Assembly: GCA_020072645.1 (NCBI GenBank)
Contig: JAIQGK010000012.1
Span: 558,001-622,000, forward strand
Direction of reading: 5' to 3'
DNA: 64,000 nt
From: Terriglobia bacterium
GTDB lineage: Bacteria > Acidobacteriota > Terriglobia > Terriglobales > Acidobacteriaceae
Part shown: positions 1 to 64,000 of the stretch, in pieces
Numbering within the stretch: the first letter of the stretch is position 1
Layout of the letters: each line of letters starts with the position of its first letter
The notes under the pieces: generated by a model
What the model saw: the letters and a program-made list of their open reading frames with translations, nothing else
Database searches by the model: none
What the model was told of the DNA's origin: nothing
Made by a program: the position numbers and the translations under genes

Positions 1-1092
1 GGCGATCCCGGCTGGGCCTTGCCTTACTGGGATTATCACGATCCCTCGCAGCGCACCTTGCCGGTTCCGTTCCGCGATCCCAAGAGTGAACTCTATGTCG
101 CCGACCCGAACCGCGGCACCGGCTGGAACACCGGATCTGCGTCGTTCCCGGCCTCACACGTCGATCCTTCCGCCGGCATGGCCGAGTTTGACTACTTCCT
201 TGGCCAGGGCGATATTGAAAGCAATCCTCACAACAACGTGCATGGCGATATCGGCGGCTGGATGGGCGGCGTTCCCACGGCGGCCCAGGACCCGGTTTTT
301 TACGTGCATCACTCCAATATCGATCGTTACTGGAACCTCTGGCTCGCCCAGGGCGGCGGTCGCCACAATCCCCTGAGCGATACCACCTGGAAGGGTCAAA
401 CCTACACCTTCTTCAATGAGAGCGGGACTGCCGTTACCATGACTCCGTGCGATGTCCTGCGCTGCGCCGAGCAGTTGAACTACACTTATGAAGGGGAGCC
501 GACTGAAGTAAAGGAGTACTGTTTGAGACTCATCTTCCCATGGTGGATCTTTGTTATTGCGCAGGTCCTGATCCCATGGCCTGGCCCTCCGGTCGAACTG
601 GGCGAACGCGAAGTCGCCATTCCCATTGACATCGCGCAGATCCGTGAGCGTATCCCCGCGCTGCTCCAGAACAAGAACGAAAAGTTGGTGATCGAACTGG
701 ACAACGTGGTCTCTGAGCGAGCGCCCGGCGTGGTCTGGGAAGTCTACCTCGGCGCTCCGCCGAACGCTGCGCTCAGCGCTGAGAGCCCGCACTTCCTGGG
801 CACCATGACGCTGTTCGCCGCGGGAGTGCGCGAGCACGCGCACGGCGGCTTCCAGCCGGCGCACTTCACCTTTAACGCCAACCGGGCGATTGAAGCCGCG
901 CTGCGCACCCGGCAGGAAAAGCTGCCGCTGGTCTTTGTGCCAACCGGGCCGCTCATTGACGGCAAGCCCTCGCATCCCAAAGTCCAGTCGCCGGTGAGGA
1001 TTGGCGCCATCAACGTCGCCATCGGGCGCAATGAGGAACGCAAGAGCGATGCTCCCATTGTTCCGGAACGGGAGCCAAACAAGCCCAAATAG
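1..1092 (+). CDS. Tyrosinase (polyphenol oxidase), 5'-truncated by window edge
   Basis: C-terminal part of a type-3 copper monooxygenase that oxidises phenols; the frame is open from base 1, so the start and the CuA histidines lie outside the window. Visible are the LPYWDYHDP block that follows the CuA site, the first CuB histidine region (HNNVHGDIGGWMG, near base 230) and the CuB signature VFYVHHSNIDRYWNLW (near bases 298-345), with the adjacent His pair and the conserved I-D-R-x-W. About 180 residues follow the copper domain, as in plant-type or long bacterial tyrosinases with a C-terminal cap. Odd point: a strongly hydrophobic stretch (FPWWIFVIAQVLIPWPG) sits between the copper core and the C-terminal domain. 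The gene is followed by an intergenic palindromic repeat. Family call is secure from the CuB motif; substrate is not known. Confidence 0.88.
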   Translation, partial: GDPGWALPYWDYHDPSQRTLPVPFRDPKSELYVADPNRGTGWNTGSASFPASHVDPSAGMAEFDYFLGQGDIESNPHNNVHGDIGGWMGGVPTAAQDPVFYVHHSNIDRYWNLWLAQGGGRHNPLSDTTWKGQTYTFFNESGTAVTMTPCDVLRCAEQLNYTYEGEPTEVKEYCLRLIFPWWIFVIAQVLIPWPGPPVELGEREVAIPIDIAQIRERIPALLQNKNEKLVIELDNVVSERAPGVVWEVYLGAPPNAALSAESPHFLGTMTLFAAGVREHAHGGFQPAHFTFNANRAIEAALRTRQEKLPLVFVPTGPLIDGKPSHPKVQSPVRIGAINVAIGRNEERKSDAPIVPEREPNKPK

Positions 1093-1110
1093 AAAGTAAA
1101 CAAAAGAGCA

Positions 1111-1230
1111 AGCCGCGAATTTAGCGAATAAACACGAATCAAATTGAAAGTTCAAAATGATTCTCGTTCTTCGTGTTGATTCGCGGCTGATTTTTTTGAT
1201 CTGCGTTTGTCAGCGCAAATCTGCGGCGAA
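1111..1230. repeat. Intergenic imperfect palindrome, CCGCGAAT/CGCAGATT family, copy 1
   Basis: AGCCGCGAAT at 1111-1120 pairs with ATTCGCGGCT at 1179-1188. The stretch that follows (CAGCGCAAATCTGCGGC, about 1211-1227) recurs almost unchanged at 4349-4365 on the other side of the dehydrogenase gene. The element fills most of the gap between the tyrosinase and the dehydrogenase. It could act as a terminator or REP-like element; no coding frame with a plausible start is seen inside it. Confidence 0.75.
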
Positions 1231-1273
1231 AGCTTTTTATGACAGCACACTCTCCATGTCATAATCTTCACGC

Positions 1274-4237
1274 ATGACTCCACCGGCCCCAGACTGGACG
1301 TCCTCCGAATCCCGCTCCCGGGCCGACGCCCTCGCCGCCGATCTGCGCGCCGCCATCACCGGCGAAGTCCGTTTTGACGACGGCACCCGCGCTCTTTACG
1401 CCGTCGATGGATCCAATTACCGACAGGTGCCCATAGGCGTAGTGATTCCAAAAACGATGGAAGAAGTTATTCAAACCGTCGCAATTGCCCGCAAGCACGG
1501 CGCGCCGTTGCTGCCGCGTGGCGGTGGCACCAGCCTCTCCGGACAATCCTGCAACGTCGCAGTGATCGTTGATTTCTCCAAATACCTTAACCAGATTATC
1601 GAGATCAATCCGCAGGAAAAATACGCGTGGGTGCAGCCCGGCTGCGTGCTGGATAAGCTTCGCAACCGCGCCAATGAATTCAATCTCACCTTTGGCCCTG
1701 ATCCTTCCACGCATGAGTACTGCAACCTGGGCGGAATGATTGGTAACAACTCCTGCGGCGTGCATTCGGTGATGGCAGGCCGCACCGTGGATAACGTGCT
1801 GGAACTCGACATTCTTACCTATGAGGGCGAGCGCATGCGCGTCGGCCCCACGTCAGACGGGGAGTTTGAAGAGATAGTTCGCGCTGGTGGACGTCGCGCA
1901 GAAATTTATTCGCGTCTGCGAGCCTTGCGCGATCAATACGCTGATCTCATCCACAGCCGCTATCCCAACATTCCGCGCCGCGTCTCCGGCTATAGTCTCG
2001 ACGAACTTCTGCCTCAGCGCGGCTTCAATGTAGCCAAGTCGCTCGTCGGCGCAGAAGGCACTTGCGTCATGATTTTGGGCGCCAAAGTTCGTCTGGTTGA
2101 CTGGCCAAAGAAACGCACCACTCTGGTCCTCGGATATAAGCACATCTACGACGCGGCGGATAACGTGCCTGAAGTCTGCAAGGCTGGGCCCATCGGCCTT
2201 GAAGGCATGGATGACGTTCTCATCGGGAACATGAAGAAGAAGGGCCTTCATCCCAAAAGTATCGCCATGCTGCCTGAGGGCAAAGGCTGGTTGCTGTGCG
2301 AATTCGGCGGCGAGACCAAAGAAGAATCAACCGCCAAAGCGCGCGGGTTGATGGAGCAGCTCAGCCGCCAGCCTGATCCACCCAACATGAAGCTCTTCGT
2401 CGACGAGCAGGAAACTCTTCTGGTCTGGAAGGCCCGCGAGTCCGGTTTGGGTGCGACGTCGCAGGTCCCCGGCGAACCCGAAGCATGGGAAGGCTGGGAA
2501 GACGCGGCGGTCTCGCCGGAAAAGCTTGGAGAATATCTGCGCGGCCTGCATCGTCTGCTCGCCAAGTATGGCTATCATTGCGCGCTCTACGGACACTTTG
2601 GCGATGCCTGCGTGCACATGCGGATTGATTTTGATCTTGTCTCTAAAGAGGGCATCAAAAAATTTCGTGCCTTTGTTGAAGAAGCTGCGGACTTCGTCGT
2701 GCAGCTTGGCGGTTCACTCTCCGGCGAACATGGTGACGGCCAGGCCCGCGGCGAGCTTCTTGTCCGCATGTTTGGCCCAGAGCTGATGGAAGCCTTCCGC
2801 GAATTCAAGCGCATATGGGACCCCGGCTGGAAAATGAATCCGGGCAAAAAGATTGACGCCAACCCGCTCGACCAGAATCTGCGTCTCGGCGCCACCTATC
2901 GGCCCGCGCCGGTCAAGACATATTTTTCTTTCCCCGAAGATCACGGCCATTTTCCTGAGACTACGCTGCGCTGCGTTGGCGTGAGCAAGTGCCGCAAAGA
3001 CGACAGCGGAACCATGTGTCCCAGCTACATGGCCACCCGCGAAGAGAAGCACTCCACCCGCGGCCGCGCGCGCCTGCTCTTTGAAATGCTGCGCGGTGAG
3101 ACGCTCAAAGACGGGTGGAAGAATGAGTACCTGAAGGATGCGCTCGATCTCTGCCTGGCCTGCAAGGCCTGCAAGAGCGAATGTCCCATCAACGTGGACA
3201 TGGCCACCTACAAAGCCGAATTTCTGGCCCATTACTATGAAAGCCGCTCGCGTCCCCGCGCCGCTTTTTCCATGGGCTTGATCCAGCGCTGGGCAGCCAT
3301 GGCTCGCGTTGCGCCGTGGCTGGTGAATTTTCTTGGCCGCGCGCCGTTGACATCGCAGTTGACGAAGTGGGTCGGCGGCATCTCCCAAAAGCGAAACATG
3401 CCCGCGTTTGCCACAGAGACATTCACGGAGTGGTTTCGCAAGCGCCCGCTGTGCAATGCTGATCGCCCGCCGGTGATTCTCTGGCCGGATACATTCAGCA
3501 ACAACTTCCATCCCTCAATCGCCAAAGCCGCTGTGGAAGTCCTGGAACACGCGGGCTATCAGGTGAAAATCCCTCAGCAAGTCCTATGTTGCGGTCGTCC
3601 TTTATATGACTTCGGCATGCTCGACCGGGCCAAAGCCACGCTGGAACAAACGCTTTCCGCTCTGCGCGACGACATAGAGGCTGGAACACCAATCATTGGC
3701 ATCGAGCCAAGCTGCGTTTCCGTCTTTCGCGACGAGATGACAAATCTTCTGGGCAACAATCCTGAAGCTCAAAAGCTCAAAAGCCAGACTTATCTGCTCA
3801 GCGAATTTCTGATCAATCAAGCCGACTATCGCCCGCCGCAACTCAAGCGCAAAGCGATCGTCCATGCGCATTGCCATCACAAGTCGGTGCTGAAGTTTGA
3901 TTCTGAATCGGAATTGCTGAAGCGCCTCGGTCTGGACTTCCATGTCCTCGATTCCGGCTGCTGCGGCATGGCCGGGTCATTCGGCTTTGAAGCCGAGAAG
4001 TATGATGTCTCAGTAAAGATCGGAGAGCGCGTCTTGCTGCCCGCCGTGCGTAACGCCACCGCGGACACGCTCATCATCACCGATGGTTTCAGCTGCTACC
4101 AACAGATTGAAGGGCTCACCGGACGCAAGGCCCTGCACATTGCCGAAGTGTTGCAGATGGCAATTTCTGAATCTTCCACGCCCGACAGTAAGGCAAAAGA
4201 GAACTCGCCGCAGATTTACGCAGATGTTCGCAGATAA
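1274..4237 (+). CDS. FAD-linked oxidase / Fe-S / CCG-domain fusion (YdiJ or GlcD-GlcF type 2-hydroxyacid dehydrogenase)
   Basis: 987-residue cytoplasmic flavoprotein expected to oxidise a D-2-hydroxyacid (D-2-hydroxyglutarate, D-lactate or glycolate) and pass electrons to the quinone pool or another carrier. Domains in order: FAD-binding PCMH domain (about 35-230, with PRGGGTSLSGQ near 81 and GGMIGNNSCG near 155); FAD-oxidase C-terminal domain (about 250-530, SGEHGDGQARGELL); two 4Fe-4S motifs (one near 565, and CLACKACKSECP near 626); then a heterodisulfide-reductase-like module with CCG motifs (VLCCGRP near 771, DSGCCGMAG near 893). The one-polypeptide layout and length match E. coli YdiJ better than the split GlcD/GlcF. 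The ATG has no strong Shine-Dalgarno sequence. The last residues (SPQIYADVRR) are encoded by the left arm of an intergenic repeat, so the native C-terminus was probably altered by that element. Substrate is unproven. Confidence 0.88.
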   Translation: MTPPAPDWTSSESRSRADALAADLRAAITGEVRFDDGTRALYAVDGSNYRQVPIGVVIPKTMEEVIQTVAIARKHGAPLLPRGGGTSLSGQSCNVAVIVDFSKYLNQIIEINPQEKYAWVQPGCVLDKLRNRANEFNLTFGPDPSTHEYCNLGGMIGNNSCGVHSVMAGRTVDNVLELDILTYEGERMRVGPTSDGEFEEIVRAGGRRAEIYSRLRALRDQYADLIHSRYPNIPRRVSGYSLDELLPQRGFNVAKSLVGAEGTCVMILGAKVRLVDWPKKRTTLVLGYKHIYDAADNVPEVCKAGPIGLEGMDDVLIGNMKKKGLHPKSIAMLPEGKGWLLCEFGGETKEESTAKARGLMEQLSRQPDPPNMKLFVDEQETLLVWKARESGLGATSQVPGEPEAWEGWEDAAVSPEKLGEYLRGLHRLLAKYGYHCALYGHFGDACVHMRIDFDLVSKEGIKKFRAFVEEAADFVVQLGGSLSGEHGDGQARGELLVRMFGPELMEAFREFKRIWDPGWKMNPGKKIDANPLDQNLRLGATYRPAPVKTYFSFPEDHGHFPETTLRCVGVSKCRKDDSGTMCPSYMATREEKHSTRGRARLLFEMLRGETLKDGWKNEYLKDALDLCLACKACKSECPINVDMATYKAEFLAHYYESRSRPRAAFSMGLIQRWAAMARVAPWLVNFLGRAPLTSQLTKWVGGISQKRNMPAFATETFTEWFRKRPLCNADRPPVILWPDTFSNNFHPSIAKAAVEVLEHAGYQVKIPQQVLCCGRPLYDFGMLDRAKATLEQTLSALRDDIEAGTPIIGIEPSCVSVFRDEMTNLLGNNPEAQKLKSQTYLLSEFLINQADYRPPQLKRKAIVHAHCHHKSVLKFDSESELLKRLGLDFHVLDSGCCGMAGSFGFEAEKYDVSVKIGERVLLPAVRNATADTLIITDGFSCYQQIEGLTGRKALHIAEVLQMAISESSTPDSKAKENSPQIYADVRR

Positions 4238-4365
4238 AGATAAAAGACGAAATCAGCCGCAAACTCACGCGAAAGATCTAGAATTATTCTTGGCTTGATT
4301 CGTGTCTATTCGCGAAATTCGCGGCGAATTTTTTAAATCTGCGATGATCAGCGCAAATCTGCGGC
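4207..4365. repeat. Intergenic imperfect palindrome, CGCAGATT family, copy 2; overlaps a gene end
   Basis: Left arm 4207-4235 (GCCGCAGATTTACGCAGAT and onward) and right arm 4337-4365 (ending GCGCAAATCTGCGGC) form a roughly 29 bp imperfect inverted repeat. Inner sequence near 4300-4326 resembles the left arm of the 1111-1230 copy in opposite orientation. The left arm covers the last codons and most of the stop codon of the upstream dehydrogenase. It sits between convergent genes, so a terminator role is plausible. Confidence 0.8.
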
Positions 4366-4390
4366 TGAACCGGTTTTGGCCCATGGGAAT

Positions 4391-5458
4391 TTAAGCCGGC
4401 TTCTCCACCTGGTTATAACGCCTTGCGGCCCGCTTGCCCAACGCCGTCAATGGTGATCGCGTCACTGCCGATTGGCTTTCGTGCCCAGGCTTCTTCTCCG
4501 TATTCCCCGCCGCATCCGGCAACAGACGATTTACCTGCGCCAGCACTTCCTGTGTGAGTCCCGGCGCAACGCCATGTAGTCCCGCCAGCAGCTTCGCCTG
4601 CCAGCTGATCACCAGCTCGGCGCGATTGGCGCACGTGGCATTCACAATTTTTCGTGCAGCTCGTTCAGCCGAAATCGAAGCCAGCGGATTCGTTCCGCTT
4701 ACGGCGAACCAGCCAAACTCAGCTTCATGCCTGCCTTTAAATTGCGCGTTCAGGTGTGAGCCGGTGCGCATGAGTCCCGGAGCAACCGTGAGCACGCGAA
4801 TGCCAAAGCGTTTCAGTTCAGCATGCAGCCCCTCAGAAAAGCCAGTCACGGCAAACTTGGCGCAGCCGTAAGGAATCAGGTGAGGCACGCTCACCTTGCC
4901 GCCGATGGAAGAAATATTCACGATTCTGCCCGCGCCGCGCCCCAGCATCTGCGGCAGCACGGCCAGCGTAGAATGGACCGTTCCCCAGAACATCACGTCC
5001 ATCGCTTCCTGAAAATCCTTCAACTCCTGGGAAAGAATCGGCCCCACGGAAATCACGCCCGCATTGTTCACCAGCACATCAATCTTGCCCATGTTCCGGG
5101 TTACTGAGTCGATCATGTGATTCACTTCTTCCGGCTTGCTCACATCGCATGGGACGGCACAAACCACAGCTCCCATGTCTTCCAACTGCTGCCGGGCGCG
5201 CGCCAGTTCCTGCTCATCGCGGGCACAGATGGCGATCTTCGCTCCAAATTGCGCAAACTCTTCCGCCAGCGCCAGCCCCAGGCCGCGTGATCCGCCGGTA
5301 ATCAGCACTGTCTGCCCGCGCAACTCGCGCAGCCGATGCTCGCGAAACCTGCGCAGCCCATGCCGCACGGCCATCACAGTTCCTATGCCCGCCGCCGCGC
5401 CCCCCATGAGCGTACCTGCGACAGCCCCGCCAAGAATGATTTTTGTCCGATTCTTCAT
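4391..5458 (-). CDS. Membrane-anchored SDR-family oxidoreductase
   Basis: Classical short-chain dehydrogenase/reductase of 355 residues. An N-terminal hydrophobic Gly/Ala-rich helix (about residues 7-30) precedes the Rossmann domain and probably anchors it to the membrane. Catalytic features are present: cofactor loop TGGSRGLG (54-61), NNAG (131-134), Ser in NISSIGG (about 183), and Tyr197/Lys201 in YGCAKFA. An Arg at the end of beta-2 (ICARD) suggests NADP(H) preference. A C-terminal tail of about 70 residues is longer than in minimal SDRs. It lies 21 bp downstream of the GH57 gene on the same strand, so the two are likely cotranscribed. Substrate cannot be told from the sequence. Confidence 0.85.
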   Translation of the reverse strand: MKNRTKIILGGAVAGTLMGGAAAGIGTVMAVRHGLRRFREHRLRELRGQTVLITGGSRGLGLALAEEFAQFGAKIAICARDEQELARARQQLEDMGAVVCAVPCDVSKPEEVNHMIDSVTRNMGKIDVLVNNAGVISVGPILSQELKDFQEAMDVMFWGTVHSTLAVLPQMLGRGAGRIVNISSIGGKVSVPHLIPYGCAKFAVTGFSEGLHAELKRFGIRVLTVAPGLMRTGSHLNAQFKGRHEAEFGWFAVSGTNPLASISAERAARKIVNATCANRAELVISWQAKLLAGLHGVAPGLTQEVLAQVNRLLPDAAGNTEKKPGHESQSAVTRSPLTALGKRAARRYNQVEKPA

Positions 5459-5479
5459 AGCTCTGTCCTATCCGGCTTT

Positions 5480-7927
5480 TCAGCTTGCAATCTGAAATTC
5501 ATTTTCCGGCGCTACCGCCGGAACGCTGATCCTGAGTTTTTCTCCCAAAGCAAGAAAGCGCTCCTGCCACAGGCGCGATGCGGGATCGTCTTTGCGGGCG
5601 ATCTCGGGGAAAACTTTATCCAGAATGGAGTAATAAATGTTCTGTGCGTGCCAGCAATCCACTGAAAACGGCATCATGGGATAAAGGCTGGTGAGCACGT
5701 TGGCGCGTTCCAGCGTTTCACTGTCCTTGGGGTTCTCTTGCAGACGCCGCAAAATGCGCGTAAGGCTGTTGCCTGCGGCATAACGGACCCCGGCTTCATC
5801 CACCTGCACGCCTTCACGCTTGACCATTTCCATGAGCATGGCAATCCGGACAAAATCCACCGGTTCGGTTTCAAAGGTGTGTATAAGGTCGCTGTTGAGA
5901 ACAAATTCCGCGGTGAAGCGCAAGACATCCGGGACAGGCTGGCCCATCTCTTTCAGGAAGCGCATGAGCGATCCATGCTTCTCGTAAATCTCATAGTAAC
6001 TGTCCTCGGCATCTCCCAGCGTGCGGGAAAGAACAATGTCGAGAATTCTCTTTTGCTCGTCCTTGAACAAAGCGCGGAAGGAATACGGCATGCCGTCAAA
6101 CTGCTCGTCGAGCAGGCGAAGCAGTTCGCCAAAGTCGCCGCAGGAAAAGGCGGCCATGCTTTCTGCCGCCAGCATTTCGTAATCTTCTTTCTTATCAAGC
6201 TCGCGAACGCCCGCGTGCAATACCTGATCGCCCAGATACACTGCGGCAAACCTCAAGTCGCGCGCTTCGCGGGTAATGCGGGACGTGACGCGGGAAATGC
6301 CCAGCGCCAGCCGCGCAGTCCCGGATTCGGCATGGCGATAGTCCACGCTTTTGATCGAATAGCAGTACTGCGGGACGATGTGATCGCCGTTAAACATTGA
6401 GCTAATGGCAAAATGCGCTCCCACTTTGCATAGATCCACGAATGCAGGCGCAATCCAGCGGTTGTAGATGGATGCACCATCGCCCAGCTCCGGCAGGTTG
6501 CTCTGGGCAAGGGCAAGCTGCCGCAGAAATTCCGGTTCGGGGTCCACGTTGCCGGTTTCGCGTGCCAATTGGATCACTCGCCCGGCATACTGCAGCACTT
6601 GCATGGTTTCAATGCCGCTCAGTTCGTCAAAGAACCAGCCGCAGCTGGTGTACATAAGCATGGCATGCCGCTGCATCTCCAGCAGTTTAAGAGCGTCCAC
6701 GGTTTCGGCAGGCTTCAGTTGATGGCGGGAATATTTCTCAAAAAATAGCCACAAGGAATCCGGCGAACGGTCCAGCACTACATCTATATAGTCATTGCGC
6801 GCGGCCCAGGGATCGTGCAGCATCTCGCCGCCTTTGTTCTCAAATAATCCAGCTACACAATCGCGCAGATAATCCAGGGCCTCACGTAACGGCCCGCGCC
6901 ATTGCTGGTTCCAGCCCGCGCGTCCGGAATTGCAGCCGCAATCGCTGCGCCAGCGTTCCACTCCATGGGCGCAGCTCCATGAAGTGTTTTCAATAATCTG
7001 CACTTCATGCGTCGGCGGATACATCTCCAGGAACTCGCCGTAATTCGTAAGCCGCATGGAAGAATCAGCTTCGATCCTGTCCAGCGCATATGCCAGCGCC
7101 ATGTCGCCGTGGCGATGGTGGTGGCCATACGTTTCGCCGTCAGTGGCAATGTGCATCAATTGCGGCCAGTCGCGACGGTCAGAGAATCCGCTCTTTAGTC
7201 GGTTGGCAAACTGCTCTCCGCTGTTCAAGAGCTGTTCAAAGGCCACGGCGCGGGAAATGGGCCCATCATAAAAGAAGAGGTTGATTCTTTTTCCTGAAGG
7301 CAGCTTGGCCAGATAGGCGCGTGTGGGATCAATACGTGCGCCGCTTACGTCTTTCCAACTACGTCCGCCAATTTTGCGTACTCTGCCGGCCTGATGCGGA
7401 GCCAGGATCGTAAATTGAATGCCCTGCTCAGCCAGCGTCTCCAGCGTCTCCACGTCAACTGCAGTTTCAGCCAGCCACATGCCTTCCGGCGTGCGGCCAA
7501 AGCGGTGCTCAAAATCGCGGATACCCCAGATGATTTGGCTTGTCTTGTCGCGCGAATTGGCCAGCGGCAGGATCACGTGGTTGTAAGCCTGTGCCAGCGC
7601 CGATCCATGGCCGGAAAATCTTTCCTGGCTTGCCTTGTCTGACTCAAGGATCGATTCGTACGTCTCCGGAGAGTTGTCTTCCAGCCATGAGAGCAGGGTC
7701 GGACCAAAGTTGTAGCTGATGCGCGAATAGTTGTTTACTATCCGCCGGATATATCCGGCTTCATCAAGAATGCGCGAAGCGCCGTTGGGCGCGTAGCACT
7801 CGGCGGTGATGCGCTCATTCCAATCATGATAAGGATAGGCGGAATCCTGGCGCTCAACTGCTTCCAGCCACGGATTTTCCCGTGGCGGCTGGTAGAAATG
7901 AGCGTGGATGCAGATACAGCGTTCCAT
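5480..7927 (-). CDS. Glycoside hydrolase family 57 protein with DUF3536-like C-terminal region
   Basis: 815-residue cytoplasmic protein with no signal peptide. It opens with MERCICIHAHFYQPPRENPW, the first GH57 motif. Other GH57 motifs are visible: GMWLAETAVDVETL, carrying the expected nucleophile Glu, and HIATDGETYGHHHRHGDMAL. The long C-terminal half matches the usual layout of GH57 proteins with a DUF3536 domain, which are thought to act on alpha-glucans such as glycogen. The frame is open to a TTG at 7957 and an ATG at 7942, but family members normally begin at MERxICIHxHFYQPP, so 7927 is taken as the start. Likely operon with the SDR gene downstream. Exact activity (amylase, branching or debranching type) is unknown. 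Confidence 0.86.
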   Translation of the reverse strand: MERCICIHAHFYQPPRENPWLEAVERQDSAYPYHDWNERITAECYAPNGASRILDEAGYIRRIVNNYSRISYNFGPTLLSWLEDNSPETYESILESDKASQERFSGHGSALAQAYNHVILPLANSRDKTSQIIWGIRDFEHRFGRTPEGMWLAETAVDVETLETLAEQGIQFTILAPHQAGRVRKIGGRSWKDVSGARIDPTRAYLAKLPSGKRINLFFYDGPISRAVAFEQLLNSGEQFANRLKSGFSDRRDWPQLMHIATDGETYGHHHRHGDMALAYALDRIEADSSMRLTNYGEFLEMYPPTHEVQIIENTSWSCAHGVERWRSDCGCNSGRAGWNQQWRGPLREALDYLRDCVAGLFENKGGEMLHDPWAARNDYIDVVLDRSPDSLWLFFEKYSRHQLKPAETVDALKLLEMQRHAMLMYTSCGWFFDELSGIETMQVLQYAGRVIQLARETGNVDPEPEFLRQLALAQSNLPELGDGASIYNRWIAPAFVDLCKVGAHFAISSMFNGDHIVPQYCYSIKSVDYRHAESGTARLALGISRVTSRITREARDLRFAAVYLGDQVLHAGVRELDKKEDYEMLAAESMAAFSCGDFGELLRLLDEQFDGMPYSFRALFKDEQKRILDIVLSRTLGDAEDSYYEIYEKHGSLMRFLKEMGQPVPDVLRFTAEFVLNSDLIHTFETEPVDFVRIAMLMEMVKREGVQVDEAGVRYAAGNSLTRILRRLQENPKDSETLERANVLTSLYPMMPFSVDCWHAQNIYYSILDKVFPEIARKDDPASRLWQERFLALGEKLRISVPAVAPENEFQIAS

Positions 7928-8811
7928 TGAGAGGCCGGCCATGCCTGTGTGCTGCAAGGAACATTACCCCGACATTAGGATGTGAAACGTCTTCCAGATG
8001 GTGCCTAGCCGGCTATAAATAGAGAGACTTACCTCCATTATGGTACTTGTGTGCAATTGCCCAACAAAAGCCATGTCTCTGCTCAACGTGAGTACCTGGA
8101 TGCTCAGATCGGCAGCAGCTCTCTCTGTGCGCTCTGGCTTTGGCATGTATATATATTAGGAGGCAATCTGTTCCACATCCAGTTCGCGCGCAGGACATGT
8201 TTTCCCTCTCGCCTAAACAGGTGAACCTTTAGCACCGGCCCAATTACCCCCTTATGACTTTTGACAGCAATGCGTCTTCTCCCAGCGCCTCATATCAAGA
8301 AGGGAATACACCGGATAATCCCACATTCAACTTCACCTGGCCGGATTCTCAAGGCTTTGATCCTAGGGACAGTGTCTATTACGTCGAAGCTCAACTCAGC
8401 CGCAGCGCAGCTGGAGGACAGGCCGGGCTGGCAGGATTTTCCATCAAGAAGATCGTTCCGTAGCTGAAAACATATCCAATAGGAGTTCGCGAAAGAATGT
8501 CATCGTGAATCCAAACGGCTTCTCGATTCGAGTGAGGGGCCATTTTTTCTGAACGCGACTCGGTCGACGCAATACTTTCGTGATCTCCCGCGGCAAAGTC
8601 TGAAAAAATCACAGAACTCCTCAGGCGATTTACTGATTTTTTTGAATGCTAAAAAATATTTTTTGCATTTCTCCTGCATGGGGTAGCTGAAATGCGCAAC
8701 TCTTGTTTATAATCATCCGTTTTCGTCAGTGATCTCGATCACCGATGAATGTGAGGCTGCCGATTCGCGTCAGAGCATCCAGCGCGACGGTCTTCGGGCA
8801 AATTTTATTCG
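7928..8811. other. Long gene-free stretch between GH57 and the respiratory operon
   Basis: Divergent intergenic region of about 880 bp that should hold the promoters of both the leftward GH57 gene and the rightward act operon. The part nearest the act operon is AT-rich (about 8630-8725) and carries a TATAAT-like hexamer and a CRP-like palindrome, listed separately. A 69-codon frame at 8254-8463 has no ribosome-binding site and no recognisable features, and is not called as a gene. Nothing else was recognised. Confidence 0.6.
8708..8742 (+). promoter_or_regulatory. Candidate act/cox promoter: TATAAT hexamer plus CRP/FNR-like palindrome
   Basis: TATAAT lies at 8708-8713 but has no good -35 match at 17-18 bp. 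Downstream, GTGATCTCGATCAC at 8729-8742 fits the GTGA-N6-TCAC arrangement bound by Crp/Fnr-family dimers. Its position downstream of the hexamer would favour repression if that hexamer is used, or activation of a later start. A Crp/Fnr-family protein is encoded at 48971-49711, but no direct link is shown. Confidence 0.4.
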
Positions 8812-9522
8812 ATGGCACAGATCTTTCACCGCAGTGCAAATACTCTGGCTCGCGCCAGCATACTGGGAGTAGTGCTCCTGCTCTCGGCCGTGGGCGCGGC
8901 CGTCTTGAAGCTCCAGCGCTCTCCTTATGTTACGGCGCAGCATATTGCGCCGGAACAACCAGTGCCGTTCAGCCATCAGCACCACGCCGCCGGTCTCGGG
9001 CTGGACTGCCGGTATTGCCACACCTCGGTGGAGGATTCAAGCTTTGCCGGAATCCCTCCCACCAAGACTTGCATGAACTGCCACGCGCAGATATGGACGA
9101 ATGCTCCCATGCTGGCGCCGGTGCGCTATAGCTTCTCCAGCGGCCAGTCACTGCAATGGACGCGCGTGCACGATCTGCCGGATTTTGTTTATTTCAATCA
9201 CAGCATTCACATCAATAAGGGCGTGGGCTGTTACAGCTGCCATGGCCAGGTGGATGCAATGCCGCTGATGTATGAGGAAAACACGCTCCAGATGGAGTGG
9301 TGCCTGGATTGCCATCGTCAGCCGGAAAAGTTTTTGCGGCCGAAGAATGAAGTTTTCAACATGAAGTATCAACAGCCAACTCCGGAGAGCCCGGTTGAAG
9401 TGATGATTGCCGGGAAGAAAGAATCCTTTACTGACCAGTTAGTGCTCGGTACGGCTTTGCGGAAGGAATATCACCTGCGCACGCAGCAGGATATAACCAG
9501 TTGCTCCACCTGCCACCGATAG
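8812..9522 (+). CDS. actA: Alternative complex III subunit ActA, pentaheme cytochrome c
   Basis: Periplasm-facing multiheme cytochrome that carries electrons within the quinol-oxidising alternative complex III. Five CxxCH motifs are present (Cys at about 66, 87, 140, 164 and 231), the number expected for ActA. A single N-terminal hydrophobic helix (about 16-33) serves as uncleaved anchor or signal. Several extra His residues (HQHH, FNHSIH) can supply distal heme ligands. First gene of the act operon, 21 bp ahead of actB. No clear Shine-Dalgarno sequence before the ATG; the start is supported by the position of the signal helix. Confidence 0.93.
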   Translation: MAQIFHRSANTLARASILGVVLLLSAVGAAVLKLQRSPYVTAQHIAPEQPVPFSHQHHAAGLGLDCRYCHTSVEDSSFAGIPPTKTCMNCHAQIWTNAPMLAPVRYSFSSGQSLQWTRVHDLPDFVYFNHSIHINKGVGCYSCHGQVDAMPLMYEENTLQMEWCLDCHRQPEKFLRPKNEVFNMKYQQPTPESPVEVMIAGKKESFTDQLVLGTALRKEYHLRTQQDITSCSTCHR

Positions 9523-9543
9523 GGTGGAAACAAATGGAAACGA

Positions 9544-12500
9544 ATGTCTAATAACAGCGATATAAAACCTAATCTGATTTCTGCCAGTGAGATCAAGCCG
9601 GCCAGCATGGAGCTGGAAGCCGTGCGCAAAAAGCTGGCCGATGCTAAAGGACCAAAGTACTGGCGTACTTTAGAGGAGCTTGCGGACCAGGAAGCCTTCG
9701 GCGAATTGCTGCAGCGCGAATTTCCGCGTCAGGCTTCAGAATGGGTTGATCCCGTTTCGCGCCGCAGCTTCCTCAAACTGGCCGGCGCATCCATGGCATT
9801 GGCTGGACTGGCCGGCTGCACGCGGCAGCCGTTGGAGCAGATCCTGCCTTATGTCCGGCAGCCGGAAGAGCTGATCCCCGGAAAGCCAATTTTTTATGCC
9901 ACGGCCATGCCTTTCCATGGTCATGCGCTGCCGTTGCTGGTGGAAACACACGAATTTCGCCCTACCAAGATTGAAGGCAATCCGCTGCACGCGGCCAGCC
10001 TGGGCGCCACGGACCTTTTTGCTCAGGCCTCCATCCTGAATCTTTATGATCCTGACCGCTCTACCACGCTGACCAATATGGGCGAACTGCGGTCATGGGG
10101 CGACTTCGCCATGGCCGTCAACAGCAGGATCAACGATAAGGATGGTCTTAAGGCCACACAGGGTGCGGGGTTGCGCTTCCTTACCGGGGCTATGACTTCG
10201 CCGACCTTTGGCTGGCAGATGAAGGCTGTACAGCAGGCTTTCCCGCAGTCAAAGTGGCATCGCTGGGACCCGGTCAATCGCGATAACATGCGCGCCGGAT
10301 CGAAGCTCGCCTTCGGCGGATATTACGATCCGGTTTACAAGTTTGAAAACGCGGCAGTCGTGGTGTCGCTGGACGCCGACTTCCTCTCCGGAGAGTGGTT
10401 CCCGGGCTTTGTCCGCTATTCGCGTGACTTTATGCGCGGACGCAAGCTGGAAAATGGCGACCAGATGAACCGCCTCTATGTGGCGGAGAGCTCACCTTCG
10501 ACCACGGGGGCCAAGGCCGATCATCGACTCGTCCTGCGTCCTTCAGAAGTGGAGACCGTCGCTCGTGCGCTGGCGGCAAAAGTCGGCGTGGGCGGAGCGG
10601 CAGGGAGCCTGAATCCTGACCAGCAAAAGTTTGTCGATGCGGTTGCCGCCGACCTGACAGAGCACAAAGGCAAATGCCTGGTTGTTCCGGGCGAGTTCCA
10701 GTCCCCCACGGTCTATGCGCTGGCGCATGCCATGAACGGTGCGCTGGGCAATGTCGGCCAGACGGTTACATACATTGATCCCGTTGAAGTGGATGCGGTG
10801 GAGCACGGGCAGTCCATTAAAGAATTGATTGCTGACATGAACGCGGGCAAAGTGGATACCCTGGTAATCATTGGCGGCAATCCTGTGTATAACGCTCCGG
10901 TTGATCTCGACTTTGTCACTGCCGTGCAGAAAGCCAAGCTCCGCATACAGTTCTCCAACTACAAAAACGAGACCACTGACTACATGCACTGGCATGTGCC
11001 GGAAGCGCACTATCTGGAAGCGTGGAGCGATGCGCGGTCCTATGACGGCACCGCCAGCGTAATTCAGCCTATGATCATGCCGCTTTATGACGGCCGAAAC
11101 TGTCATGAAGCGCTGGCGCTGTTTACTGACCAGCCGGGCACGGGCTCGCATGATCTGGTGCAAACTTACTGGAAGTCGCAACATCCCACAGCTGATTTCG
11201 AGAGTTTTTGGCGCACCTCAGTCCATGATGGTTTTGTGGCCAACACTACCTCCCCTGCCAAACAGCTAAGCGCCAAGATTGGATCTCTGCCCGCTACGGC
11301 TGCCGCCGGCGAAATTGAAGTTTCCTTCCGTCCCGACCCCACGATTTACGATGGCAGCTTTATTAACAATGCCTGGCTGCAAGAGACGCCGAAGCCGCTG
11401 AGTCGCAATACATGGGACAACGTTGCCATGATTAGTCCCAAAATGGCGGCGGACTGGAAGCTGAATCAGCTTAAGGACGACAACGACCATCAGTCGGACG
11501 CGCAAAGAATTATCGAGATTGTCTTCCCGGATGGCCGCAAGGTAGAAGCTCCTTACTGGCCGCAGCCGGGTCATCCTGACAATGCAGTCACGCTCTTTCT
11601 GGGCTATGGTCAATCCAGGACTGGGCGCGTAGGGACCGGCACAGGTTACAACGCTTACAAAGTCCGTCCCAGCGGCACGCAATATATTGCCGGCGGCGCA
11701 AAGATTAACGTTACCAATCGATTCTGGGACATCGCCGTCACGCAGGGCCACTTCAGCATGGACGACCGTGAGCCGGTGAAGGTGGCGGACCTGGAAGAGT
11801 TCATCAGGAACAAGAACTTTGTCCATGAGAATCCTGAAGAGGAGCCTCATGACAAGCCGGACCATCCTGAGTCGCTATATCCCGATTACCGCTATTCGCA
11901 GGGCAATCAGTATTTCCGTGAATATGCCTGGGGCATGTCTATCGACCTGAATTCCTGTGTTGGCTGCCAGGCATGTGCGGTGGCCTGCCAGGCGGAAAAT
12001 AACATCTCCGTCGTGGGCAAGCAGCAGGTGCAGCGTGGCCGTGAGATGCAATGGATACGCATTGACTCCTATTATGAAGGCGATCCGGCCAATCCGAGCG
12101 TTTACTTCCAGCCGGTTCCCTGCATGCAGTGTGAAGATGCGCCGTGCGAGCCGGTTTGTCCCGTGGGCGCGACCACGCACTCCACTGAAGGCCTGAATGA
12201 CATGGTTTATAACCGCTGCGTGGGCACGCGGTACTGCTCCAACAACTGCCCGTATAAAGTTCGGCGGTTTAACTTCTTCCTGTTTGCGGATTACGACACG
12301 CCTAGCCTCAAGCTGGGCCGCAACCCGGATGTGACCGTGCGCAGCCGCGGCGTGATGGAAAAATGCACGTATTGCGTGCAGCGCATCACCGCAGCCCGCA
12401 TCGCTTCAGAAAAAGAAGACCGGCAAATCAAGGATGGAGAGATCAAGACGGCCTGCCAGCAGACCTGTCCTACTGGGGCAATTACATTCGGCAACATCAA

Positions 12501-12675
12501 TGATCCCAGCAGCCGGGTGGCCCGCCTGAAGTGGGAGAACGGCGACCGGTATGGCAAGAGAAATCCGCGAGACTATCAGCTTCTGGCGGAATTGAATACA
12601 CGCCCGCGCACCACGTATGTGGCGGCGGTGCGAAACCCCAATCCTAAATTAGCGTCTGGCACGGAGAATACATAA
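9544..12675 (+). CDS. actB: Alternative complex III subunit ActB, molybdopterin-like domain fused to Fe-S domain
   Basis: 1043-residue fusion typical of ActB. The N-terminal 70 residues are the usual ActB leader, followed by a Tat-like SRRSFLKLAGA motif (Arg 73-74) and a lipobox-like LAGC (Cys92). The central part (about 95-780) is a molybdopterin-oxidoreductase-like domain; in characterised ActB proteins this domain has no Mo cofactor. The C-terminal part (from about 800) is a NrfC/DmsB-like ferredoxin with four cysteine clusters: CVGCQACAVAC, CMQCEDAPCEPVC, CVGTRYCSNNC, and CTYC with CQQTC. It passes electrons from quinol near ActC towards ActA and ActE. It is separated from actC by only 3 bp. 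Confidence 0.94.
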   Translation: MSNNSDIKPNLISASEIKPASMELEAVRKKLADAKGPKYWRTLEELADQEAFGELLQREFPRQASEWVDPVSRRSFLKLAGASMALAGLAGCTRQPLEQILPYVRQPEELIPGKPIFYATAMPFHGHALPLLVETHEFRPTKIEGNPLHAASLGATDLFAQASILNLYDPDRSTTLTNMGELRSWGDFAMAVNSRINDKDGLKATQGAGLRFLTGAMTSPTFGWQMKAVQQAFPQSKWHRWDPVNRDNMRAGSKLAFGGYYDPVYKFENAAVVVSLDADFLSGEWFPGFVRYSRDFMRGRKLENGDQMNRLYVAESSPSTTGAKADHRLVLRPSEVETVARALAAKVGVGGAAGSLNPDQQKFVDAVAADLTEHKGKCLVVPGEFQSPTVYALAHAMNGALGNVGQTVTYIDPVEVDAVEHGQSIKELIADMNAGKVDTLVIIGGNPVYNAPVDLDFVTAVQKAKLRIQFSNYKNETTDYMHWHVPEAHYLEAWSDARSYDGTASVIQPMIMPLYDGRNCHEALALFTDQPGTGSHDLVQTYWKSQHPTADFESFWRTSVHDGFVANTTSPAKQLSAKIGSLPATAAAGEIEVSFRPDPTIYDGSFINNAWLQETPKPLSRNTWDNVAMISPKMAADWKLNQLKDDNDHQSDAQRIIEIVFPDGRKVEAPYWPQPGHPDNAVTLFLGYGQSRTGRVGTGTGYNAYKVRPSGTQYIAGGAKINVTNRFWDIAVTQGHFSMDDREPVKVADLEEFIRNKNFVHENPEEEPHDKPDHPESLYPDYRYSQGNQYFREYAWGMSIDLNSCVGCQACAVACQAENNISVVGKQQVQRGREMQWIRIDSYYEGDPANPSVYFQPVPCMQCEDAPCEPVCPVGATTHSTEGLNDMVYNRCVGTRYCSNNCPYKVRRFNFFLFADYDTPSLKLGRNPDVTVRSRGVMEKCTYCVQRITAARIASEKEDRQIKDGEIKTACQQTCPTGAITFGNINDPSSRVARLKWENGDRYGKRNPRDYQLLAELNTRPRTTYVAAVRNPNPKLASGTENT

Positions 12676-12678
12676 GAG

Positions 12679-14055
12679 ATGGCTGCACCAGACATTCTGC
12701 CGCCTAAAGGTGTAAGGCCGCCCATTATCGGGCCCGGCCAGACCTTTGGCACCATAACGGACCGCATTGCCGGAATTGTGCTCACCAAGCACACCCCTAT
12801 CTTCTGGGTAGCAATTGTGGCTATTTCGCTGGCGATTTTCGGCATGTTGCAGACCGCGATTGGCTACCTGCTGGTTAAAGGCGTGGGAATCTGGGGCATC
12901 ACCATCCCGATTGGATGGGGCTTCGCCATCGTGAACTTTGTGTGGTGGATCGGTATCGGCCACGCGGGCACGCTGATCTCTGCCATTCTTCTGTTGTTCA
13001 AGCAGACCTGGCGTACCTCGATCAACCGATTTGCTGAGGCCATGACGATTTTTGCCGTCATGCAGGCCGGCTTGTTCCCGCTGATTCACACTGGACGTCC
13101 GTGGCTGGCAGCCTACTGGCTGTTTCCTATTCCGCTCACCATGGGTGTCTGGCCGCAGTTCCGCAGCCCGCTCATCTGGGACGTATTTGCCGTCTCAACG
13201 TACTTCACGGCATCGTTCCTGTTCTGGGGCATTGGACTCATTCCTGACTTTGCTACGCTGCGCGATTCCGCCAAAACGCTGGTTGTCCGGCGCATTTATG
13301 GCATGTTGGCGATGGGCTGGCGCGGATCAGCCAAGCACTGGAACCGCTATGAGACGGCTTATATGCTTTTGGCTGGTCTTTGTACTCCGCTGGTTCTCTC
13401 GGTGCATAGCGTGGTGTCACTGGATTTCGCGGTGTCCGTGGTGCCGGGATGGCACACTACTTTCTTCCCGCCATACTTCGTCGCCGGCGCAATCTATTCC
13501 GGTTTCGCCATGGTGCTGATGCTGGCGATTCCGTTCCGCTATCTCTATGGCATGCAGGATTTCATCACCCTGCGGCATTTGCAGAACTGCGGCAAGCTAA
13601 TGTTGGCAACCGGCCAAATCGTCGCCTATTCCTATGCGATGGAAATGTTTATCGGCTGGTACAGCCATGACAAATACGAACTGGCCATGGTCAATAACCG
13701 GCTGCATGGCCCGTACTCGCACTATTACTACATGCTCATCCTCTGCAACATCCTCATACCGCAGTCGCTGTGGCTCAACAAGGTGCGTTCCACGCCGTGG
13801 ATACTGTTCCTGGTGTCCGTGGTGGTGAATACCGGTATGTGGCTTGAGCGGTTTGTCATTGTCGTCATGAGCCTCCAGCGCGATTACATTCCGAGTTCGT
13901 GGGGCATGTACTGGTTTACGAAGTGGGACATGATGATTTTCGTTGGAACCATGGGGTTCTTTACTTTGCTCTTCTTTATCTTTATCCGGCTTATGCCGGC
14001 CATTTCCATCTTTGAAATGCGGAACCTGATTCCGCAGGCGAAGGTGAAAGAATAA
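12679..14055 (+). CDS. actC: Alternative complex III subunit ActC, NrfD-like integral membrane protein
   Basis: 458-residue polytopic membrane protein of the NrfD/PsrC family with about ten hydrophobic segments; in complex III it forms a quinol-binding core and possible proton path together with ActF. Typical blocks include WGFAIVNFVWWIGIGHAG and the ENRYETAY-like NRYETAYMLLAG region. Its stop overlaps the start of actD (TAATG at 14053-14057), implying translational coupling. Confidence 0.93.
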   Translation: MAAPDILPPKGVRPPIIGPGQTFGTITDRIAGIVLTKHTPIFWVAIVAISLAIFGMLQTAIGYLLVKGVGIWGITIPIGWGFAIVNFVWWIGIGHAGTLISAILLLFKQTWRTSINRFAEAMTIFAVMQAGLFPLIHTGRPWLAAYWLFPIPLTMGVWPQFRSPLIWDVFAVSTYFTASFLFWGIGLIPDFATLRDSAKTLVVRRIYGMLAMGWRGSAKHWNRYETAYMLLAGLCTPLVLSVHSVVSLDFAVSVVPGWHTTFFPPYFVAGAIYSGFAMVLMLAIPFRYLYGMQDFITLRHLQNCGKLMLATGQIVAYSYAMEMFIGWYSHDKYELAMVNNRLHGPYSHYYYMLILCNILIPQSLWLNKVRSTPWILFLVSVVVNTGMWLERFVIVVMSLQRDYIPSSWGMYWFTKWDMMIFVGTMGFFTLLFFIFIRLMPAISIFEMRNLIPQAKVKE

Positions 14056-14591
14056 TGACAGCTGGACCTATTTACGGATTGATGGCGGAGTTTGAAACGC
14101 CTACGGAACTGGTGGAAGCGGCCAAGGGCGCTTATGCCGCCGGCTATCGCAAAATGGATGCGTACACCCCATATCCGCTGGAAGAAGCCGCGGAAGCTAT
14201 TGGCGCGCACCATAATCGTGTGCCGTTGATCGTGCTGGTTGGGGCCATGCTTGGAATGATTGGCGGATATTCGCTGGAATACTGGGTTTCGGCCGTCGCT
14301 TATCCGATCAATGTCGGCGGCAAGCCATTTCATTCATGGCCTGCGTTCATTCCGGTTACTTTTGAATGCGCGGTGCTGGGCGCGTGCCTGGCTGCTGTGT
14401 TTGGCATGCTGGCCTTGAATGGACTTCCGCAGCCGTATCACCCGGTATTTAATTCACCGAACTTTGTGCGCGCCAGTCGTGACCGCTTCTTCTTGTGTAT
14501 TGAGTCTCAGGACCCCCGGTTCAGCCCGTCTGACACTCGCAAATTGCTGGAGAGTTATAAGCCTGAAGAGATCACGGAGGTGCCGTATTAA
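14055..14591 (+). CDS. actD: Alternative complex III subunit ActD (DUF3341)
   Basis: 178-residue protein with two transmembrane helices (about 55-80 and 95-125) and a short soluble N-terminal domain beginning YGLMAEFETPTELVEAA, the DUF3341 pattern. It is a structural subunit of the Act membrane complex. It overlaps actC by one base, and its terminal GGAGG at 14576-14580, within its own last codons, probably serves as ribosome-binding site for actE. Confidence 0.92.
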   Translation: MTAGPIYGLMAEFETPTELVEAAKGAYAAGYRKMDAYTPYPLEEAAEAIGAHHNRVPLIVLVGAMLGMIGGYSLEYWVSAVAYPINVGGKPFHSWPAFIPVTFECAVLGACLAAVFGMLALNGLPQPYHPVFNSPNFVRASRDRFFLCIESQDPRFSPSDTRKLLESYKPEEITEVPY

Positions 14592-15378
14592 CCGTCCGGC
14601 ACAAATCCGCGTTGCATGGCTGCTGTTTGCGGCGGCAGGAATGGCTGTTCTTGCCGGCTGCCGGCAGGACATGCATAACCAGCCAAAATTTATTCCGCTT
14701 AGATCAAGCGAGTTCTATTCTGATCGCCGATCGGCGCGCTATCCCGTTCCCGGAACCATCTCGCGCACGGTTTCCGGCGACTCGGCAAACTGTTCCAACA
14801 ATGCGTCGCCGGAATGTCAGGAAAGCGTGATCGTGGACAAGGAGCAGCTCGATCCCAACAGTTATTACCTGACCGGCAAACGCGGAAACGTTTACGGCAA
14901 CGATCTTCCCGGCGATCTGCCGTTCAAGGGGGATACTCCGGAGGGACGGCAGAACATACTGGCGCGGGGCCAGGAACGCTACACTATCTATTGCACTCCC
15001 TGCCATTCGCAGTTGGGCGATGGAAACGGCATGATCGTGCAGCGCGGCTTTAAGCGTCCGCCGTCTTTCCATGTGCAGCGGCTCAAGAACGCGCCGCTCG
15101 GCTGGTTTTATGATGTCATCAGCAATGGTTTTGGCGGTATGCCGGACTACGCCGCCCAGATAAAACCTGCTGATCGCTGGGCCATTGCCGCCTATATTCG
15201 CGCGCTGCAGCTCAGCCAGAACGCAAGTGAAACGGACGTCGCGGCTGCCGATCGAGACCAATTGAGCAAGCCGTCAGAACAAGGAATTACTATCCCAGAT
15301 ACATCTATAATTTCGCCCGCCGTAACAACTCCGGTAACGCCGGTGCCTGATACGCAGCCAAAGGGGAACAAGCGATGA
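14587..15378 (+). CDS. actE: Alternative complex III subunit ActE, monoheme cytochrome c lipoprotein, probable ATT start
   Basis: Membrane-anchored monoheme cytochrome c. The heme motif is YCTPCHSQLGDGNG and a later GMPDY supplies the likely Met ligand. A signal peptide with lipobox ends LAGC, so the protein should be lipidated. Start choice: the in-frame ATG at 14641 leaves only a few residues before the lipobox Cys, and no ATG, GTG or TTG lies between the actD stop and the signal peptide. ATT at 14587-14589 lies 6 nt after GGAGG (14576-14580), overlaps the actD stop (ATTAA) and yields an n-region INRPAQIR followed by a hydrophobic core. A CTG further upstream is the alternative. The C-terminus is Pro/Thr-rich. 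The stop overlaps the actF ATG (ATGA). Identity is sure; the start codon is an inference. Confidence 0.88.
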   Translation: MNRPAQIRVAWLLFAAAGMAVLAGCRQDMHNQPKFIPLRSSEFYSDRRSARYPVPGTISRTVSGDSANCSNNASPECQESVIVDKEQLDPNSYYLTGKRGNVYGNDLPGDLPFKGDTPEGRQNILARGQERYTIYCTPCHSQLGDGNGMIVQRGFKRPPSFHVQRLKNAPLGWFYDVISNGFGGMPDYAAQIKPADRWAIAAYIRALQLSQNASETDVAAADRDQLSKPSEQGITIPDTSIISPAVTTPVTPVPDTQPKGNKR

Positions 15379-16655
15379 GCCAGACTTTGGTGCGTGTTAC
15401 TCCTAAAGATTTTGCGCCGCCGGCGATGATTGACCGCATGCGCTCGCGCTCGCTGGTCGTCGGAGCCGTGTTCGGCGTTGTGCTTCTCGTATTCACAGTT
15501 GCGCTTGCCAAGTGGGACCTCTTCCTCCGCGCATGGCTGTTTGGGTTCATGTTCTGGCTGGGCCTCACCACGGGTTCATTGGCGCTCCTTTGCCTGCAAT
15601 ACACCAGCGGCGGCAACTGGGGCCGCCTGGGGCGCAGGATCTGGGAAGCCGGGGCTGGTAACTGGTGGCTGATGGGTCTGTTCTGGCTGCCGATTGCCTT
15701 TGGCGTGAAGCGTCTCTTTGTCTGGACACAAAGGCCTCAGGATTCGACCGAACTAGCGAAATTCATCGCGCACTACGGCGCGGACAAGCTTCATTACTAC
15801 CTGAACGTCCCGTTCTGGCTGGTGCGAGGCGTGTTCTACTTCGTCGCCTGGGGGATTATCTACTACTTCCTCAAACGCTGGTCAGTCCGCGAGGAGGCAG
15901 GCACCACCACTCCAGCGCAGTTCGTGCCCATCCAGAACCTGAGTGGCTTCGGCATCGTGTTCTTCGGGTTCAGTATCACTTTCGCTTCCATCGATTGGAC
16001 CATGTCTCTCTATCCTGAGTGGTGGTCAACGGTCTGGGGCATGCTCTTCATGGTGGGCCAGGTGCTTACCACGTTCTGCTTTACCATCTGGTTGCTGACG
16101 CGGCTGGCTCAGATTGAACCGGTCTCGCGCATGTTCAAGATCGACTACCTGCATGACTTCGGCAAGCTCATGTTTGCGTTCGTCGTGCTCTGGGCTTATC
16201 TCTCGTTCTCGCAATGGCTGATTATCTGGTCCGGCAACATGCTCTCAGAGATTCGCTGGTACCTGATGCGCCTTTACCATGGCTGGCAGTATTTCGGGAC
16301 AGCGCTGATTTTCGTTCATTTCGTCTTCCCGTTCGCCCTGCTGCTCTCGCGCAGCCTGAAGCGCCATGCCGGGCGCATCGTTGCCGTGTGTTTTCTGCTG
16401 TTGTTCATGCGGCTGGTGGACCTGTTCTGGCTTACCGCCCCCAACTTTTATCCCGGCGCGGAATTCGGGCCGGGTCATCCTGCAACCAACGGGCTGAACG
16501 GCTTCGGCTTGGCCGATGCGGCCATGTACATTCTCTGCCCCATCGCTATGGGAGGAATCTGGTTGTTCTTCTTCTTCTTGCGGCTGAGCAAGCGCTCGCT
16601 CATGCCGGTAAATGATCCTGGTTTTGTCGAAATGCTGGAATCGAAACATGGATAA
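15375..16655 (+). CDS. actF: Alternative complex III subunit ActF, NrfD-like membrane protein
   Basis: 426-residue polytopic membrane protein homologous to ActC, with about ten helices, starting MSQTLVRVTPKDFAPPAMIDRM. It contains the conserved regions SITFASIDWTMSLYPEWWST and YLSFSQWLIIWSGNM typical of ActF. It pairs with ActC in the membrane arm of complex III. The start overlaps the actE stop by 4 bp and the end overlaps the next gene by 8 bp. Confidence 0.93.
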   Translation: MSQTLVRVTPKDFAPPAMIDRMRSRSLVVGAVFGVVLLVFTVALAKWDLFLRAWLFGFMFWLGLTTGSLALLCLQYTSGGNWGRLGRRIWEAGAGNWWLMGLFWLPIAFGVKRLFVWTQRPQDSTELAKFIAHYGADKLHYYLNVPFWLVRGVFYFVAWGIIYYFLKRWSVREEAGTTTPAQFVPIQNLSGFGIVFFGFSITFASIDWTMSLYPEWWSTVWGMLFMVGQVLTTFCFTIWLLTRLAQIEPVSRMFKIDYLHDFGKLMFAFVVLWAYLSFSQWLIIWSGNMLSEIRWYLMRLYHGWQYFGTALIFVHFVFPFALLLSRSLKRHAGRIVAVCFLLLFMRLVDLFWLTAPNFYPGAEFGPGHPATNGLNGFGLADAAMYILCPIAMGGIWLFFFFLRLSKRSLMPVNDPGFVEMLESKHG

Positions 16656-17265
16656 AAACAAATTTGAAACTCAATCCGGCGGGCACATCAAGGAAGGCCA
16701 TCAGGAAAGCGACATAAGCGTTAAGGGCGTGGTGTGGTCGGGAGTGATCCTGGCCGTGGGCGGTTTGCTGGCGTTCGTCCTCATGATCGTGATGATCCGC
16801 TTCCTGGAAAGATGGGAGCGCGACCACGAAGCCAAACTCACGCCCATGGAGCAGCAGTTGCAGCAGGAACGCGAAACGCCGAAAGAAGGACTGGGCAAAG
16901 TGGTGCCAACCAGTGAAGGCGAAATCAAGCCTGCTCCGGATTGGTATGGACGCGGGAAAATAGAAGACCATCTCAGCCGCACCATTAAAGCTCCTCGCCT
17001 GCAATATGACGATGAGCACGATATGCAGATTTTCCGCGGCTCAGAAGAGAAGTGGCTCAGTTCCACGGGCAAATCATCCAATGGAAGTATTCATATCCCA
17101 GTCAGCCGCGCCATGGAAATTCTGGCCCAGCGAGGCTTACCGCAAGTGAGCGGGCCATTTCAGCCCGCAAATGTGGGAGCGCCCAGCGCCGCATATCCCT
17201 CCGGGGCCGCTGATAATGGCCAACCGGCGGGCCGCGCGACGCCAACAGCAGGAGTAAAGAAGTGA
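16648..17265 (+). CDS. Single-helix membrane protein of the act/cox operon, unknown role
   Basis: Start taken at ATG 16648 (MDKNKFETQSGGH), which overlaps the actF stop by 8 bp; the frame is open further upstream but that part only shadows actF. 205 residues: a short polar N-terminus, one transmembrane helix (about 25-50), a charged region rich in Glu/Gln, a middle part with WYGRGKIEDHLSRTIKAPRL, and a Pro/Ala/Gly-rich tail. The segment RAMEILAQRGLP resembles the end of small proteins found between act and SCO/cox genes in other bacteria. No cofactor motif. Position suggests an assembly or accessory factor for the Act complex or oxidase. Confidence 0.75.
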   Translation: MDKNKFETQSGGHIKEGHQESDISVKGVVWSGVILAVGGLLAFVLMIVMIRFLERWERDHEAKLTPMEQQLQQERETPKEGLGKVVPTSEGEIKPAPDWYGRGKIEDHLSRTIKAPRLQYDDEHDMQIFRGSEEKWLSSTGKSSNGSIHIPVSRAMEILAQRGLPQVSGPFQPANVGAPSAAYPSGAADNGQPAGRATPTAGVKK

Positions 17266-18140
17266 ATTACGGCAGTACAATTCGGAAGGCGTTGGCTGTG
17301 ATTACGATTGCAGCTTGCGCTTCGGTTTCAGCGTGGTCTCAGGCTGCGCCCAAGCTTCAGCCGGGCGAATCCGTTCCCAACACGAAGCCTTCAATTCTCG
17401 ACCAGGTTGGGCTTGACCAGCGCCTGAACCAGCAAGTCCCGCTCGATCTGGCTTTCAACGACGAGCACGGCCAGGCAATTCAGTTGCAGCAATACTTTGG
17501 GCAGAAACCGGTCATTTTGATGCTGGTGTATTTCCAGTGCCCCATGCTGTGCACGCAGGTATTGAGCGGCTTTACCGGCGCGATGCTTGGAATTCGCAGG
17601 TTCGATATTGGACGCGAATTTAACGTCATAACGGTAAGCATCGATCCGCGTGACAAGCCGTCAGACGCCGTTGCCATGAAGGATCGATATATTAAGCGCT
17701 ACCGGCGTCCAACTGCCGCTGAAGGCTGGCATTTCCTGACGGGCCAGAAAGACCAGATTGATGCGCTGGCGCGGGCCGTAGGTTTCCGCTATGCGTGGGA
17801 CCCGGAGATCCAGCAGTATGCGCATGCCAGCGGCATCATGCTGCTTACGCCGCAGGGTCGCGTGGCCCAGTACTATTACGGAATCGAATACTCCCCGCGC
17901 GATATTCAACTCGGGTTGGTAGAAGCGTCAAAAGGCAAGATCGGGAACATTGTGGACGAGGTGCTTCTTTATTGCTACCACTATGATCCCCGGCAAGGCC
18001 GGTACGGCGCTGCCATTTTCAATGTTTTGCGCTTGAGCGCCCTCGCCACGGTTCTGGCGCTGGGTGGTTTTATGTTGATCATGTTTCGCCGCGATTCGCT
18101 CGCTGCCCACAAGGGCCGCTTAACCAGGACAGCCGAATAG
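17262..18140 (+). CDS. SCO1/SenC/PrrC family copper chaperone
   Basis: 292-residue exported protein expected to deliver copper to the CuA site of cytochrome oxidase subunit II. It has an N-terminal signal peptide, a thioredoxin fold with the CxxxC copper motif (FQCPMLCTQV, about residue 88-95) and the downstream His (QQYAHASGIMLLTPQG) that completes the copper site, plus a C-terminal transmembrane helix (about 250-272) as in the acidobacterial/myxobacterial type. Starts with GTG inside GTGA, overlapping the preceding stop. The next gene is oxidase subunit II, matching its role. Confidence 0.9.
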   Translation: MNYGSTIRKALAVITIAACASVSAWSQAAPKLQPGESVPNTKPSILDQVGLDQRLNQQVPLDLAFNDEHGQAIQLQQYFGQKPVILMLVYFQCPMLCTQVLSGFTGAMLGIRRFDIGREFNVITVSIDPRDKPSDAVAMKDRYIKRYRRPTAAEGWHFLTGQKDQIDALARAVGFRYAWDPEIQQYAHASGIMLLTPQGRVAQYYYGIEYSPRDIQLGLVEASKGKIGNIVDEVLLYCYHYDPRQGRYGAAIFNVLRLSALATVLALGGFMLIMFRRDSLAAHKGRLTRTAE

Positions 18141-19223
18141 ATGCAACTGAACTTTCCCATTTTTCCGGAGCAGGCCTCGAGCATGGCGGGGCAGGTGGAC
18201 GCGCTCTACCTGTTCCTGGTGTTGATTACCACCTTTTTCTCGCTGCTCATCGCCATTCTGATCCTCTTCTTCGCCATCAAGTACCGGAGAACGCCGGGAC
18301 GGCAGGCGGAACAGATCCACGGCTCCACTCTGTTGGAGATCATCTGGACGGTAATTCCGCTCGGTATCTCGATGGTCATTTTTGTCTGGGGCGCAGTCAT
18401 TTATTACCACATGGAACGCCCACCAGCGAACCCGCTGGAGATTTACGGCGTGGGCAAGCAATGGATGTGGAAGTTCCAGCACCCTGGCGGACAGCGCGAA
18501 ATCAATACTCTGCATGTGCCCACCGGACGCGACGTGAAAGTTACCTTGATTTCACAGGACGTGATCCACAGCTTCTTTGTTCCCGCATTCCGCGTTAAGC
18601 AGGACGTGCTGCCGAACCGCTACGTTTTTACCTGGTTCAGGGCCACCCAGCCGGGGACTTATCACCTGTTCTGCTCGCAATACTGCGGCACCAAGCACTC
18701 AGGCATGGTTGGCCAGGTGGTTGTGATGACGCCGGAAGATTACGCCAACTGGCTGGCCAGCGGCAAAGCTGAAGGATCGCTGGCGTCGCTGGGTGAAAAA
18801 GCGTTCCAGCAATACGGCTGTACAACGTGCCACCGGCCGGATTCAGGCGCGCGTGGCCCGAACCTTGAAGGCGTCTATGGCCGTCCCATCCGCCTTACTG
18901 ATAATCGCGTGGTGCTGGCGGACGACAATTACATTCGCGAATCGATCCTTGAACCGAACGCCAAGGTCGTTTCCGGCTTCCAATCCATCATGCCGACGTT
19001 TCGAGGCGTGGTGAGTGAAGATGAAATCATCGCCATTACCGAATACATCAAGCACCTGTCACCACAACAAGCGAACCCGCTGAATAATCGCTCCACGCCT
19101 ACGGAAATCCGTGACAGTGAAGTGCCAAACATTCAGCAACAAAATAAGCAAGAGAACCAGCAGCAACCGGCACAAACCCCGCAGGGAAAGAGGTCTGCGA
19201 ATCCATCTGGGAAGAAACCATGA
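18141..19223 (+). CDS. coxB: Cytochrome c oxidase subunit II with fused cytochrome c domain (caa3 type)
   Basis: 360 residues. Two N-terminal transmembrane helices (about 20-48 and 65-88) are followed by the CuA cupredoxin domain with ligands in [10 protein letters not shown] and [12 protein letters not shown], and then a fused cytochrome c domain with CTTCH (near 230) and a Met ligand in SIMPTF. The Gln/Pro-rich tail is low complexity. It accepts electrons from cytochromes c, probably ActE or ActA, and passes them to subunit I. The fused heme makes this a caa3-type enzyme. The stop overlaps the coxA start by 4 bp. Confidence 0.93.
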
Positions 19224-20857
19224 GTACCGCAACAGCGATCGTTAAACCGGTAATGCCGGAAAGGCATTTCCTGAACGACAATTACGGAATCAGATCGTGG
19301 CTGCTTACGAAAGACCACAAGCGCATTGCGATCCTGTACCTGTTTTCCATCACGTTCTTCTTCCTCATTGGTGGCGTGTTTGCATCGCTGATCCGGCTGC
19401 ACCTGCTCACCCCAAACGGAGAGTTGTTCGAGGCTGATACCTACAACAAATTGTTCACGATGCACGGCGTGAACATGGTCTTCTTTTTCCTGATCCCATC
19501 AGTTCCCGCGGTGCTGGGCAATTTCCTGGTGCCGATTATGGTGGGCACCAAGGACCTGGCTTTCCCCAAGATCAACCTTCTGAGCTGGTATCTGTACATG
19601 GCCGGTGGCATATTTTCCATGGCTGCTATGGTCTCAGGCGGCGTGGATTCCGGATGGACCTTCTATGCCCCGCTCAGCTCCGGCTATTTAAAGACGCATG
19701 TCATCATGCTGGCCGTGGGCGTGATTATCGCCGGTTTTTCCTCGATTTTTACCGGCCTGAACTTCATTGTCACCGTCCACCGCATGCGCGCTCCCGGCAT
19801 GACCTGGGGCAGGCTGCCGCTCTTTATATGGTCGAACTATGCAGCCAGCCTGATCATGATTCTGGGAACCCCGGTCATTGCGATCACCCTGATCTTGTTG
19901 GCGCTGGAACGCGGCTTCCACATTGGCATTTTCGATCCGAAACTGGGCGGCGATCCAGTGCTGTTTCAGCACATGTTCTGGTTTTACTCGCATCCCGCCG
20001 TTTACATCATGATTCTGCCCGGCATGGGCGTCATCAGCGAAATCGTTCCGTGCTTCTCCCGCAAACGAATTTTCGGATACTCGTTCGTGGCGTTCTCCAG
20101 TGTCGCAATCGCGGTTTTCGGATTTGTTGTGTGGGCGCACCACATGTTCGTGGCGGGCATCTCGGTTTATTCGGCTCTGGTTTTTTCGCTCTTAAGCTAC
20201 GCGGTGGCTATCCCTTCAGCCGTGAAGGTCTTTAACTGGACCGCCACCATGTACAAGGGCTCAATCGAGATGAGTACCCCGATGCTTTACGCTATGGCGT
20301 TCATCGGCCTGTTTACCATCGGCGGATTGACCGGGCTTTTTCTGGCCGCTCTGGGTTTGGACATCCATATCCATGACACCTACTTTGTCATAGCGCACTT
20401 CCACTATGTAATGGTGGGCGGCATGGTTACGGCTTATCTGGGCGGATTGCATTTCTGGTGGCCCAAAATAACAGGACGAATGTATCCTGAAGCGCCAGCC
20501 AAGCTGGCTGCGCTGATCACGTTCATTGGATTCAACCTCACGTTCTTCCCGCAGTTTCTTCTTGGATACATGGGCATGCCGCGCCGCTATTGGGCTTATC
20601 CGCCTGAGTTCCAGGTGCTCAACGTGCTATCAAGCGCTGGCGCTTCAGTCCTGGCCGTGGGCTTCCTGCTGCCGATCCTGTACTTTGCATGGTCGCTAAG
20701 GTATGGAGAGATCGCTGGGAACAATCCGTGGCAGGCCACCGGCTTGGAATGGGAAACCAGCTCGCCGCCACCGACGCACAATTTCCACGAGATCCCGATC
20801 GTCACCAAAGATCCGTATGCCTACGGAGAAGATGCGGAGGTCACCGTTGTCCACTAG
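19220..20857 (+). CDS. coxA: Cytochrome c oxidase subunit I, A2-subtype heme-copper oxidase
   Basis: 545-residue catalytic subunit with 12 expected helices. Heme a and a3/CuB ligands are visible in [36 protein letters not shown] and [17 protein letters not shown]. The D-channel Glu of HPEVY is replaced, and the YSHPxVY signature is present instead; this defines subtype A2 in the standard heme-copper oxidase classification. HPAVY also holds the His-Tyr pair that forms the active-site crosslink. Translationally coupled to coxB (ATGA) and overlaps coxC. Confidence 0.95.
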
Positions 20858-21635
20858 CCAGACAACCACTACCGATCATCATCCGGCGCTGGCGCACCAG
20901 TTCGACAGCATGGAGCAGCAGCAGGAAGCTTCCACCTTTGGTATGTGGGTGTTCCTGCTCACTGAGCTAATGATGTTTGGCGGACTCTTTACCGCATACC
21001 TGATCTACCGCCTCAAGTATTACCCGGCCTTCGTCGCCGGCAGCACCAGCATCAGCGTTTCATGGGGATTCGCCAATACGCTGGTTCTGATCGCCAGTAG
21101 CTTCACCATGGCCATGACGGTTTGGGCGGCGCAAAATGGTAGGCGCAAAACGCAGGTCTGGCTGCTTCTGGCTACCATGCTCCTGGGTGCGGCGTTCCTT
21201 GGCGTAAAAGCTAAGGAGTATTACGACAAATGGGACGAGTGCCACATCCCCGGCCACGTGATCGGCAAAGGTTTCAATGCCTGGGGCGGCTGCAGTGCCA
21301 CGGACAAATCGCTGGGCAATATTGCGGAGGAAATCCGCGATCCCAAGCACCACGGCAATTCCAACGTCACTGAAATTTCGGCCGAGCAGACAGCCAAGCG
21401 GACAGAGATTTTCTTTTCCTTCTACTTCCTCATGACCGGCCTTCACGCCTTTCACATGGTGATCGGACTGGGGCTGCTGGGGTGGCTTTTACTACGCGCC
21501 AAAAGCGGGGAGTTTGGCCCTGCCTACTACACGCCCATTGAACTGGGCGGCCTGTACTGGCACTTTGTCGATATTGTATGGATTTTCCTGTTCCCATTGC
21601 TGTATTTGATCAGCCGGCACCAACACGGAGTTTAA
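20847..21635 (+). CDS. coxC: Cytochrome c oxidase subunit III, TTG start overlapping coxA
   Basis: 262-residue membrane protein with [35 protein letters not shown] and [18 protein letters not shown], all standard subunit III blocks. Start: TTG at 20847 sits 6 nt after GGAGG (20836-20840) inside the end of coxA; an in-frame ATG at 20832 has poorer spacing and stays possible. A polar insert of about 50 residues (from [14 protein letters not shown] to [11 protein letters not shown]) separates two helices and contains two Cys residues. Its function is not evident. A 15 bp gap leads to subunit IV. Confidence 0.9.
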
Positions 21636-21650
21636 GGACCAGAAACGAAC

Positions 21651-21944
21651 ATGTCTGAACATTCACATCCCACTCCCGGTCTTTACCTGGTAATTTTGCT
21701 TTCCTTGGTGGTCGGTACCTGCCTTACCTGGGGCATCGCTTTTGTTGATTTAGGAAAATGGAATCCGGTAGTCGCGCTTACGATCGCGGTCATTAAAGCG
21801 GTCCTGGTCGTTCTCTTCTTTATGCACGTTCATTACAGCAGCAAGCTTACCAAGCTCACGATTTCCGCCGGCGTCTTCTGGCTGATGATCATGATCACCA
21901 TGAGCCTGAGCGATTATCTGACGCGGACGTTCCTGCCGCAGTAA
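21651..21944 (+). CDS. coxD: Cytochrome c oxidase subunit IV family protein
   Basis: 97-residue protein with three hydrophobic helices and the Lys in the second helix region AVIKAVLVVLFFMHVHYSSKLTK, typical of prokaryotic subunit IV (COX4_pro). It stabilises the oxidase. An AAGGA sequence lies a few bases ahead of the ATG. Last gene of the rightward respiratory operon; a convergent gene follows after 94 bp. Confidence 0.88.
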   Translation: MSEHSHPTPGLYLVILLSLVVGTCLTWGIAFVDLGKWNPVVALTIAVIKAVLVVLFFMHVHYSSKLTKLTISAGVFWLMIMITMSLSDYLTRTFLPQ

Positions 21945-21948
21945 CGCA

Positions 21949-22021
21949 GTATTTAGCTGCAAGACCGCAGCGATTTCGATGTTTTCCAGGCTGCTAAGAT
22001 CTTCCAATATCCGCTAAATAC
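21949..22021. repeat. Inverted repeat between convergent genes
   Basis: GTATTTAGC at 21949-21957 and GCTAAATAC at 22013-22021 are perfectly complementary 9 bp arms with a loop of about 55 nt, between the coxD and HEAT-protein stops. No T-tract follows, so a terminator function is uncertain. Confidence 0.4.
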
Positions 22022-22038
22022 TAAGTACTAATTACCAA

Positions 22039-23166
22039 CTACTGCTTAGTCAGAATCTCTTCCAGAAAATCCAGCGCCCGCGGATCGTTCATCTGTCCCA
22101 GCCAGAAGATGGCTTGCTTACGCACGACGGGGTTCTTGTTCGTTTTGGCCACGTTGATCAGGCGTGGGACCGCATCGGCATCATGCATCTGACTCAGCGC
22201 AAACACTGCTTTTTTCTTCACTTCCGTCTCAGGATCGTTTTCGATTGCGTCAGTAATCTGCTCCGCGGCTTTTCTGCTGCCCTTCTGCGCCAGCCAGAAA
22301 ATTGCCTGCCCCCTGACGCGCGGGCTTTGGTCGTACCGGGCCATGCCGATCAGGTCCTTCAGCGCTTCCGGTTCTTTGCTTTGTGAAAACGCGAACGTGC
22401 CTTTCTCCCGCATACGATCATCTGGATCGTCGCGCACGTACTTGCGAAGAAGCTCCAGGCCTTTCTTTCCGCGCTCCACACCCAGCCAGAACGCGACGTT
22501 TTCGCGCAGCGACGGGCGTTGTCCCGGCTGAATCATCTTTTCCAGCGCGGCATCGGCGGCTGGCGTGTCATGCATGGCGATGGCCATCACCGCCTGATGC
22601 TCCGGGCCTTTCCTTCGGGACTCGCTCTCGGAGGCTTCAGCAAGGGCCATTTTGCTCAGCAGTTCCACGCTCTGCTCCGGCTTTACGTCTTCCAGCCAAT
22701 AAAGTGGGAGATTGGCAAAGTCGAGAGGACAGTCAGCGCTGTACACGCGAATTTTTCTAATCTGCTTTTCTTCGGCGCGCAGGAAAATGAACGCATAGGG
22801 CAAGGGCTCTGGCGGCGAGCAGTCGGAGTTCGTCCCGCTAAAGGAGCTGCCTCTTTCCGACTCCAGCTTGCAGCCTATACAACACTTGCTTGCACTCGAT
22901 ACTTCTTGATCGAAGGAGTCAAAACAGCACATCGTACGTTCTTTAGCGGTCGCAGGAATTCTGTAGCCGATCCAGAGCGGCGCGGTCTGTTTCTGCACCA
23001 GGCCATCCACAGTCGCCTGAAGACCGGACGACGCGGAAAGCTCCTGCACCTTCGCGTTGGATATCTTCGGTTTCTGGGCGACTGGCTGCGCGGGTTGCTG
23101 CGCAGCCGTCATGACGGCATAACCAGCCAGCAAAATTGCGAGTATGTGTCTCTGCCAGGTTTTCAT
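22039..23166 (-). CDS. Exported HEAT-repeat protein with Cys-rich N-terminal region
   Basis: 375 residues with a signal peptide (MKTWQRHILAILLAGYAVMTAA). A Cys-rich stretch follows at about 75-120 (TMCCFDSF, KCCIGCKLE, SDCSPPE). The C-terminal half is built from HEAT or PBS-lyase-like helical repeats of about 31-35 residues, with recurring units such as VRGQAIFWLAQKGSRKA and VRKQAIFWLGQMNDPRA. These form a solenoid for protein binding. An AAGGAG ribosome-binding site lies upstream, 10 bp after the preceding HEAT gene. Last gene of the sigma/anti-sigma operon, so it is probably a partner or output of that system. Exact role unknown. Confidence 0.82.
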   Translation of the reverse strand: MKTWQRHILAILLAGYAVMTAAQQPAQPVAQKPKISNAKVQELSASSGLQATVDGLVQKQTAPLWIGYRIPATAKERTMCCFDSFDQEVSSASKCCIGCKLESERGSSFSGTNSDCSPPEPLPYAFIFLRAEEKQIRKIRVYSADCPLDFANLPLYWLEDVKPEQSVELLSKMALAEASESESRRKGPEHQAVMAIAMHDTPAADAALEKMIQPGQRPSLRENVAFWLGVERGKKGLELLRKYVRDDPDDRMREKGTFAFSQSKEPEALKDLIGMARYDQSPRVRGQAIFWLAQKGSRKAAEQITDAIENDPETEVKKKAVFALSQMHDADAVPRLINVAKTNKNPVVRKQAIFWLGQMNDPRALDFLEEILTKQ

Positions 23167-23176
23167 CGAGCGCTCC

Positions 23177-24415
23177 TTACTTGTTCAGGATTTCCATCAT
23201 GTAGTCGCTGATTTCCGGCGAATTCATGAGAGACATCTTTGAGATCAGCGATCTCTTCAGTTCAGGATTAGTTTCCTTGCGGGCCAGCGCCACCATCTCT
23301 TTCCCGGCGCCATGCAGAAACAACGCATTGATGACTTTCTTTTTTGTGGAAACATCAGCTTGCGAGTTATAGACCTTGGTCAAAGCGGCAAGGCTTTCTT
23401 CGCCGCCTACCAGACCAAGGGTATTGATGGCTTTGTCCAGGACAGCCGGGTCCTTCTCTGTCTGAACGATCTCCGCCAGTTCATGGGCACACCCGCACAT
23501 AAGCATCGCGCCCACGGCCTCCTTGCGTGTCTCGACATCAGGTGAGTTTTTGTAGAAATCGAGCAACTCCGCGCGACCTCCCATCATGCCCAAGTAGCGA
23601 ATGGCTTCGCGGCGAAGCTCAGGGTTCTTTTCTGTCTTCGCCAGCGCTGCGACGTCATCCTTGCAGCCACACATAAGCCACGCCTGAAAAACGGTCTTTT
23701 TCACGCTTATGTCCGTGGAGGAGTTATAAACTTCCTTCAGCACGGCGCGGTTGCGGGGATTGCCGTTCATGCCCATGTTACGGATAGCGCGCTTCTGTAA
23801 ATCCGGCTGATTGTTCGCCTTGGCGAGCCCCACGAGAATCTCCTGGGCTTTCTCCGATCCGCTCTGCGAAAGTACGAACAGTGCTTTGTCTTTCAGCTTC
23901 GGGGGATAATTCCCCGTGATGATCTTTTCCAGCAAGGGAACGGCTTTCTCCGGATTGGAATTCATCAGGCTCTGGATCGCCAGCAGTTTCAATTCCTCAT
24001 CGGAAATGTTTTCTGGATTGCTGACGCCGCGAATTTCCTGCTCCAGCGCCCCGGCGTCCCGCAGCCAATTGCTCTTGGGATAGTTCTTGCGAAGCTCGCC
24101 AATCGCCGTCAGCGCCTGCGCCTTGTTACCGGCCTTGTTCAGAGCGTAGGCCTTCCAGTACATGGCGCCGTCAGCGCGGCGTCCGTGGATCTTGATCACT
24201 CCATCGAATTGCTTGATGGCGTTATCGTATTCGCCGTTATCAAGCGCGTCTTTGGCGGCCTGATACAGCTCGTCTTCGTGCGCGTTCGCCTTCTCCGCGG
24301 TCTGCGGATCCAGCAGTGCAGCCGAGGGCACTTGCTGCGCCGCAGCGGCGGAAGACAGCCCAAAAGAAACAGCGATATTTAAAAATAAGATCAGAAATAA
24401 TTTGCGATTCATCAT
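23177..24415 (-). CDS. Exported TPR/HEAT-repeat protein
   Basis: 412 residues with a signal peptide ending near SSAAAAQQ. Residues about 45-125 read as tetratricopeptide-like helices (DALDNGEYDNAIKQFDGVIK), and from about 140 onward there are HEAT-like repeats, two of which carry the same LMCGC sequence at their turns. Together with its neighbour it forms a pair of secreted helical-repeat proteins. It starts 2 bp after the anti-sigma factor stop, so coupled expression is expected. No enzymatic motif seen. Confidence 0.82.
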   Translation of the reverse strand: MMNRKLFLILFLNIAVSFGLSSAAAAQQVPSAALLDPQTAEKANAHEDELYQAAKDALDNGEYDNAIKQFDGVIKIHGRRADGAMYWKAYALNKAGNKAQALTAIGELRKNYPKSNWLRDAGALEQEIRGVSNPENISDEELKLLAIQSLMNSNPEKAVPLLEKIITGNYPPKLKDKALFVLSQSGSEKAQEILVGLAKANNQPDLQKRAIRNMGMNGNPRNRAVLKEVYNSSTDISVKKTVFQAWLMCGCKDDVAALAKTEKNPELRREAIRYLGMMGGRAELLDFYKNSPDVETRKEAVGAMLMCGCAHELAEIVQTEKDPAVLDKAINTLGLVGGEESLAALTKVYNSQADVSTKKKVINALFLHGAGKEMVALARKETNPELKRSLISKMSLMNSPEISDYMMEILNK

Positions 24416-24417
24416 GG

Positions 24418-25185
24418 TTATAGCCTCTGGTTTACGCTGCCGCCGGAAAGCTCCGGACGCCGCGCTCTAGAATTCACTTCAGAACCGACTACGCGTACCT
24501 TGAACAAAAGCCCTTCAGACTGGATCGTGTGGCGCACCTGCTCTAAATCGTCGGGCGAAACTTCTGCTGGACCATTGGCGATCTCCGCCAGCACGCGACC
24601 CAATTGGTCGAGCAATCGAGCCACCCGCGGATCGCCCGCTTGTTGCGAACTCACGCGATATAGGTGATTGTTATCCAGCAACTCGCGGGCCTCGGCTTGT
24701 TCACTGGAAAAATTGATGGGACCTTTGGTGTCATTGTTCATGATTTCCACCAGAAGCATCTGCGACCGCTCCAGGTGATCGCCGACAGCGACTAAAACCA
24801 CACGTTGCGGATTGACCTGTGAAGCCGGTTGTTGCGCGATCTGCGGGCCGGGACGGGGCCAGAAACGGCCAGCCAGAAACGCTGCGACCAGCAGTAGGGC
24901 CATTACTCCCGCGAATGCCCATTTTGGTGGCGACGGCCTGAGCACCCGTCTAAGAAAGCCTGTTTTTTCCGGCAGACGGTCACGCAGATTCAGCCATGTT
25001 TTTTCTTCAAAGCCCGGGCCAGGCTCAGGGACTTCCAATGGTTCGATCTGCTGCAGCGTGGACTGCACACGCGCAAATTCAGCGCGGCACTCCGCGCAGG
25101 CGGCCAGATGGCGCTCCACTTCCGATGCTTCTTCTACATCGCCGTAATAATGCAATACGATCTGTTCTTCGCTTAGATGGTTCAT
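24418..25185 (-). CDS. Anti-sigma factor with zinc-finger (ZAS-type) N-terminus
   Basis: Start taken at ATG 25185 (MNHLSEEQIVLHYYGD), overlapping the sigma-factor stop by 4 bp. 255 residues. The cytoplasmic N-terminal domain has the HxxxCxxC motif HLAACAEC (about 26-33) typical of zinc-binding anti-sigma factors. A single transmembrane helix (about 85-107, WAFAGVMALLLVAAFLAG) leads to a periplasmic domain of about 140 residues rich in Glu and Gln. It should hold the cognate ECF sigma factor inactive until an envelope signal is received. Confidence 0.87.
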   Translation of the reverse strand: MNHLSEEQIVLHYYGDVEEASEVERHLAACAECRAEFARVQSTLQQIEPLEVPEPGPGFEEKTWLNLRDRLPEKTGFLRRVLRPSPPKWAFAGVMALLLVAAFLAGRFWPRPGPQIAQQPASQVNPQRVVLVAVGDHLERSQMLLVEIMNNDTKGPINFSSEQAEARELLDNNHLYRVSSQQAGDPRVARLLDQLGRVLAEIANGPAEVSPDDLEQVRHTIQSEGLLFKVRVVGSEVNSRARRPELSGGSVNQRL

Positions 25186-25811
25186 TTCACTGCGCTCCCG
25201 CCCCACCGCGCTCCGCGCGTTGAAGAACCCGGACCGGCATAAGGTTCCAGCTGCTGCCTGAGTTTTTGCACCGCGCGGAACACGCTGTTCTTGGCGGCGC
25301 TGGCTTTCAGGTTCAGCGCTTGGCTGATCTCTTCAATAGACCGGCCTTCCATGTGGCGCATGGTGAAGGCCACGCGCTCAGCCGGCGTGAGTAAACCAAG
25401 TGCCCCGGCAATCTTCTGCTTCATCTCCGCGCTCAGCACCAGCCGGTCTGGCCCTGGGTTTTGGGCCGGAAGCTGAATCTGCGCGCTGTCCTCGGCGTCA
25501 GGGTTATCGACAATCTGATAAGTATCTTTCGTCTGCATATGCGTTTTTCTCGCGGTCAGGAAGTCAAGCGTGCGGTTCACCGCGATCCGGTAGAGCCATG
25601 TGCTGAAGTTGGCGCGAAGCTCAAAACGCTCCAGGCTCTTGTAGGCCCGCAGGAAAGTTTCCTGGACGAGCTCTTCCGTATCCTGCTGGTTCCCGGTCAT
25701 GCGGTAGATCACGCGGAAGATGCTGCGCGAATGGCGGTCGACCAGGACACGAAAAGCATTTCTGTCGCCGGCCAGGACCTGCGCCACTATTGCTGCATCT
25801 GTAACTTCCAT
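25182..25811 (-). CDS. ECF-type RNA polymerase sigma factor
   Basis: 209 residues. Region 2 (DRHSRSIFRVIYRMTGNQQD, then TEELVQETFLRAYKSLERF with FSTWLYRIAVNRTLDFL) and region 4 (LTPAERVAFTMRHMEGRSIEEI with HTH ISQALNLKASAAKNSVFRA) are clear. A longer than usual acidic/Pro linker joins them. First gene of a four-gene leftward operon: sigma, anti-sigma, two HEAT proteins. The sigma factor may regulate its own operon, but no clear ECF promoter pair (AAC/CGTC-like) was identified upstream. Confidence 0.92.
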   Translation of the reverse strand: MEVTDAAIVAQVLAGDRNAFRVLVDRHSRSIFRVIYRMTGNQQDTEELVQETFLRAYKSLERFELRANFSTWLYRIAVNRTLDFLTARKTHMQTKDTYQIVDNPDAEDSAQIQLPAQNPGPDRLVLSAEMKQKIAGALGLLTPAERVAFTMRHMEGRSIEEISQALNLKASAAKNSVFRAVQKLRQQLEPYAGPGSSTRGARWGGSAVK

Positions 25812-25852
25812 TCGATTAAGTTAGACTGGAATCAGGGAGAGCGGTTAGGTTT

Positions 25853-25954
25853 TTCACCGCAAAGGGCGCGAAGGACGCAAAGAAGAGAGAAATGGAAGAC
25901 CAACGCCAAAGGGCTTTCCCATTCCTTTGCGGCCGTTGCACCCTTTGCGGTAAA
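25853..25954. repeat. Intergenic imperfect palindrome, CCGCAAAGG family
   Basis: Left arm 25853-25882 (TTCACCGCAAAGGGCGCG and onward to GCAAAG) and right arm 25925-25954 (CTTTGCGG to CCCTTTGCGGTAAA) form an inverted repeat of about 30 bp with a few mismatches and a loop of about 42 nt. It lies between the divergent sigma-factor start and the gatA stop and touches the gatA stop codon. It resembles other palindromes in this window in layout, not in sequence. Confidence 0.78.
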
Positions 25955-27388
25955 TCAGGAACTTGACTCGATGGAAGAAGCTACGCGGAGCACCGTACTC
26001 TCATCAAAGTGCCGTCCCAGGACCTGCAAGCCGATGGGCAGGCCAGCCGAGTTCTTGCCGCAGGGAACGCTGATCCCCGGTACACCGGCCAGATCGGCGG
26101 TAACGGTATAGATGTCGGCAAGGTACATGGCCAGGGGATCGTCGACCTTTTCGCCGAGTTTGAAGGCCGGAGTCGGCGCGGTTGGCGTTACGATGGCATC
26201 AACTTTCTGAAAAGCCTGTTCGAAGTCGCGCGTCAGCAGGGTGCGCACCCGCTGAGCTTTTAGATAGTAGGCATCGTAATATCCGGAACTTAACGCGTAT
26301 GTGCCGAGCATGATGCGGCGTTTTACTTCGGTCCCAAAAGCTTCGTCACGGCTCTTGCGATACATGTCGGAAAGCGTGCGAGCGCCTTTGGCACGGTAGC
26401 CGTAGCGCACGCCGTCAAAGCGGGCCAGGTTGGCGGAGACCTCTGCGGTCGCAATCACGTAATAAGTGGGGATGGCGTAAGACGTATGTGGGAGGGAAAT
26501 GGGCACAATCTCGCATCCGGCTTCGCGCAGTTTGGCAATCCCGGCTTCGACGGCTGCCCGGACTTCAGCGTCCAAGCCGTCGCCGAAATATTCTCTTGGC
26601 ACGCCGATCTTCAGGCCGTTTACGGGCTTTAGCAGTTCAGCTTCGTAGTCGGGAACAGGCACGTCGGCGGAAGTTGAGTCCAGCGGATCACGTCCGGCAA
26701 TCACGCGCAGGAGAATCGCCGCGTCCTTCACAGTTTTGGTGAGTGGGCCAATGTGATCAAGAGATGAAGCAAAAGCAATCAGGCCGTAACGCGAGACGCG
26801 ACCGTAGGTTGGCATGAGCCCAACCACGCCACAGAAAGAAGCCGGCTGGCGGATGGAGCCTCCTGTGTCAGAGCCCAGCGTCGCAACAGCGGTTCCCGCT
26901 GCAACGGCAGCGGCGGAACCTCCACTGGAGCCGCCGGGGACGCGAGATTTATCGCGCGGGTTGCGGACAGGCCCATAGGCGGAGTTCTCATTCGACGAGC
27001 CCATGGCAAACTCATCGCAATTCATCTTGCCCAGAACGATTGCGCCTGCGGCTTCAAGCCGGGCCACGGCAGTGCAGTCATAGGGGGGAATGAAATTTTC
27101 CAGGATCTTTGAGCCCGCCGTCGTGCGTATTCCTTTCGTGACCATCACATCTTTGATCCCGACCGGGACGCCCGCCAGCGGGGGCAGAGGAGAGTCTTTG
27201 CTTACCAGATCGTCGATCTGTTTCGCATGCTTTAAAGCCCGGTCTTCGCAGAGAGTGAGGTAAGCGTGAATTCCAGGATCGTCAGTTTTGATCTTCCCGT
27301 AAAACTTTTCCACGAGTTCGGACGCGGTAATTTGTTTTGCCGCGATAGCGGTTCGGGTGGAGTCGATAGTGAGCGAGTTCAGGTCCAT
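25955..27388 (-). CDS. gatA: Aspartyl/glutamyl-tRNA amidotransferase subunit A
   Basis: 477-residue amidase that releases ammonia from glutamine for conversion of Glu-tRNA(Gln) or Asp-tRNA(Asn). The amidase signature is complete: catalytic Lys in [10 protein letters not shown] (about 78), [15 protein letters not shown], and the cis-Ser/Ser nucleophile in [16 protein letters not shown]. Full length and typical of GatA. gatC lies 82 bp upstream on the same strand with repeat sequence between; gatB is not in the window. Confidence 0.95.
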
Positions 27389-27404
27389 TATGGGTTTCTA
27401 TTTG

Positions 27405-27470
27405 GCAAAACAAAACCTCACCACGGAGGCACGGAGACGCGGAGAAGATCAAACCTTTGAGACAGCAAAG
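27405..27470. repeat. Repeat module (CACGGAGG units) between gatA and gatC
   Basis: Short direct units CACGGAGGCACGGAGACGCG occur near 27421-27440, followed by AAACCTTTGAGAC. The same AAACCTTTGA sequence with GGAACGGAGG-type units recurs near 27858-27890 in the same orientation on the other side of gatC. These belong to the same loose class as the ACCACAGAG repeat at 31399. Confidence 0.55.
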
Positions 27471-27797
27471 TTATTTCTCAATCACCTTCGGTACTTTAAA
27501 GAATTCTCCATCACTTTCCGGCGCATTCTTCATCGCTTCTGCGTGTGGCAACGATGGTTGCGGAACATCTTCACGCCAAGCCGCGCCCATGCCATCGCGC
27601 TGCTTCCCGTCCAATGCGCCAAATTTTGCCGAAATCTGCGCCATCGGTGGAACATCGGAAGTATCCAGTTCGTTCAGCCGATCAATGTAGTCGAGAATTG
27701 AGTTCAGGTCCTTGAGCATGCGCTGGCGCTCCTGGTCTGTGAGCTCCAGGTTGGCCAGGTCGGCAACATACGCGACGTCTTTTTCAGTGACTTTCAT
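27471..27797 (-). CDS. gatC: Aspartyl/glutamyl-tRNA amidotransferase subunit C
   Basis: 108 residues starting at ATG 27797 (MKVTEKDVAYVADLANLELT); a GTG three codons upstream is also in frame. GatC is the small stabilising subunit that wraps GatA and GatB. The N-terminal VxYVAxLANLxLT motif and the central DRLNELDTSDVPP are diagnostic. It ends FFKVPKVIEK, as GatC proteins normally do. No strong ribosome-binding site. Located just upstream of gatA on the same strand. Confidence 0.93.
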   Translation of the reverse strand: MKVTEKDVAYVADLANLELTDQERQRMLKDLNSILDYIDRLNELDTSDVPPMAQISAKFGALDGKQRDGMGAAWREDVPQPSLPHAEAMKNAPESDGEFFKVPKVIEK

Positions 27798-27801
27798 TGT
27801 T

Positions 27802-28018
27802 AGCACTCAGGGTTCAGCAATCAGCACTCAGTCATGAGACGGAATCGTTCATGAAACAAAAACCTTTGAAACGCAGAGGAACGGAGGAAACGGAGTGATA
27901 GATTTTCTGTGATCTAATGGCCGATCTCCCAATTCTTTCCTTTTCCATGAACTTTTTCTTCGGGTTCCCAGGCTTTCTGTCCGCATTCACACTACTCAGG
28001 AGCTGAACGCTGAGTGCT
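27802..28018. repeat. Inverted AGCACTCAG..TTCAGC repeat flanking a short intergenic region
   Basis: AGCACTCAGGGTTCAGC at 27802-27818 is the reverse complement, with one mismatch, of GCTGAACGCTGAGTGCT at 28002-28018. AGCACTCAG appears again at 27823-27831. The left arm starts directly upstream of gatC; the right arm lies inside the 3' end of the DciA-like gene and encodes part of its C-terminal tail. Confidence 0.7.
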
Positions 28019-28303
28019 GGCTGCCGACTGCTTCACTTTAAACTGCACGCTCTTTACCACCTGTCCCAGCAAGCCCTCGTACCCACTCAAATATCGTGGA
28101 GCAAAAGACTGAAGCTGATTGCGCCAGCCCAAGTCCGAGACTTCTACGGTCAGTGTGCCGTCAGAAAACGCTGCTGCTGTGGTGCGGGACGCCACTTCTT
28201 TACCGCAAACTAGCGGCCACGCCAGCAGAACAGCTTCTTCTGGCGGTCGCGCGCGCAGCAGGTCCTGCATAATTTGGCGCAAGCCGGTGCGCACAGCTTC
28301 CAT
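27992..28303 (-). CDS. DUF721 / DciA-like protein
   Basis: 103 residues matching the DUF721 family, which includes DciA, the ancestral loader of the replicative helicase. Recognisable blocks are AWPLVCGKEVASRTTAAAF and GTLTVEVSDLGWRNQLQSF, the family core. The last residues (SAASTQRSAPE) are encoded by an intergenic-type repeat, so the native C-terminus may have been replaced. The gene stands alone, about 70 bp downstream of the methyltransferase-like gene on the same strand. Confidence 0.78.
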   Translation of the reverse strand: MEAVRTGLRQIMQDLLRARPPEEAVLLAWPLVCGKEVASRTTAAAFSDGTLTVEVSDLGWRNQLQSFAPRYLSGYEGLLGQVVKSVQFKVKQSAASTQRSAPE

Positions 28304-28374
28304 CGAATCCTTTACCTCAGACTAAAGATTTTAGCATTCAAGATGGTCGTAGCTGGACGTCGCTCAGAGAGCCG

Positions 28375-28956
28375 TTAGACCACGAAAGGCACCAGCGCTT
28401 TCACGCGCTGTTTGTAGTCCAGATATGCGTTACCAAACTGCTGGACCATAAAAGCTTCTTCCATCCGCAGTTTGAGCCCGAAGCCCAGAAGCAAAAGGAA
28501 AAAGCCCACAAAGCCACGCAGTTCACCATGAACGATCGCGGTACTCAGGTAAGCCAGCAGCAAGCCGGTATAAATCGGATGGCGGACAATACGATACGGG
28601 CCACTTTGAATCAGCTCATGTTGTTCTTTGATCGTGATGGTTCCGCTCCAGTTTCTTCCAATCCAAAAGCGCGCCAGGATCGCAAAGCTTACGCCGGCGG
28701 CAGTAAGAATGAGTCCAGTCCACAGCAAGGCGTCATCGTGTGCAGGCAGGACTCTCTGGCGTAGCCAGCGCGGCCAAAGGCGGCGGTCAAAAAGTAAAAA
28801 GAATGCCGTGGTAACCAGGATGGTCTGCTCCAGGCGTGAAGCAATAGTTTGCCTCTGCACACTGCGCTTCGCTGTAAGCGCGCTCACCAGCCAGACGATC
28901 CAAAGGGCTGTCCAGAGGTACGCTACGCCTGTGTTGAAAATGTCTTTCATCTGCAT
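28375..28956 (-). CDS. Isoprenylcysteine carboxyl methyltransferase-like membrane protein
   Basis: 193 residues with four or five hydrophobic helices. The C-terminal half carries the ICMT/PEMT-type SAM-binding pattern: LIQSGPYRIVRHPIYTGLLL followed by Glu in RMEEAFMVQQFGNAYLDYKQ. Such bacterial proteins methylate small or lipid substrates in the membrane; the real substrate is unknown. Starts at ATG 28956 or the Met two codons later. Confidence 0.82.
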   Translation of the reverse strand: MQMKDIFNTGVAYLWTALWIVWLVSALTAKRSVQRQTIASRLEQTILVTTAFFLLFDRRLWPRWLRQRVLPAHDDALLWTGLILTAAGVSFAILARFWIGRNWSGTITIKEQHELIQSGPYRIVRHPIYTGLLLAYLSTAIVHGELRGFVGFFLLLLGFGLKLRMEEAFMVQQFGNAYLDYKQRVKALVPFVV

Positions 28957-29273
28957 CTGCCTGAAGATACGATTTTCTGGGCGGAGTGGTTCAGATTGCC
29001 GCTGCTCACTTCAAGACTACAAGTGCCTGGGTTTCATCATCAGGCGGCGTTACGAAGGGTCTAGTGCTTTTAAATCCAACGACTTAGCCGTGTTTTCGTC
29101 TCGCCGTTTAATGCTGAGAAAAACCACTGAACCATTATTTACACCCGTTCACGTAAACCTTGTTAAATAAACAGCCGCCCGGCAATTACTATAATCTCGA
29201 AACCAATATCCCGTTTTGTTTCTGTCTCATAGCTTGGAAGAGGGCGCCAAGGGCGCAAGGAGAGGCACAACTA
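28957..29273. other. Divergent intergenic region upstream of the radical SAM gene
   Basis: About 317 bp between the leftward methyltransferase-like gene and the rightward radical SAM gene. A TATAAT hexamer at 29190-29195 is a possible -10 box, though no good -35 is seen. GGGCGCAAGGAGAGG near 29251-29265 gives the ribosome-binding site of the radical SAM gene. No small gene was recognised. Confidence 0.5.
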
Positions 29274-31388
29274 ATGCACAAGCCGGTAAAGTACGCAGAG
29301 AAAGTCCTGACCTACGGAGCGAAAGGGGCTTGGGCTGTTTTTGAAAAGATCAACAGCATCAAGCCGCGGCCTTCATTCACGCCAAAATGGTCAGACAAGC
29401 CGATATTGAAGTCGTGGGAAAAGACGAAGCCGCCGCTAGGCTGGCCGCGCTCCACGGACTCTCTGTGCCCCAAGTGCGTTCCGGAAATCCGGCAGCAGAT
29501 TGTTGACGGCAAATTACCGCATGAGATCCTGCTCAATGAAAAAGCCGGCGAGATCAAAGCCACTATCGTGGAGCGCGACGGCAAAATCCTGATGGTGAAG
29601 GATTGCCCGCTGCATGGCCACTTTGAAGACGTGATGGCCGTTGACGTTGAATTCTTCAAGCATCTGGAAGACGTTTTCCCTGGGCGCGATATCCGCGCAC
29701 ACAACGACGAAAAGCTGCACAACCACGGCACCAGCACGGTAAAGCACGGCCGCGGATCGGTCCTTACGATCGACCTGACGAACCGCTGCAACATGATGTG
29801 CGACCCCTGCTTCATGGACGCGAACCAGGTCGGCTTTGTGCATGAGCTGACGTGGGACGAGATCAAGACCATGCTGGACAACGCGATCTCGATCAAACCG
29901 CGCAGGCAGATGTCAGTACAGTTCTCCGGCGGCGAGCCGACTCTGTCTCCATATTTCCTCGATGCCGTCCGCTACGCCCGCCAAGTTGGTTACAACTCAG
30001 TGCAGGCCGCGACCAACGGAATTGAATTTGCGAAGTCACCTGAGTTCTGCCGCCAGGCCGCGGAAGCCGGTTTGCGCTACGCTTACCTGCAGTTTGACGG
30101 TATCGGAAACGCAGCGAACTCGCATCGGCAGGTCGGTAATTTGTTTGACGTGAAGCTGCGCGCCATCCACAACCTGCATGAAAACGGCGTGGATATTGTT
30201 CCGGTCACCACCATCATCAACGGGATCAATAATGAGCAGGTGGGCCGCATCATTCAGTTTGCGCTGGATAATCCCAGGACCATCAGCTTCCTGAGCTTCC
30301 AGCCGGTTTCATTTACTGGCCGCGATGAAGAGATTACCGACGACCGCCGTCAGGCGCAGCGCTACACGCTGAGCCATCTGGCGCACGACGTAAAAAACCA
30401 GACCGGCCTGGGCGAGCCCAAGCGCGACTGGTTCCCAATCTCATTTATGTCCACCTTCTCTGATTGGGCCGACTTGATCCATGGCCCCAGTGCAGATTGG
30501 GGACAACTGAGCTGTGGATGCCACCCGAACTGCGGCGTGGGCATGGCCGTGATGATCGATAAAGAAACTAAGGAAGCAGTGCCAGTCACGGCGTTCCTGA
30601 ATGGTGACCGCATCGCGCAGGACGTGGCTAAGGTCAATGACGCTGGTCGCGGACGGTTTCTCTCGGTCTTCGGCATGGCGCTGGCTCTGGCCCGCAACTA
30701 CGATCCGTTCCAGGCCCCCAAGCACTTCAAGCTGATCGATCTGCTGAAGAAATTTGACAAAACGTTTGGCGCAACGAAAAATCCCGACGCGAAGTACGGG
30801 AGCGTCTCCGGCGATCGCACGGTTGAAGATATCAAGAAGCGTCGCCAGGACCGCTGGAACTTCCTGTTCATCGCCGGAATGTGGTTCCAGGACCTTTACA
30901 ACTACGACTTCCGCCGTACCGAGCAGTGCATTATTCCTTACGCCACTCAGGAGGGCGAAATCAGCTTCTGCGCCTATAACACGGGCGTGGGCTGGCGCAA
31001 CATCATTGAAAAGATGCACATGACGGCCACGCTCACCAAGTGGTATGAAGAGCACGGGCGCCATGAGATTTTTGCCGGCGGCAAGGCCGTGGGCCTGAAC
31101 CAGAGCGCTCACAAGCTGAACCTGAATGAAGCGCATGTGCACGCAGGCCGCAACACCACGCTGGACGATCTGGGAATCGCCAAGACCGCGCGCGAAGAGA
31201 AGCTGCGCGCCCGCGACGAGAAGATAAAAAAGTCCGCGGACGATGCCCGCATGGAAGCGCTCTACCGCGAGCACATCCTGAAAGAGCCCAAGCCGCAGGG
31301 AGGGTTTATTCCTCTTGGCGCCATCGCTCCGGCGGCACCGAAAGCAGAAGCCACGCAGGAAAAGAAGGAAGAAGTTTTCGGCGACTAA
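29274..31388 (+). CDS. Radical SAM protein resembling tetraether / membrane-spanning lipid synthases (Tes-like)
   Basis: 704 residues from ATG 29274, chosen because AAGGAGAGG precedes it; the frame is open further upstream without a ribosome-binding site. An N-terminal domain has CPKC (LCPKCVPEIRQQ, about residue 65) and CPLHGHFED, a zinc-ribbon-like arrangement. The radical SAM core has CxxxCxxC in LTNRCNMMCDPCF (about 170-182), SGGEPTLS, then AYLQFDG and FLSFQPVSFTGRDEE. Cys pairs in SCGCHPNCGVGMA follow. This order matches the radical SAM family containing archaeal Tes and the bacterial proteins proposed to join lipid tails into membrane-spanning lipids. The C-terminal 200 residues, with a charged Lys/Glu/Arg region, are extra. 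A lipid substrate is inferred from motif resemblance only; other class members act on unrelated substrates. Confidence 0.8.
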   Translation: MHKPVKYAEKVLTYGAKGAWAVFEKINSIKPRPSFTPKWSDKPILKSWEKTKPPLGWPRSTDSLCPKCVPEIRQQIVDGKLPHEILLNEKAGEIKATIVERDGKILMVKDCPLHGHFEDVMAVDVEFFKHLEDVFPGRDIRAHNDEKLHNHGTSTVKHGRGSVLTIDLTNRCNMMCDPCFMDANQVGFVHELTWDEIKTMLDNAISIKPRRQMSVQFSGGEPTLSPYFLDAVRYARQVGYNSVQAATNGIEFAKSPEFCRQAAEAGLRYAYLQFDGIGNAANSHRQVGNLFDVKLRAIHNLHENGVDIVPVTTIINGINNEQVGRIIQFALDNPRTISFLSFQPVSFTGRDEEITDDRRQAQRYTLSHLAHDVKNQTGLGEPKRDWFPISFMSTFSDWADLIHGPSADWGQLSCGCHPNCGVGMAVMIDKETKEAVPVTAFLNGDRIAQDVAKVNDAGRGRFLSVFGMALALARNYDPFQAPKHFKLIDLLKKFDKTFGATKNPDAKYGSVSGDRTVEDIKKRRQDRWNFLFIAGMWFQDLYNYDFRRTEQCIIPYATQEGEISFCAYNTGVGWRNIIEKMHMTATLTKWYEEHGRHEIFAGGKAVGLNQSAHKLNLNEAHVHAGRNTTLDDLGIAKTAREEKLRARDEKIKKSADDARMEALYREHILKEPKPQGGFIPLGAIAPAAPKAEATQEKKEEVFGD

Positions 31389-31398
31389 CAGCAGGAAC

Positions 31399-31522
31399 TT
31401 AACCACAGAGAACACAGAGGGTCACGGAGGCAGTTTCTCAGTGACCCTCAAGCTTTGTAAGCACGCTTTTGTCGTTCAGCCGAACGCTGATTCTCTGTGT
31501 TACTCTGTGACCTCTGTGGTTA
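31399..31522. repeat. Intergenic imperfect palindrome, ACCACAGAG family
   Basis: The left side (TTAACCACAGAGAACACAG, from 31399) and right side (CTCTGTGACCTCTGTGGTTA, ending 31522) are inverted with shuffled 8-10 nt units built on ACCACAGAG and GTCACGGAG. The loop also pairs: GTCACGGAGG on the left versus GTGACCCTC near 31441. The right end is 9 nt before the ATG of the following lipoprotein gene and so becomes part of its leader. Confidence 0.75.
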
Positions 31523-31531
31523 GAATTTGCT

Positions 31532-31972
31532 ATGCGTTTCCTCCTTACATTGATGGCCTTCGCGGTAATAGCCGGCTGTGCCGGCGAACCAAAGCACGCC
31601 ACATGGACGAACGCGACCGGGGCAGAACAAAATGAGCGCCTGATGTGGCAGGCGATTCAGGGCGAAGACTGGGTCAACGTGGAAAGGCATCTTTCTCCCA
31701 CATTTATCGGCGTGGCCCCCAATGGCCGCATGCTTGATCGTGCCGGCTGGGTGGAACTATGGCAGGCATCGGAAGTGCAGGAATTCTCGCTGGGCGACAT
31801 GCAAATCCAACCCGAGGGAACTGACATGAAGGTGACCTACATCTTGCACGTGAAGGCTTCTGCTAAAGCGCCATTGCCATCTTCCGGCCTTCGCGCTATT
31901 TCCATCTGGCAAGAGGTCAAGGGCCGGTGGATGCTTACCGCAATGTCGATTACAGCCATCCAAAATCAGTAA
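31532..31972 (+). CDS. Small lipoprotein with NTF2-like (DUF4440/SnoaL-type) fold
   Basis: 146 residues with a lipoprotein signal peptide (MRFLLTLMAFAVIAGC; lipobox IAGC, Cys16). The mature part reads as an NTF2-like domain: ERLMWQAIQGEDWVNVERHL, FIGVAPNGRMLDRAGWVELW, and a beta-rich second half ending GRWMLTAMSITAIQ. Such domains bind small ligands or act as enzymes. The start lies directly after a repeat arm with no clear ribosome-binding site. Function unknown. Confidence 0.8.
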   Translation: MRFLLTLMAFAVIAGCAGEPKHATWTNATGAEQNERLMWQAIQGEDWVNVERHLSPTFIGVAPNGRMLDRAGWVELWQASEVQEFSLGDMQIQPEGTDMKVTYILHVKASAKAPLPSSGLRAISIWQEVKGRWMLTAMSITAIQNQ

Positions 31973-32401
31973 GAATTCCGCCTTCGGGCTGAGCGCACTG
32001 CTTTTGTGAATTGAAGATATTCAACCTTTTCGCATCCAGCGACCCACGGCCTTGGCCAAAAATGTGTTTTCCCAGGTTACTAAAAATCAAGATGAGTGTG
32101 GCAACTGGCCACCTGTCGAAATCTGGGCTGTTGAAGCCAAAGTTGCCCTAACCGGCTGCATTCATTAGGGCTAGACGTGAGGTCCATGGAAAGGCCCAAA
32201 ATGCGCAAGTTGAGGGCCATTTCAACGTTACCAAAGTTGGCGCCGTGCAAGAGCGCTTAGTACCTCCGTCACCTTTTACTTCCACCCCCTCCGGTCTAGA
32301 TTTGGAAGGCCGCCTATCTCATGCGGTTGCGGCTGTATTTCATTTCTAACGGGCTGCTTGAAAAGCTTATGTCATTTAACAATCGAGATAAAAAAGCCGA
32401 G
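31973..32401. other. Gene-free stretch upstream of the pseudopilin cluster
   Basis: About 430 bp with no convincing gene. The frame of the first pseudopilin is open from 32321, but the extra residues are not prepilin-like. The stretch should hold the promoter of the pilin-like operon; no clear -35/-10 pair was identified. Confidence 0.5.
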
Positions 32402-33001
32402 ATGCCTGCCATGAAGAACTACCAATCCGGATTTTCCATGGTTGAGCTCCTGATAGTTTGCGTGGTCATGCTGATCATTGCAGGCCTTGCTGTGCCGAAC
32501 ATTTTCCAGACATATCGTAACTATCAGCTGGATTCAGCAGGCCACTCGGTTGCGAGTCTGCTGCAACAGGCGCGAATTCAGGCCGTAAAAACAAACCTGC
32601 CGGCGTATGTGAACTATACCAACGCGGCAGCCGGCAATATGGCGTTCGTGACCAATGATCCTGCCAATACGACATATGCTGCTGGGGAGCCCGACGTGCA
32701 GTTGTCTCCGGCAGTTACGTTTCAGGGCGCGCCGCCTGATCATGCCCAACTGGATGCGTTTCTCAACGTTGCTATGCCACTTGTCGCCCAAAGTATAGGT
32801 TTTAACGCTCGCGGCTTGCCCTGCACTGAGGGCGGCGGCAATCCTACCGTGTGTACGGCAAACGGAACGGGATTCGAATGGTTTATGCAAAGCGCGGGAG
32901 GCTGGGAAGCAGTTACGGTAACGCCATCGGGAAGAATCAAGAGCTGGAGATTATCGGTTGCGACCGGGGGCACATGCGGTTATACAGCTTGCTGGTTATA
33001 G
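32402..33001 (+). CDS. Type IV pilin-like / GspH-FimT family pseudopilin
   Basis: Start set at ATG 32402 (MPAMKNYQSGF); 32369 and 32411 are alternatives, none with a strong ribosome-binding site. 199 residues. The class III leader peptide is clear: QSG|FSMVELLIVCVVMLIIAGLAV, with Gly at -1 and Glu at +5, followed by the hydrophobic N-terminal helix. The C-terminal globular domain is beta-rich and carries a Cys pair (CTEGGGNPTVC) and a terminal CGYTACW. The pattern fits minor pilins that prime pilus or T2SS pseudopilus assembly. First of four prepilin-type genes. Confidence 0.85.
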   Translation: MPAMKNYQSGFSMVELLIVCVVMLIIAGLAVPNIFQTYRNYQLDSAGHSVASLLQQARIQAVKTNLPAYVNYTNAAAGNMAFVTNDPANTTYAAGEPDVQLSPAVTFQGAPPDHAQLDAFLNVAMPLVAQSIGFNARGLPCTEGGGNPTVCTANGTGFEWFMQSAGGWEAVTVTPSGRIKSWRLSVATGGTCGYTACWL

Positions 33002-33010
33002 GCGGAATTT

Positions 33011-33559
33011 ATGAAACAACAAAATAAACGCTCGCGCAAGAACGCCAGTGGATTCACCCTGGTGGAGTTAACGGTGGCCATGTTCGTTTTAACCGTGGGA
33101 GTGCTGGGCGGGATGATCATGATTGTTCTGGGAATGACCCGCGACAACACGAACCGTATGGACACCACGGCAACCAATGCGGCCCAGGCCGTGCTGGAAG
33201 CGATCTCTGCCGTGCCGGCAAATACCGACACAATCCTGCAGGTGACTGACTGCGCCAATGTTACTTCCTTTGTTACAACAGCGGGCGCCACGGGGAACGG
33301 AACGGGAGCGGCGCTGAATGCAAACGGCAATGGCGAGGTTGATTTTACCCAGGCGGCAGTCGCAAATTACCAGATTAACTACACAGTTTGCAATACCAAT
33401 GGCCAGCGGACTGCCTATGACGTGCGCTGGCACGTGACCACGCTTCCAACGGGGGCCAAGCTGGTGATTGTGGCCGCGGGCCATCCCACCAGCTACAACA
33501 GAAGTCATGCCATGGCCTACATTGCGCCGGTATCACTGCGCACGATCGTAGGAATGTGA
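33011..33559 (+). CDS. Prepilin-type minor pilin, PilV-like
   Basis: 182 residues. Leader and helix NASG|FTLVELTVAMFVLTVGVLGG with Gly(-1) and Glu(+5), followed by a segment typical of PilV (RMDTTATNAAQAVLEAISAV). Its globular part contains two Cys and has Thr/Asn-rich loops. It lies 9 bp after the preceding pilin gene and 6 bp before the next, so the genes are one transcription unit. Processed by a prepilin peptidase, which is not in this window. Confidence 0.85.
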   Translation: MKQQNKRSRKNASGFTLVELTVAMFVLTVGVLGGMIMIVLGMTRDNTNRMDTTATNAAQAVLEAISAVPANTDTILQVTDCANVTSFVTTAGATGNGTGAALNANGNGEVDFTQAAVANYQINYTVCNTNGQRTAYDVRWHVTTLPTGAKLVIVAAGHPTSYNRSHAMAYIAPVSLRTIVGM

Positions 33560-33565
33560 GAACCC

Positions 33566-34231
33566 ATGAATAAGAATAAAAAATATTCACGGCAGCGCGG
33601 CTTTACCTTGATCGAATTATTGATGGTCGTGCTTTTGCTTTCCATCGTTGTAGGCGCGGTGTTCTCGCAGATTGACCGCGCGCAGGTACGCTACAGGGTT
33701 GAAGACCAGAAAGTTGACCTGACACAGCAGGAACGCGAGTTCATTGATCAGTTTGCGCGCGATCTGCATCAGGCGGGTTATCCCTCAGCGGCAATGTACG
33801 GAGGCATCGGGACAGCCAACCAGATCGCATTGGGCCTGGTTTCGCTTTCAAACAATGACATTGTGATAGAAGGCGATGTTGATGGCGATGGCACGGTGGA
33901 TACCGTTGAATACAGCTATTTTGACGGTTCTGGATGGACAAGCAGCGCGCCAAATCCCTGTCCCTGCATACGCCGGAGTCAAGTGGCAAAGGGGACAGCA
34001 GCAACTGCGGCAACAACGTTTACCCAGGTGCAGGGTGTGGTGGGTACTACGTTTTTCACGGCGTTTAAAGCGGACGGCGGAACAATAACTTTGCCTGCAG
34101 CGCCTAGTGACTTGCCGAAAATTAAAACAGTGCAGATTACCCTGACGACACAAGGCACAGCGCAGGACAGCGACGCGCATAACAGCATACAAGTAACCAT
34201 GACGGGCATGGCACGTTTAGTGAACAACTGA
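33566..34231 (+). CDS. Prepilin-type minor pilin, PilW-like
   Basis: 221 residues. Leader QRG|FTLIELLMVVLLLSIVVGAV and the PilW-like continuation RVEDQKVDLTQQEREFIDQFARDLHQAGYP. A C-terminal beta-rich domain contains a CPCIRRS segment and a DGDGT loop (GDVDGDGTVD) resembling a calcium-binding loop. Third gene of the pilin cluster. Confidence 0.85.
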   Translation: MNKNKKYSRQRGFTLIELLMVVLLLSIVVGAVFSQIDRAQVRYRVEDQKVDLTQQEREFIDQFARDLHQAGYPSAAMYGGIGTANQIALGLVSLSNNDIVIEGDVDGDGTVDTVEYSYFDGSGWTSSAPNPCPCIRRSQVAKGTAATAATTFTQVQGVVGTTFFTAFKADGGTITLPAAPSDLPKIKTVQITLTTQGTAQDSDAHNSIQVTMTGMARLVNN

Positions 34232-34240
34232 GGTGACAAC

Positions 34241-35866
34241 ATGAACGGAAAAAATATAAAGCGGCTGAAAACCCAGCGTGGCATCGCCATGATGGTGGCC
34301 CTGCTCGCTCTGCTTCTGCTTGCCGCCATCGGCATGGGGCTCATGTTCATGGCTGACACGGAAAACAGCGTGAACAATAATTACCGCGACTCGCAAAAAG
34401 CATATTTTGCGGCGCGGGCCGGCGCTGAAGACGCGCGCCTTCTTCTGGCCAAGGACGCCGCGCTCAATGCCAATGCAATGGCACTGACCCCGAATTCGCC
34501 CTTCCATATGATTTACCTGACGAACCCTACGAATGCTGAGGGGATTGATCCTACTACGGCTTCAGGAAGCACCCTTGCAGCTAATCCTTATCTTGACGAT
34601 CAGCTTTGCTGGGAAAGATATGCCAATCTGGCATTGACTCCAGGCGCAGGACCTTGTGGCTCGAATGGCCAAGGCGGCCAGTTGCTGACCAATTCAAGCA
34701 CTTTTACGGCCACCACCATGACGCAGACGGCCGGCGTGAACGGATCAGATGCTCTGCCATTTAAGTGGGTGAGAATCGCCGCCAAGCAAAACCTGATGGG
34801 AGCATTGGGGTCTTCAGGCACCAAGGTAAACGGCGCACTTGCGAACGGCCAGCAAGTTTGCTGGGATGGATCGCAAGAAGTCGTAGTAAGTAGCGGGTCG
34901 TGCGCTACACAGGCGGTGACCGTCATGCCGGTCTGGGAAATCACCTCATTGGCAGTCACGCCCAAGGTGGGCGCTAATCCGGGATCGAGACGCATGGTGC
35001 AAATGGAAGTGGCCTTCAGGCCGCCGCTTATTCCGCCTGCCCCGATTTCGGTTATGGCGCCTGTGCAATTGCAGGGAAGCTACATACTGAATGCCTATGA
35101 CAATTGCGCATGCACTTGCTCCACCAGTGGAAGCGGAAACAATGCGACTACCAGCTGTGTCCCTCGCGCTGGCCAACCTGCTAACGCCTGTAACACCTCT
35201 GCGCATGCGATTTTTACCGAGAATTCAGTGAACGTGGTTGGCGGTTCTGGAAATACTATAACCAGCTTCGGATCCGATCCGACCCAGGGCACGACAACGC
35301 AGTCAGGCCCGTCGGTCCAGGGCGTAAATCCGTGGCCAAACTCGCTGAACATTAACAATCTAATCAATCAGTACAGGACAGGGGCTTCAGTCCCGAACTA
35401 TACGTGCACGGGTACCCAGGACCTTACAACCACCCCCGCTACCTATAAGAATTGTGGTACGCAAACCGGCCAGACATTCGGCACATATCCTTCCGGGCTC
35501 CCCACGGAGCCTGCTCCGGGAAGTTATACCTCCGTCACGGAATATGTTCCCGGCAGTGTAAAGCTGACTGCTGACGCGAGCGGATCCGGCATCCTGATTG
35601 TGGATGGCGACCTTGAAATCAATGGCGGCCTGAACTGGTATGGACTCATTTTGGTTCGCGGTAAGGTGTCATTCACCGGCGGCGCTGGAGCAAGCACAAA
35701 CTTGTTTGGGGCGATCCTGGCGGGAGACGACGTGAGCGCCACCAACACGGTGCAGGACGACAATTTTGGCGGCAGCATCAATTTTCACTATGACGTGTGC
35801 GCTTTGAAGAACCTGGGAGGCTCTACCCCCCCACAATTGCTGGCGACGCACGAAATCATGTATTAG
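34241..35866 (+). CDS. PilX-like pilus assembly protein, large
   Basis: 541 residues. The N-terminus TQRGIAMMVALLALLLLAAIG is the PilX_N pattern (no Phe at +1), followed by MADTENSVNNNYRDSQKAYFAARAGAEDAR, diagnostic for PilX-like proteins. The rest is long, low in charge and rich in Ser/Thr/Gly/Asn, with several Cys residues (NCACTCSTSG). Residues beyond about 420 look like a beta-solenoid (GSVKLTADASGSGILIVDGD). Much larger than Neisseria PilX. Likely surface or tip component of the pilus formed with the three upstream minor pilins. Confidence 0.8.
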   Translation: MNGKNIKRLKTQRGIAMMVALLALLLLAAIGMGLMFMADTENSVNNNYRDSQKAYFAARAGAEDARLLLAKDAALNANAMALTPNSPFHMIYLTNPTNAEGIDPTTASGSTLAANPYLDDQLCWERYANLALTPGAGPCGSNGQGGQLLTNSSTFTATTMTQTAGVNGSDALPFKWVRIAAKQNLMGALGSSGTKVNGALANGQQVCWDGSQEVVVSSGSCATQAVTVMPVWEITSLAVTPKVGANPGSRRMVQMEVAFRPPLIPPAPISVMAPVQLQGSYILNAYDNCACTCSTSGSGNNATTSCVPRAGQPANACNTSAHAIFTENSVNVVGGSGNTITSFGSDPTQGTTTQSGPSVQGVNPWPNSLNINNLINQYRTGASVPNYTCTGTQDLTTTPATYKNCGTQTGQTFGTYPSGLPTEPAPGSYTSVTEYVPGSVKLTADASGSGILIVDGDLEINGGLNWYGLILVRGKVSFTGGAGASTNLFGAILAGDDVSATNTVQDDNFGGSINFHYDVCALKNLGGSTPPQLLATHEIMY

Positions 35867-35879
35867 GAGCATAGGCCAA

Positions 35880-36422
35880 ATGAAGAAGTTCATTTACCCA
35901 ATGTTGACTTTTGTGCTGGCCGCGGGCGGCGCGTGCGCCGCCCAGTCAGACCAGCCTAGCTTGGGCGAACTGGCAAAACAAAACCGCCAGGAAAAGAAAG
36001 TCGTCAAGGTGCTTACCAATGACGATGTAGCAACAGTCAGGCCTGAAACACAATCGCAGGCCAGGAGCGCAGACAATGCGATCTCCGCTGGGCCAGCCGC
36101 ATCGGAGGCAGCCGCTAAAAGCCCTGACAAGGCCAAGGATGCGGAAAAGACCGCTACGGCGACAAAAGATGCGCCGAAAGATACGCCTGAAGTTGCGGAG
36201 CTGAAGCAAAAGCTTAATTCCTATACGCAACAGCGGGATGGTTGGAAGCAGTCAGTCAAGAAATATGAAGACCTCATGGCGAACGAGACCAGCGATTTCC
36301 GTCGCCAGATGTATGAGGACGCTCTGGAAGGCGACAAGAGGAATGTTGAAATTTACCAGGAGAAGGTTGACCAGACACAGGCCGATCTTTCAAAGGCAGA
36401 AAAGTCTTCTCCTAGCAAATAA
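35880..36422 (+). CDS. Exported coiled-coil protein of unknown function
   Basis: 180 residues with a signal peptide (MKKFIYPMLTFVLAAGGACAA). The motif QPSLGELAKQNRQEKK follows directly, and the C-terminal half (about 100-180) is a predicted coiled coil rich in Lys, Glu, Gln and Asp. The middle is Ala/Lys-rich. AGGAGC precedes the ATG. It ends the pilin cluster and is followed by a strong terminator, so it belongs to that operon. It may act in the periplasm; no enzymatic motif. Confidence 0.75.
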   Translation: MKKFIYPMLTFVLAAGGACAAQSDQPSLGELAKQNRQEKKVVKVLTNDDVATVRPETQSQARSADNAISAGPAASEAAAKSPDKAKDAEKTATATKDAPKDTPEVAELKQKLNSYTQQRDGWKQSVKKYEDLMANETSDFRRQMYEDALEGDKRNVEIYQEKVDQTQADLSKAEKSSPSK

Positions 36423-36444
36423 CTCCGGATTGAAACTTTAAAAT

Positions 36445-36470
36445 AGCCAGCCCTCCGCGGCTGGCTTTTT
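36445..36470 (+). terminator. Rho-independent terminator after the pilin operon
   Basis: Perfect 8 bp stem AGCCAGCC (36445-36452) / GGCTGGCT (36459-36466) with a 6 nt loop, followed directly by a run of T to 36470. It lies 22 bp after the coiled-coil gene. Confidence 0.9.
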
Positions 36471-36521
36471 GCTGTCATGGGAAAATCATGCGCCGCTAAC
36501 TGCGCTACAATTTCTTGCAGC

Positions 36522-37520
36522 ATGGCCGCTTCCCAACAGAAAAGTAACGTCCGGCTGGACAAAACCATGTTCCGCCGGCTCTTGCTGGCCTGGTACCAGG
36601 AATCCCAACGCAAGCTCCCGTGGCGTGGAGCAACCGATCCGTACCACATTCTTGTTTCGGAGATCATGCTGCAACAGACCCGCGTGGCCGTGGTTGAAGA
36701 TCGCTATAGGAAGTTCATTGCGCAGTTCCCGTGTGCTGAGAAATTGGCCCGCGCTAAAGAAAGTACTGTGCTCGCGGCATGGAGCGGCCTGGGTTATTAC
36801 CGCAGGGCGCGGGCGCTGCATGCGGCGGCAAAAGAGATTGTGCGGCGCGGATCTTTTCCCCGGACCACACCTGAGCTGATGGAATTGCACGGCGTTGGCC
36901 GCTACACGGCGGCTGCCGTGAGCAGCATCGCTTTTGGCGAGCCCGTGGCCGTGGTGGATGGCAATGTTAAGCGCGTGATTGATCGCCTGGTAAATCACAA
37001 AGCTCTGCTTGCAGAGCCCGTTGGGGAGAAGCAGTACTGGGAGATCGCCGGAGACCTTTTAGATCGGCAGAGCCCTGGCGACTTTAATCAGGCCATGATG
37101 GAACTGGGAGCCGTGGTTTGCCTGCCCGTCCAGCCACTGTGCCATGCCTGTCCAGTTGCAGACCTGTGCGGTGCTCGTGGCCCGACGGAAAAAGTTGGGC
37201 GTCCGGCGCGGCGGAAGGCAGAGCTGCATTATGCGTTGGCCCGCCGGAATGGCAGCGTGCTCTTGCGCCAGCGGAATAAGCAAAGCTCGCTGATGCCAGG
37301 AATGTGGGAGCTGCCCGAAATCGAAGAGGCGAGCAAACCAAGCAAATTGCCTTTGCTGAAGCTGCGCCATGCCATTACCACCACGGACTACACTGTCTTT
37401 GTGCATGCCGGCAAGAATAAGAAGCAGTCGGCTGACCGGTGGATTCCTTTGCGTTCTGCCTATCGCCTGCCGCTTACCGGGCTAGCGCGCAAAATCATTC
37501 GAGGGATAGGCGATGCATAA
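36522..37520 (+). CDS. mutY: A/G-specific adenine DNA glycosylase MutY
   Basis: Start taken at ATG 36522 (MAASQQKSN); the frame is open from 36477, but that would overlap the region immediately after the upstream terminator, and 36567 is another option. 332 residues. HhH-GPD glycosylase with catalytic Glu in SEIMLQQTRV, helix-hairpin-helix LHGVGRYTAAAV, catalytic Asp in VVDGNVKRVIDR and a 4Fe-4S loop CLPVQPLCHACPVADLC (C-x6-C-x2-C-x5-C). A C-terminal NUDIX-like domain with the family's LMPGMWELPE motif recognises 8-oxoG. Removes A opposite 8-oxoG. Overlaps the next gene by 8 bp. Confidence 0.93.
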   Translation: MAASQQKSNVRLDKTMFRRLLLAWYQESQRKLPWRGATDPYHILVSEIMLQQTRVAVVEDRYRKFIAQFPCAEKLARAKESTVLAAWSGLGYYRRARALHAAAKEIVRRGSFPRTTPELMELHGVGRYTAAAVSSIAFGEPVAVVDGNVKRVIDRLVNHKALLAEPVGEKQYWEIAGDLLDRQSPGDFNQAMMELGAVVCLPVQPLCHACPVADLCGARGPTEKVGRPARRKAELHYALARRNGSVLLRQRNKQSSLMPGMWELPEIEEASKPSKLPLLKLRHAITTTDYTVFVHAGKNKKQSADRWIPLRSAYRLPLTGLARKIIRGIGDA

Positions 37521-38988
37521 AACAGTGGGAGCGATCTTCATTACATTGGCAGCGTTGATCAGTCAGGGAAGCGCAGCATCTACGATGACGAGAGAGACAA
37601 AGCCAACCCAGGCAGCATCTTCAGTCTCTGATTGCTCTACCCCGGCCAAATCTCTTCCTCATGGCACAACCCGGGTTTATATTGCGCTTCGCAATGGGAG
37701 AGACGGCTCCGGGTCTTCCATGGCTGACGCGCGCGACGGCAGCACTGTCGCTGCCTTCGATACCATCCTGCGCTGCTACAGCGAGGGCTGCACGGACCCG
37801 CAGAATCCTAAAAAGTCGGTTGTGAAGACAGAAAACCTGACCGTTTGTCTTGGGCCGGGAACCTTCTCAACTCTGGGCGCCTACGATTACCTCATCGCCG
37901 TTCCGCATCCGAACCCGGCTGGTTTCACCATTGGCAAGGGATGGAAGATACATGGCGCGGGAAAAGACAAGACCGTGGTGAAGCTGAGCGACTACCTGCC
38001 GATCACGGACCCCAAAAATCTTCAGCATATGCCGGTGAATAGCGGCATTGGCCTGGTCTTTGGCACCAATTCAGACGGAGCTTCGGGAATTGAGATTTCA
38101 GACCTGACGATTGATGGAAATTACCCGGAGTTGAAATCGCGGGCCCGGCAACACGGCGTTACGGCGCTTACGCTGGAAGCGATCCATCTCCGCTCAGATA
38201 TGGGCGGACACCGAATTCATGACGTGAATGTAGTGAATGCCGCGGCGGAAATCGGCGCAATTAGTCCGCGCTGGGAAGCCTTTCCAATCTGGATATTATC
38301 GGTGGACCGTTCCAAGCCAGGGCAGGATCGCGACAATATTATTGAAAACGTCAGCATGAAACAGACTGTCTGCCTGGTTTGCACGGCCATATGCGTGGCG
38401 AACGCGACTGCCGAAGTCAGGAACAACCTGGTGGAGGGCGTTCAGATTGGATACGGCGGCTGGGACCTGGCCGGTGGCTCGTTTCATGACAATACGGCAA
38501 TCAACACCGACTACGGCTTCAACATCGATAGCCTGGTGAATAACGGCGTTACCATCGAGAGAAACAAGATCATTCATCCGCGAAGGTTCGGCTTTGTGGT
38601 TGGCGGAGAAGCCACGTTTGCCAACTTTAAGTTTCTGGATAATACCGTGCAGATTGATAGATCTGGAGTGATTGGATTTGTCTTTCGCGGGAACGTTACC
38701 GGCGCGGTCATCGCCGGAAATAAAGTGCTGGCGGACAATTCTTCAGGCGCCAGCGCTACGGCATTCAAAAGTTATCCTGCAACCCGACAATCGGGGGCGA
38801 ACCACAGCAACATTTATCAATCCAACCAAATCGGTAATGGAATGTCGCTGGTTTTCCAGGGATCATCGCAAAAATCGCAGAACTGCTTCTTCGATAATCG
38901 AGACGAACGAGGCAATCCGCGCAGGGACCTGCCTGAGAATCATGGCGGCGCATGTGTCGCTGACCCGCGGAAAGCGACTTCACGCTAA
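37513..38988 (+). CDS. Secreted right-handed beta-helix protein
   Basis: 491 residues with a signal peptide (MHKTVGAIFITLAALISQGSAA). The mature protein has repeated short beta strands with Asn/Gly turns (ISDLTIDGNYPEL, NIIENVSMKQTV, NNLVEGVQIGYGGW, DNTAINTDYGFNI, VTIERNKIIHPRRF), the pattern of pectate-lyase-like parallel beta-helices. Several Cys pairs near residues 90-110 and at the C-terminus. No polysaccharide-lyase catalytic motif was recognised, so activity is open; carbohydrate binding or cleavage is most likely. Overlaps the mutY end, so it may be cotranscribed with it. Confidence 0.75.
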   Translation: MHKTVGAIFITLAALISQGSAASTMTRETKPTQAASSVSDCSTPAKSLPHGTTRVYIALRNGRDGSGSSMADARDGSTVAAFDTILRCYSEGCTDPQNPKKSVVKTENLTVCLGPGTFSTLGAYDYLIAVPHPNPAGFTIGKGWKIHGAGKDKTVVKLSDYLPITDPKNLQHMPVNSGIGLVFGTNSDGASGIEISDLTIDGNYPELKSRARQHGVTALTLEAIHLRSDMGGHRIHDVNVVNAAAEIGAISPRWEAFPIWILSVDRSKPGQDRDNIIENVSMKQTVCLVCTAICVANATAEVRNNLVEGVQIGYGGWDLAGGSFHDNTAINTDYGFNIDSLVNNGVTIERNKIIHPRRFGFVVGGEATFANFKFLDNTVQIDRSGVIGFVFRGNVTGAVIAGNKVLADNSSGASATAFKSYPATRQSGANHSNIYQSNQIGNGMSLVFQGSSQKSQNCFFDNRDERGNPRRDLPENHGGACVADPRKATSR

Positions 38989-39056
38989 CGCCTGAGCAGG
39001 GATTTTCACGAAGCCCACAAGTTATCTACAATAGAGTTTTAGCTGGAGGGGACCCA

Positions 39057-39557
39057 ATGCCCGCACTGGAAGCCGGAGTTCAGGCACCGGAAATCGAACT
39101 GCAATATTTGGATGGCCGTAAATTTTCACTCAAAGAGGAGCGCAAGAAAGGTCCTGTAGTAGCCGTATTCTTTAAGGTGAGCTGCCCGGTATGCCAGATG
39201 GCACTGCCGTATCTTGACCGCATTTATAAGGCTTATACCAAAAGCCGCGCATTTACCTTTGTTGGCGTTTCCCAGGACAATGCCGCGGACACACAGGCAT
39301 TCAACAAGCAATACAATGTCAGCTTTCCGGTTTTGCTGGATCCAGTGGGAAAATATCCGGTTTCAAATGCCTATAAGCTGACGAATGTTCCTACAACGTT
39401 TCTCATTTCGCCGGAAGGCGAGATAGATTTTGCCACAGTCAGCTGGTCAAAGGCGGACGTAGAGCAACTGAATCGTCGCCTGGCTTCACTGAGTGGCGCG
39501 GCAACAGCGCAAATCTTTCAACCGGGAGAAAACGTTTCAGAATTCAAACCCGGTTGA
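39057..39557 (+). CDS. Thioredoxin-fold peroxiredoxin/TlpA-like protein
   Basis: 166 residues, no signal peptide. AhpC/TSA-redoxin pattern: APEIELQYLDGRKFSL, then FFKVSCPVCQMALPYL with a CPVC redox pair, the cis-Pro in TNVPTTFLI and a C-terminal extension. Cytosolic thiol oxidoreductase or bacterioferritin-comigratory-type peroxiredoxin. GGAGGGG lies a few bases upstream of the ATG, a strong ribosome-binding site. Stands alone. Confidence 0.85.
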   Translation: MPALEAGVQAPEIELQYLDGRKFSLKEERKKGPVVAVFFKVSCPVCQMALPYLDRIYKAYTKSRAFTFVGVSQDNAADTQAFNKQYNVSFPVLLDPVGKYPVSNAYKLTNVPTTFLISPEGEIDFATVSWSKADVEQLNRRLASLSGAATAQIFQPGENVSEFKPG

Positions 39558-39630
39558 GAAGCGAAAAATTGATCCGCGGTCGCGGATGGAAGAGTAACTT
39601 CAGCAATCAGTATTCAGCCAAAGAGGAACA

Positions 39631-41283
39631 ATGAAAAAACTCGGCACATTCCTGTCTATCGTCTTCGTTTGTATATCCGCTGCATCCGCTCAAAACGCAT
39701 TGCCTCCCGCCGCGCAGAAAGCCATGAATGCCATTGATGCGGAGAAAATCCGGGCTACGGTGAAATACCTTGCCGACGACGCTTTGCAGGGCCGCGGAAC
39801 CGGACAGAAGGGCGGAGACATGGCGGCAGACTGGATTGCCGCACAGTTCAAGAGCTACGGTTTGGCGCCCGCCGGAGAGCATGGAACATATTTCCAAAAG
39901 ATCAATTTTTTTGGTGTAACCACAGATCCCAAGCAGACCAAGTTTTCTTTTGTGCCCAAGTCCGGTGCGGAGATGGCGCTGAAATTTGCCGATGATTACG
40001 TGGTGAATGACCAGACGCACGCGCAAAAATCTGAAATCGACGCGCCGCTCGTTTATGTAGGCTACGGAATCAATGCCCCGGAATACAAGTGGGACGACTA
40101 CAAAGGCGTGGACGTGAAGGGCAAGGTGCTGCTCATGCTGGTGAATGAGCCGCCTTCAGACGATCCAAATTTCTTTAAGGGCCGCGCGCTCACATATTAC
40201 GGTCGCTGGACTTACAAGTATGAAGAAGCAGCGCGGCGCGGTGCGGTGGGCGTGGTGCTGATCCACAAAACAGATATGGCCAGCTATGGCTGGGAGGTCG
40301 TGCGCAACTCCTGGGGAGGCGAATCATCGCTGCTTAAGGACGACACGGACCCCAAGCTGAAGTCGGCAGGATGGATCCAATTGGAAGTAGCGCGCAAACT
40401 GGCGACTGCCGCCGGGATGGACCTGGACAAAATGCTGCATGACGCAACCACGCGCAGCTTCAAGCCGGTGGAACTGCCTGTGCGCGTGAAAGAAACAGTC
40501 GTAAGCACGGTGCGCAGCTTTACTTCAAGAAACGTGCTGGCACAGGTAAAGGGTTCCGATCCCAAGGCCGCGCAGCAGGCGATCCTATACACTGCGCATT
40601 ACGATCATCTGGGCATCCATCCTGATGAGCCGGGCGACAATATTTATAACGGCGCAGCGGACAATGCGACGGGATGCGGAATCCTGCTGGAACTGGCGCG
40701 GGTGTTTGCCGCAGCCCAGGAAAAGCCCAAACGGACGGTTATTTTTGGTGCGGTCACGGCAGAAGAACAGGGACTGATGGGATCAAAGTATCTGGGTCAG
40801 CATCCGCCGATCCCGGCGAGAAATATTTCACTCGACCTGAATTATGACGATATTCAGCCGCTGGGTGAACCGCAGCAGCTCGTCGTGTCCGGGGCGGAGC
40901 GCACAACGGTTTATCCGCTGGTAGAAAAAGTGGCAAAGGATTTTTCCATGTCAATCCAGCCGGACGATCATCCGGAAGCGGGGCATTATTACCGGTCTGA
41001 CCATTTCAGTCTTGCCCGGGTAGGCGTACCGGCATTCAGCGTGAATGAGGGCGTGCTCTTCAAAGGGCATGATCTTGCCTGGGGGGAAGAAAAAGAGCGG
41101 GATTACGTAGCCCACCGCTATCACCAGCCTTCTGACCAATATCGTCCCGACATGGACTTCACCGCTGATGCCAAATTGGCGAAGTTTGGACTCGTTCTTG
41201 GCTGGGACGCGGCGAACCAGCCCAATTTGGCCGGCTGGCAGCAGGGCGATGAATTTGAGAAAGCCAGAAAGATGGGGCAGTAA
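39631..41283 (+). CDS. Secreted M28-family zinc aminopeptidase with PA domain
   Basis: 550 residues with a signal peptide (MKKLGTFLSIVFVCISAASA). An N-terminal region with the LADDALQGRGTGQKGGDMAA block common to M28 peptidases and a PA-type insertion (about 130-245, GKVLLMLVNEPPSDDP) come first. Zn ligands of M28 are visible: His/Asp in YTAHYDHLG, Asp in GAADNATGCG, Glu-Glu in TAEEQGLMG, and His in YYRSDHFSLARVGVPAF. Acts in the periplasm or outside to release N-terminal residues from peptides. Confidence 0.9.
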   Translation: MKKLGTFLSIVFVCISAASAQNALPPAAQKAMNAIDAEKIRATVKYLADDALQGRGTGQKGGDMAADWIAAQFKSYGLAPAGEHGTYFQKINFFGVTTDPKQTKFSFVPKSGAEMALKFADDYVVNDQTHAQKSEIDAPLVYVGYGINAPEYKWDDYKGVDVKGKVLLMLVNEPPSDDPNFFKGRALTYYGRWTYKYEEAARRGAVGVVLIHKTDMASYGWEVVRNSWGGESSLLKDDTDPKLKSAGWIQLEVARKLATAAGMDLDKMLHDATTRSFKPVELPVRVKETVVSTVRSFTSRNVLAQVKGSDPKAAQQAILYTAHYDHLGIHPDEPGDNIYNGAADNATGCGILLELARVFAAAQEKPKRTVIFGAVTAEEQGLMGSKYLGQHPPIPARNISLDLNYDDIQPLGEPQQLVVSGAERTTVYPLVEKVAKDFSMSIQPDDHPEAGHYYRSDHFSLARVGVPAFSVNEGVLFKGHDLAWGEEKERDYVAHRYHQPSDQYRPDMDFTADAKLAKFGLVLGWDAANQPNLAGWQQGDEFEKARKMGQ

Positions 41284-41399
41284 GAACAGGCGTCGGCGAA
41301 CAAGGCTTTAGCCTGCTTTGATGGTGCCGATAGTAACGTAACGGAAGCCGCACAGCTGGGGTACAATCCAGGCATTCCCCCAAAGTACACCCGGCCGAA

Positions 41400-43622
41400 A
41401 TGTCGTTTTCGTTCCTTCAACGCGGTAGTTTGCCTGATCACGCCCGTCAGCTTGTTGTGACCAGCGATGAACCCTCGCTCGTTCTGGAAGGCCTGGTCAC
41501 GGGAATAGATAATCTCCGGCACGACGTTTACCTGAGTTCCAAGTTCACTGAAATTGCCCGCCAGCACATTTTTAAACTCGTGGCCAGACACGGAAACGTG
41601 GAAGACATGGTCGCGGACGATCGGCCAAACGGTCGCCCGCCGATGCGCCCCAACGGCCACGCGAGCCGACAATCGGATTCGGTGGAATTCAAGAGGCTGC
41701 TGACCGAACTGCATATTGTGTCATTGAACCGGGCGAAAGCCGAGAACAACGTTTCACTGGATCTGCTTTTTAGGCTGGCCATCCTAAAGTTTCAGCGTAC
41801 CGAGCTGGTGCACCAATATGCCGTGGCGCTGGAGCGCTGCCGCAACCGTGTGAAGTCGTATGAAGGTCCCCGCCAGTCCGGGCAAAGCCGCACCGTGGAG
41901 ATGCGCGAACGGATTGCGCATTTCCAGATCAACAAAAAGACCGTGCTGCGCCGCGCCGGCCAGGACCTGTTTGTCATCCTGCGGGAAGCAGAAAAAGAAA
42001 TCCTGGGGCGCACCAGGCGCTCGCTTTTTGGCGATGCGATGACGGCAAAATACGAGTTGTTCCTGAACCGGCTGGTATTCACTGAAGATGGCCAGGACAA
42101 CCTGCTCAATGCCGAGCATTACGTGATGCTGGGCAATTATGACCGCGATAAAGACAGGTTTGAAACCATGCGCGACATTGCCGCGCGATACCTGAAATCG
42201 CTTGGGCTGGTGAGCGATGTGGAAGACCCGATGGTCGGTGGCATCCTGAATGTGCCGGAAAACGCGCATGAAATCATGGCCGGCGGATCGCCTGAAGACA
42301 GCAACGCCAAAGGCAAGGCGCAAAAAGCTCTGCTGAATGCATGGACGGAGTTGCTGGAGCGCGAAGGCGTGATTGACAGCGTGGTTGCGTCGTATGAAGC
42401 GGTGCCGCTGCTGGCGCAGTACTCGCCGCCAATCAATCCACAGCAAATCAAGAACGCGCTGATCTCCCGCGAGGAACGCAGGCGCGTGGAAACGCTGCTG
42501 GAAGAGCACGGCAAACTTTCTCCCGACGGAATGCACGCCGCGGTGAAAAAAGTGGAAAGCTGCAAACCGGCCGAGCGCGCCAAACTGGCTGCGCGCTTCT
42601 TTACCGACTTCACGCGCTATCATCGTGACCTGCGCCGCATGGAAGCTGTGGTTGAAGCTATGGAAAACGTCAATGTGCTGGCCAACGAGCGTTTCCGTGA
42701 GCTTTCCGCCATCAACAACACGCTCTATGAATTTCTGCTGGCGGAAGAGCAAAAGCCGGCAGAAGAAAAAGTGATTCACCACGTGGTGCTGAAGGCTGAC
42801 ATTCGCGAATCAACCACGCTGACGCGCACGCTTTTGGAAAAAGGGCTGAATCCCGCTTCTTACTTCAGCTTGAATTTTTACGATCCAATCAACAAGCTGC
42901 TGCCGAAATATGAAGCGAAAAAAGTTTTTATTGAAGGCGACGCGCTGATCCTGGCGCTGTTTGAGCGTGACGGCGAACCGGCGCTAGGTGTGGCGCAAAC
43001 CTGCGTGCTGGCAAAGGAAATCATCCAGGTGGTGACCGCTTACAATGAGCGATCGCTTTCTGCCGGGCTGCCGAGCCTGGAGCTTGGCATCGGAATCTCA
43101 TACCAGGATTCCGCGCCCATGTACCTGATGGACGGCAACAAGAAAATCATGATCTCAAAGGCGCTGAATGAGAGCGATCGTCTCTCCTCATGCAGTAAGG
43201 GCGTGCGCCGGCTCATGAAAGACCACGAATTGCTCTTCAATGTGTTTTCATTCAAGGCGGTTGAAGACGAAGACACCGGCGGCAATCCTGACGAATTTCT
43301 GCTGCGCTACAACATTGGCGGCATTCACATTAATGAAGCGGCATTTCAGAAGCTGCGCGGAGAGATCTCACTCCAGGCATACGATCTACAGGTCCCGATG
43401 ATCTGGCAGAAGAGCGCGGTGCGTGTTTATGCTGGCGTAGTACCGCTAGGCCAGGGAAGCTTTCATCACATTATTGTGCGTGAAGGCTGCATCACACACG
43501 TGGACGCACGAGATTTCTCGCCCAAAGGGGTTACAGACCGTTACTATTACGAAGTCTGCACACATCCGAAGATTTATCAGGCGATTGAGGCTGTTTCAAA
43601 CAACCTGGTGGCTGCGCGATAG
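41400..43622 (+). CDS. 740-residue protein with C-terminal class III nucleotide-cyclase-like domain
   Basis: The N-terminal 450 residues are mostly helical, charged and of no recognised family; no signal peptide or membrane segment. From about 455 the sequence follows a class III adenylate/guanylate cyclase: VVLKADIRESTTLTRTLLEK (first metal Asp), VFIEGDALILALF (second metal Asp), LELGIGISYQDSAPMYL, and ISKALNESDRLSS, where N-x3-R matches the transition-state Asn/Arg pair. The base-selecting Lys expected four residues before the second Asp is Phe here, so base choice or activity may differ. A further 130 residues follow the cyclase core. Ends directly against the convergent TonB-like gene. 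The cyclase reading is by motif only. Confidence 0.7.
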   Translation: MSFSFLQRGSLPDHARQLVVTSDEPSLVLEGLVTGIDNLRHDVYLSSKFTEIARQHIFKLVARHGNVEDMVADDRPNGRPPMRPNGHASRQSDSVEFKRLLTELHIVSLNRAKAENNVSLDLLFRLAILKFQRTELVHQYAVALERCRNRVKSYEGPRQSGQSRTVEMRERIAHFQINKKTVLRRAGQDLFVILREAEKEILGRTRRSLFGDAMTAKYELFLNRLVFTEDGQDNLLNAEHYVMLGNYDRDKDRFETMRDIAARYLKSLGLVSDVEDPMVGGILNVPENAHEIMAGGSPEDSNAKGKAQKALLNAWTELLEREGVIDSVVASYEAVPLLAQYSPPINPQQIKNALISREERRRVETLLEEHGKLSPDGMHAAVKKVESCKPAERAKLAARFFTDFTRYHRDLRRMEAVVEAMENVNVLANERFRELSAINNTLYEFLLAEEQKPAEEKVIHHVVLKADIRESTTLTRTLLEKGLNPASYFSLNFYDPINKLLPKYEAKKVFIEGDALILALFERDGEPALGVAQTCVLAKEIIQVVTAYNERSLSAGLPSLELGIGISYQDSAPMYLMDGNKKIMISKALNESDRLSSCSKGVRRLMKDHELLFNVFSFKAVEDEDTGGNPDEFLLRYNIGGIHINEAAFQKLRGEISLQAYDLQVPMIWQKSAVRVYAGVVPLGQGSFHHIIVREGCITHVDARDFSPKGVTDRYYYEVCTHPKIYQAIEAVSNNLVAAR

Positions 43623-45353
43623 TCAGAACTCTCTGCGCGGAACTTTAAAGGGCACGCGGACAACAGCTTCAATATCCACCGGCATGCCGTCTTTTGTGCC
43701 GGGACGGAATCGCCACTGTTCAAGCGCCTTGCGCGCATTTTCATTCAGCCGATCGTCAAAACCCTCAAGCACTTTTACATCGCCCACGCTGCCATCGGCA
43801 TGAATGACGGCGTAGAGGACCACGGTTCCTTCCACACGGTCGTGCATCAGGTCCTGCGGGTACGCGGGATCAACTTTGGTGATGGCCTCGGGCGCGCTCA
43901 GGTCAGCTCCGCCATGCGTGGCGTTCAGCTCGGCAAATCGGATACTCCAGCTTCCCGTGGATGAAGTGAGATTCGGCATACTGAGCCGCATGGAATAATG
44001 ACGGCGCGTCCCGAAGACGCGCGTGTCAACGCTGTCGCGTGACGGTTCACTTTTATCGGGAGTGAGAGGACGAGGAGCCGGAGGCGAGGCGGATGCGATC
44101 ACAGTATTGCTTGCAACTTTAGTTGGCGGAGCAGAGACATAGATGTTCGACGGCGAGCCGGTCTTGCTGGAATCATGCTGCGCAATTTCCGGGCGTGCAG
44201 TTGCACCGGAATGCCCTGCGGGGCTCGCGGCGAATTCTCCGGGGCGATTGCCTTCAGGGACAATCAACGGCCCGCTGGGCGCGACTGGCTGCGCATTGAG
44301 TACCAATAACTGTCCCAGCGCTTTTTCTCTCGCGGCATTTCCATTTGCAACGGGCGGCGCAGGGGGCACGGCGGTTGCTGCCTGCGCGGGCAATCCAAGG
44401 GCGCTAAGATTGCGGCTGGCCGCAGTGGGAGCAGGAGGCGCAACCTGCGGCGCGGACATCGGCAAAGGTATGGATTGCAGCCCGCGATTGGCGGTTACTT
44501 CTGGCGCGGGCGCAGCTACCTGCGGAGGAGCTTGTGCGGGAAGCTGAAGAGCGTCGGGCTTGCGCGCTGTGACGTCGGGCGAAGGTGGAACCACGATGGC
44601 GCTTTCTACTGGAAGAGCAGGCATCGTGCGATGGCTGGCTGGGGCTTCAGCGGGTGCAGCCACTTCAGGCTGGGCTGCGGGGGGAAATAGCAGAGGTCGC
44701 AGCCTGCTCTGCACCACTGGCTGAGCGGGCTCGCCAATCGGCGGAACATTAACGGGCAGCACTTGAATGGGATGGTTCATCGCTATGGGCGCACCGGGGA
44801 TCGCTGTGGAGACAATCAAGTTCGGCAAAGGAGTGTCCTGCTTCACCACCAACTGGCTGGGCTGGACGATAGTTTGCCGGGTGCTGATGTGGTTCTCATT
44901 GGTCACCACGATCTCCTGCGGCGCAAATTCAGGATCAGCCTTCTGCGGACGCACGCGCCGCGGAGGTTCAGGCTTTGCCTTTTGGGTATTTACCGGCGGC
45001 AGATATTCAGAGACTTCGTAATGGATGACCGTCTGGTTCGGCGGCGTTTGCGGCAGCACCTGCGGTTGGTTCAGCCATGCCAGATTCAGCGCGTAGATCG
45101 CGGCAATAACCAGCGCATGCCCTAGAAATGACTGCCGCGCGGCCTTCCATGCCACCGGACGATGCACCAGCGCATCGGGCCAGTACTTGCCGGGAGCAGA
45201 GCTGATCCAGACCGGCGGTGGAGCTTTGCGGAACAAGTCGCCGATATTGCGCGTGAATATGCGCAGCCACGGCTCGGGTTCCAGCGCAAAACGCAGGTCA
45301 GCAGTAGAAGCCGGAAATGCTTCATTGGAAAGCGCTTTTTTGGCCGACTGCAT
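43623..45353 (-). CDS. TonB-like energy-transducing protein with long proline-rich spacer
   Basis: 576 residues. A cytoplasmic N-terminus of about 70 residues precedes one transmembrane helix (about 75-95, FLGHALVIAAIYALNLAWL). A long Pro/Ala/Val-rich periplasmic spacer (about 100-460) follows, with repeated stretches such as PAQAPPQVAAPAPEV. The C-terminal TonB domain (about 490-570) shows ITKVDPAYPQDLMHDRVEGTV, YAVIHADGSVGDVKVLEGF and ARKALEQWRFRPG, the standard pattern. It should couple inner-membrane energy to outer-membrane receptors; ExbB/ExbD and receptor are not in the window. The spacer is much longer than in E. coli TonB. Confidence 0.87.
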   Translation of the reverse strand: MQSAKKALSNEAFPASTADLRFALEPEPWLRIFTRNIGDLFRKAPPPVWISSAPGKYWPDALVHRPVAWKAARQSFLGHALVIAAIYALNLAWLNQPQVLPQTPPNQTVIHYEVSEYLPPVNTQKAKPEPPRRVRPQKADPEFAPQEIVVTNENHISTRQTIVQPSQLVVKQDTPLPNLIVSTAIPGAPIAMNHPIQVLPVNVPPIGEPAQPVVQSRLRPLLFPPAAQPEVAAPAEAPASHRTMPALPVESAIVVPPSPDVTARKPDALQLPAQAPPQVAAPAPEVTANRGLQSIPLPMSAPQVAPPAPTAASRNLSALGLPAQAATAVPPAPPVANGNAAREKALGQLLVLNAQPVAPSGPLIVPEGNRPGEFAASPAGHSGATARPEIAQHDSSKTGSPSNIYVSAPPTKVASNTVIASASPPAPRPLTPDKSEPSRDSVDTRVFGTRRHYSMRLSMPNLTSSTGSWSIRFAELNATHGGADLSAPEAITKVDPAYPQDLMHDRVEGTVVLYAVIHADGSVGDVKVLEGFDDRLNENARKALEQWRFRPGTKDGMPVDIEAVVRVPFKVPRREF

Positions 45354-45399
45354 TTCGCTTGTTCCCGGTGATGAGAAAGATTATATCTTTAATTACTAC

Positions 45400-45969
45400 A
45401 TGCCCCAGCTCATGGTTTTATCCCGAAAGGCCCTGCTGCCGCTCGCCCTGGCGATGCTGGCAGGGGCCTGCTACGCCCAGGCCGGGATGGCTACGCGCGG
45501 CCAGAACAAGGCGGTTCAGGAAGATAGCGCCAACGCCATTGTGCCGCACCCGGCAGAAGATATCTCCGGCATGTACAGCTTTATCAGGGAAGGCGAGTTC
45601 CTGCAGATCACGCTCGATCCTAAGGCGGTCACCGGATATATCTCACGGATGGGCGAGTCCGACAGCGACAACGGCGTTTTTCTGGACCAGTTTTTCGCCA
45701 AGGCCGACGTGCAGGGCCACGACGTTTCTTTCACCACGCGACAGCTGCACAGCGTCTGGTATGAATTCAAGGGCAGGTTCAGCCGCGGGCCGGGAAAAAC
45801 CAAGGGTGACGACGGCTATTACATCCTGCGCGGCACGCTCAAGGAACTCACCACCAACAACGCCGATAAAGCCGTAAGCTCACGCTCGCGGGAAGTGGAA
45901 TTCAAGCTGCTGGCGCAGCCGGAAGATCCTGAGGAAGCCGCGCCATCGAAGAACAAAAAACCGAAATAG
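45400..45969 (+). CDS. Small exported protein of unknown function
   Basis: 189 residues from ATG 45400 (45412 is an alternative); the frame is open further upstream but that part only mirrors the divergent tonB gene. A signal peptide (LLPLALAMLAGACYA, probable cleavage after CYA) precedes a beta-rich domain: GMYSFIREGEFLQITLDPKA, then GYISRMGESDSDNGVFLDQF and YYILRGTLKELTTN. Charged C-terminal tail. Divergent from the TonB-like gene by only about 46 bp, so they may share regulation. Family not recognised. Confidence 0.7.
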   Translation: MPQLMVLSRKALLPLALAMLAGACYAQAGMATRGQNKAVQEDSANAIVPHPAEDISGMYSFIREGEFLQITLDPKAVTGYISRMGESDSDNGVFLDQFFAKADVQGHDVSFTTRQLHSVWYEFKGRFSRGPGKTKGDDGYYILRGTLKELTTNNADKAVSSRSREVEFKLLAQPEDPEEAAPSKNKKPK

Positions 45970-46260
45970 CGAATTGATCTACCAGCTTTCCGCCAGCCCG
46001 ACTTTTTCAATTGACAGAATTCTATCCGCGATCAACAAAAAACTTATTGCACAATTGGCGCAGCACTCTTCTGCCTGGGCAGGCCGGCCTGTTCGCAATT
46101 TTCAGCAAAAATATTTCATGATTAATATTTTTAATTGCGTTTTAATGGACATAACAAGAAAGATCTGTAGCATCGGAAAGGGTGGGACGCGGCTGCATAA
46201 GGCCCATCTTCCTGAATTTTGATTAAGCGTTCACACTGAACCAGGGAAGGTAGTTCTAGA

Positions 46261-46455
46261 ATGCCACCGTTGTCGCTAGACCCCTTCGTCTTGCGGTTTG
46301 ATGCAACCAACCCCGGCGTTATTGAGTCTCATTGTTCCGTTTGCAATCGCCTGATTGCCGCCAGCAGGGAGATGAGAGTATTGGAGATTGTGCAGCGAAT
46401 CCATCTGGATAAATGGCATGGGCGGGGAACCTTGATCACCAACAAATTGATGTAG
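46261..46455 (+). CDS. Small CxxC protein (64 aa)
   Basis: Short soluble protein with HCSVCNRLIAAS, a CxxC pair beside a His (residues about 24-29), and further His residues (RIHLDKWH) that could complete a zinc site. GGGAAGG lies about 10 bp before the ATG. It resembles other small Zn-ribbon-like proteins nearby (47189, 48467, 51464). No family is known to me; a regulatory or nucleic-acid-binding role is a guess. Confidence 0.6.
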   Translation: MPPLSLDPFVLRFDATNPGVIESHCSVCNRLIAASREMRVLEIVQRIHLDKWHGRGTLITNKLM

Positions 46456-46459
46456 GCAG

Positions 46460-46475
46460 CGCAGCCTTGGCTGCG
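46460..46475. terminator. Hairpin between convergent genes
   Basis: CGCAGCC (46460-46466) and GGCTGCG (46469-46475) form a 7 bp stem with a 2 nt loop, between the stops of the 64-aa protein and the XRE gene. No T-run follows. The core GCAGCC/GGCTGC also occurs inside the two inverted-repeat elements at 51 kb. Confidence 0.5.
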
Positions 46476-46487
46476 AATCGCGGATCG

Positions 46488-46739
46488 TCAGGAACCAATA
46501 CCCTTTAACAGCTGCGCGATGCTCACGCCCAGGGACCGGGCCAGCTTTATGAGGGTGCTTATACGGATATCTTTTTCGCCGCGTTCAATGGCCCCGGCAA
46601 AAGAGCGTCCCAGGCCGGCTTCATGGGCAAAGCCCTCCTGTGACCAGCCCCGTTGCTCCCTGAGCCGGCGGACCCGTTGCCCGAGTTGTAGCTGGGCCTC
46701 TGACTGTGGCTTTTTGGCGGCCCCTTTTTTGGCTTGCAT
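46488..46739 (-). CDS. XRE-family helix-turn-helix protein
   Basis: 83-residue DNA-binding protein. A Lys/Ala-rich start (MQAKKGAAKKPQSEAQ) is followed by a full Cro/C1-type HTH: LGQRVRRLREQRGWSQEGFA, HEAGLGRSFAGAIERGEKDI and ISTLIKLARSLGVSIAQLL. No extra domain, so it may act as a dimer or with a partner. AGGAGGAATT lies about 20 bp upstream of the ATG, somewhat far; no closer in-frame start exists. The target is unknown. Confidence 0.87.
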   Translation of the reverse strand: MQAKKGAAKKPQSEAQLQLGQRVRRLREQRGWSQEGFAHEAGLGRSFAGAIERGEKDIRISTLIKLARSLGVSIAQLLKGIGS

Positions 46740-47188
46740 TCCACCCTAACATCGGTGTAAATTCCTCCTCTGTCCACCCTTGATCGTTGCACTTCCTTAC
46801 GTAGCACCATCAATCGTAGGCAGACAGGTAGAAGGAGATTTGCTCGTAACCGCCCACTGTCCGCCACCCGCTAACGGCTGATGGTGGGCCCCTTTTTGTG
46901 CAGGGATAATAGCAGAATTGTTAGAGTTTTCTAATCGAGATTTGAATCGGCAAACGCGGTCCGGAGCCAATGCGAGCGCGAGTCCCCAGATCAATCCGTA
47001 CGCTCTTGCCGGCTGGAGGAATTGCGCGGCCGCCGATGCATGATTTCATGCAGGCTGGCTATAAGCAGATTGGGACCATTGTCGATTGTGGCCTCATTGC
47101 GCGAGCGCGGCAGGTGAGAGACTTAAGGAAGACGGGCCGTTCTCTATTGCACAGGCAAAAGCAGCGGATCTGTGACATGATGAGTGCC
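46740..47188. other. Intergenic region with terminator-like hairpin
   Basis: About 450 bp. GCCCAC at 46852-46857 and GTGGGC at 46884-46889, followed by CCCTTTTTG, resemble a rightward terminator; an AAGGAG at 46832-46837 lies before it with only a tiny frame of 13 codons (TTG at 46840). The frame of the next small protein is open from 46970 but lacks features there. Nothing else is supported. Confidence 0.4.
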
Positions 47189-47407
47189 ATGGCTCAATTA
47201 ATTGTTACAGAAAAGATCGATGGCAATCCGGTGGCGTGGCGGTGTTCGGATTGCAGCCAGAGTTTCTCCGCACGGGGTAAACTCACGACAAAACAGAGAA
47301 ATGACAAGGTCAACGCTGAATTCAAGGCCCACATGGAAGAAAACCATAAGGGTGAAAGCCCTCGTCCCATGGCGTTTGCCGCTGCCGTTCCGCTGCCTAG
47401 AGATTAG
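47189..47407 (+). CDS. Small zinc-finger-like protein (72 aa)
   Basis: Start at ATG 47189 or 47180. The core AWRCSDCSQSFSARGKLTTK followed by FKAHMEENHKGE gives C-x2-C and H-x4-H, like a C2H2 finger with a long middle. No signal or membrane segment. It lies convergent with the LolA-like gene, only 2 bp apart at the stop codons. It could be a small regulator; family unrecognised. Confidence 0.6.
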   Translation: MAQLIVTEKIDGNPVAWRCSDCSQSFSARGKLTTKQRNDKVNAEFKAHMEENHKGESPRPMAFAAAVPLPRD

Positions 47408-47409
47408 GC

Positions 47410-48213
47410 TTATCTGCCGGAATCCGAGGCCGCGCTGACGTTGTTGAACGGGCCGGCGGCTGTGATGCGGTAGTCCTTGTATTCAATGCTTAAGTCGGCG
47501 TGTCCGCCAAGCCGGACTGAAGTAAAGCTGTGGTTTTGCGCCGGCAGCCAAAAATCATTCACATTGATATAGCGAGTTTCAATCTGCGTGCCCTTGATCC
47601 AGAAGGAAGGGTTTTTGGCCGGGCCGCCTTCCATGCGCACAATGGCAAATTGCCGGCTGTCAACCCAGATTTTTCCCTGGAAAAGATATTTGTTTCTGGT
47701 GCGTGGCTTCACGGAAAGCACGTACAGCCCGCCGCGCGGGCCGGATTCGTATGCGACAAGGGCGAACTCATAATTTTCCTGGTTCACGGCAATGCGCTTC
47801 TGGTTTTCCCCGTCGATCGCGTCTTTCTCGCCTTCCATCAATTTCTTCAAGACCCGGTCAATCAATATCTTTGAGCCGCTCTGGGAAACGATTACAAATT
47901 CCTTGGCGCCCGGGGCGCGGTATTTCATGTTGACCACCATCTCAGCTGCGCGCCCTCCGGGAAATCCTTTGTACTCCAGGCGGTAAATCCTGGTGGATTC
48001 ATACGCCTGAAGGGCCTGGGCGCGTTGCAGGTTCATCCGCACCAGGTTCTCGACTACCTGCTCTGACTTCAACTGCCCCGCATCCTGGCGATCAGGGGGC
48101 GCCTGTCCGCGCACAATTCCACAGAGGAACGGGCAGAGAACGACCGTGACAATGATCAGCCATGAAGATGGATACCTGGTGTTCCGGGAAAGTGCAATAG
48201 GAGCGGGAGCCAT
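47410..48213 (-). CDS. Exported LolA-like / outer-membrane lipoprotein-sorting-type protein
   Basis: 267 residues. N-terminal hydrophobic segment WLIIVTVVLCPFLCGIV serves as signal or anchor, followed by a beta-rich domain of the LolA/LppX type: STRIYRLEYKGFPGGRAAEMVV, GLYVLSVKPRTRNKYLFQGK, WVDSRQFAIVRMEGGPAKNP and IETRYINVNDFWLPAQNHSF. Such proteins bind lipid or lipoprotein in the periplasm. Common as orphan genes in Acidobacteriota-like genomes. Actual cargo unknown. Confidence 0.78.
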   Translation of the reverse strand: MAPAPIALSRNTRYPSSWLIIVTVVLCPFLCGIVRGQAPPDRQDAGQLKSEQVVENLVRMNLQRAQALQAYESTRIYRLEYKGFPGGRAAEMVVNMKYRAPGAKEFVIVSQSGSKILIDRVLKKLMEGEKDAIDGENQKRIAVNQENYEFALVAYESGPRGGLYVLSVKPRTRNKYLFQGKIWVDSRQFAIVRMEGGPAKNPSFWIKGTQIETRYINVNDFWLPAQNHSFTSVRLGGHADLSIEYKDYRITAAGPFNNVSAASDSGR

Positions 48214-48466
48214 TGTGGATTAGATGGCGATCTGCCGAAGACCGCATCTGCAACCATGACATTTTATCGGGAAAATTACTGTCCACAATTGAACAAATCG
48301 GCCCGGCAAAAGCCTTGTGTGCAATCTGGGGCAGACTTATGCAGCGGCGATGGGCCATACTGGTTACAAAGGTGTTTCAAAGCGGCGCCGGTGTCACCGC
48401 GCGGCCCGGCGCCCAGCCATGCTGGCTCTATGCAGGCCAATCGCCGCACAAGAGAAGGAGAGGCCG

Positions 48467-48802
48467 ATGTCCAAAGTTCCCGAGTTGACCGATGCTGCGG
48501 TTGTGAATGCCAGGATGATGCCTCCAATGACCTGGAATGGAGCGCTTGCGGGCCCGCTGGAAACCGCAACGCATTATCTCCATCTGACGGCTTTTCCGTG
48601 CCAGAAGTGCAATGGTCCGGTGATCGCCGGATCGCTGGGCACGCGCCATGACGTTATCACTCAGGAAACGGAAATCCGCGCCGTGGGGGCGATCTGTATC
48701 GCCTGCGGCTCCAGGCCGGAAGCGATTCTGGCGCCTGCTGTCGACCATGGTTTTCGCCCGATCGAGTGGCGGTGGGCCATCAAGCCACCTTCCCATCCGT
48801 AA
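48467..48802 (+). CDS. Small double-CxxC protein (111 aa)
   Basis: Start at ATG 48467 (MSKVPELTDAAVV), chosen for AAGGAGAGG just upstream; the frame is open to 48317 without features. Two CxxC knuckles, FPCQKCNGPV and AICIACGSRPE, are spaced about 40 residues apart, as in a zinc ribbon. No DNA-binding helix is apparent. It lies 168 bp ahead of the chosen Crp/Fnr start on the same strand and may be expressed with it. Function unknown. Confidence 0.65.
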   Translation: MSKVPELTDAAVVNARMMPPMTWNGALAGPLETATHYLHLTAFPCQKCNGPVIAGSLGTRHDVITQETEIRAVGAICIACGSRPEAILAPAVDHGFRPIEWRWAIKPPSHP

Positions 48803-48873
48803 CCATTCGCCATGCATGCGCTTTGGCGCCAAATTCCCATTTTGAAGCATCTGTTCGATAAAAGACATAAATC

Positions 48874-48919
48874 GTACAAACTGCTCAATAGTGCACACAT
48901 TTGTACTCCGCATAGGAGT
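48874..48919 (+). promoter_or_regulatory. Inverted repeats upstream of the Crp/Fnr gene
   Basis: GTACAA (48874-48879) and TTGTAC (48901-48906) are complementary and 21 nt apart; ACTCC (48905-48909) and GGAGT (48915-48919) form a second small hairpin. They lie in the AT-richer stretch before the chosen Crp/Fnr start and could be operator or leader structures. No matching -35/-10 pair was identified. Confidence 0.3.
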
Positions 48920-48970
48920 AGCCTTAAGCTAGTGCAAAACCTTATACAAAATCGGCAAGAGAAAGCGGCT

Positions 48971-49711
48971 ATGGCCGCCAAGGCTGCGTTGATTGTTGCA
49001 GCCAAGTCCGCCAAAGCGGCAAAACTAGCCAAGGCAAGAAAAGCGGCTAAAGAAGCCAATGCAACAGATGGGCACTTTGCGCCCATGGAGTTCCTGGCCA
49101 AACCCGGCCCCAGCCGCACCATTGCGGAAATAAAGAAAGGCGAAAAAATCTTTGGCCAAGGAGATGAAGCCACCGAGGTGTTTTATATCCAGAAGGGCAG
49201 AATCAGGATCAGCGTGGTCTCCAAGACCGGCAAAGAGGCCACCGTGGCATTGCTTGGCGCCGGCAACTTTCTAGGCGAAGAATGCATAGCCGCGCCTAAA
49301 GTGCATCGCGTGGCTTCAGCCACCGCGCTAACGCCTTCCACCATACTGAGGATTGAGCGCGATGAGATGATCCGGGTGCTGCATGAGGAACAGGCATTCT
49401 CTGAAGTTTTTGTGGCTTATCTTCTGGCCCGCAACGCGCGCACGCAGGAAGACCTGGTGGACCAGCTTTTCAATTCCAGCGAAAAGCGGCTGGCCCGCGC
49501 ACTGCTGCTACTGGCCCAGTTCGGCAAAGACGGCACCGCGCCTGAGACCGTGATTCCCAAGATCAGCCAGGAAGTGCTGGCGGAGATGATTGGCACCACG
49601 CGCTCGCGCGTCAACTTTTTCATGAATCGCTTCCGGCAAATGGGATTCGTTGACTACAACGGCAAATTAACGATCCATAGTTCTCTTTTGAACGTGATTT
49701 TGCACGATTAA
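48971..49711 (+). CDS. Crp/Fnr-family transcription regulator with Lys/Ala-rich N-terminal tail
   Basis: 246 residues from ATG 48971 (AAGAGAAAG upstream); the frame is open from 48812 with no features, and 49085 would remove the tail. Residues 1-30 are almost only Ala and Lys (AAKSAKAAKLAKARKAAKEA), like histone H1 tails. A cyclic-nucleotide-binding-type beta-barrel follows (IAEIKKGEKIFGQGDEATEV, FLGEECIAAPKVHRVASATA) and then a winged HTH (KISQEVLAEMIGTTRSRVNF). No cluster of Cys for Fe-S binding is seen, so it is not a classic FNR. Ligand unknown. A strong terminator follows. Confidence 0.88.
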   Translation: MAAKAALIVAAKSAKAAKLAKARKAAKEANATDGHFAPMEFLAKPGPSRTIAEIKKGEKIFGQGDEATEVFYIQKGRIRISVVSKTGKEATVALLGAGNFLGEECIAAPKVHRVASATALTPSTILRIERDEMIRVLHEEQAFSEVFVAYLLARNARTQEDLVDQLFNSSEKRLARALLLLAQFGKDGTAPETVIPKISQEVLAEMIGTTRSRVNFFMNRFRQMGFVDYNGKLTIHSSLLNVILHD

Positions 49712-49737
49712 GTTTGGGGAGCTGCTCTCCCTGTTGT

Positions 49738-49784
49738 AAAAAACCTGGGGCCGATGTGAACAACGCATCGGCCCCAGGTTTTTT
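49738..49784. terminator. Strong bidirectional Rho-independent terminator
   Basis: Perfect 13 bp stem CCTGGGGCCGATG (49744-49756) / CATCGGCCCCAGG (49766-49778) with a 9 nt loop, flanked by A6 on the left and T6 on the right, so it can act in both directions. It lies between the convergent Crp/Fnr and receiver genes. Confidence 0.95.
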
Positions 49785-49809
49785 AACAACGTTTTTGCTC
49801 ACCAAAGTT

Positions 49810-50211
49810 TTAGTTGTTGAGCCGGCGAAGAAAGGACCTGACTGATTTCACAAAGTCATCTGGCGTGTGCGATTCATGAGCAAACGCGTTTGACTCAATC
49901 AGTTCCGGTTCCGCGCCTTGATACAACTGAAGGATGGGGGTCTTGCACACCTTGCGCGCCTCAACCCAGACCTTTCGCTTTTCTGAAGGAGGCAATGAAT
50001 ATCCGATAAGAACAAAATTGACCTTTTTCTTTTTGCACAAGGCGCGGACACCGGCACTGCCTTTGGCCTGCAGCACCGCAAAGCCTTCCTTTTCAAGAAT
50101 GGTTTTCCGCAGATCCGCAAGAACCGGGTTCCAGGACGCAACCAGAATGGTTTCTTTTCTTTCAGTCAGGTAAGTGTCTCCCGAGGCAGGTATATGTAGA
50201 TTGTGACACAT
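49810..50211 (-). CDS. Single-domain pseudo-receiver lacking the phosphorylation Asp
   Basis: 133 residues from ATG 50211; a CTG near 50157 with a GGGAG sequence before it is another possible start and would trim the unusual N-terminus. The CheY-like fold is visible: ETILVASWNPVLADLRKTIL (beta1/alpha1), GFAVLQAKGSAGVRAL, VNFVLIGYSLPPSEKRKVWV (beta3) and TPILQLYQG. The acidic pocket (usually DD) is Ser-Trp-Asn, and the phospho-acceptor Asp is Gly (VLIGYSLP). The conserved Lys is also missing. So it cannot be phosphorylated in the normal way. Related in pattern to the protein at 52133. Confidence 0.75.
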   Translation of the reverse strand: MCHNLHIPASGDTYLTERKETILVASWNPVLADLRKTILEKEGFAVLQAKGSAGVRALCKKKKVNFVLIGYSLPPSEKRKVWVEARKVCKTPILQLYQGAEPELIESNAFAHESHTPDDFVKSVRSFLRRLNN

Positions 50212-50257
50212 GAATACAGGGGTGATCAATGCGAGGCGGTGAAGCCGGAATCTTTAC

Positions 50258-50415
50258 CACGGAGACACGCCAAGGTTGCCAAAATCGCCGAGATTGAAAA
50301 GCCAAACCTTTCGCCGCAGATGAACGCTGACAAGCGCTGATCAGAAAAAATCCGACTTGGTAACTGTATGAGGCTGTAAAACCCACCCTCCGCAAAAGGC
50401 ACGAAGGATGGGGAG
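50258..50415. repeat. Intergenic repeat modules of mixed families
   Basis: TTACCACGGAGACACG near 50259-50274 is the ACCACAGAG-class unit. CGCCGCAGATGAACGCTGAC near 50311-50330, with GCGCTGATCAG after it, matches the arms at 1211 and 4349. CCCACCCT near 50382 and AGGATGGGG near 50406 are inverted, as in the outer arms of the element at 51158. Three repeat families thus meet here. Confidence 0.55.
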
Positions 50416-50436
50416 AAGTTGTGACGCCGCCATAGG

Positions 50437-50805
50437 TCAGGCGTTGTGGGGCTGGCTGCGAATGAGCGGCCAGCGCTTGATTCGACGCCCATTGCCGGTC
50501 TTCCAGTCAGAGTACTCGGGTTCAAGGGTAAAGGTGGGCTCGATGACAAAGTTCATGCAGGTTTTATCCTGAAAGCGAACGGCAATGGAGTGATATTCAC
50601 CGGTAGTAAAGAGTTCAATATAGTCCAGAGGCTTGCCCTGGGCTTCCTCAAAGCGGTGGAAGCGGCGACCGTTATAGCGGCGAATAGTGGTCTTGCCGCG
50701 CCGGGTGATGATGGGTTTGGGCAGGGAAGGAAACCGACGCCGTTTACGGGTTTTGCGAGCAGGTTGCGGACGGCGGGAAGAGCGTTTACTTTGAATACCA
50801 GCCAT
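50437..50805 (-). CDS. Basic protein of unknown function (122 aa)
   Basis: Start at ATG 50805, preceded by AAGGAGG; the frame is open further upstream without features. The first 60 residues are very rich in Arg and Lys (SSRRPQPARKTRKRRRFPSL) and suit nucleic-acid binding. The C-terminal half is mixed beta (IELFTTGEYHSIAVRFQDKT, FTLEPEYSDWKTG) and resembles a small acidic/aromatic domain. No known family seen. Lies alone between repeat-rich intergenic stretches. Confidence 0.7.
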   Translation of the reverse strand: MAGIQSKRSSRRPQPARKTRKRRRFPSLPKPIITRRGKTTIRRYNGRRFHRFEEAQGKPLDYIELFTTGEYHSIAVRFQDKTCMNFVIEPTFTLEPEYSDWKTGNGRRIKRWPLIRSQPHNA

Positions 50806-51157
50806 GTTGCCTCCTTCGGTAGGCGATTTGGTTAGGGCGGCGTTCGGTGTTGATAGCACCGGCGCTGCCCGTTTGTTGAAGCAATTAGCAATTGGCAAAT
50901 AGCAATTGGCTCGTGGCAGATTGGTTCAGCGCATACAAACATATAGGCAAAAAGCGAAAGCGTGTAAAAAGTTTTATTCGTTTTTTTTGGCGCCTGTTGG
51001 GAAAAATGGCTGAAGAAAATTAAGTGGCGGGTTTAGGTTTTTGCGGGGAGGGAGGAAATCTTTTCTTACGTGAATGGTGCGCAGATTGTAGCTGACACTT
51101 GATCTTTCCATGGCTGCGGAGTCTTTTTTTCGAAAAAGACCAGATATCCTGCGGCAA
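50806..51157. other. Gene-free stretch with short direct repeats and a palindrome
   Basis: Contains AGCAATTAGCAATTGGC and a further AGCAATTGGC at 50880-50910 (direct units of about 8-10 nt). GTCTTTTTTTCGAAAAAGAC at 51121-51140 forms a hairpin with 8 bp arms. No gene with a ribosome-binding site was found. Confidence 0.5.
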
Positions 51158-51405
51158 GCGGCGTGGAATCCCACCCTTTGCGTCCGCGATCAGTCCTGTT
51201 TGGATGCGTTCTAATGTGGTGTCTCACAAATACCTTTTGCTTGCCCAAAAGATTATTCCGCGCAGCCGAGGGCGGCTGCGGTCCACAATGATTTGTTTAT
51301 TGCATGCATTGTCGAGTTATTTCAGAGACACCACACTAGCAGGACGCAAAGGATGGGGCAGCCACGGGATGGTGAGTTCGAGAAGAAAGAGAAAAAGGCG
51401 GGCCA
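51158..51405. mobile_element. MITE-like inverted-repeat element, copy A
   Basis: About 248 bp. Its outer arms are CCCACCCTTTGCGTCC (51170-51185) and GGACGCAAAGGATGGGG (51342-51358). Its inner arms are CTAATGTGGTGTCTC (51211-51225) and GAGACACCACACTAG (51325-51339), with one mismatch. A third hairpin GCAGCC/GGCTGC (51262-51279) sits in the centre. No transposase or gene is encoded. A second copy lies about 600 bp to the right in the same orientation. Non-autonomous element is the best reading; a structured RNA is the alternative. Confidence 0.65.
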
Positions 51406-51463
51406 TCAGGCAAGTCGGCCATGGAAGCGCGGGGCGGGAAGAGAATCTCCGCGGTTTGTTAGT

Positions 51464-51688
51464 TCATGCGGCAAAATCCTGATCGGTAAAATCCACGTCA
51501 ACATTAATGGATTCGGCGGCAAGCATAGGCACAAACCTCACCTTGTCGCCACAGCGCCTGCATTCAGGCAAGACCATTCCAGCAGTTACGGTGACCAGAT
51601 GCGGCATGCGGTGGGCATAGTGGTGGACCCGATAAACACCAGCGCGAGGAGCAACAACACCAGGCACAAAATGCGAAGATAAATCCAA
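51464..51688 (-). CDS. Small CxxC protein (74 aa) between the two repeat elements
   Basis: TTG start at 51688 preceded by GGGGGTCGG. The sequence GVYRVHHYAHRMPHLVTVTA followed by GMVLPECRRCGDKVRFVPM has a regular beta-hairpin feel and a CxxC knuckle with nearby His residues. It reads better than the overlapping rightward frame, which only extends repeat copy A. I recall similar small proteins in related bacteria but cannot name a family. Function unknown. Confidence 0.55.
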   Translation of the reverse strand: MDLSSHFVPGVVAPRAGVYRVHHYAHRMPHLVTVTAGMVLPECRRCGDKVRFVPMLAAESINVDVDFTDQDFAA

Positions 51689-51759
51689 CCGACCCCCGTA
51701 AGGCGAACGGAAAATTGTAACAGAACGTTTTCTTAGATCGACCCGATCTACGCAATGGA

Positions 51760-52031
51760 GCGGTGTGGAATCCCACGCCTTTGGCGTCCGCGATCAGCCT
51801 GTTTGGATGCGTTCTAGTGTGGTGTCTCCCAAATATCTTTACAAAGAGTTGGCCCGATACTTGCGTGCCCAAAAGATTATTCCGCGCAGCCGAGGGCGGC
51901 TGCGGTCCGACAATGATTTGTTTATTGCATGCATTGTTCGAGTTATTTCAGAGACACCACACTAGCAGGACGCAAAGGATGGGGCAGCCAGGGAATGGTG
52001 AGTTCGAGAAGAAGGAGAAAAAGGTGGGCCA
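51760..52031. mobile_element. MITE-like inverted-repeat element, copy B
   Basis: About 272 bp, near-identical to copy A over most of its length and in the same orientation, but with about 20 extra bases near 51835-51865 (TACAAAGAGTTGGCCCGATA). The inner arms are a perfect 15 bp inverted repeat: CTAGTGTGGTGTCTC (51814-51828) and GAGACACCACACTAG (51951-51965). The outer arm on the right is GGACGCAAAGGATGGGG (51968-51984). The central GCAGCC/GGCTGC hairpin is kept. It ends about 100 bp before the second receiver gene. Confidence 0.68.
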
Positions 52032-52038
52032 CCCGTCC

Positions 52039-52057
52039 CGATGTGAACAACGCATCG
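52039..52057. repeat. Hairpin identical to the core of the 49.7 kb terminator
   Basis: CGATGTGAACAACGCATCG occurs here and, identically over 19 nt, at 49752-49770 inside the strong terminator. Here only the 5 bp CGATG/CATCG stem is kept and no T-tract follows closely (a T-run is at about 52064-52068). It lies directly after repeat copy B. Confidence 0.6.
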
Positions 52058-52132
52058 AACCCAATTTTTAGCGCAGAGAAAGGCCCATTGACAGGCACGG
52101 TTTCAGCGTCTCACAATGTTGCCGTTAGAACT

Positions 52133-52543
52133 ATGCCCAAACGAATACTCTCAGTCTCGTATGATGACGTCCTGCTGGCAACACGCAAGATGCTGTTGGA
52201 GCAGAAGGGATACAGCGTCATGTCCGCTCTTGGATTCAGAGAGGCAGTGGAAAATTGCCAGAATGACGCCTTCGATTTATTCGTACTTGGTCATTCAATA
52301 CCCGAAAAAGATAAATTGCATTTGATAGGAGCGTTCCGGGGGAGCTGCCCTGCTCCAATTCTGTCCCTTGAGCGCATCGGGGAAAAGCAAGTGCCGTGCG
52401 ACTTCCATGCTTCGCCTGATGATCCTGCGAAGTTTCTCCAAGTGGTGGATGACATTTTGGCAGGACGCGAAAAGCGCTCAGAGCAAAAATCGGGATCGCC
52501 GACGAATATCCGCACAGCCCGGCAACCAGATACTTCAAACTGA
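52133..52543 (+). CDS. Second single-domain pseudo-receiver lacking the phosphorylation Asp
   Basis: 136 residues from ATG 52133 (MPKRILSVSYDDVLLAT); the frame is open further upstream only through repeat copy B. Receiver-like fold: RILSVSYDDVLLATRKMLLE, GYSVMSALGFREAVENC, FDLFVLGHSIPEKDKLHLIG and APILSLERIGE. The Asp of beta3 is Gly (VLGHSIP), as in the protein at 49810. The Lys is absent. C-terminus is Lys/Glu/Ser-rich. No effector domain. Probably a regulator acting by binding, not by phosphorylation. Confidence 0.78.
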   Translation: MPKRILSVSYDDVLLATRKMLLEQKGYSVMSALGFREAVENCQNDAFDLFVLGHSIPEKDKLHLIGAFRGSCPAPILSLERIGEKQVPCDFHASPDDPAKFLQVVDDILAGREKRSEQKSGSPTNIRTARQPDTSN

Positions 52544-52698
52544 AGTCCGATACCGCAGCGGCTGAAGTTCAATGATTTTCCGCTGCTCCACCCCGTGAGC
52601 GATGATGGCAATTTTCTAAAGACGGCATAGATGCCGTGTGGCTAGCCTTTGAGGTTCTTTGGGAAGGGACGGAACCAAATAATCCGTTCTGTTTTTCG

Positions 52699-52728
52699 TT
52701 GACATACATGGCGAACAAAAGGTAGATT
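52699..52728 (+). promoter_or_regulatory. Sigma-70-type promoter candidate
   Basis: TTGACA (52699-52704), an 18 nt spacer and TAGATT (52723-52728). The -35 hexamer is a perfect consensus match, the -10 is a weaker match. It would transcribe rightward into the gene-free stretch ahead of the receiver gene at 53279. Confidence 0.5.
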
Positions 52729-52830
52729 ATAAAGAATCTTCTAGCTGTGAGCTACTGGCTTCTAGCTAAAGAGGTATTAATATCCGGTATCTGGGGCAAA
52801 GCGGGCTTAGGCAGTTGCGACCCTCTGCCG

Positions 52831-52929
52831 ACCGAACAGTAAAAACGGAAAAAGAAGGCTGAAATTGGGCCTGATTCGACGGCCGAAAAACGCGAAAAAA
52901 GGCTTTCGACCGTTCGGTGACCGCTCGGT
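52831..52929. promoter_or_regulatory. Operator-like ACCGNNCGGT palindromes, two in 11 bp phase
   Basis: ACCGTTCGGT at 52909-52918 and ACCGCTCGGT at 52920-52929 are both perfect ACCG/CGGT palindromes whose starts are 11 bp apart, one DNA turn. ACCGAACAGT at 52831-52840 is a one-mismatch copy. Such spacing suits two dimers bound side by side, as in many TetR-type operators. No TetR gene lies in the window. Confidence 0.5.
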
Positions 52930-53278
52930 TGAATTGAGGTTGACCTTTGTTTTCAACAAAGCGCTATAGGGGGGTGGGGTCTATGGCTGAAGGATGCAGG
53001 CAGTGGGCTGTAACCAAAGGCGGGTTTTCCCGGGCCCCCGGTCATCGCCGTGATCGGACAGACTAAAGCTCACCACGGATCAAGACGGATAGGACTGGGT
53101 GCTTCCAGAGCAATTTGGACGGATGTACGATGGCGGACAAATCGGGCCTTAGTACGTTCGAAACCAGACATAAGCTGTTACACTTAAAAAAAGCTTTTGC
53201 CGCGGTCAGCCTGCCCTAGCCAAAAGAGCTATCCCAGACCCACTTAGCTGCTGAAGCCCGGAAGGGAAGCATCGGGCC

Positions 53279-53635
53279 ATGTCGGGTCGGGAGAAACCCC
53301 GGATTCTGTGCGTTTCACGCTCCGCCTATCAACTGAGGGCGATGCGCGATGCTTTTCCCGGCAGGGAGTATGAGGTGATTGCGGCCTCAACCCCGGAACA
53401 GGCCGTGGCGGTATGCGTGAGCAACCACATTTCCGCAGTGGTGCTGGATTCCGAGTTATCGACTGAATCCGGCTGGTCTGCCGCGCGGACCTTGAAGATG
53501 GTTAATCCGCATCTGCGTGTGATGCTGCTTTTGAAAAGCGCAGACGGAACCGTACCCAGCGGAGTGGACGCCGTAGCGCCCAGCTATTCCCACATATTGC
53601 CCAAACTGAAAGATTTGCTGGATCCGCAGAAGTAA
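53279..53635 (+). CDS. Third single-domain receiver, phospho-acceptor Asp retained
   Basis: 118 residues. Receiver-like fold: PRILCVSRSAYQLRAMRDAF, YEVIAASTPEQAVAVCVSNH, ISAVVLDSELSTESGWSAAR (Asp present in beta3, VVLDSEL) and LRVMLLLKSADGTVPSG. The beta1 acidic pair is replaced by Ser-Arg, so Mg2+ binding and phosphorylation are still doubtful. GGAAGGGAAG lies about 8 bp upstream of the ATG. It is 80 bp ahead of the amidohydrolase gene on the same strand. Confidence 0.78.
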   Translation: MSGREKPRILCVSRSAYQLRAMRDAFPGREYEVIAASTPEQAVAVCVSNHISAVVLDSELSTESGWSAARTLKMVNPHLRVMLLLKSADGTVPSGVDAVAPSYSHILPKLKDLLDPQK

Positions 53636-53715
53636 TGGCCCCAATAGACGACGGGCGAAGACTGATGGTTATACAGGTTTCCTGTTAGGATTATCAGCTT
53701 CCCTGGAGGGTCTGG

Positions 53716-55065
53716 ATGAGAGGTCTATCGATGAATCGAGTTGCGGCGTTGGCAGCCAGCTTGTTTCTGGTTTCACTTGCGGTTGGACAGGAACAAAAAG
53801 CTCCCATCAAGAACGTAGCCGCGGTTGCGACCCGTTATGTCCGCTGCGGAGCGCTGGTGCAACCGGAAAGCGGCAAGGTGCAGCGCAATGTGCTGATCAC
53901 TATCCAGGGTGAGCGAATCCAGCAGGTGCAGGAAAATGCGCAGGCCCCGGCAGGCGGCCACGTGATTGATCTTTCTGACCACACATGCCTGCCCGGATTG
54001 ATTGATACGCACACGCATACGCTGTTGCAGGGCGATATCACAGCCGCAGACTATGACGAGCAGTTGCTGAAGCAATCCACGGCGTACCGCGCGATTCTGG
54101 GGACACGCTCTGTGCGCCGCGCACTGGATTACGGCTTTACCACCATCCGCGACCTGGAAACCGAAGGCGCAGGTTATGCCGACGTGGATTTAAAGAAGGC
54201 CATCAACAATGGAATTATTCCCGGCCCGCGCATGAAAGTGGCCACGCGCGCCATGGATGTTACGGGCGCTTATCCGCTCTCAGGATATTCGCCGGAAATA
54301 ACCGTCCCGCATGGCGTGCAGGTGGTGGATGGGCCCGAAGATGGCCGCAAAGCGGTGCGCGAGCAGATCAGCTATGGCGCGGACTGGATCAAGGTCTATT
54401 CTGACCGCAGTTATTTTGTGCGGCCGGACGGAGTGCTGGATGACATTCCAACTTTTACGCTCGACGAGCTACGGGCGATTGTGGACGAAGCGCATCGGCA
54501 ACATCACAAGGTGGCGTCGCACGCCATGGCGCTCAATGGCGTACACAATTCGGTTGAGGCCGGCGTGGATTCCATTGAGCACGGAAACTACATCGCTGAA
54601 GCTGACCTGAAAACCATGGCGCAAAAAGGGATCTTTTACGTCCCCACGATTTATGTTGGCGAATACGTTGCCCAGGGACGCGCCGCTGCCGGAGCAAAAG
54701 TCTGGCTGGAGATGATCAAGATCCATGAAGATACTTTTCACCGCGCGCTGAACGCCGGAGTGAAGATTGCTTTTGGCACGGACGTAGGCGGCTTTGACTG
54801 GGGCATTGATCCGGCAGTGGAATTTCCTTACATGGTGAAGTACGGCATGACTCCGATCCAGGCTATCCGCTCCGCCACCACCAGCGCCGCGGAATTGCTG
54901 GGCATGCAAAATGATGTTGGCAGCATTGCCGTGGGAAAATATGCGGATTTAGTTGCGGTCAAGGGCGATCCGGTTGCGGATGTGGCGCTATTGCAGAAGA
55001 TTGATTTTGTAATGAAGGGCGGCGAAGTGCACAAGGGGGCTGATTCTCGGTCGAACGGGCAATAA
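53716..55065 (+). CDS. Exported metal-dependent amidohydrolase
   Basis: 449 residues from ATG 53716, which is preceded by GGAGGG at good spacing. A signal peptide (MNRVAALAASLFLVSLAVGQ from the internal Met) precedes an amidohydrolase fold: HTHT in LPGLIDTHTHTLL, metal/carboxylate Lys region YGADWIKVYSDRSYF, His in KVASHAMALNGVHNSVEAGV and SIEHGNY, and the catalytic Asp in FGTDVGGFDWG. This is the imidazolonepropionase-like/Xaa-Pro dipeptidase-type subgroup common in periplasm. Substrate unknown. Confidence 0.9.
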   Translation: MRGLSMNRVAALAASLFLVSLAVGQEQKAPIKNVAAVATRYVRCGALVQPESGKVQRNVLITIQGERIQQVQENAQAPAGGHVIDLSDHTCLPGLIDTHTHTLLQGDITAADYDEQLLKQSTAYRAILGTRSVRRALDYGFTTIRDLETEGAGYADVDLKKAINNGIIPGPRMKVATRAMDVTGAYPLSGYSPEITVPHGVQVVDGPEDGRKAVREQISYGADWIKVYSDRSYFVRPDGVLDDIPTFTLDELRAIVDEAHRQHHKVASHAMALNGVHNSVEAGVDSIEHGNYIAEADLKTMAQKGIFYVPTIYVGEYVAQGRAAAGAKVWLEMIKIHEDTFHRALNAGVKIAFGTDVGGFDWGIDPAVEFPYMVKYGMTPIQAIRSATTSAAELLGMQNDVGSIAVGKYADLVAVKGDPVADVALLQKIDFVMKGGEVHKGADSRSNGQ

Positions 55066-55102
55066 GACCAACCCAACAGCACTGGAACGAATCTTACAGG
55101 TT

Positions 55103-55246
55103 ATGGTGCTCTGGATCATTCTCGGCATGGCATGGCTCGCCATACTTTTTGCCGGGGTAACCTTGTTCCGCCTTGCCGATTATGCGGACAGGAAAGTGCG
55201 TCGCCTTGCGGAGCGTCCGCGGCAACGCAAAAAGCAAGTCGCCTGA
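55103..55246 (+). CDS. Small membrane protein (47 aa)
   Basis: Translates as MVLWIILGMAWLAILFAGVT, one transmembrane helix (about 2-23), followed by a basic tail (DRKVRRLAERPRQRKKQ) that sets a cytoplasmic C-terminus by the positive-inside rule. It starts 37 bp after the amidohydrolase stop on the same strand. Only ACAGG precedes the ATG, a weak ribosome-binding site. Clear helix plus Arg/Lys tail supports a real small protein; function unknown. Confidence 0.5.
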   Translation: MVLWIILGMAWLAILFAGVTLFRLADYADRKVRRLAERPRQRKKQVA

Positions 55247-55310
55247 GCATCTCTCACCCTGAGTTTCAAGTCGTTGGCGCATCTCTTTGCGATTCGTTAG
55301 TTCGCTGACA

Positions 55311-56444
55311 TTACTTGGTAGTAACGAGCCAAAGTGGCTGAATTGACTGGATAAAAGGCGAATTTGTAATCAGGCCCAAAGTGCCGTCAGAAGCCTTGAT
55401 GCCAAAGGCGGAGATGCTGGAAGATCCTTGATTGGCGACATAAAGAAACGTGTTGGAAACGTCCACAGTCAGGAATGTCGGCTGCGGCAGTCCAATGGAA
55501 CCGGTTGGTTGCACTAAAAAAGGCGAGCCGGCAACTTGCGTAAGCGCGCCGGAAGCGGCCTTGAAAGCGGAAACATCATTCGATCCCTGGTTCGCCGAAT
55601 AGACGAATGAAGAAGTTCCGTCCACGGCCACAGCCACAGGTTTGGTTCCGGCAGAAACTGATCCAACCGCGGCCAGTGGTCCGCCGGCGACATTGAAGCT
55701 GGCAATTTTATTGTTGGCGGAATCGGCAGCGTAAAGGAACTGGCCCTTGGGATCAATGGCCAGCCCCGCAACGATCGCGCCTGCGCCCAGGGAGACCGGC
55801 GAGCCGGAAAGTTCTGTCAAAGCGCCGTTGGTTCCAATGGCAAAAGCTGAAATAGTGCCCGCTGCTCCGTTCGAAACGTACAAAAAGCCCTGCGTGGGAG
55901 AGATTGCCAGAAATTGCGGGCTTGGCGCCGCAAGCGTTGTAAATGAAGCTGGACTCAGCAGGCCTCGAGTCTGATCAATGTTGAAAACTGAAATTGAAGC
56001 GGAAATCGAAGGCGATGAACCCTGGTTCAACACGAACAGAAACTGGCCTCCGGAATTAACGGCAACTCCTATTGGATTGGAGCAGACGCCCGGGCCGCAA
56101 ACCGGAGTAGGCGGCTGCGCGGTACCAATGGGCGCAAGCACGCCTGCGGTGTGGTCAACCGTAAAGCCGGAAACAGTGTTGGAAGTCTCATTTGGTACGT
56201 AAAGGAAATTCTTGGAAGGATGCAGCGCAATGGAAACAGGGCGCGGAACGGTAGAGAACGAGGACACCGCAAGTGGTGACAAATCACCGGTGGACTTTTC
56301 GCTGAAGCCGTGGATGGCATTGTCGCCCTGTCCAACAACGTATAGAAAAGCCAGAGTGGGCGCGGTGGAACTGCTGCTTGATCCCAGGCATCCGCTTAAA
56401 AGTAGGGCGATGAATAATAACGTTATGGTGAACAGTGCTTTCAT
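55311..56444 (-). CDS. Lactonase-family (7-bladed beta-propeller) lipoprotein
   Basis: 377 residues from ATG 56444, preceded by GAGGAAG; the frame is open to 56501. The signal peptide MKALFTITLLFIALLLSGC has a lipobox (LSGC, Cys19). Repeats of about 45 residues follow: LAISPTQGFLYVSNGAAGTI, LAIDPKGQFLYAADSANNKI, VAVDGTSSFVYSANQGSNDV and LTVDVSNTFLYVANQGSSSI. This is the YVTN/lactonase propeller pattern. The PGL-type lactonase catalytic residues were not identified, so a binding function at the outer surface is as likely as enzymatic activity. Confidence 0.87.
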   Translation of the reverse strand: MKALFTITLLFIALLLSGCLGSSSSSTAPTLAFLYVVGQGDNAIHGFSEKSTGDLSPLAVSSFSTVPRPVSIALHPSKNFLYVPNETSNTVSGFTVDHTAGVLAPIGTAQPPTPVCGPGVCSNPIGVAVNSGGQFLFVLNQGSSPSISASISVFNIDQTRGLLSPASFTTLAAPSPQFLAISPTQGFLYVSNGAAGTISAFAIGTNGALTELSGSPVSLGAGAIVAGLAIDPKGQFLYAADSANNKIASFNVAGGPLAAVGSVSAGTKPVAVAVDGTSSFVYSANQGSNDVSAFKAASGALTQVAGSPFLVQPTGSIGLPQPTFLTVDVSNTFLYVANQGSSSISAFGIKASDGTLGLITNSPFIQSIQPLWLVTTK

Positions 56445-56697
56445 TCGGTGCTTCCTCATCTTCTGGAAAATAAGAACGCCCACTGCCGCGCGCGGAATCA
56501 TGTGTTCGAATCGGCGATGGCAAGCTGCGAATCAGTCTAGCAGTTTGCCGTTATTCTATCAGTTGCGTCGCGCTGGTCTCTCTGCCGCAACCCGCTGTTG
56601 GCGTGCCAGTGCATAGACCTTATCAGAACGCCTGCGCGTGGACTTTCTTGCGCAGATAGAGTTGACTTTGGATTGCCAGCAGGCCAGCATTTTGTTC

Positions 56698-57474
56698 ATG
56701 GAAATTGCTCCCGCCGCATTGCCGAAGCGAATTGCACGCGTGATGGCGCGCGGCTGCGGCTTGCTCTGGGGAGTTTTCTGCTGCCTGGCGGAATATTTAT
56801 TGCGACGCCTGGGCGGAAGATTATCAGAACAGGTTCGCATTGAGGTGCTGCATCGCTGGTCGCGCAGGACTCTTCCGCGCATGGGTATCCGCGTTGAAGT
56901 TGCAGGCGCCCCGCCTGGCGCGGGCTTGATTGCCAGCAATCATCTCAGCTATCTCGATATTCTGGTCTATAGCGCCGTTGCGCCGTGCGCTTTTGTGGCC
57001 AAGCGTGAAGTCCGCGCATGGCCCGCCGTTGGATGGATTGCCACACTCGCCGGAACCATTTATGTTGACCGTTCCCGCCGTAGTGAAACGCATACCATCC
57101 AGCCGGAAATACAATCGGCCCTCGCGCACGGTTTGCGGTTATTCCTTTTTCCTGAAGGCACCAGCTCAGATGGTTCGCGCGTGCTGCCGTTTCATTCTTC
57201 GCTTTTCCAGCCCGCGGTAGACTTACAGGTACCGGTTTCCGCCGCAAGCATTGAGTATGCCATCCCTGACGGTATTGCCGCCGCTGAAGCCTGCTATTTC
57301 GGGACTATGAAGCTGTTTCCTCATCTCTTGAATCTGCTGGGCAAGCATTCGGTAATCGCCAGGGCAAACTTTTCCGCCAACAGCTTTTTCTTTACTGACC
57401 GCAAGCAGGCGTCGCTCAAGATGCATGAAGAAGTTGAGCGTCTTCGATTCTCCAGCATGGAAGTTGCGCCATGA
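56698..57474 (+). CDS. 1-acyl-sn-glycerol-3-phosphate acyltransferase family protein (PlsC-like)
   Basis: Start at ATG 56698 (MEIAPAALPKRIARV); GTG 56638 is an alternative. 258 residues. A hydrophobic helix (about 15-35) leads to the acyltransferase domain with H-x4-D in SNHLSYLDILVYS, FVAKREVRAWPAVGWIATLA, IYVDRSRRSETH, and LFLFPEGTSSDGSRVLPF (the FPEGTxS motif). It transfers an acyl chain to a lysophospholipid or similar acceptor. Overlaps the next gene by 4 bp, so cotranscribed with the hydrolase. Confidence 0.88.
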   Translation: MEIAPAALPKRIARVMARGCGLLWGVFCCLAEYLLRRLGGRLSEQVRIEVLHRWSRRTLPRMGIRVEVAGAPPGAGLIASNHLSYLDILVYSAVAPCAFVAKREVRAWPAVGWIATLAGTIYVDRSRRSETHTIQPEIQSALAHGLRLFLFPEGTSSDGSRVLPFHSSLFQPAVDLQVPVSAASIEYAIPDGIAAAEACYFGTMKLFPHLLNLLGKHSVIARANFSANSFFFTDRKQASLKMHEEVERLRFSSMEVAP

Positions 57475-58133
57475 GCACATACCTCGAGTTCGCTGATTTG
57501 TCGGCTGACCCTCCCGTTCGCGGTTTTCTTCATGAGCCCTCGCAGACCAATGGCGATGCGCTGGTCCTTACGCACGGCGCTGGAGCAAACTGCCAGAGCA
57601 AATTGTTAATCGCCGTGGCCGATGCTTTTGCCGACGCTGGATATCTCGTGCTGCGTTGCGATCTGCCATTTCGCCAGTCGCGCCCTCATGGGCCGCCGTT
57701 TCCCGCCATGGCTGCGCGCGACCGTGAAGGACTGCGCCGTGCCGTGGATGTCTTGCGATCGAAAACGCAGGGACGCATCTTCCTCGGCGGACATTCCTAC
57801 GGCGGTCGGCAAGGCAGCATGCTCGCCGCCGAGCATCAGCAACTCGCAGCGGGACTTCTTCTGCTCTCTTACCCCCTGCATCCGCCGCGCAAATCCGCAG
57901 AGCTGCGCACCGCGCACTTTCCTCAACTCAGAACGCCGTCATTATTTGTCCATGGCGGGCGAGATCCGTTTGGCTCGCACGATGAGATGAACGCCGCGCT
58001 CGCCTTGATCCCGGCGCAAACGATGCTGATGGAAATAGAAGGCGCAGGTCATGAGCTGCTGGGAAAGAAAAAGGATGAAAATCTCCCGTCCAGGATTGTT
58101 CAGGCGTTCCAGGGATTTTTTACAAAAGCTTAA
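57471..58133 (+). CDS. Alpha/beta hydrolase, TEX30/dienelactone-hydrolase-like
   Basis: 220 residues, cytoplasmic. LVLTHGAGANCQSKLLIAVA (oxyanion region), VLRCDLPFRQSRPHGPPFP, nucleophile elbow GGHSYGG, LLLLSYPLHPP, Asp in FVHGGRDPFG and the C-terminal His in IEGAGHELLG give a full Ser-Asp-His triad. The pattern is that of the KANL3/TEX30-like family. Coupled to the acyltransferase by ATGA; substrate unknown. Confidence 0.85.
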   Translation: MSTYLEFADLSADPPVRGFLHEPSQTNGDALVLTHGAGANCQSKLLIAVADAFADAGYLVLRCDLPFRQSRPHGPPFPAMAARDREGLRRAVDVLRSKTQGRIFLGGHSYGGRQGSMLAAEHQQLAAGLLLLSYPLHPPRKSAELRTAHFPQLRTPSLFVHGGRDPFGSHDEMNAALALIPAQTMLMEIEGAGHELLGKKKDENLPSRIVQAFQGFFTKA

Positions 58134-58155
58134 GGAATTGTGAAATCGCGTTGTG

Positions 58156-59676
58156 CTAGCGCCGCCACTGAAATGTTTTTACCAGAGCTCGTTTCATCCA
58201 TGGCTTCAGTCGGCCGCGCTGCGATGCGTCGCCCAACCGCTTGATGATCTCAGCTTCAGTGGGATAAGGATGGATCACTCCGCCCAACTGCCCCACTTTC
58301 ATCTTGTGCTGAATGGCCATCACCAGTTCGCCGATGCTCTCTCCCGCATGACGGCTAATCAACGTGGCGCCCAGCAGCCTGCCGTCTTTCTTGCGCACAT
58401 GGACGCGCGCGAAACCCTGCGTGTCGTTGTCCACCACGCCACGGTCATTGTCCTTGAAGGGGAGCTGAAATGTTTCCGTTTCCACTCCGCTCTTGCTCGC
58501 ACCTTCCTGGTTCAATCCAACATGCGCGATTTCAGGATCGGTATATGTACACCACGGAATCACCAGGTCGCTGGCCCGTTTGTGCCCGAAGAACAGCGCG
58601 TTCTGCAGCGCGATTCTCCCCAGCGCTTCTGCCGCATGCGTAAAGTGAAATGGCGATCCAATGTCCCCGGCGGCGAATATGCTCTTGTTCGATGTGCGCA
58701 GATGGTCATCAACGGTCACGCCCTTGCCGTCATACTTCACGCCCGCAGCTTCCAGGTTCAGCCCTTCGATATTCGGTACGCGCCCCGCCGCCAGTAGGAT
58801 CTCATCGCCTACCACTGTTTCGTTTTTCTGCCCGCGATTGACGATCAAAATCTTACCCACAGCCGACTTCTCAGCCCGCTCGACTTTCGCGCCCAGAATA
58901 AGCTCAATCCCTTCCTGCCGGAATTGTTGCTCCAACAGGGCGGCAACATCAGGATCCTCTTTTGGAAGCAGCCGCGAAACATCGCTCACCAGAGACACCT
59001 GGCTGCCCAGCCGCGCAAAAGCTTGCGCCAGTTCGCAGCCAATTGGTCCTCCGCCAATCACAATTAGCCGCCGCGGCAGCGCCGTGAGTGAAAACACAGT
59101 TTCATTTGTGAGATAACCTGCTTCCGTTAATCCCGGTATCGGCGGCACCGCTGCGCGCCCACCCACGGCGATGATCGCTTTCCTGAAGTCGAGCCGCTGC
59201 CCTTCCACTTCAAGCGAATGCCTTCCAGTGAAATGGCCATGACCGAGAAACATATCCACACCCAGTCGGGTAAAGCGCTGGACGGAATCATTCGGCGCAA
59301 TCTCTGCGCGAACCCGGCGAACGCGCCGCATCACATCGGCAAACTCTACTGTTGGTGGTTGCGTCTCGATTCCGAACTCACGCGCCTCTGTTACCGCGTA
59401 GGCTGCACGCGCCGAGCGAATCAGCGCTTTCGATGGCACGCATCCATAGTTAAGGCAATCACCGCCCGTAAGCGCGCGTTCAATCAGTGCTACGCGCGCG
59501 CCCAGTATTGCCGCGCCAGCCGCCGCCACCAGCCCTGCCGTTCCGGCGCCGACAACAATCAGGTTGTAGCGGCCTGCCTGCTTGGGATTGGTCCAATTAG
59601 GCGGGTGCGCATTTTCAACCAGCTTCTTGTTGAATTCGTCGGCGGGGCTCACCTCAATTGCGTGAGGTGGCGTCAT
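58156..59676 (-). CDS. FAD-dependent pyridine nucleotide-disulfide oxidoreductase, mercuric-reductase-like
   Basis: 506 residues from ATG 59676, which overlaps the arsS stop by 4 bp; the frame is open to 59727. FAD-binding VVGAGTAGLVAAAGAA, redox disulfide GGDCLNYGCVPSKAL (C-x4-C), NAD(P)H-binding VIGGGPIGCELAQAFARLG and DEILLAAGRVPNIEG are all present. The C-terminal Cys pair and the N-terminal heavy-metal domain of true MerA are absent, and the C-terminus ends KTFQWRR. So it is a MerA/Lpd-type homolog with an unknown disulfide substrate. The arsS linkage suggests a role in arsenic or thiol chemistry. Confidence 0.88.
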   Translation of the reverse strand: MTPPHAIEVSPADEFNKKLVENAHPPNWTNPKQAGRYNLIVVGAGTAGLVAAAGAAILGARVALIERALTGGDCLNYGCVPSKALIRSARAAYAVTEAREFGIETQPPTVEFADVMRRVRRVRAEIAPNDSVQRFTRLGVDMFLGHGHFTGRHSLEVEGQRLDFRKAIIAVGGRAAVPPIPGLTEAGYLTNETVFSLTALPRRLIVIGGGPIGCELAQAFARLGSQVSLVSDVSRLLPKEDPDVAALLEQQFRQEGIELILGAKVERAEKSAVGKILIVNRGQKNETVVGDEILLAAGRVPNIEGLNLEAAGVKYDGKGVTVDDHLRTSNKSIFAAGDIGSPFHFTHAAEALGRIALQNALFFGHKRASDLVIPWCTYTDPEIAHVGLNQEGASKSGVETETFQLPFKDNDRGVVDNDTQGFARVHVRKKDGRLLGATLISRHAGESIGELVMAIQHKMKVGQLGGVIHPYPTEAEIIKRLGDASQRGRLKPWMKRALVKTFQWRR

Positions 59677-60671
59677 TGCAGGCTGCCTCCGCAACTGGAA
59701 CCCGCGCCCGCGGTGCAGCCAAAGCAATGGCCGTCGGTGCTAATCGGTTTTTGCGCCAGCTCTGCGAAAGAATCAATTTCCCAGATGACTTTTCCGCCAG
59801 GTGTTTCCAGATCAAGCATCTGATTAAAGTCGCAATCGTAAATCCGGCCGTCCCATCCAATGCTTACCAGATCGCGGCACATCAAACCTTCCACGGTCGC
59901 GGGATTGAAGTGGTTTGTGAGAAGAGCCATATACGCTTCATGTTTTCCTTCGCGGAAAAGAAATTCCGCAAAGCGTTTGATCGGCATGTTGGTAATGGTG
60001 AACAGCCGGTCAAACTCGATTGCAAAATTCTCGCGTAGCTGCGTCTTGTAATCGTCTTCCAGCTTTTGCTGGGGTGGCGGCAGGGAAGCTCCCAGGGGGT
60101 TATATACCAGATTCAGCGTCAGCCCCTGTCCGCGTCCATAACCGGTTGCATTCAGCAGCCGCAACGCGCGGATACTCTTCTCAAACGCGCCTTTACCGCG
60201 CTGCTGGTCAACATTGCTTTCCGTATAGCAAGGCAGGCTTGCAGTGATCTCAACTTGATTGGCTGCCAGAAACTCCGCCAGCGTCTCCTGCCCCGGCTCA
60301 AAAAGGACCGTGAGATTGCAGCGATCGATCACCTGTTTTCCCATCTGCCGCGACTCGCGCACCAACCAGCGGAAATTTGCATTCAGTTCCGGTGCGCCGC
60401 CCGTGATGTCAACGGTGTGGATCGAAGGCGTTGCCGCCAGCAGTGCAATGACGCGTTCCGCAACGTTGGCTGGCATGATCTCTGTCCGCTTGGGGCCGGC
60501 TTCCACGTGGCAGTGGTGGCAAGCCTGGTTGCAGAGCTTGCCCACGTTGATTTGCAGCGTCGAAACCTCGCGCCGCTTGAGTTCGCCCAGGCCGTGTTGC
60601 CGAAGCGTGCCGTGAAAGTCAGCCGCCGAAGTGCGGTTCAAAATCGGCAGCAACGTGGTTTTCTCAGCCAT
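59673..60671 (-). CDS. arsS: Arsenosugar biosynthesis radical SAM protein ArsS
   Basis: 332 residues from ATG 60671 (MAEKTTLLPILNRTSAADFH); the frame is open to 60809 without features. Radical SAM motif CxxxCxxC in GKLCNQACHHCHVEAGPKRT, then VDITGGAPELNANFRWLV, SLPCYTESNVDQQRGKGAF, and the C-terminal CFGCTAGAGSSCGGS with the DUF3641-type MCRDLVSIGWDGRIYDCDFN. These match ArsS, which attaches adenosyl to arsenic species. arsM, its usual partner, is not in the window. Forms a two-gene operon with the MerA-like reductase. Confidence 0.9.
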   Translation of the reverse strand: MAEKTTLLPILNRTSAADFHGTLRQHGLGELKRREVSTLQINVGKLCNQACHHCHVEAGPKRTEIMPANVAERVIALLAATPSIHTVDITGGAPELNANFRWLVRESRQMGKQVIDRCNLTVLFEPGQETLAEFLAANQVEITASLPCYTESNVDQQRGKGAFEKSIRALRLLNATGYGRGQGLTLNLVYNPLGASLPPPQQKLEDDYKTQLRENFAIEFDRLFTITNMPIKRFAEFLFREGKHEAYMALLTNHFNPATVEGLMCRDLVSIGWDGRIYDCDFNQMLDLETPGGKVIWEIDSFAELAQKPISTDGHCFGCTAGAGSSCGGSLQ

Positions 60672-60908
60672 CCGGCAAACCCTTTCATTCGCTAGAATAT
60701 ACTGTAACCATACAGGCGAAGCGTGTTCCAGCGAACATCTCTTTCCCGATTTGTTAGATGTTAAACTAGCGGCTTTCATTGGCGCTGCTTTTTGGTTCCA
60801 CATTGGCAAAATGGGTGTAGGGAAATGCTTTTAAATTAATTCTGCGATCATGACCTGGTGGATTGGGAGCGCCTGTCTTTGCCGGAAGAACTTCGACCCA
60901 CGAAACAC

Positions 60909-61838
60909 ATGGAAAAAACGCCACGCCGTCAGCCCAAAGTCAGCATCATTATCCTTACGTGGAATAGCTATGACGTTACCCGCGACTGTCTGCTTTCCCT
61001 CAGGAAGATTGACTATCCCGCTTTTGAAGTGGTGCTGGTGGACAACGGCTCTGTCGATGGCTCCGGCAAAAAGCTGGCCCAGGACTTTCCCGATGTAAGA
61101 GTCATCCTGAATGACAAGAACCTGGGATTTACCGGCGGCAACAATGTCGCCATGCGTGACGTTCTGACCCGCGGAACGGACTACCTGCTGCTGCTGAATA
61201 ATGACACGATTGTTGCGCCGAATTTTCTCACCGAGCTAGTCAAAGTAGCGGAGAGCGATGAACGCATCGGCATGGTGAACCCCAAGATTTACTACTTCGA
61301 GCCTGCGGATAAAATCTGGTACGCTGGCGGCGAGTATGTTCCCTGGAAAACTTTTCCTATCCATGTTGGGTTGCGTGAGAGTGACGTTGGCAGCTATGAC
61401 CAGACAAAGGAAGTTTCTTTTGTTTCCGGATGCGCGCTTCTGGTGAGGGCTGAAGCTGTGCGGAAAGTCGGTTTGCTGGATGAGATCTTTTTCATGGGTT
61501 ATGAAGATGTGGATTGGTCGGTGCGAACCCTGCGCGCGGGATACAAGGCCATGTATGCGCCTGCATCGATTGTGTGGCACCGTGATTCCTACGTTACAAA
61601 GCAGAGCATGGGATTTGCCAAGCGGGATTTTTACAGCATGAGAAACGCCGTCCTGTGCGCGCGCAAGTATCTGCCTCGCCATCAGCTGCCTTTGTTCGCT
61701 TTTTCCATGACTAAATATGTAGGCTACGTCACGCTCAGGTCTCTCTTTCAGGCGGATTTCAAGCGGGCAGCAGGTCTCTATCGCGGGCTGTGGAACGGCT
61801 GCTGGACCACCATTCCGGAGAAACTTCCCCCGTTATAA
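60909..61838 (+). CDS. Family 2 glycosyltransferase, rhamnosyltransferase-like
   Basis: Start at ATG 60909 (MEKTPRRQPKVS); GTG 60858 is an alternative. 309 residues. GT-A fold: VSIIILTWNSYDVTRDCLLS, VVLVDNGSVDGSGKKL, NLGFTGGNNVAM, metal-binding LLLNNDT (D in DxD position) and FFMGYEDVDWSVRTLRAGYK (ED motif with catalytic Asp). C-terminal residues are basic and amphipathic, so it may sit on the membrane. Transfers a sugar to a lipid or glycan acceptor; nucleotide-sugar substrate unknown. Confidence 0.88.
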   Translation: MEKTPRRQPKVSIIILTWNSYDVTRDCLLSLRKIDYPAFEVVLVDNGSVDGSGKKLAQDFPDVRVILNDKNLGFTGGNNVAMRDVLTRGTDYLLLLNNDTIVAPNFLTELVKVAESDERIGMVNPKIYYFEPADKIWYAGGEYVPWKTFPIHVGLRESDVGSYDQTKEVSFVSGCALLVRAEAVRKVGLLDEIFFMGYEDVDWSVRTLRAGYKAMYAPASIVWHRDSYVTKQSMGFAKRDFYSMRNAVLCARKYLPRHQLPLFAFSMTKYVGYVTLRSLFQADFKRAAGLYRGLWNGCWTTIPEKLPPL

Positions 61839-61897
61839 TGCTCTGGTCAAATTCGGGAAGGGTGGAATTTACAAGCTCCGTTCGGTTCTGGTCTCCC

Positions 61898-62644
61898 ATG
61901 AGCGACTTTCTCTATAAATCCGTGGAATCGTTCGGGAGCAAAATAAAAGGACGGCCATTCCATCTGGATCGAAGTATTCCACTCTCCTTATTGCTGGGAT
62001 TGATGCTCCGGCGCGCCATCTGGCTGATGCGCGGCGTCTTCAAACTTCTATTTCTGCAGCGTCGCGTCGCAACTGTATTTATGGCCAAAGGCGTCAATCT
62101 CCGTGGCGCGTCGCTCATTCGTTTTGGCAAAGGCGTGACTCTGGAGCGCGGCGTCATCATTGACGGTCTCATGCGCAAAGGTGTTGTGCTGGGTGACAAC
62201 GTGAAGATTGGCGCTTACTCGGTGATCGTGGGCGCGCCCGCATCCAACCTCGGTGAAGGCATCAGCATGGGAGCCAATTCCGCCGTCGATGCTTATTCCT
62301 TCCTCGGCAGCTCCGGGTTCATCTCCATCGGCGAAAACGTGATCATGGGCCAGCACGTGGGATTTCATCCGGAAAACCACAACTTTGATCGGACTGATAT
62401 TCCGATTCGCGAGCAGGGCACCACGCGCGTGGGCATCATTATTGAAGACGATGTCTGGGTGGGGTCGAACGCAATTTTTCTCGATGGCGCGCATGTGGGC
62501 AAAGGATGCGTGATAGGCGCGGGCAGTGTGGTGCGCGGCAACATTCCACCGTATTCGATAGCGGTAGGCGTGCCGGCAAAAGTTGTGCGTTCCAGAATGC
62601 CCGGAGAACAAGTCCCGCATTCGGGCGCGACCGGAGCGGATTGA
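61898..62644 (+). CDS. Left-handed beta-helix (hexapeptide) acyltransferase
   Basis: Start at ATG 61898 (MSDFLYKSVESFG); the frame is open upstream to 61838, where ATG overlaps the GT stop, and further. 248 residues. An N-terminal hydrophobic and basic segment precedes hexapeptide repeats: GVNLRGASLIRFGKGVTLER, GDNVKIGAYSVIVGAPASNL, GFISIGENVIMGQHVGFHPE and GVPAKVVRSRMPGE. The catalytic His region HVGFHPENHNFDRTDIPI resembles WcaF/MaaA-type O-acetyltransferases. Follows the GT gene, so it may modify the same glycan. Confidence 0.87.
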   Translation: MSDFLYKSVESFGSKIKGRPFHLDRSIPLSLLLGLMLRRAIWLMRGVFKLLFLQRRVATVFMAKGVNLRGASLIRFGKGVTLERGVIIDGLMRKGVVLGDNVKIGAYSVIVGAPASNLGEGISMGANSAVDAYSFLGSSGFISIGENVIMGQHVGFHPENHNFDRTDIPIREQGTTRVGIIIEDDVWVGSNAIFLDGAHVGKGCVIGAGSVVRGNIPPYSIAVGVPAKVVRSRMPGEQVPHSGATGAD

Positions 62645-62654
62645 GGCCGCTGCA

Positions 62655-63466
62655 ATGAAAAATTTCTTTCGCGTGGCGCTGAGTCTTGGAGTGCTCGCCG
62701 GTCTTGTGCTGCTGGAATGCAAGCGCCCGTTGCGACGCGATCGTGAATCCAAACTTCGCCGCAATACCCGCAACCTGGCCGTTGCCGCGCTAGGCGCGCT
62801 CACCGTGCAACTTCTGGAAGCGCCCGCCGTCCAGCCTCTGGCGCGATCGGTGGAGAAAAGAAGGCTAGGTCTGCTGAAGCAGGTGCACCTGCCACGACCA
62901 CTTGAGATTGTCACCGCTGTTCTGCTGATGGATTACACGCTCTATCTCTGGCACGTGCTCACGCACCGTGTTCCATTCTTGTGGCGATTTCATGCAGTCC
63001 ATCACGTTGATCTGGATCTGGACGCGTCCACCGCGCTCCGATTCCACTTCGGCGAACTCGCGGTTTCGATGCCGTATCGCGCCGCGCAAGTTCTGCTGAT
63101 CGGCGTTGATACTGAAGCGCTCAGTTACTGGCAGCTGTTTCTTTCGCTATCAATCCTGTTTCACCATTCCAATGTCCGTCTGCCTCGCCGATTGGAATCT
63201 GCGCTGAGCTGGTTTCTGGTTACGCCGCGCATGCACGGCATTCATCATTCGAATGAACCGGACGAAGCCAATACCAACTGGTCAAGCGGCCTGGCGTGCT
63301 GGGACCGTATTCATCGCACTTTTCGGCTCGATGTGCCGCAGGAAGAGATAACCATCGGCGTGAAAGGGATTGATACAGAAGACCGCGTGCGGCTGCCGGA
63401 AATTCTTACTCAGCCATTTCGCAACATCCCTGAAGTCGAAGCTTTCTTGCGAGCCCCTGAAGCGGA

Positions 63467-63470
<4 letters not shown>
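62655..63470 (+). CDS. Sterol desaturase/fatty acid hydroxylase family membrane protein
   Basis: Start at ATG 62655 ([16 protein letters not shown]), preceded by GAGG; the frame is open upstream. 271 residues, several hydrophobic helices. The eight-His di-iron pattern is present: HVLTH, HAVHHVD, then FHHSNVRLP and [12 protein letters not shown]. Such enzymes hydroxylate or desaturate lipids or cleave ether lipids in the membrane. Its stop overlaps the convergent acyl-CoA dehydrogenase stop (CTAG). Substrate unknown. Confidence 0.88.

Positions 63471-64000
<530 letters not shown>

Follow-up and report, generated by a model that had tools for sequence, protein, structure and literature searches.

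A Tes-like radical SAM protein without the N-terminal cluster ligands as a candidate tail-coupling enzyme for membrane-spanning lipids in Acidobacteriaceae

The 64,000-nucleotide stretch of DNA analysed here (the window) holds on its forward strand a gene for a 704-residue protein in which two Pfam domains, Radical_SAM and Zn_ribbon_HMPTM, are found (Table 1). Direct reading places its start at the ATG at 29274, with the sequence AAGGAG 11 nucleotides upstream, and in 25 of the 34 relatives compared the homologous stretch opens with Met at the same position; a TTG at 29160 merely lengthens the mechanical reading frame. The motifs from which a Tes-like radical SAM protein had originally been predicted are present in the order described, namely CPKC (residues 65–68), CPLHG (111–115), CNMMCDPC (172–179), AYLQFDG (270–276) and QPVSFTGR (343–350). 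Extensions are found at both ends of the protein. The N-terminal one comprises about 57 residues, with a helix at residues 4–27 in an AlphaFold model. The C-terminal one, for which a helix is predicted in part (residues 639–667), exists as the original prediction had it, but is about 107–121 residues long rather than about 200, since homology to Tes reaches residue ~583–598.

Table 1. Features of the Tes-like gene, its product and other genes of the window, with positions counted from the first letter of the window.
Feature	Position	Strand	Basis or remark
Class A Tes-like radical SAM protein, 704 aa	29274..31388	+	open reading frame
AAGGAG, probable ribosome-binding site	29257..29262	+	direct reading
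N-terminal extension, residues 1–58	29274..29447	+	conserved in class A; beyond the match to the Tes model
Rubredoxin-type site C65, C68, C111, H114 (Pfam Zn_ribbon_HMPTM)	29466..29615	+	
Residues 139–165, at the place of the Tes [4Fe-4S]N ligands: DIRAHNDEKLHNHGTSTVKHGRGSVLT	29688..29768	+	no cysteine
Radical SAM cysteines C172, C176, C179 (CX3CX2C)	29787..29810	+	
QPVSFTGR, SAM-contact loop	30300..30323	+	equivalents of Tes Gln268, Ser271, Thr273, Arg275
CGCHPNC, residues 414–420	30513..30533	+	alignment; C420 aligned with a Tes cysteine
Stretch with M536, C552, Y556, C566 (C-terminal cluster side)	30879..30971	+	alignment
C-terminal extension, residues 598–704	31065..31385	+	Lys/Glu-rich
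ICMT/PEMT-type membrane methyltransferase	28375-28956	-	adjoins the class A gene
ECF-type sigma factor, protein without Pfam match (E ≤ 1e-5), two HEAT-repeat proteins, in a row	22039-25811	-	
740-aa protein	41400-43622	+	no Pfam match at E ≤ 1e-5

The gene seems to lack a conserved neighbourhood and to stand by itself: across the window and 80 loci of its closest kind (class A, defined below), many of which lie in short contigs, no further group of similar open reading frames was shared by more than 8 loci. The adjoining methyltransferase was considered as a part of the same system and rejected: it was not found in the flanking sequence read for the two nearest relatives (L003 and L070), in both of which the downstream DUF4440 and pilin genes are retained, and for this reason it was probably either inserted in the lineage of the window or lost in those relatives.

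The whole core of archaeal Tes (also GDGT-MAS; MJ0619) is matched by sequence, by profile and by fold, which bears out the Tes-like identity first proposed for the protein. The best solved structure in a sequence search was 7tol (E = 8.1e-65), and the best NCBIfam match was the Tes model NF045702 (325.7 bits, E 4.3e-97, positions 2–483 of 486), on which a profile scan of the protein's own genome scored it at 323.1 bits. In a fold comparison the AlphaFold model (pLDDT 73.5, pTM 0.80; weak at the metal loops, with pLDDT below 50 at residues 140–188, 415–418, 543–557 and other stretches) found 7tom as its top match over the whole core, with Z 23.5, 432 aligned residues and an rmsd of 3.6, versus Z 15.2 for MoaA, the best match among radical SAM folds other than Tes. 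TrsS (NF045646) has the N-terminal and radical SAM parts in common with the window protein and differs in that its profile is matched more weakly and in part (211 bits, under the cut-off of 490 bits; profile positions 13–296 of 441). As the Tes profile also matched weakly in all 14 well-known genomes used as controls (above the cut-off in three of them), full-length matches alone were counted; one such Tes-family match exists in the protein's own genome (6.4 Mb in 42 contigs; 99% complete), and the runner-up, at 59 bits, covers part of a radical SAM domain.

With Tes the window protein shares the core fold, the radical SAM motif, the rubredoxin-type site, the residues of the C-terminal auxiliary cluster, the equivalents of Met439 and Tyr459, and the SAM-contact loop. 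It differs from Tes in that it is only ~32% identical to it, lacks the ligands of the N-terminal cluster ([4Fe-4S]N), is extended at both termini, and has an extra cysteine, C414; moreover, its score lies under the NCBI cut-off for a Tes equivalog (450 bits). On two tested features, the curated cut-off and the N-terminal cluster ligands, it is therefore not a Tes in the strict sense, while its working like Tes is well supported.

Relatives were sorted by score into class A (scores above 600 bits against the window protein; 127 rows, itself among them), class B (more than 330 bits to M. jannaschii Tes; 12 rows) and class C (the remaining 7 rows). Identity to M. jannaschii Tes is 29–33% for the class A rows compared and 37–48% for 11 of the 12 class B rows; class B (for example L057, L058 and L150) is related to class A, and eight of its rows are 33–36% identical to the window protein. 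The NCBI cut-off for Tes is passed by all four class B proteins scanned and by none of three class A proteins, and neither that cut-off nor the one for TrsS is exceeded by any of the four class C proteins scanned, of which three have a better score with the TrsS model than with the Tes model and the fourth scores much the same with both. Class A comes together on a single branch (100/100) in both trees, of 61 and 33 rows, and the stem of this branch is long (3.84 and 1.79 changes per column, respectively); the class B rows L055 and L056 join the branch in either tree (100/99). The tree program warns of long branches, and the same grouping is obtained with class C left out. Class A is thereby placed among the sampled Tes sequences, in line with the Tes side of the original prediction, and as archaeal Tes is represented in the trees by one sequence and Mss (the bacterial enzyme discussed below) by no validated one, a position inside the Tes family holds for this sample only.

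Archaeal Tes has four metal sites (PMC9433317; here and below, this paper and PMC8941075, PMC11354219, PMC11868695, PMC12816986, PMC12935467 and PMC13274423 are cited from the parts of their text that were available), and the aligned rows of classes A, B and C allow each of them to be followed. The radical SAM cysteines are kept in 126 of the 127 class A rows, the one exception being a gap. The rubredoxin-type motif, C9X2C12X20C33X2H36 in the archaeal enzyme (PMC9433317), is likewise conserved in class A, with equivalents of C33 in 127 of 127 rows and of H36 in 126 and with C65 and C68 in 98%, although the spacing is X42 in the window protein versus X20 in archaeal Tes. Three cysteines, C420, C552 and C566, were assigned to the C-terminal cluster by alignment; the equivalent of Cys470 is found in 126 class A rows and the other two in 127 each. 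M536, the equivalent of the labile Met439, is present in all 127 rows and Y556, the equivalent of Tyr459, in 126, but this conservation is no proof of need, since archaeal Tes variants at both positions remained active (PMC9433317). The residues with a SAM-contact role in Tes, Gln268, Ser271, Thr273 and Arg275 (PMC9433317), have equivalents in every class A row, as do Tyr195, Asp199 and Gly145; that of Phe106 is found in 126 rows and that of Thr238 in 119, with Cys in the other eight. At the position of Asn108, 125 of the 127 rows have Asp, and that of Arg210 is variable. The window protein itself is identical to Tes at 9 of 11 further residues that the Tes paper places at or near the SAM site, the two differences being Arg210 to Gln and Asn108 to Asp.

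The ligands of the N-terminal cluster, in Tes C73, C77, C80 and a His, are the exception. Not one of the 127 class A rows has a cysteine at any of the positions of C73, C77 and C80; the first is occupied by K in 94 rows and by other residues in the rest, the second by H in 127 and the third by S in 124. In 125 rows there is no cysteine anywhere between the rubredoxin-type site and the radical SAM motif, and H151 is invariant (127/127). All four [4Fe-4S]N ligands are kept in 12 of 12 class B rows and in 6 of 7 class C rows. C414, which stands beside C416 and C420, is present in all 127 class A rows and elsewhere in two of the 12 class B rows (again L055 and L056) and none of the seven of class C.

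Searches of related genomes showed the gene to be nearly universal in its own family, the Acidobacteriaceae, where 109 of 110 genomes have a match at E ≤ 1e-20; one of these 109 (G672) matches only at 1.6e-90, which is the level of class B. The family assignment agrees with Granulicella sp. S156, whose locus L084 lies in G399 (match at C20:157683-159806): a match of equal score sits at that very position in G728, a genome of the window's family. The same threshold was reached in 385 of 399 genomes across the bacterial class (311 of the 317 of good quality), in 220 of 237 genomes of the family that holds the Bryobacterales MAGs, and in 220 of a sample of 396 genomes from the phylum, each of these three counts including some genomes at class B level only. 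Among the best 80 of 581 confirmed relatives, to which the scan of named loci was confined, the titles of class A records name Acidobacteriaceae, Bryobacterales, Pyrinomonadaceae/Blastocatellia and Vicinamibacterales. Plasmid records gave partial matches only, at less than 60% identity (36 records).

Several loci deserve mention in their own right. One genome of the Acidobacteriaceae (G073) carries a class A and a class B gene about 6 kb apart (contig C24, ~53990-63411; L044 / L158, L150), the class B gene scoring over the NCBI Tes cut-off, and the two are possibly a coupled or transferred pair. In some genomes (G025, G075; L068, L069) class A occurs twice, the additional copy having ~51% identity with the window protein. 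L159, L160, L066 and L067 are TrsS-like radical SAM proteins in which the N-terminal cluster motif is kept and the residues of the C-terminal cluster are partly missing; the genomes of L159 and L160 also carry class A. Finally, a class A gene (L127) whose product shares 76% identity with the window protein lies in a MAG titled Bordetella parapertussis (CALQCC020000001.1), which is probably an acidobacterial bin under a wrong label.

The taxa named in class A records can, we assume, be linked to the numbered subdivisions of the Acidobacteria. Of seven surveyed subdivisions, numbers 1, 3, 4 and 6 are those with reports of iso-diabolic acid (PMC13274423); the acid makes up 26.8–49.2% in five Occallatibacter/Terracidiphilus strains (PMC12935467), and is among the primary fatty acids of Chloracidobacterium (PMC12816986). 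Solibacter usitatus, on the other side, is reported to have two Tes homologues and to make brGDGTs, with no detectable iso-diabolic acid (PMC10087280). The link between gene and lipid is hard to test by presence alone, because hardly any genome of the class is without the gene. Edaphobacter modestus DSM 18101 contains 30.4% iso-diabolic acid (PMC11354219, Table 1), and its genome has one full-length Tes-family match, a class A protein (313.8 bits) sharing 81% identity with that of the window; the second-best match, at 52.7 bits, covers the Tes profile in part. A single full-length Tes-profile match was likewise found in Acidipila rosea and in Granulicella aggregans.

We suggest that the class A protein quite probably is the tail-coupling enzyme for membrane-spanning iso-diabolic acid. 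The C–C joining of lipid tails that had been predicted for it gains support from the homology, from most of the catalytic features, from the near-universal presence in the family and from the lipid of E. modestus, although the protein is not a plain Tes. Against the suggestion speak the missing [4Fe-4S]N ligands, the two differing residues near the SAM site, the score under the NCBI cut-off and the lipids reported for S. usitatus. From the observed homology, fold, residues and distribution, from the missing domain described below and from the co-occurrence of gene and lipid in E. modestus, we infer a substrate, a product and a mechanism by analogy with Tes. The [4Fe-4S] cluster bound by C172, C176 and C179 would cleave SAM to give a 5'-deoxyadenosyl radical, which would abstract a hydrogen from the terminal methyl group of an iso-C15 acyl chain of a phospholipid. 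The resulting carbon may then be held by a sulfide of the auxiliary cluster on the C-terminal side (C420/C552/C566, with M536) until a second SAM-derived radical, acting on another chain, allows an sp3–sp3 C–C bond to form. Two iso-C15 tails would thus be joined end to end into 13,16-dimethyloctacosanedioic (iso-diabolic) acid spanning the membrane, and the class A enzyme, unlike Tes, would do so without an N-terminal auxiliary [4Fe-4S] cluster.

As to how the product is attached to glycerol, PF09989 (DUF2229), which we take to be a marker of PlsA/Ger, has no match in the protein's own genome, whereas Thermotoga maritima is among the 4 of 14 controls in which it was found. The domain is not specific to makers of ether lipids, since the Thermus, Deinobacterium and Lactococcus controls match it too. 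BcrAD_BadFG matches in the protein's own genome occur only in frames of 295–320 residues. Because DUF2229 was not found there, an ester-linked product is favoured, and the product of the window strain is probably, at least in the main, ester-linked.

A change of function at the loss of the N-terminal cluster, with class A catalysing some other radical reaction (a cross-chain bond of the kind made by GMGT synthase, or a role like that of TrsS), would accord with the long class A stem, the lost ligands, the additional invariant C414 and the two extensions, but we consider it improbable in view of the conserved radical SAM and C-terminal cluster residues, the agreement at 9 of 11 residues at or near the SAM site, the weaker and partial match to TrsS, and E. 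modestus, which makes iso-diabolic acid and in which no second full-length Tes-family match was found. Likewise improbable, in our judgement, is a window enzyme that couples diethers toward tetraethers (brGDGTs): archaeal Tes does act on diethers, bacterial homologues have been proposed for brGDGTs (Zeng et al., PMC8941075), diether condensation has been proposed for S. usitatus (Halamka et al., PMC10087280) and low oxygen raises brGDGTs in E. aggregans (PMC13274423), yet DUF2229 is missing from the genome, the glycerol ethers of iso-diabolic acid were undetected in one study of Edaphobacter strains with 11.8–30.4% of the acid (PMC11354219), and the coupling by bacterial Mss was concluded not to discriminate ester from ether (PMC13274423).

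Beyond iso-diabolic acid tail coupling as the function of class A, we offer a more specific account tentatively, as possible rather than probable: class A may be a separate Tes-like enzyme of the Acidobacteriota, which early in its stem lost the surface [4Fe-4S]N cluster and acquired a further invariant cysteine close to the C-terminal one, and on which soil bacteria growing aerobically came to rely as their main enzyme for iso-diabolic acid in ester linkage, possibly as an oxygen-tolerant form of the archaeal chemistry. Among hand-chosen and related genomes, COX1 was found in 31 of 32 with class A versus 20 of 28 whose best match is at class B level (Fisher p 0.009), and strong aa3-like COX1 matches in 31 of 32 versus 17 of 28 (p 0.0007). 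The class-B-only status in these counts is given by the E-value level of the best match, with some sequences read, and G073, which has both classes and COX1, was left outside them; among another 10 genomes, all lacking a match at E ≤ 1e-20, 8 have COX1. As most of the class-B-level genomes have COX1 as well and the genomes are related to one another, this distribution speaks only weakly for an adaptation of class A to oxygen.

The general idea is already published. Bacterial Tes homologues were proposed for brGDGTs by Zeng et al. in 2022 (PMC8941075), whose E. aggregans homologue, single in its genome, 32% identical to archaeal Tes and found in a host that makes brGDGTs, is by its identity probably a member of class A. 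Mss, credited to Sahonero-Canavesi et al. (2022, as cited in PMC13274423), is reported to couple tails to iso-diabolic acid and to have a Tes-like architecture in models, and the window protein is likened to it by this description (PMC13274423). A 2025 paper, in the text available, describes the activity of bacterial Tes homologues as unconfirmed (PMC11868695). Our literature search, which covered available parts of papers other than the original report of Mss, found no acidobacterial protein of this kind with tested activity and no description of the N-terminal cluster loss of the acidobacterial branch; this loss and the split between classes A and B thus appear to be new as details.

Palaeothermometers for soils and lakes are based on iso-diabolic acid and on the branched tetraethers related to it. 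Genome surveys that apply the NCBI Tes cut-off can miss the class A branch. As a single gene of this kind was found in a type strain that is in culture and contains about 30% iso-diabolic acid, the question is directly testable by deletion. If class A couples tails, the N-terminal [4Fe-4S] cluster is dispensable for coupling, and if the more specific account given above is true, sp3–sp3 tail coupling would be run in these bacteria with two [4Fe-4S] clusters and not three. Among the soil bacteria of its family, the class A gene is the best candidate for the synthesis of membrane-spanning lipids.
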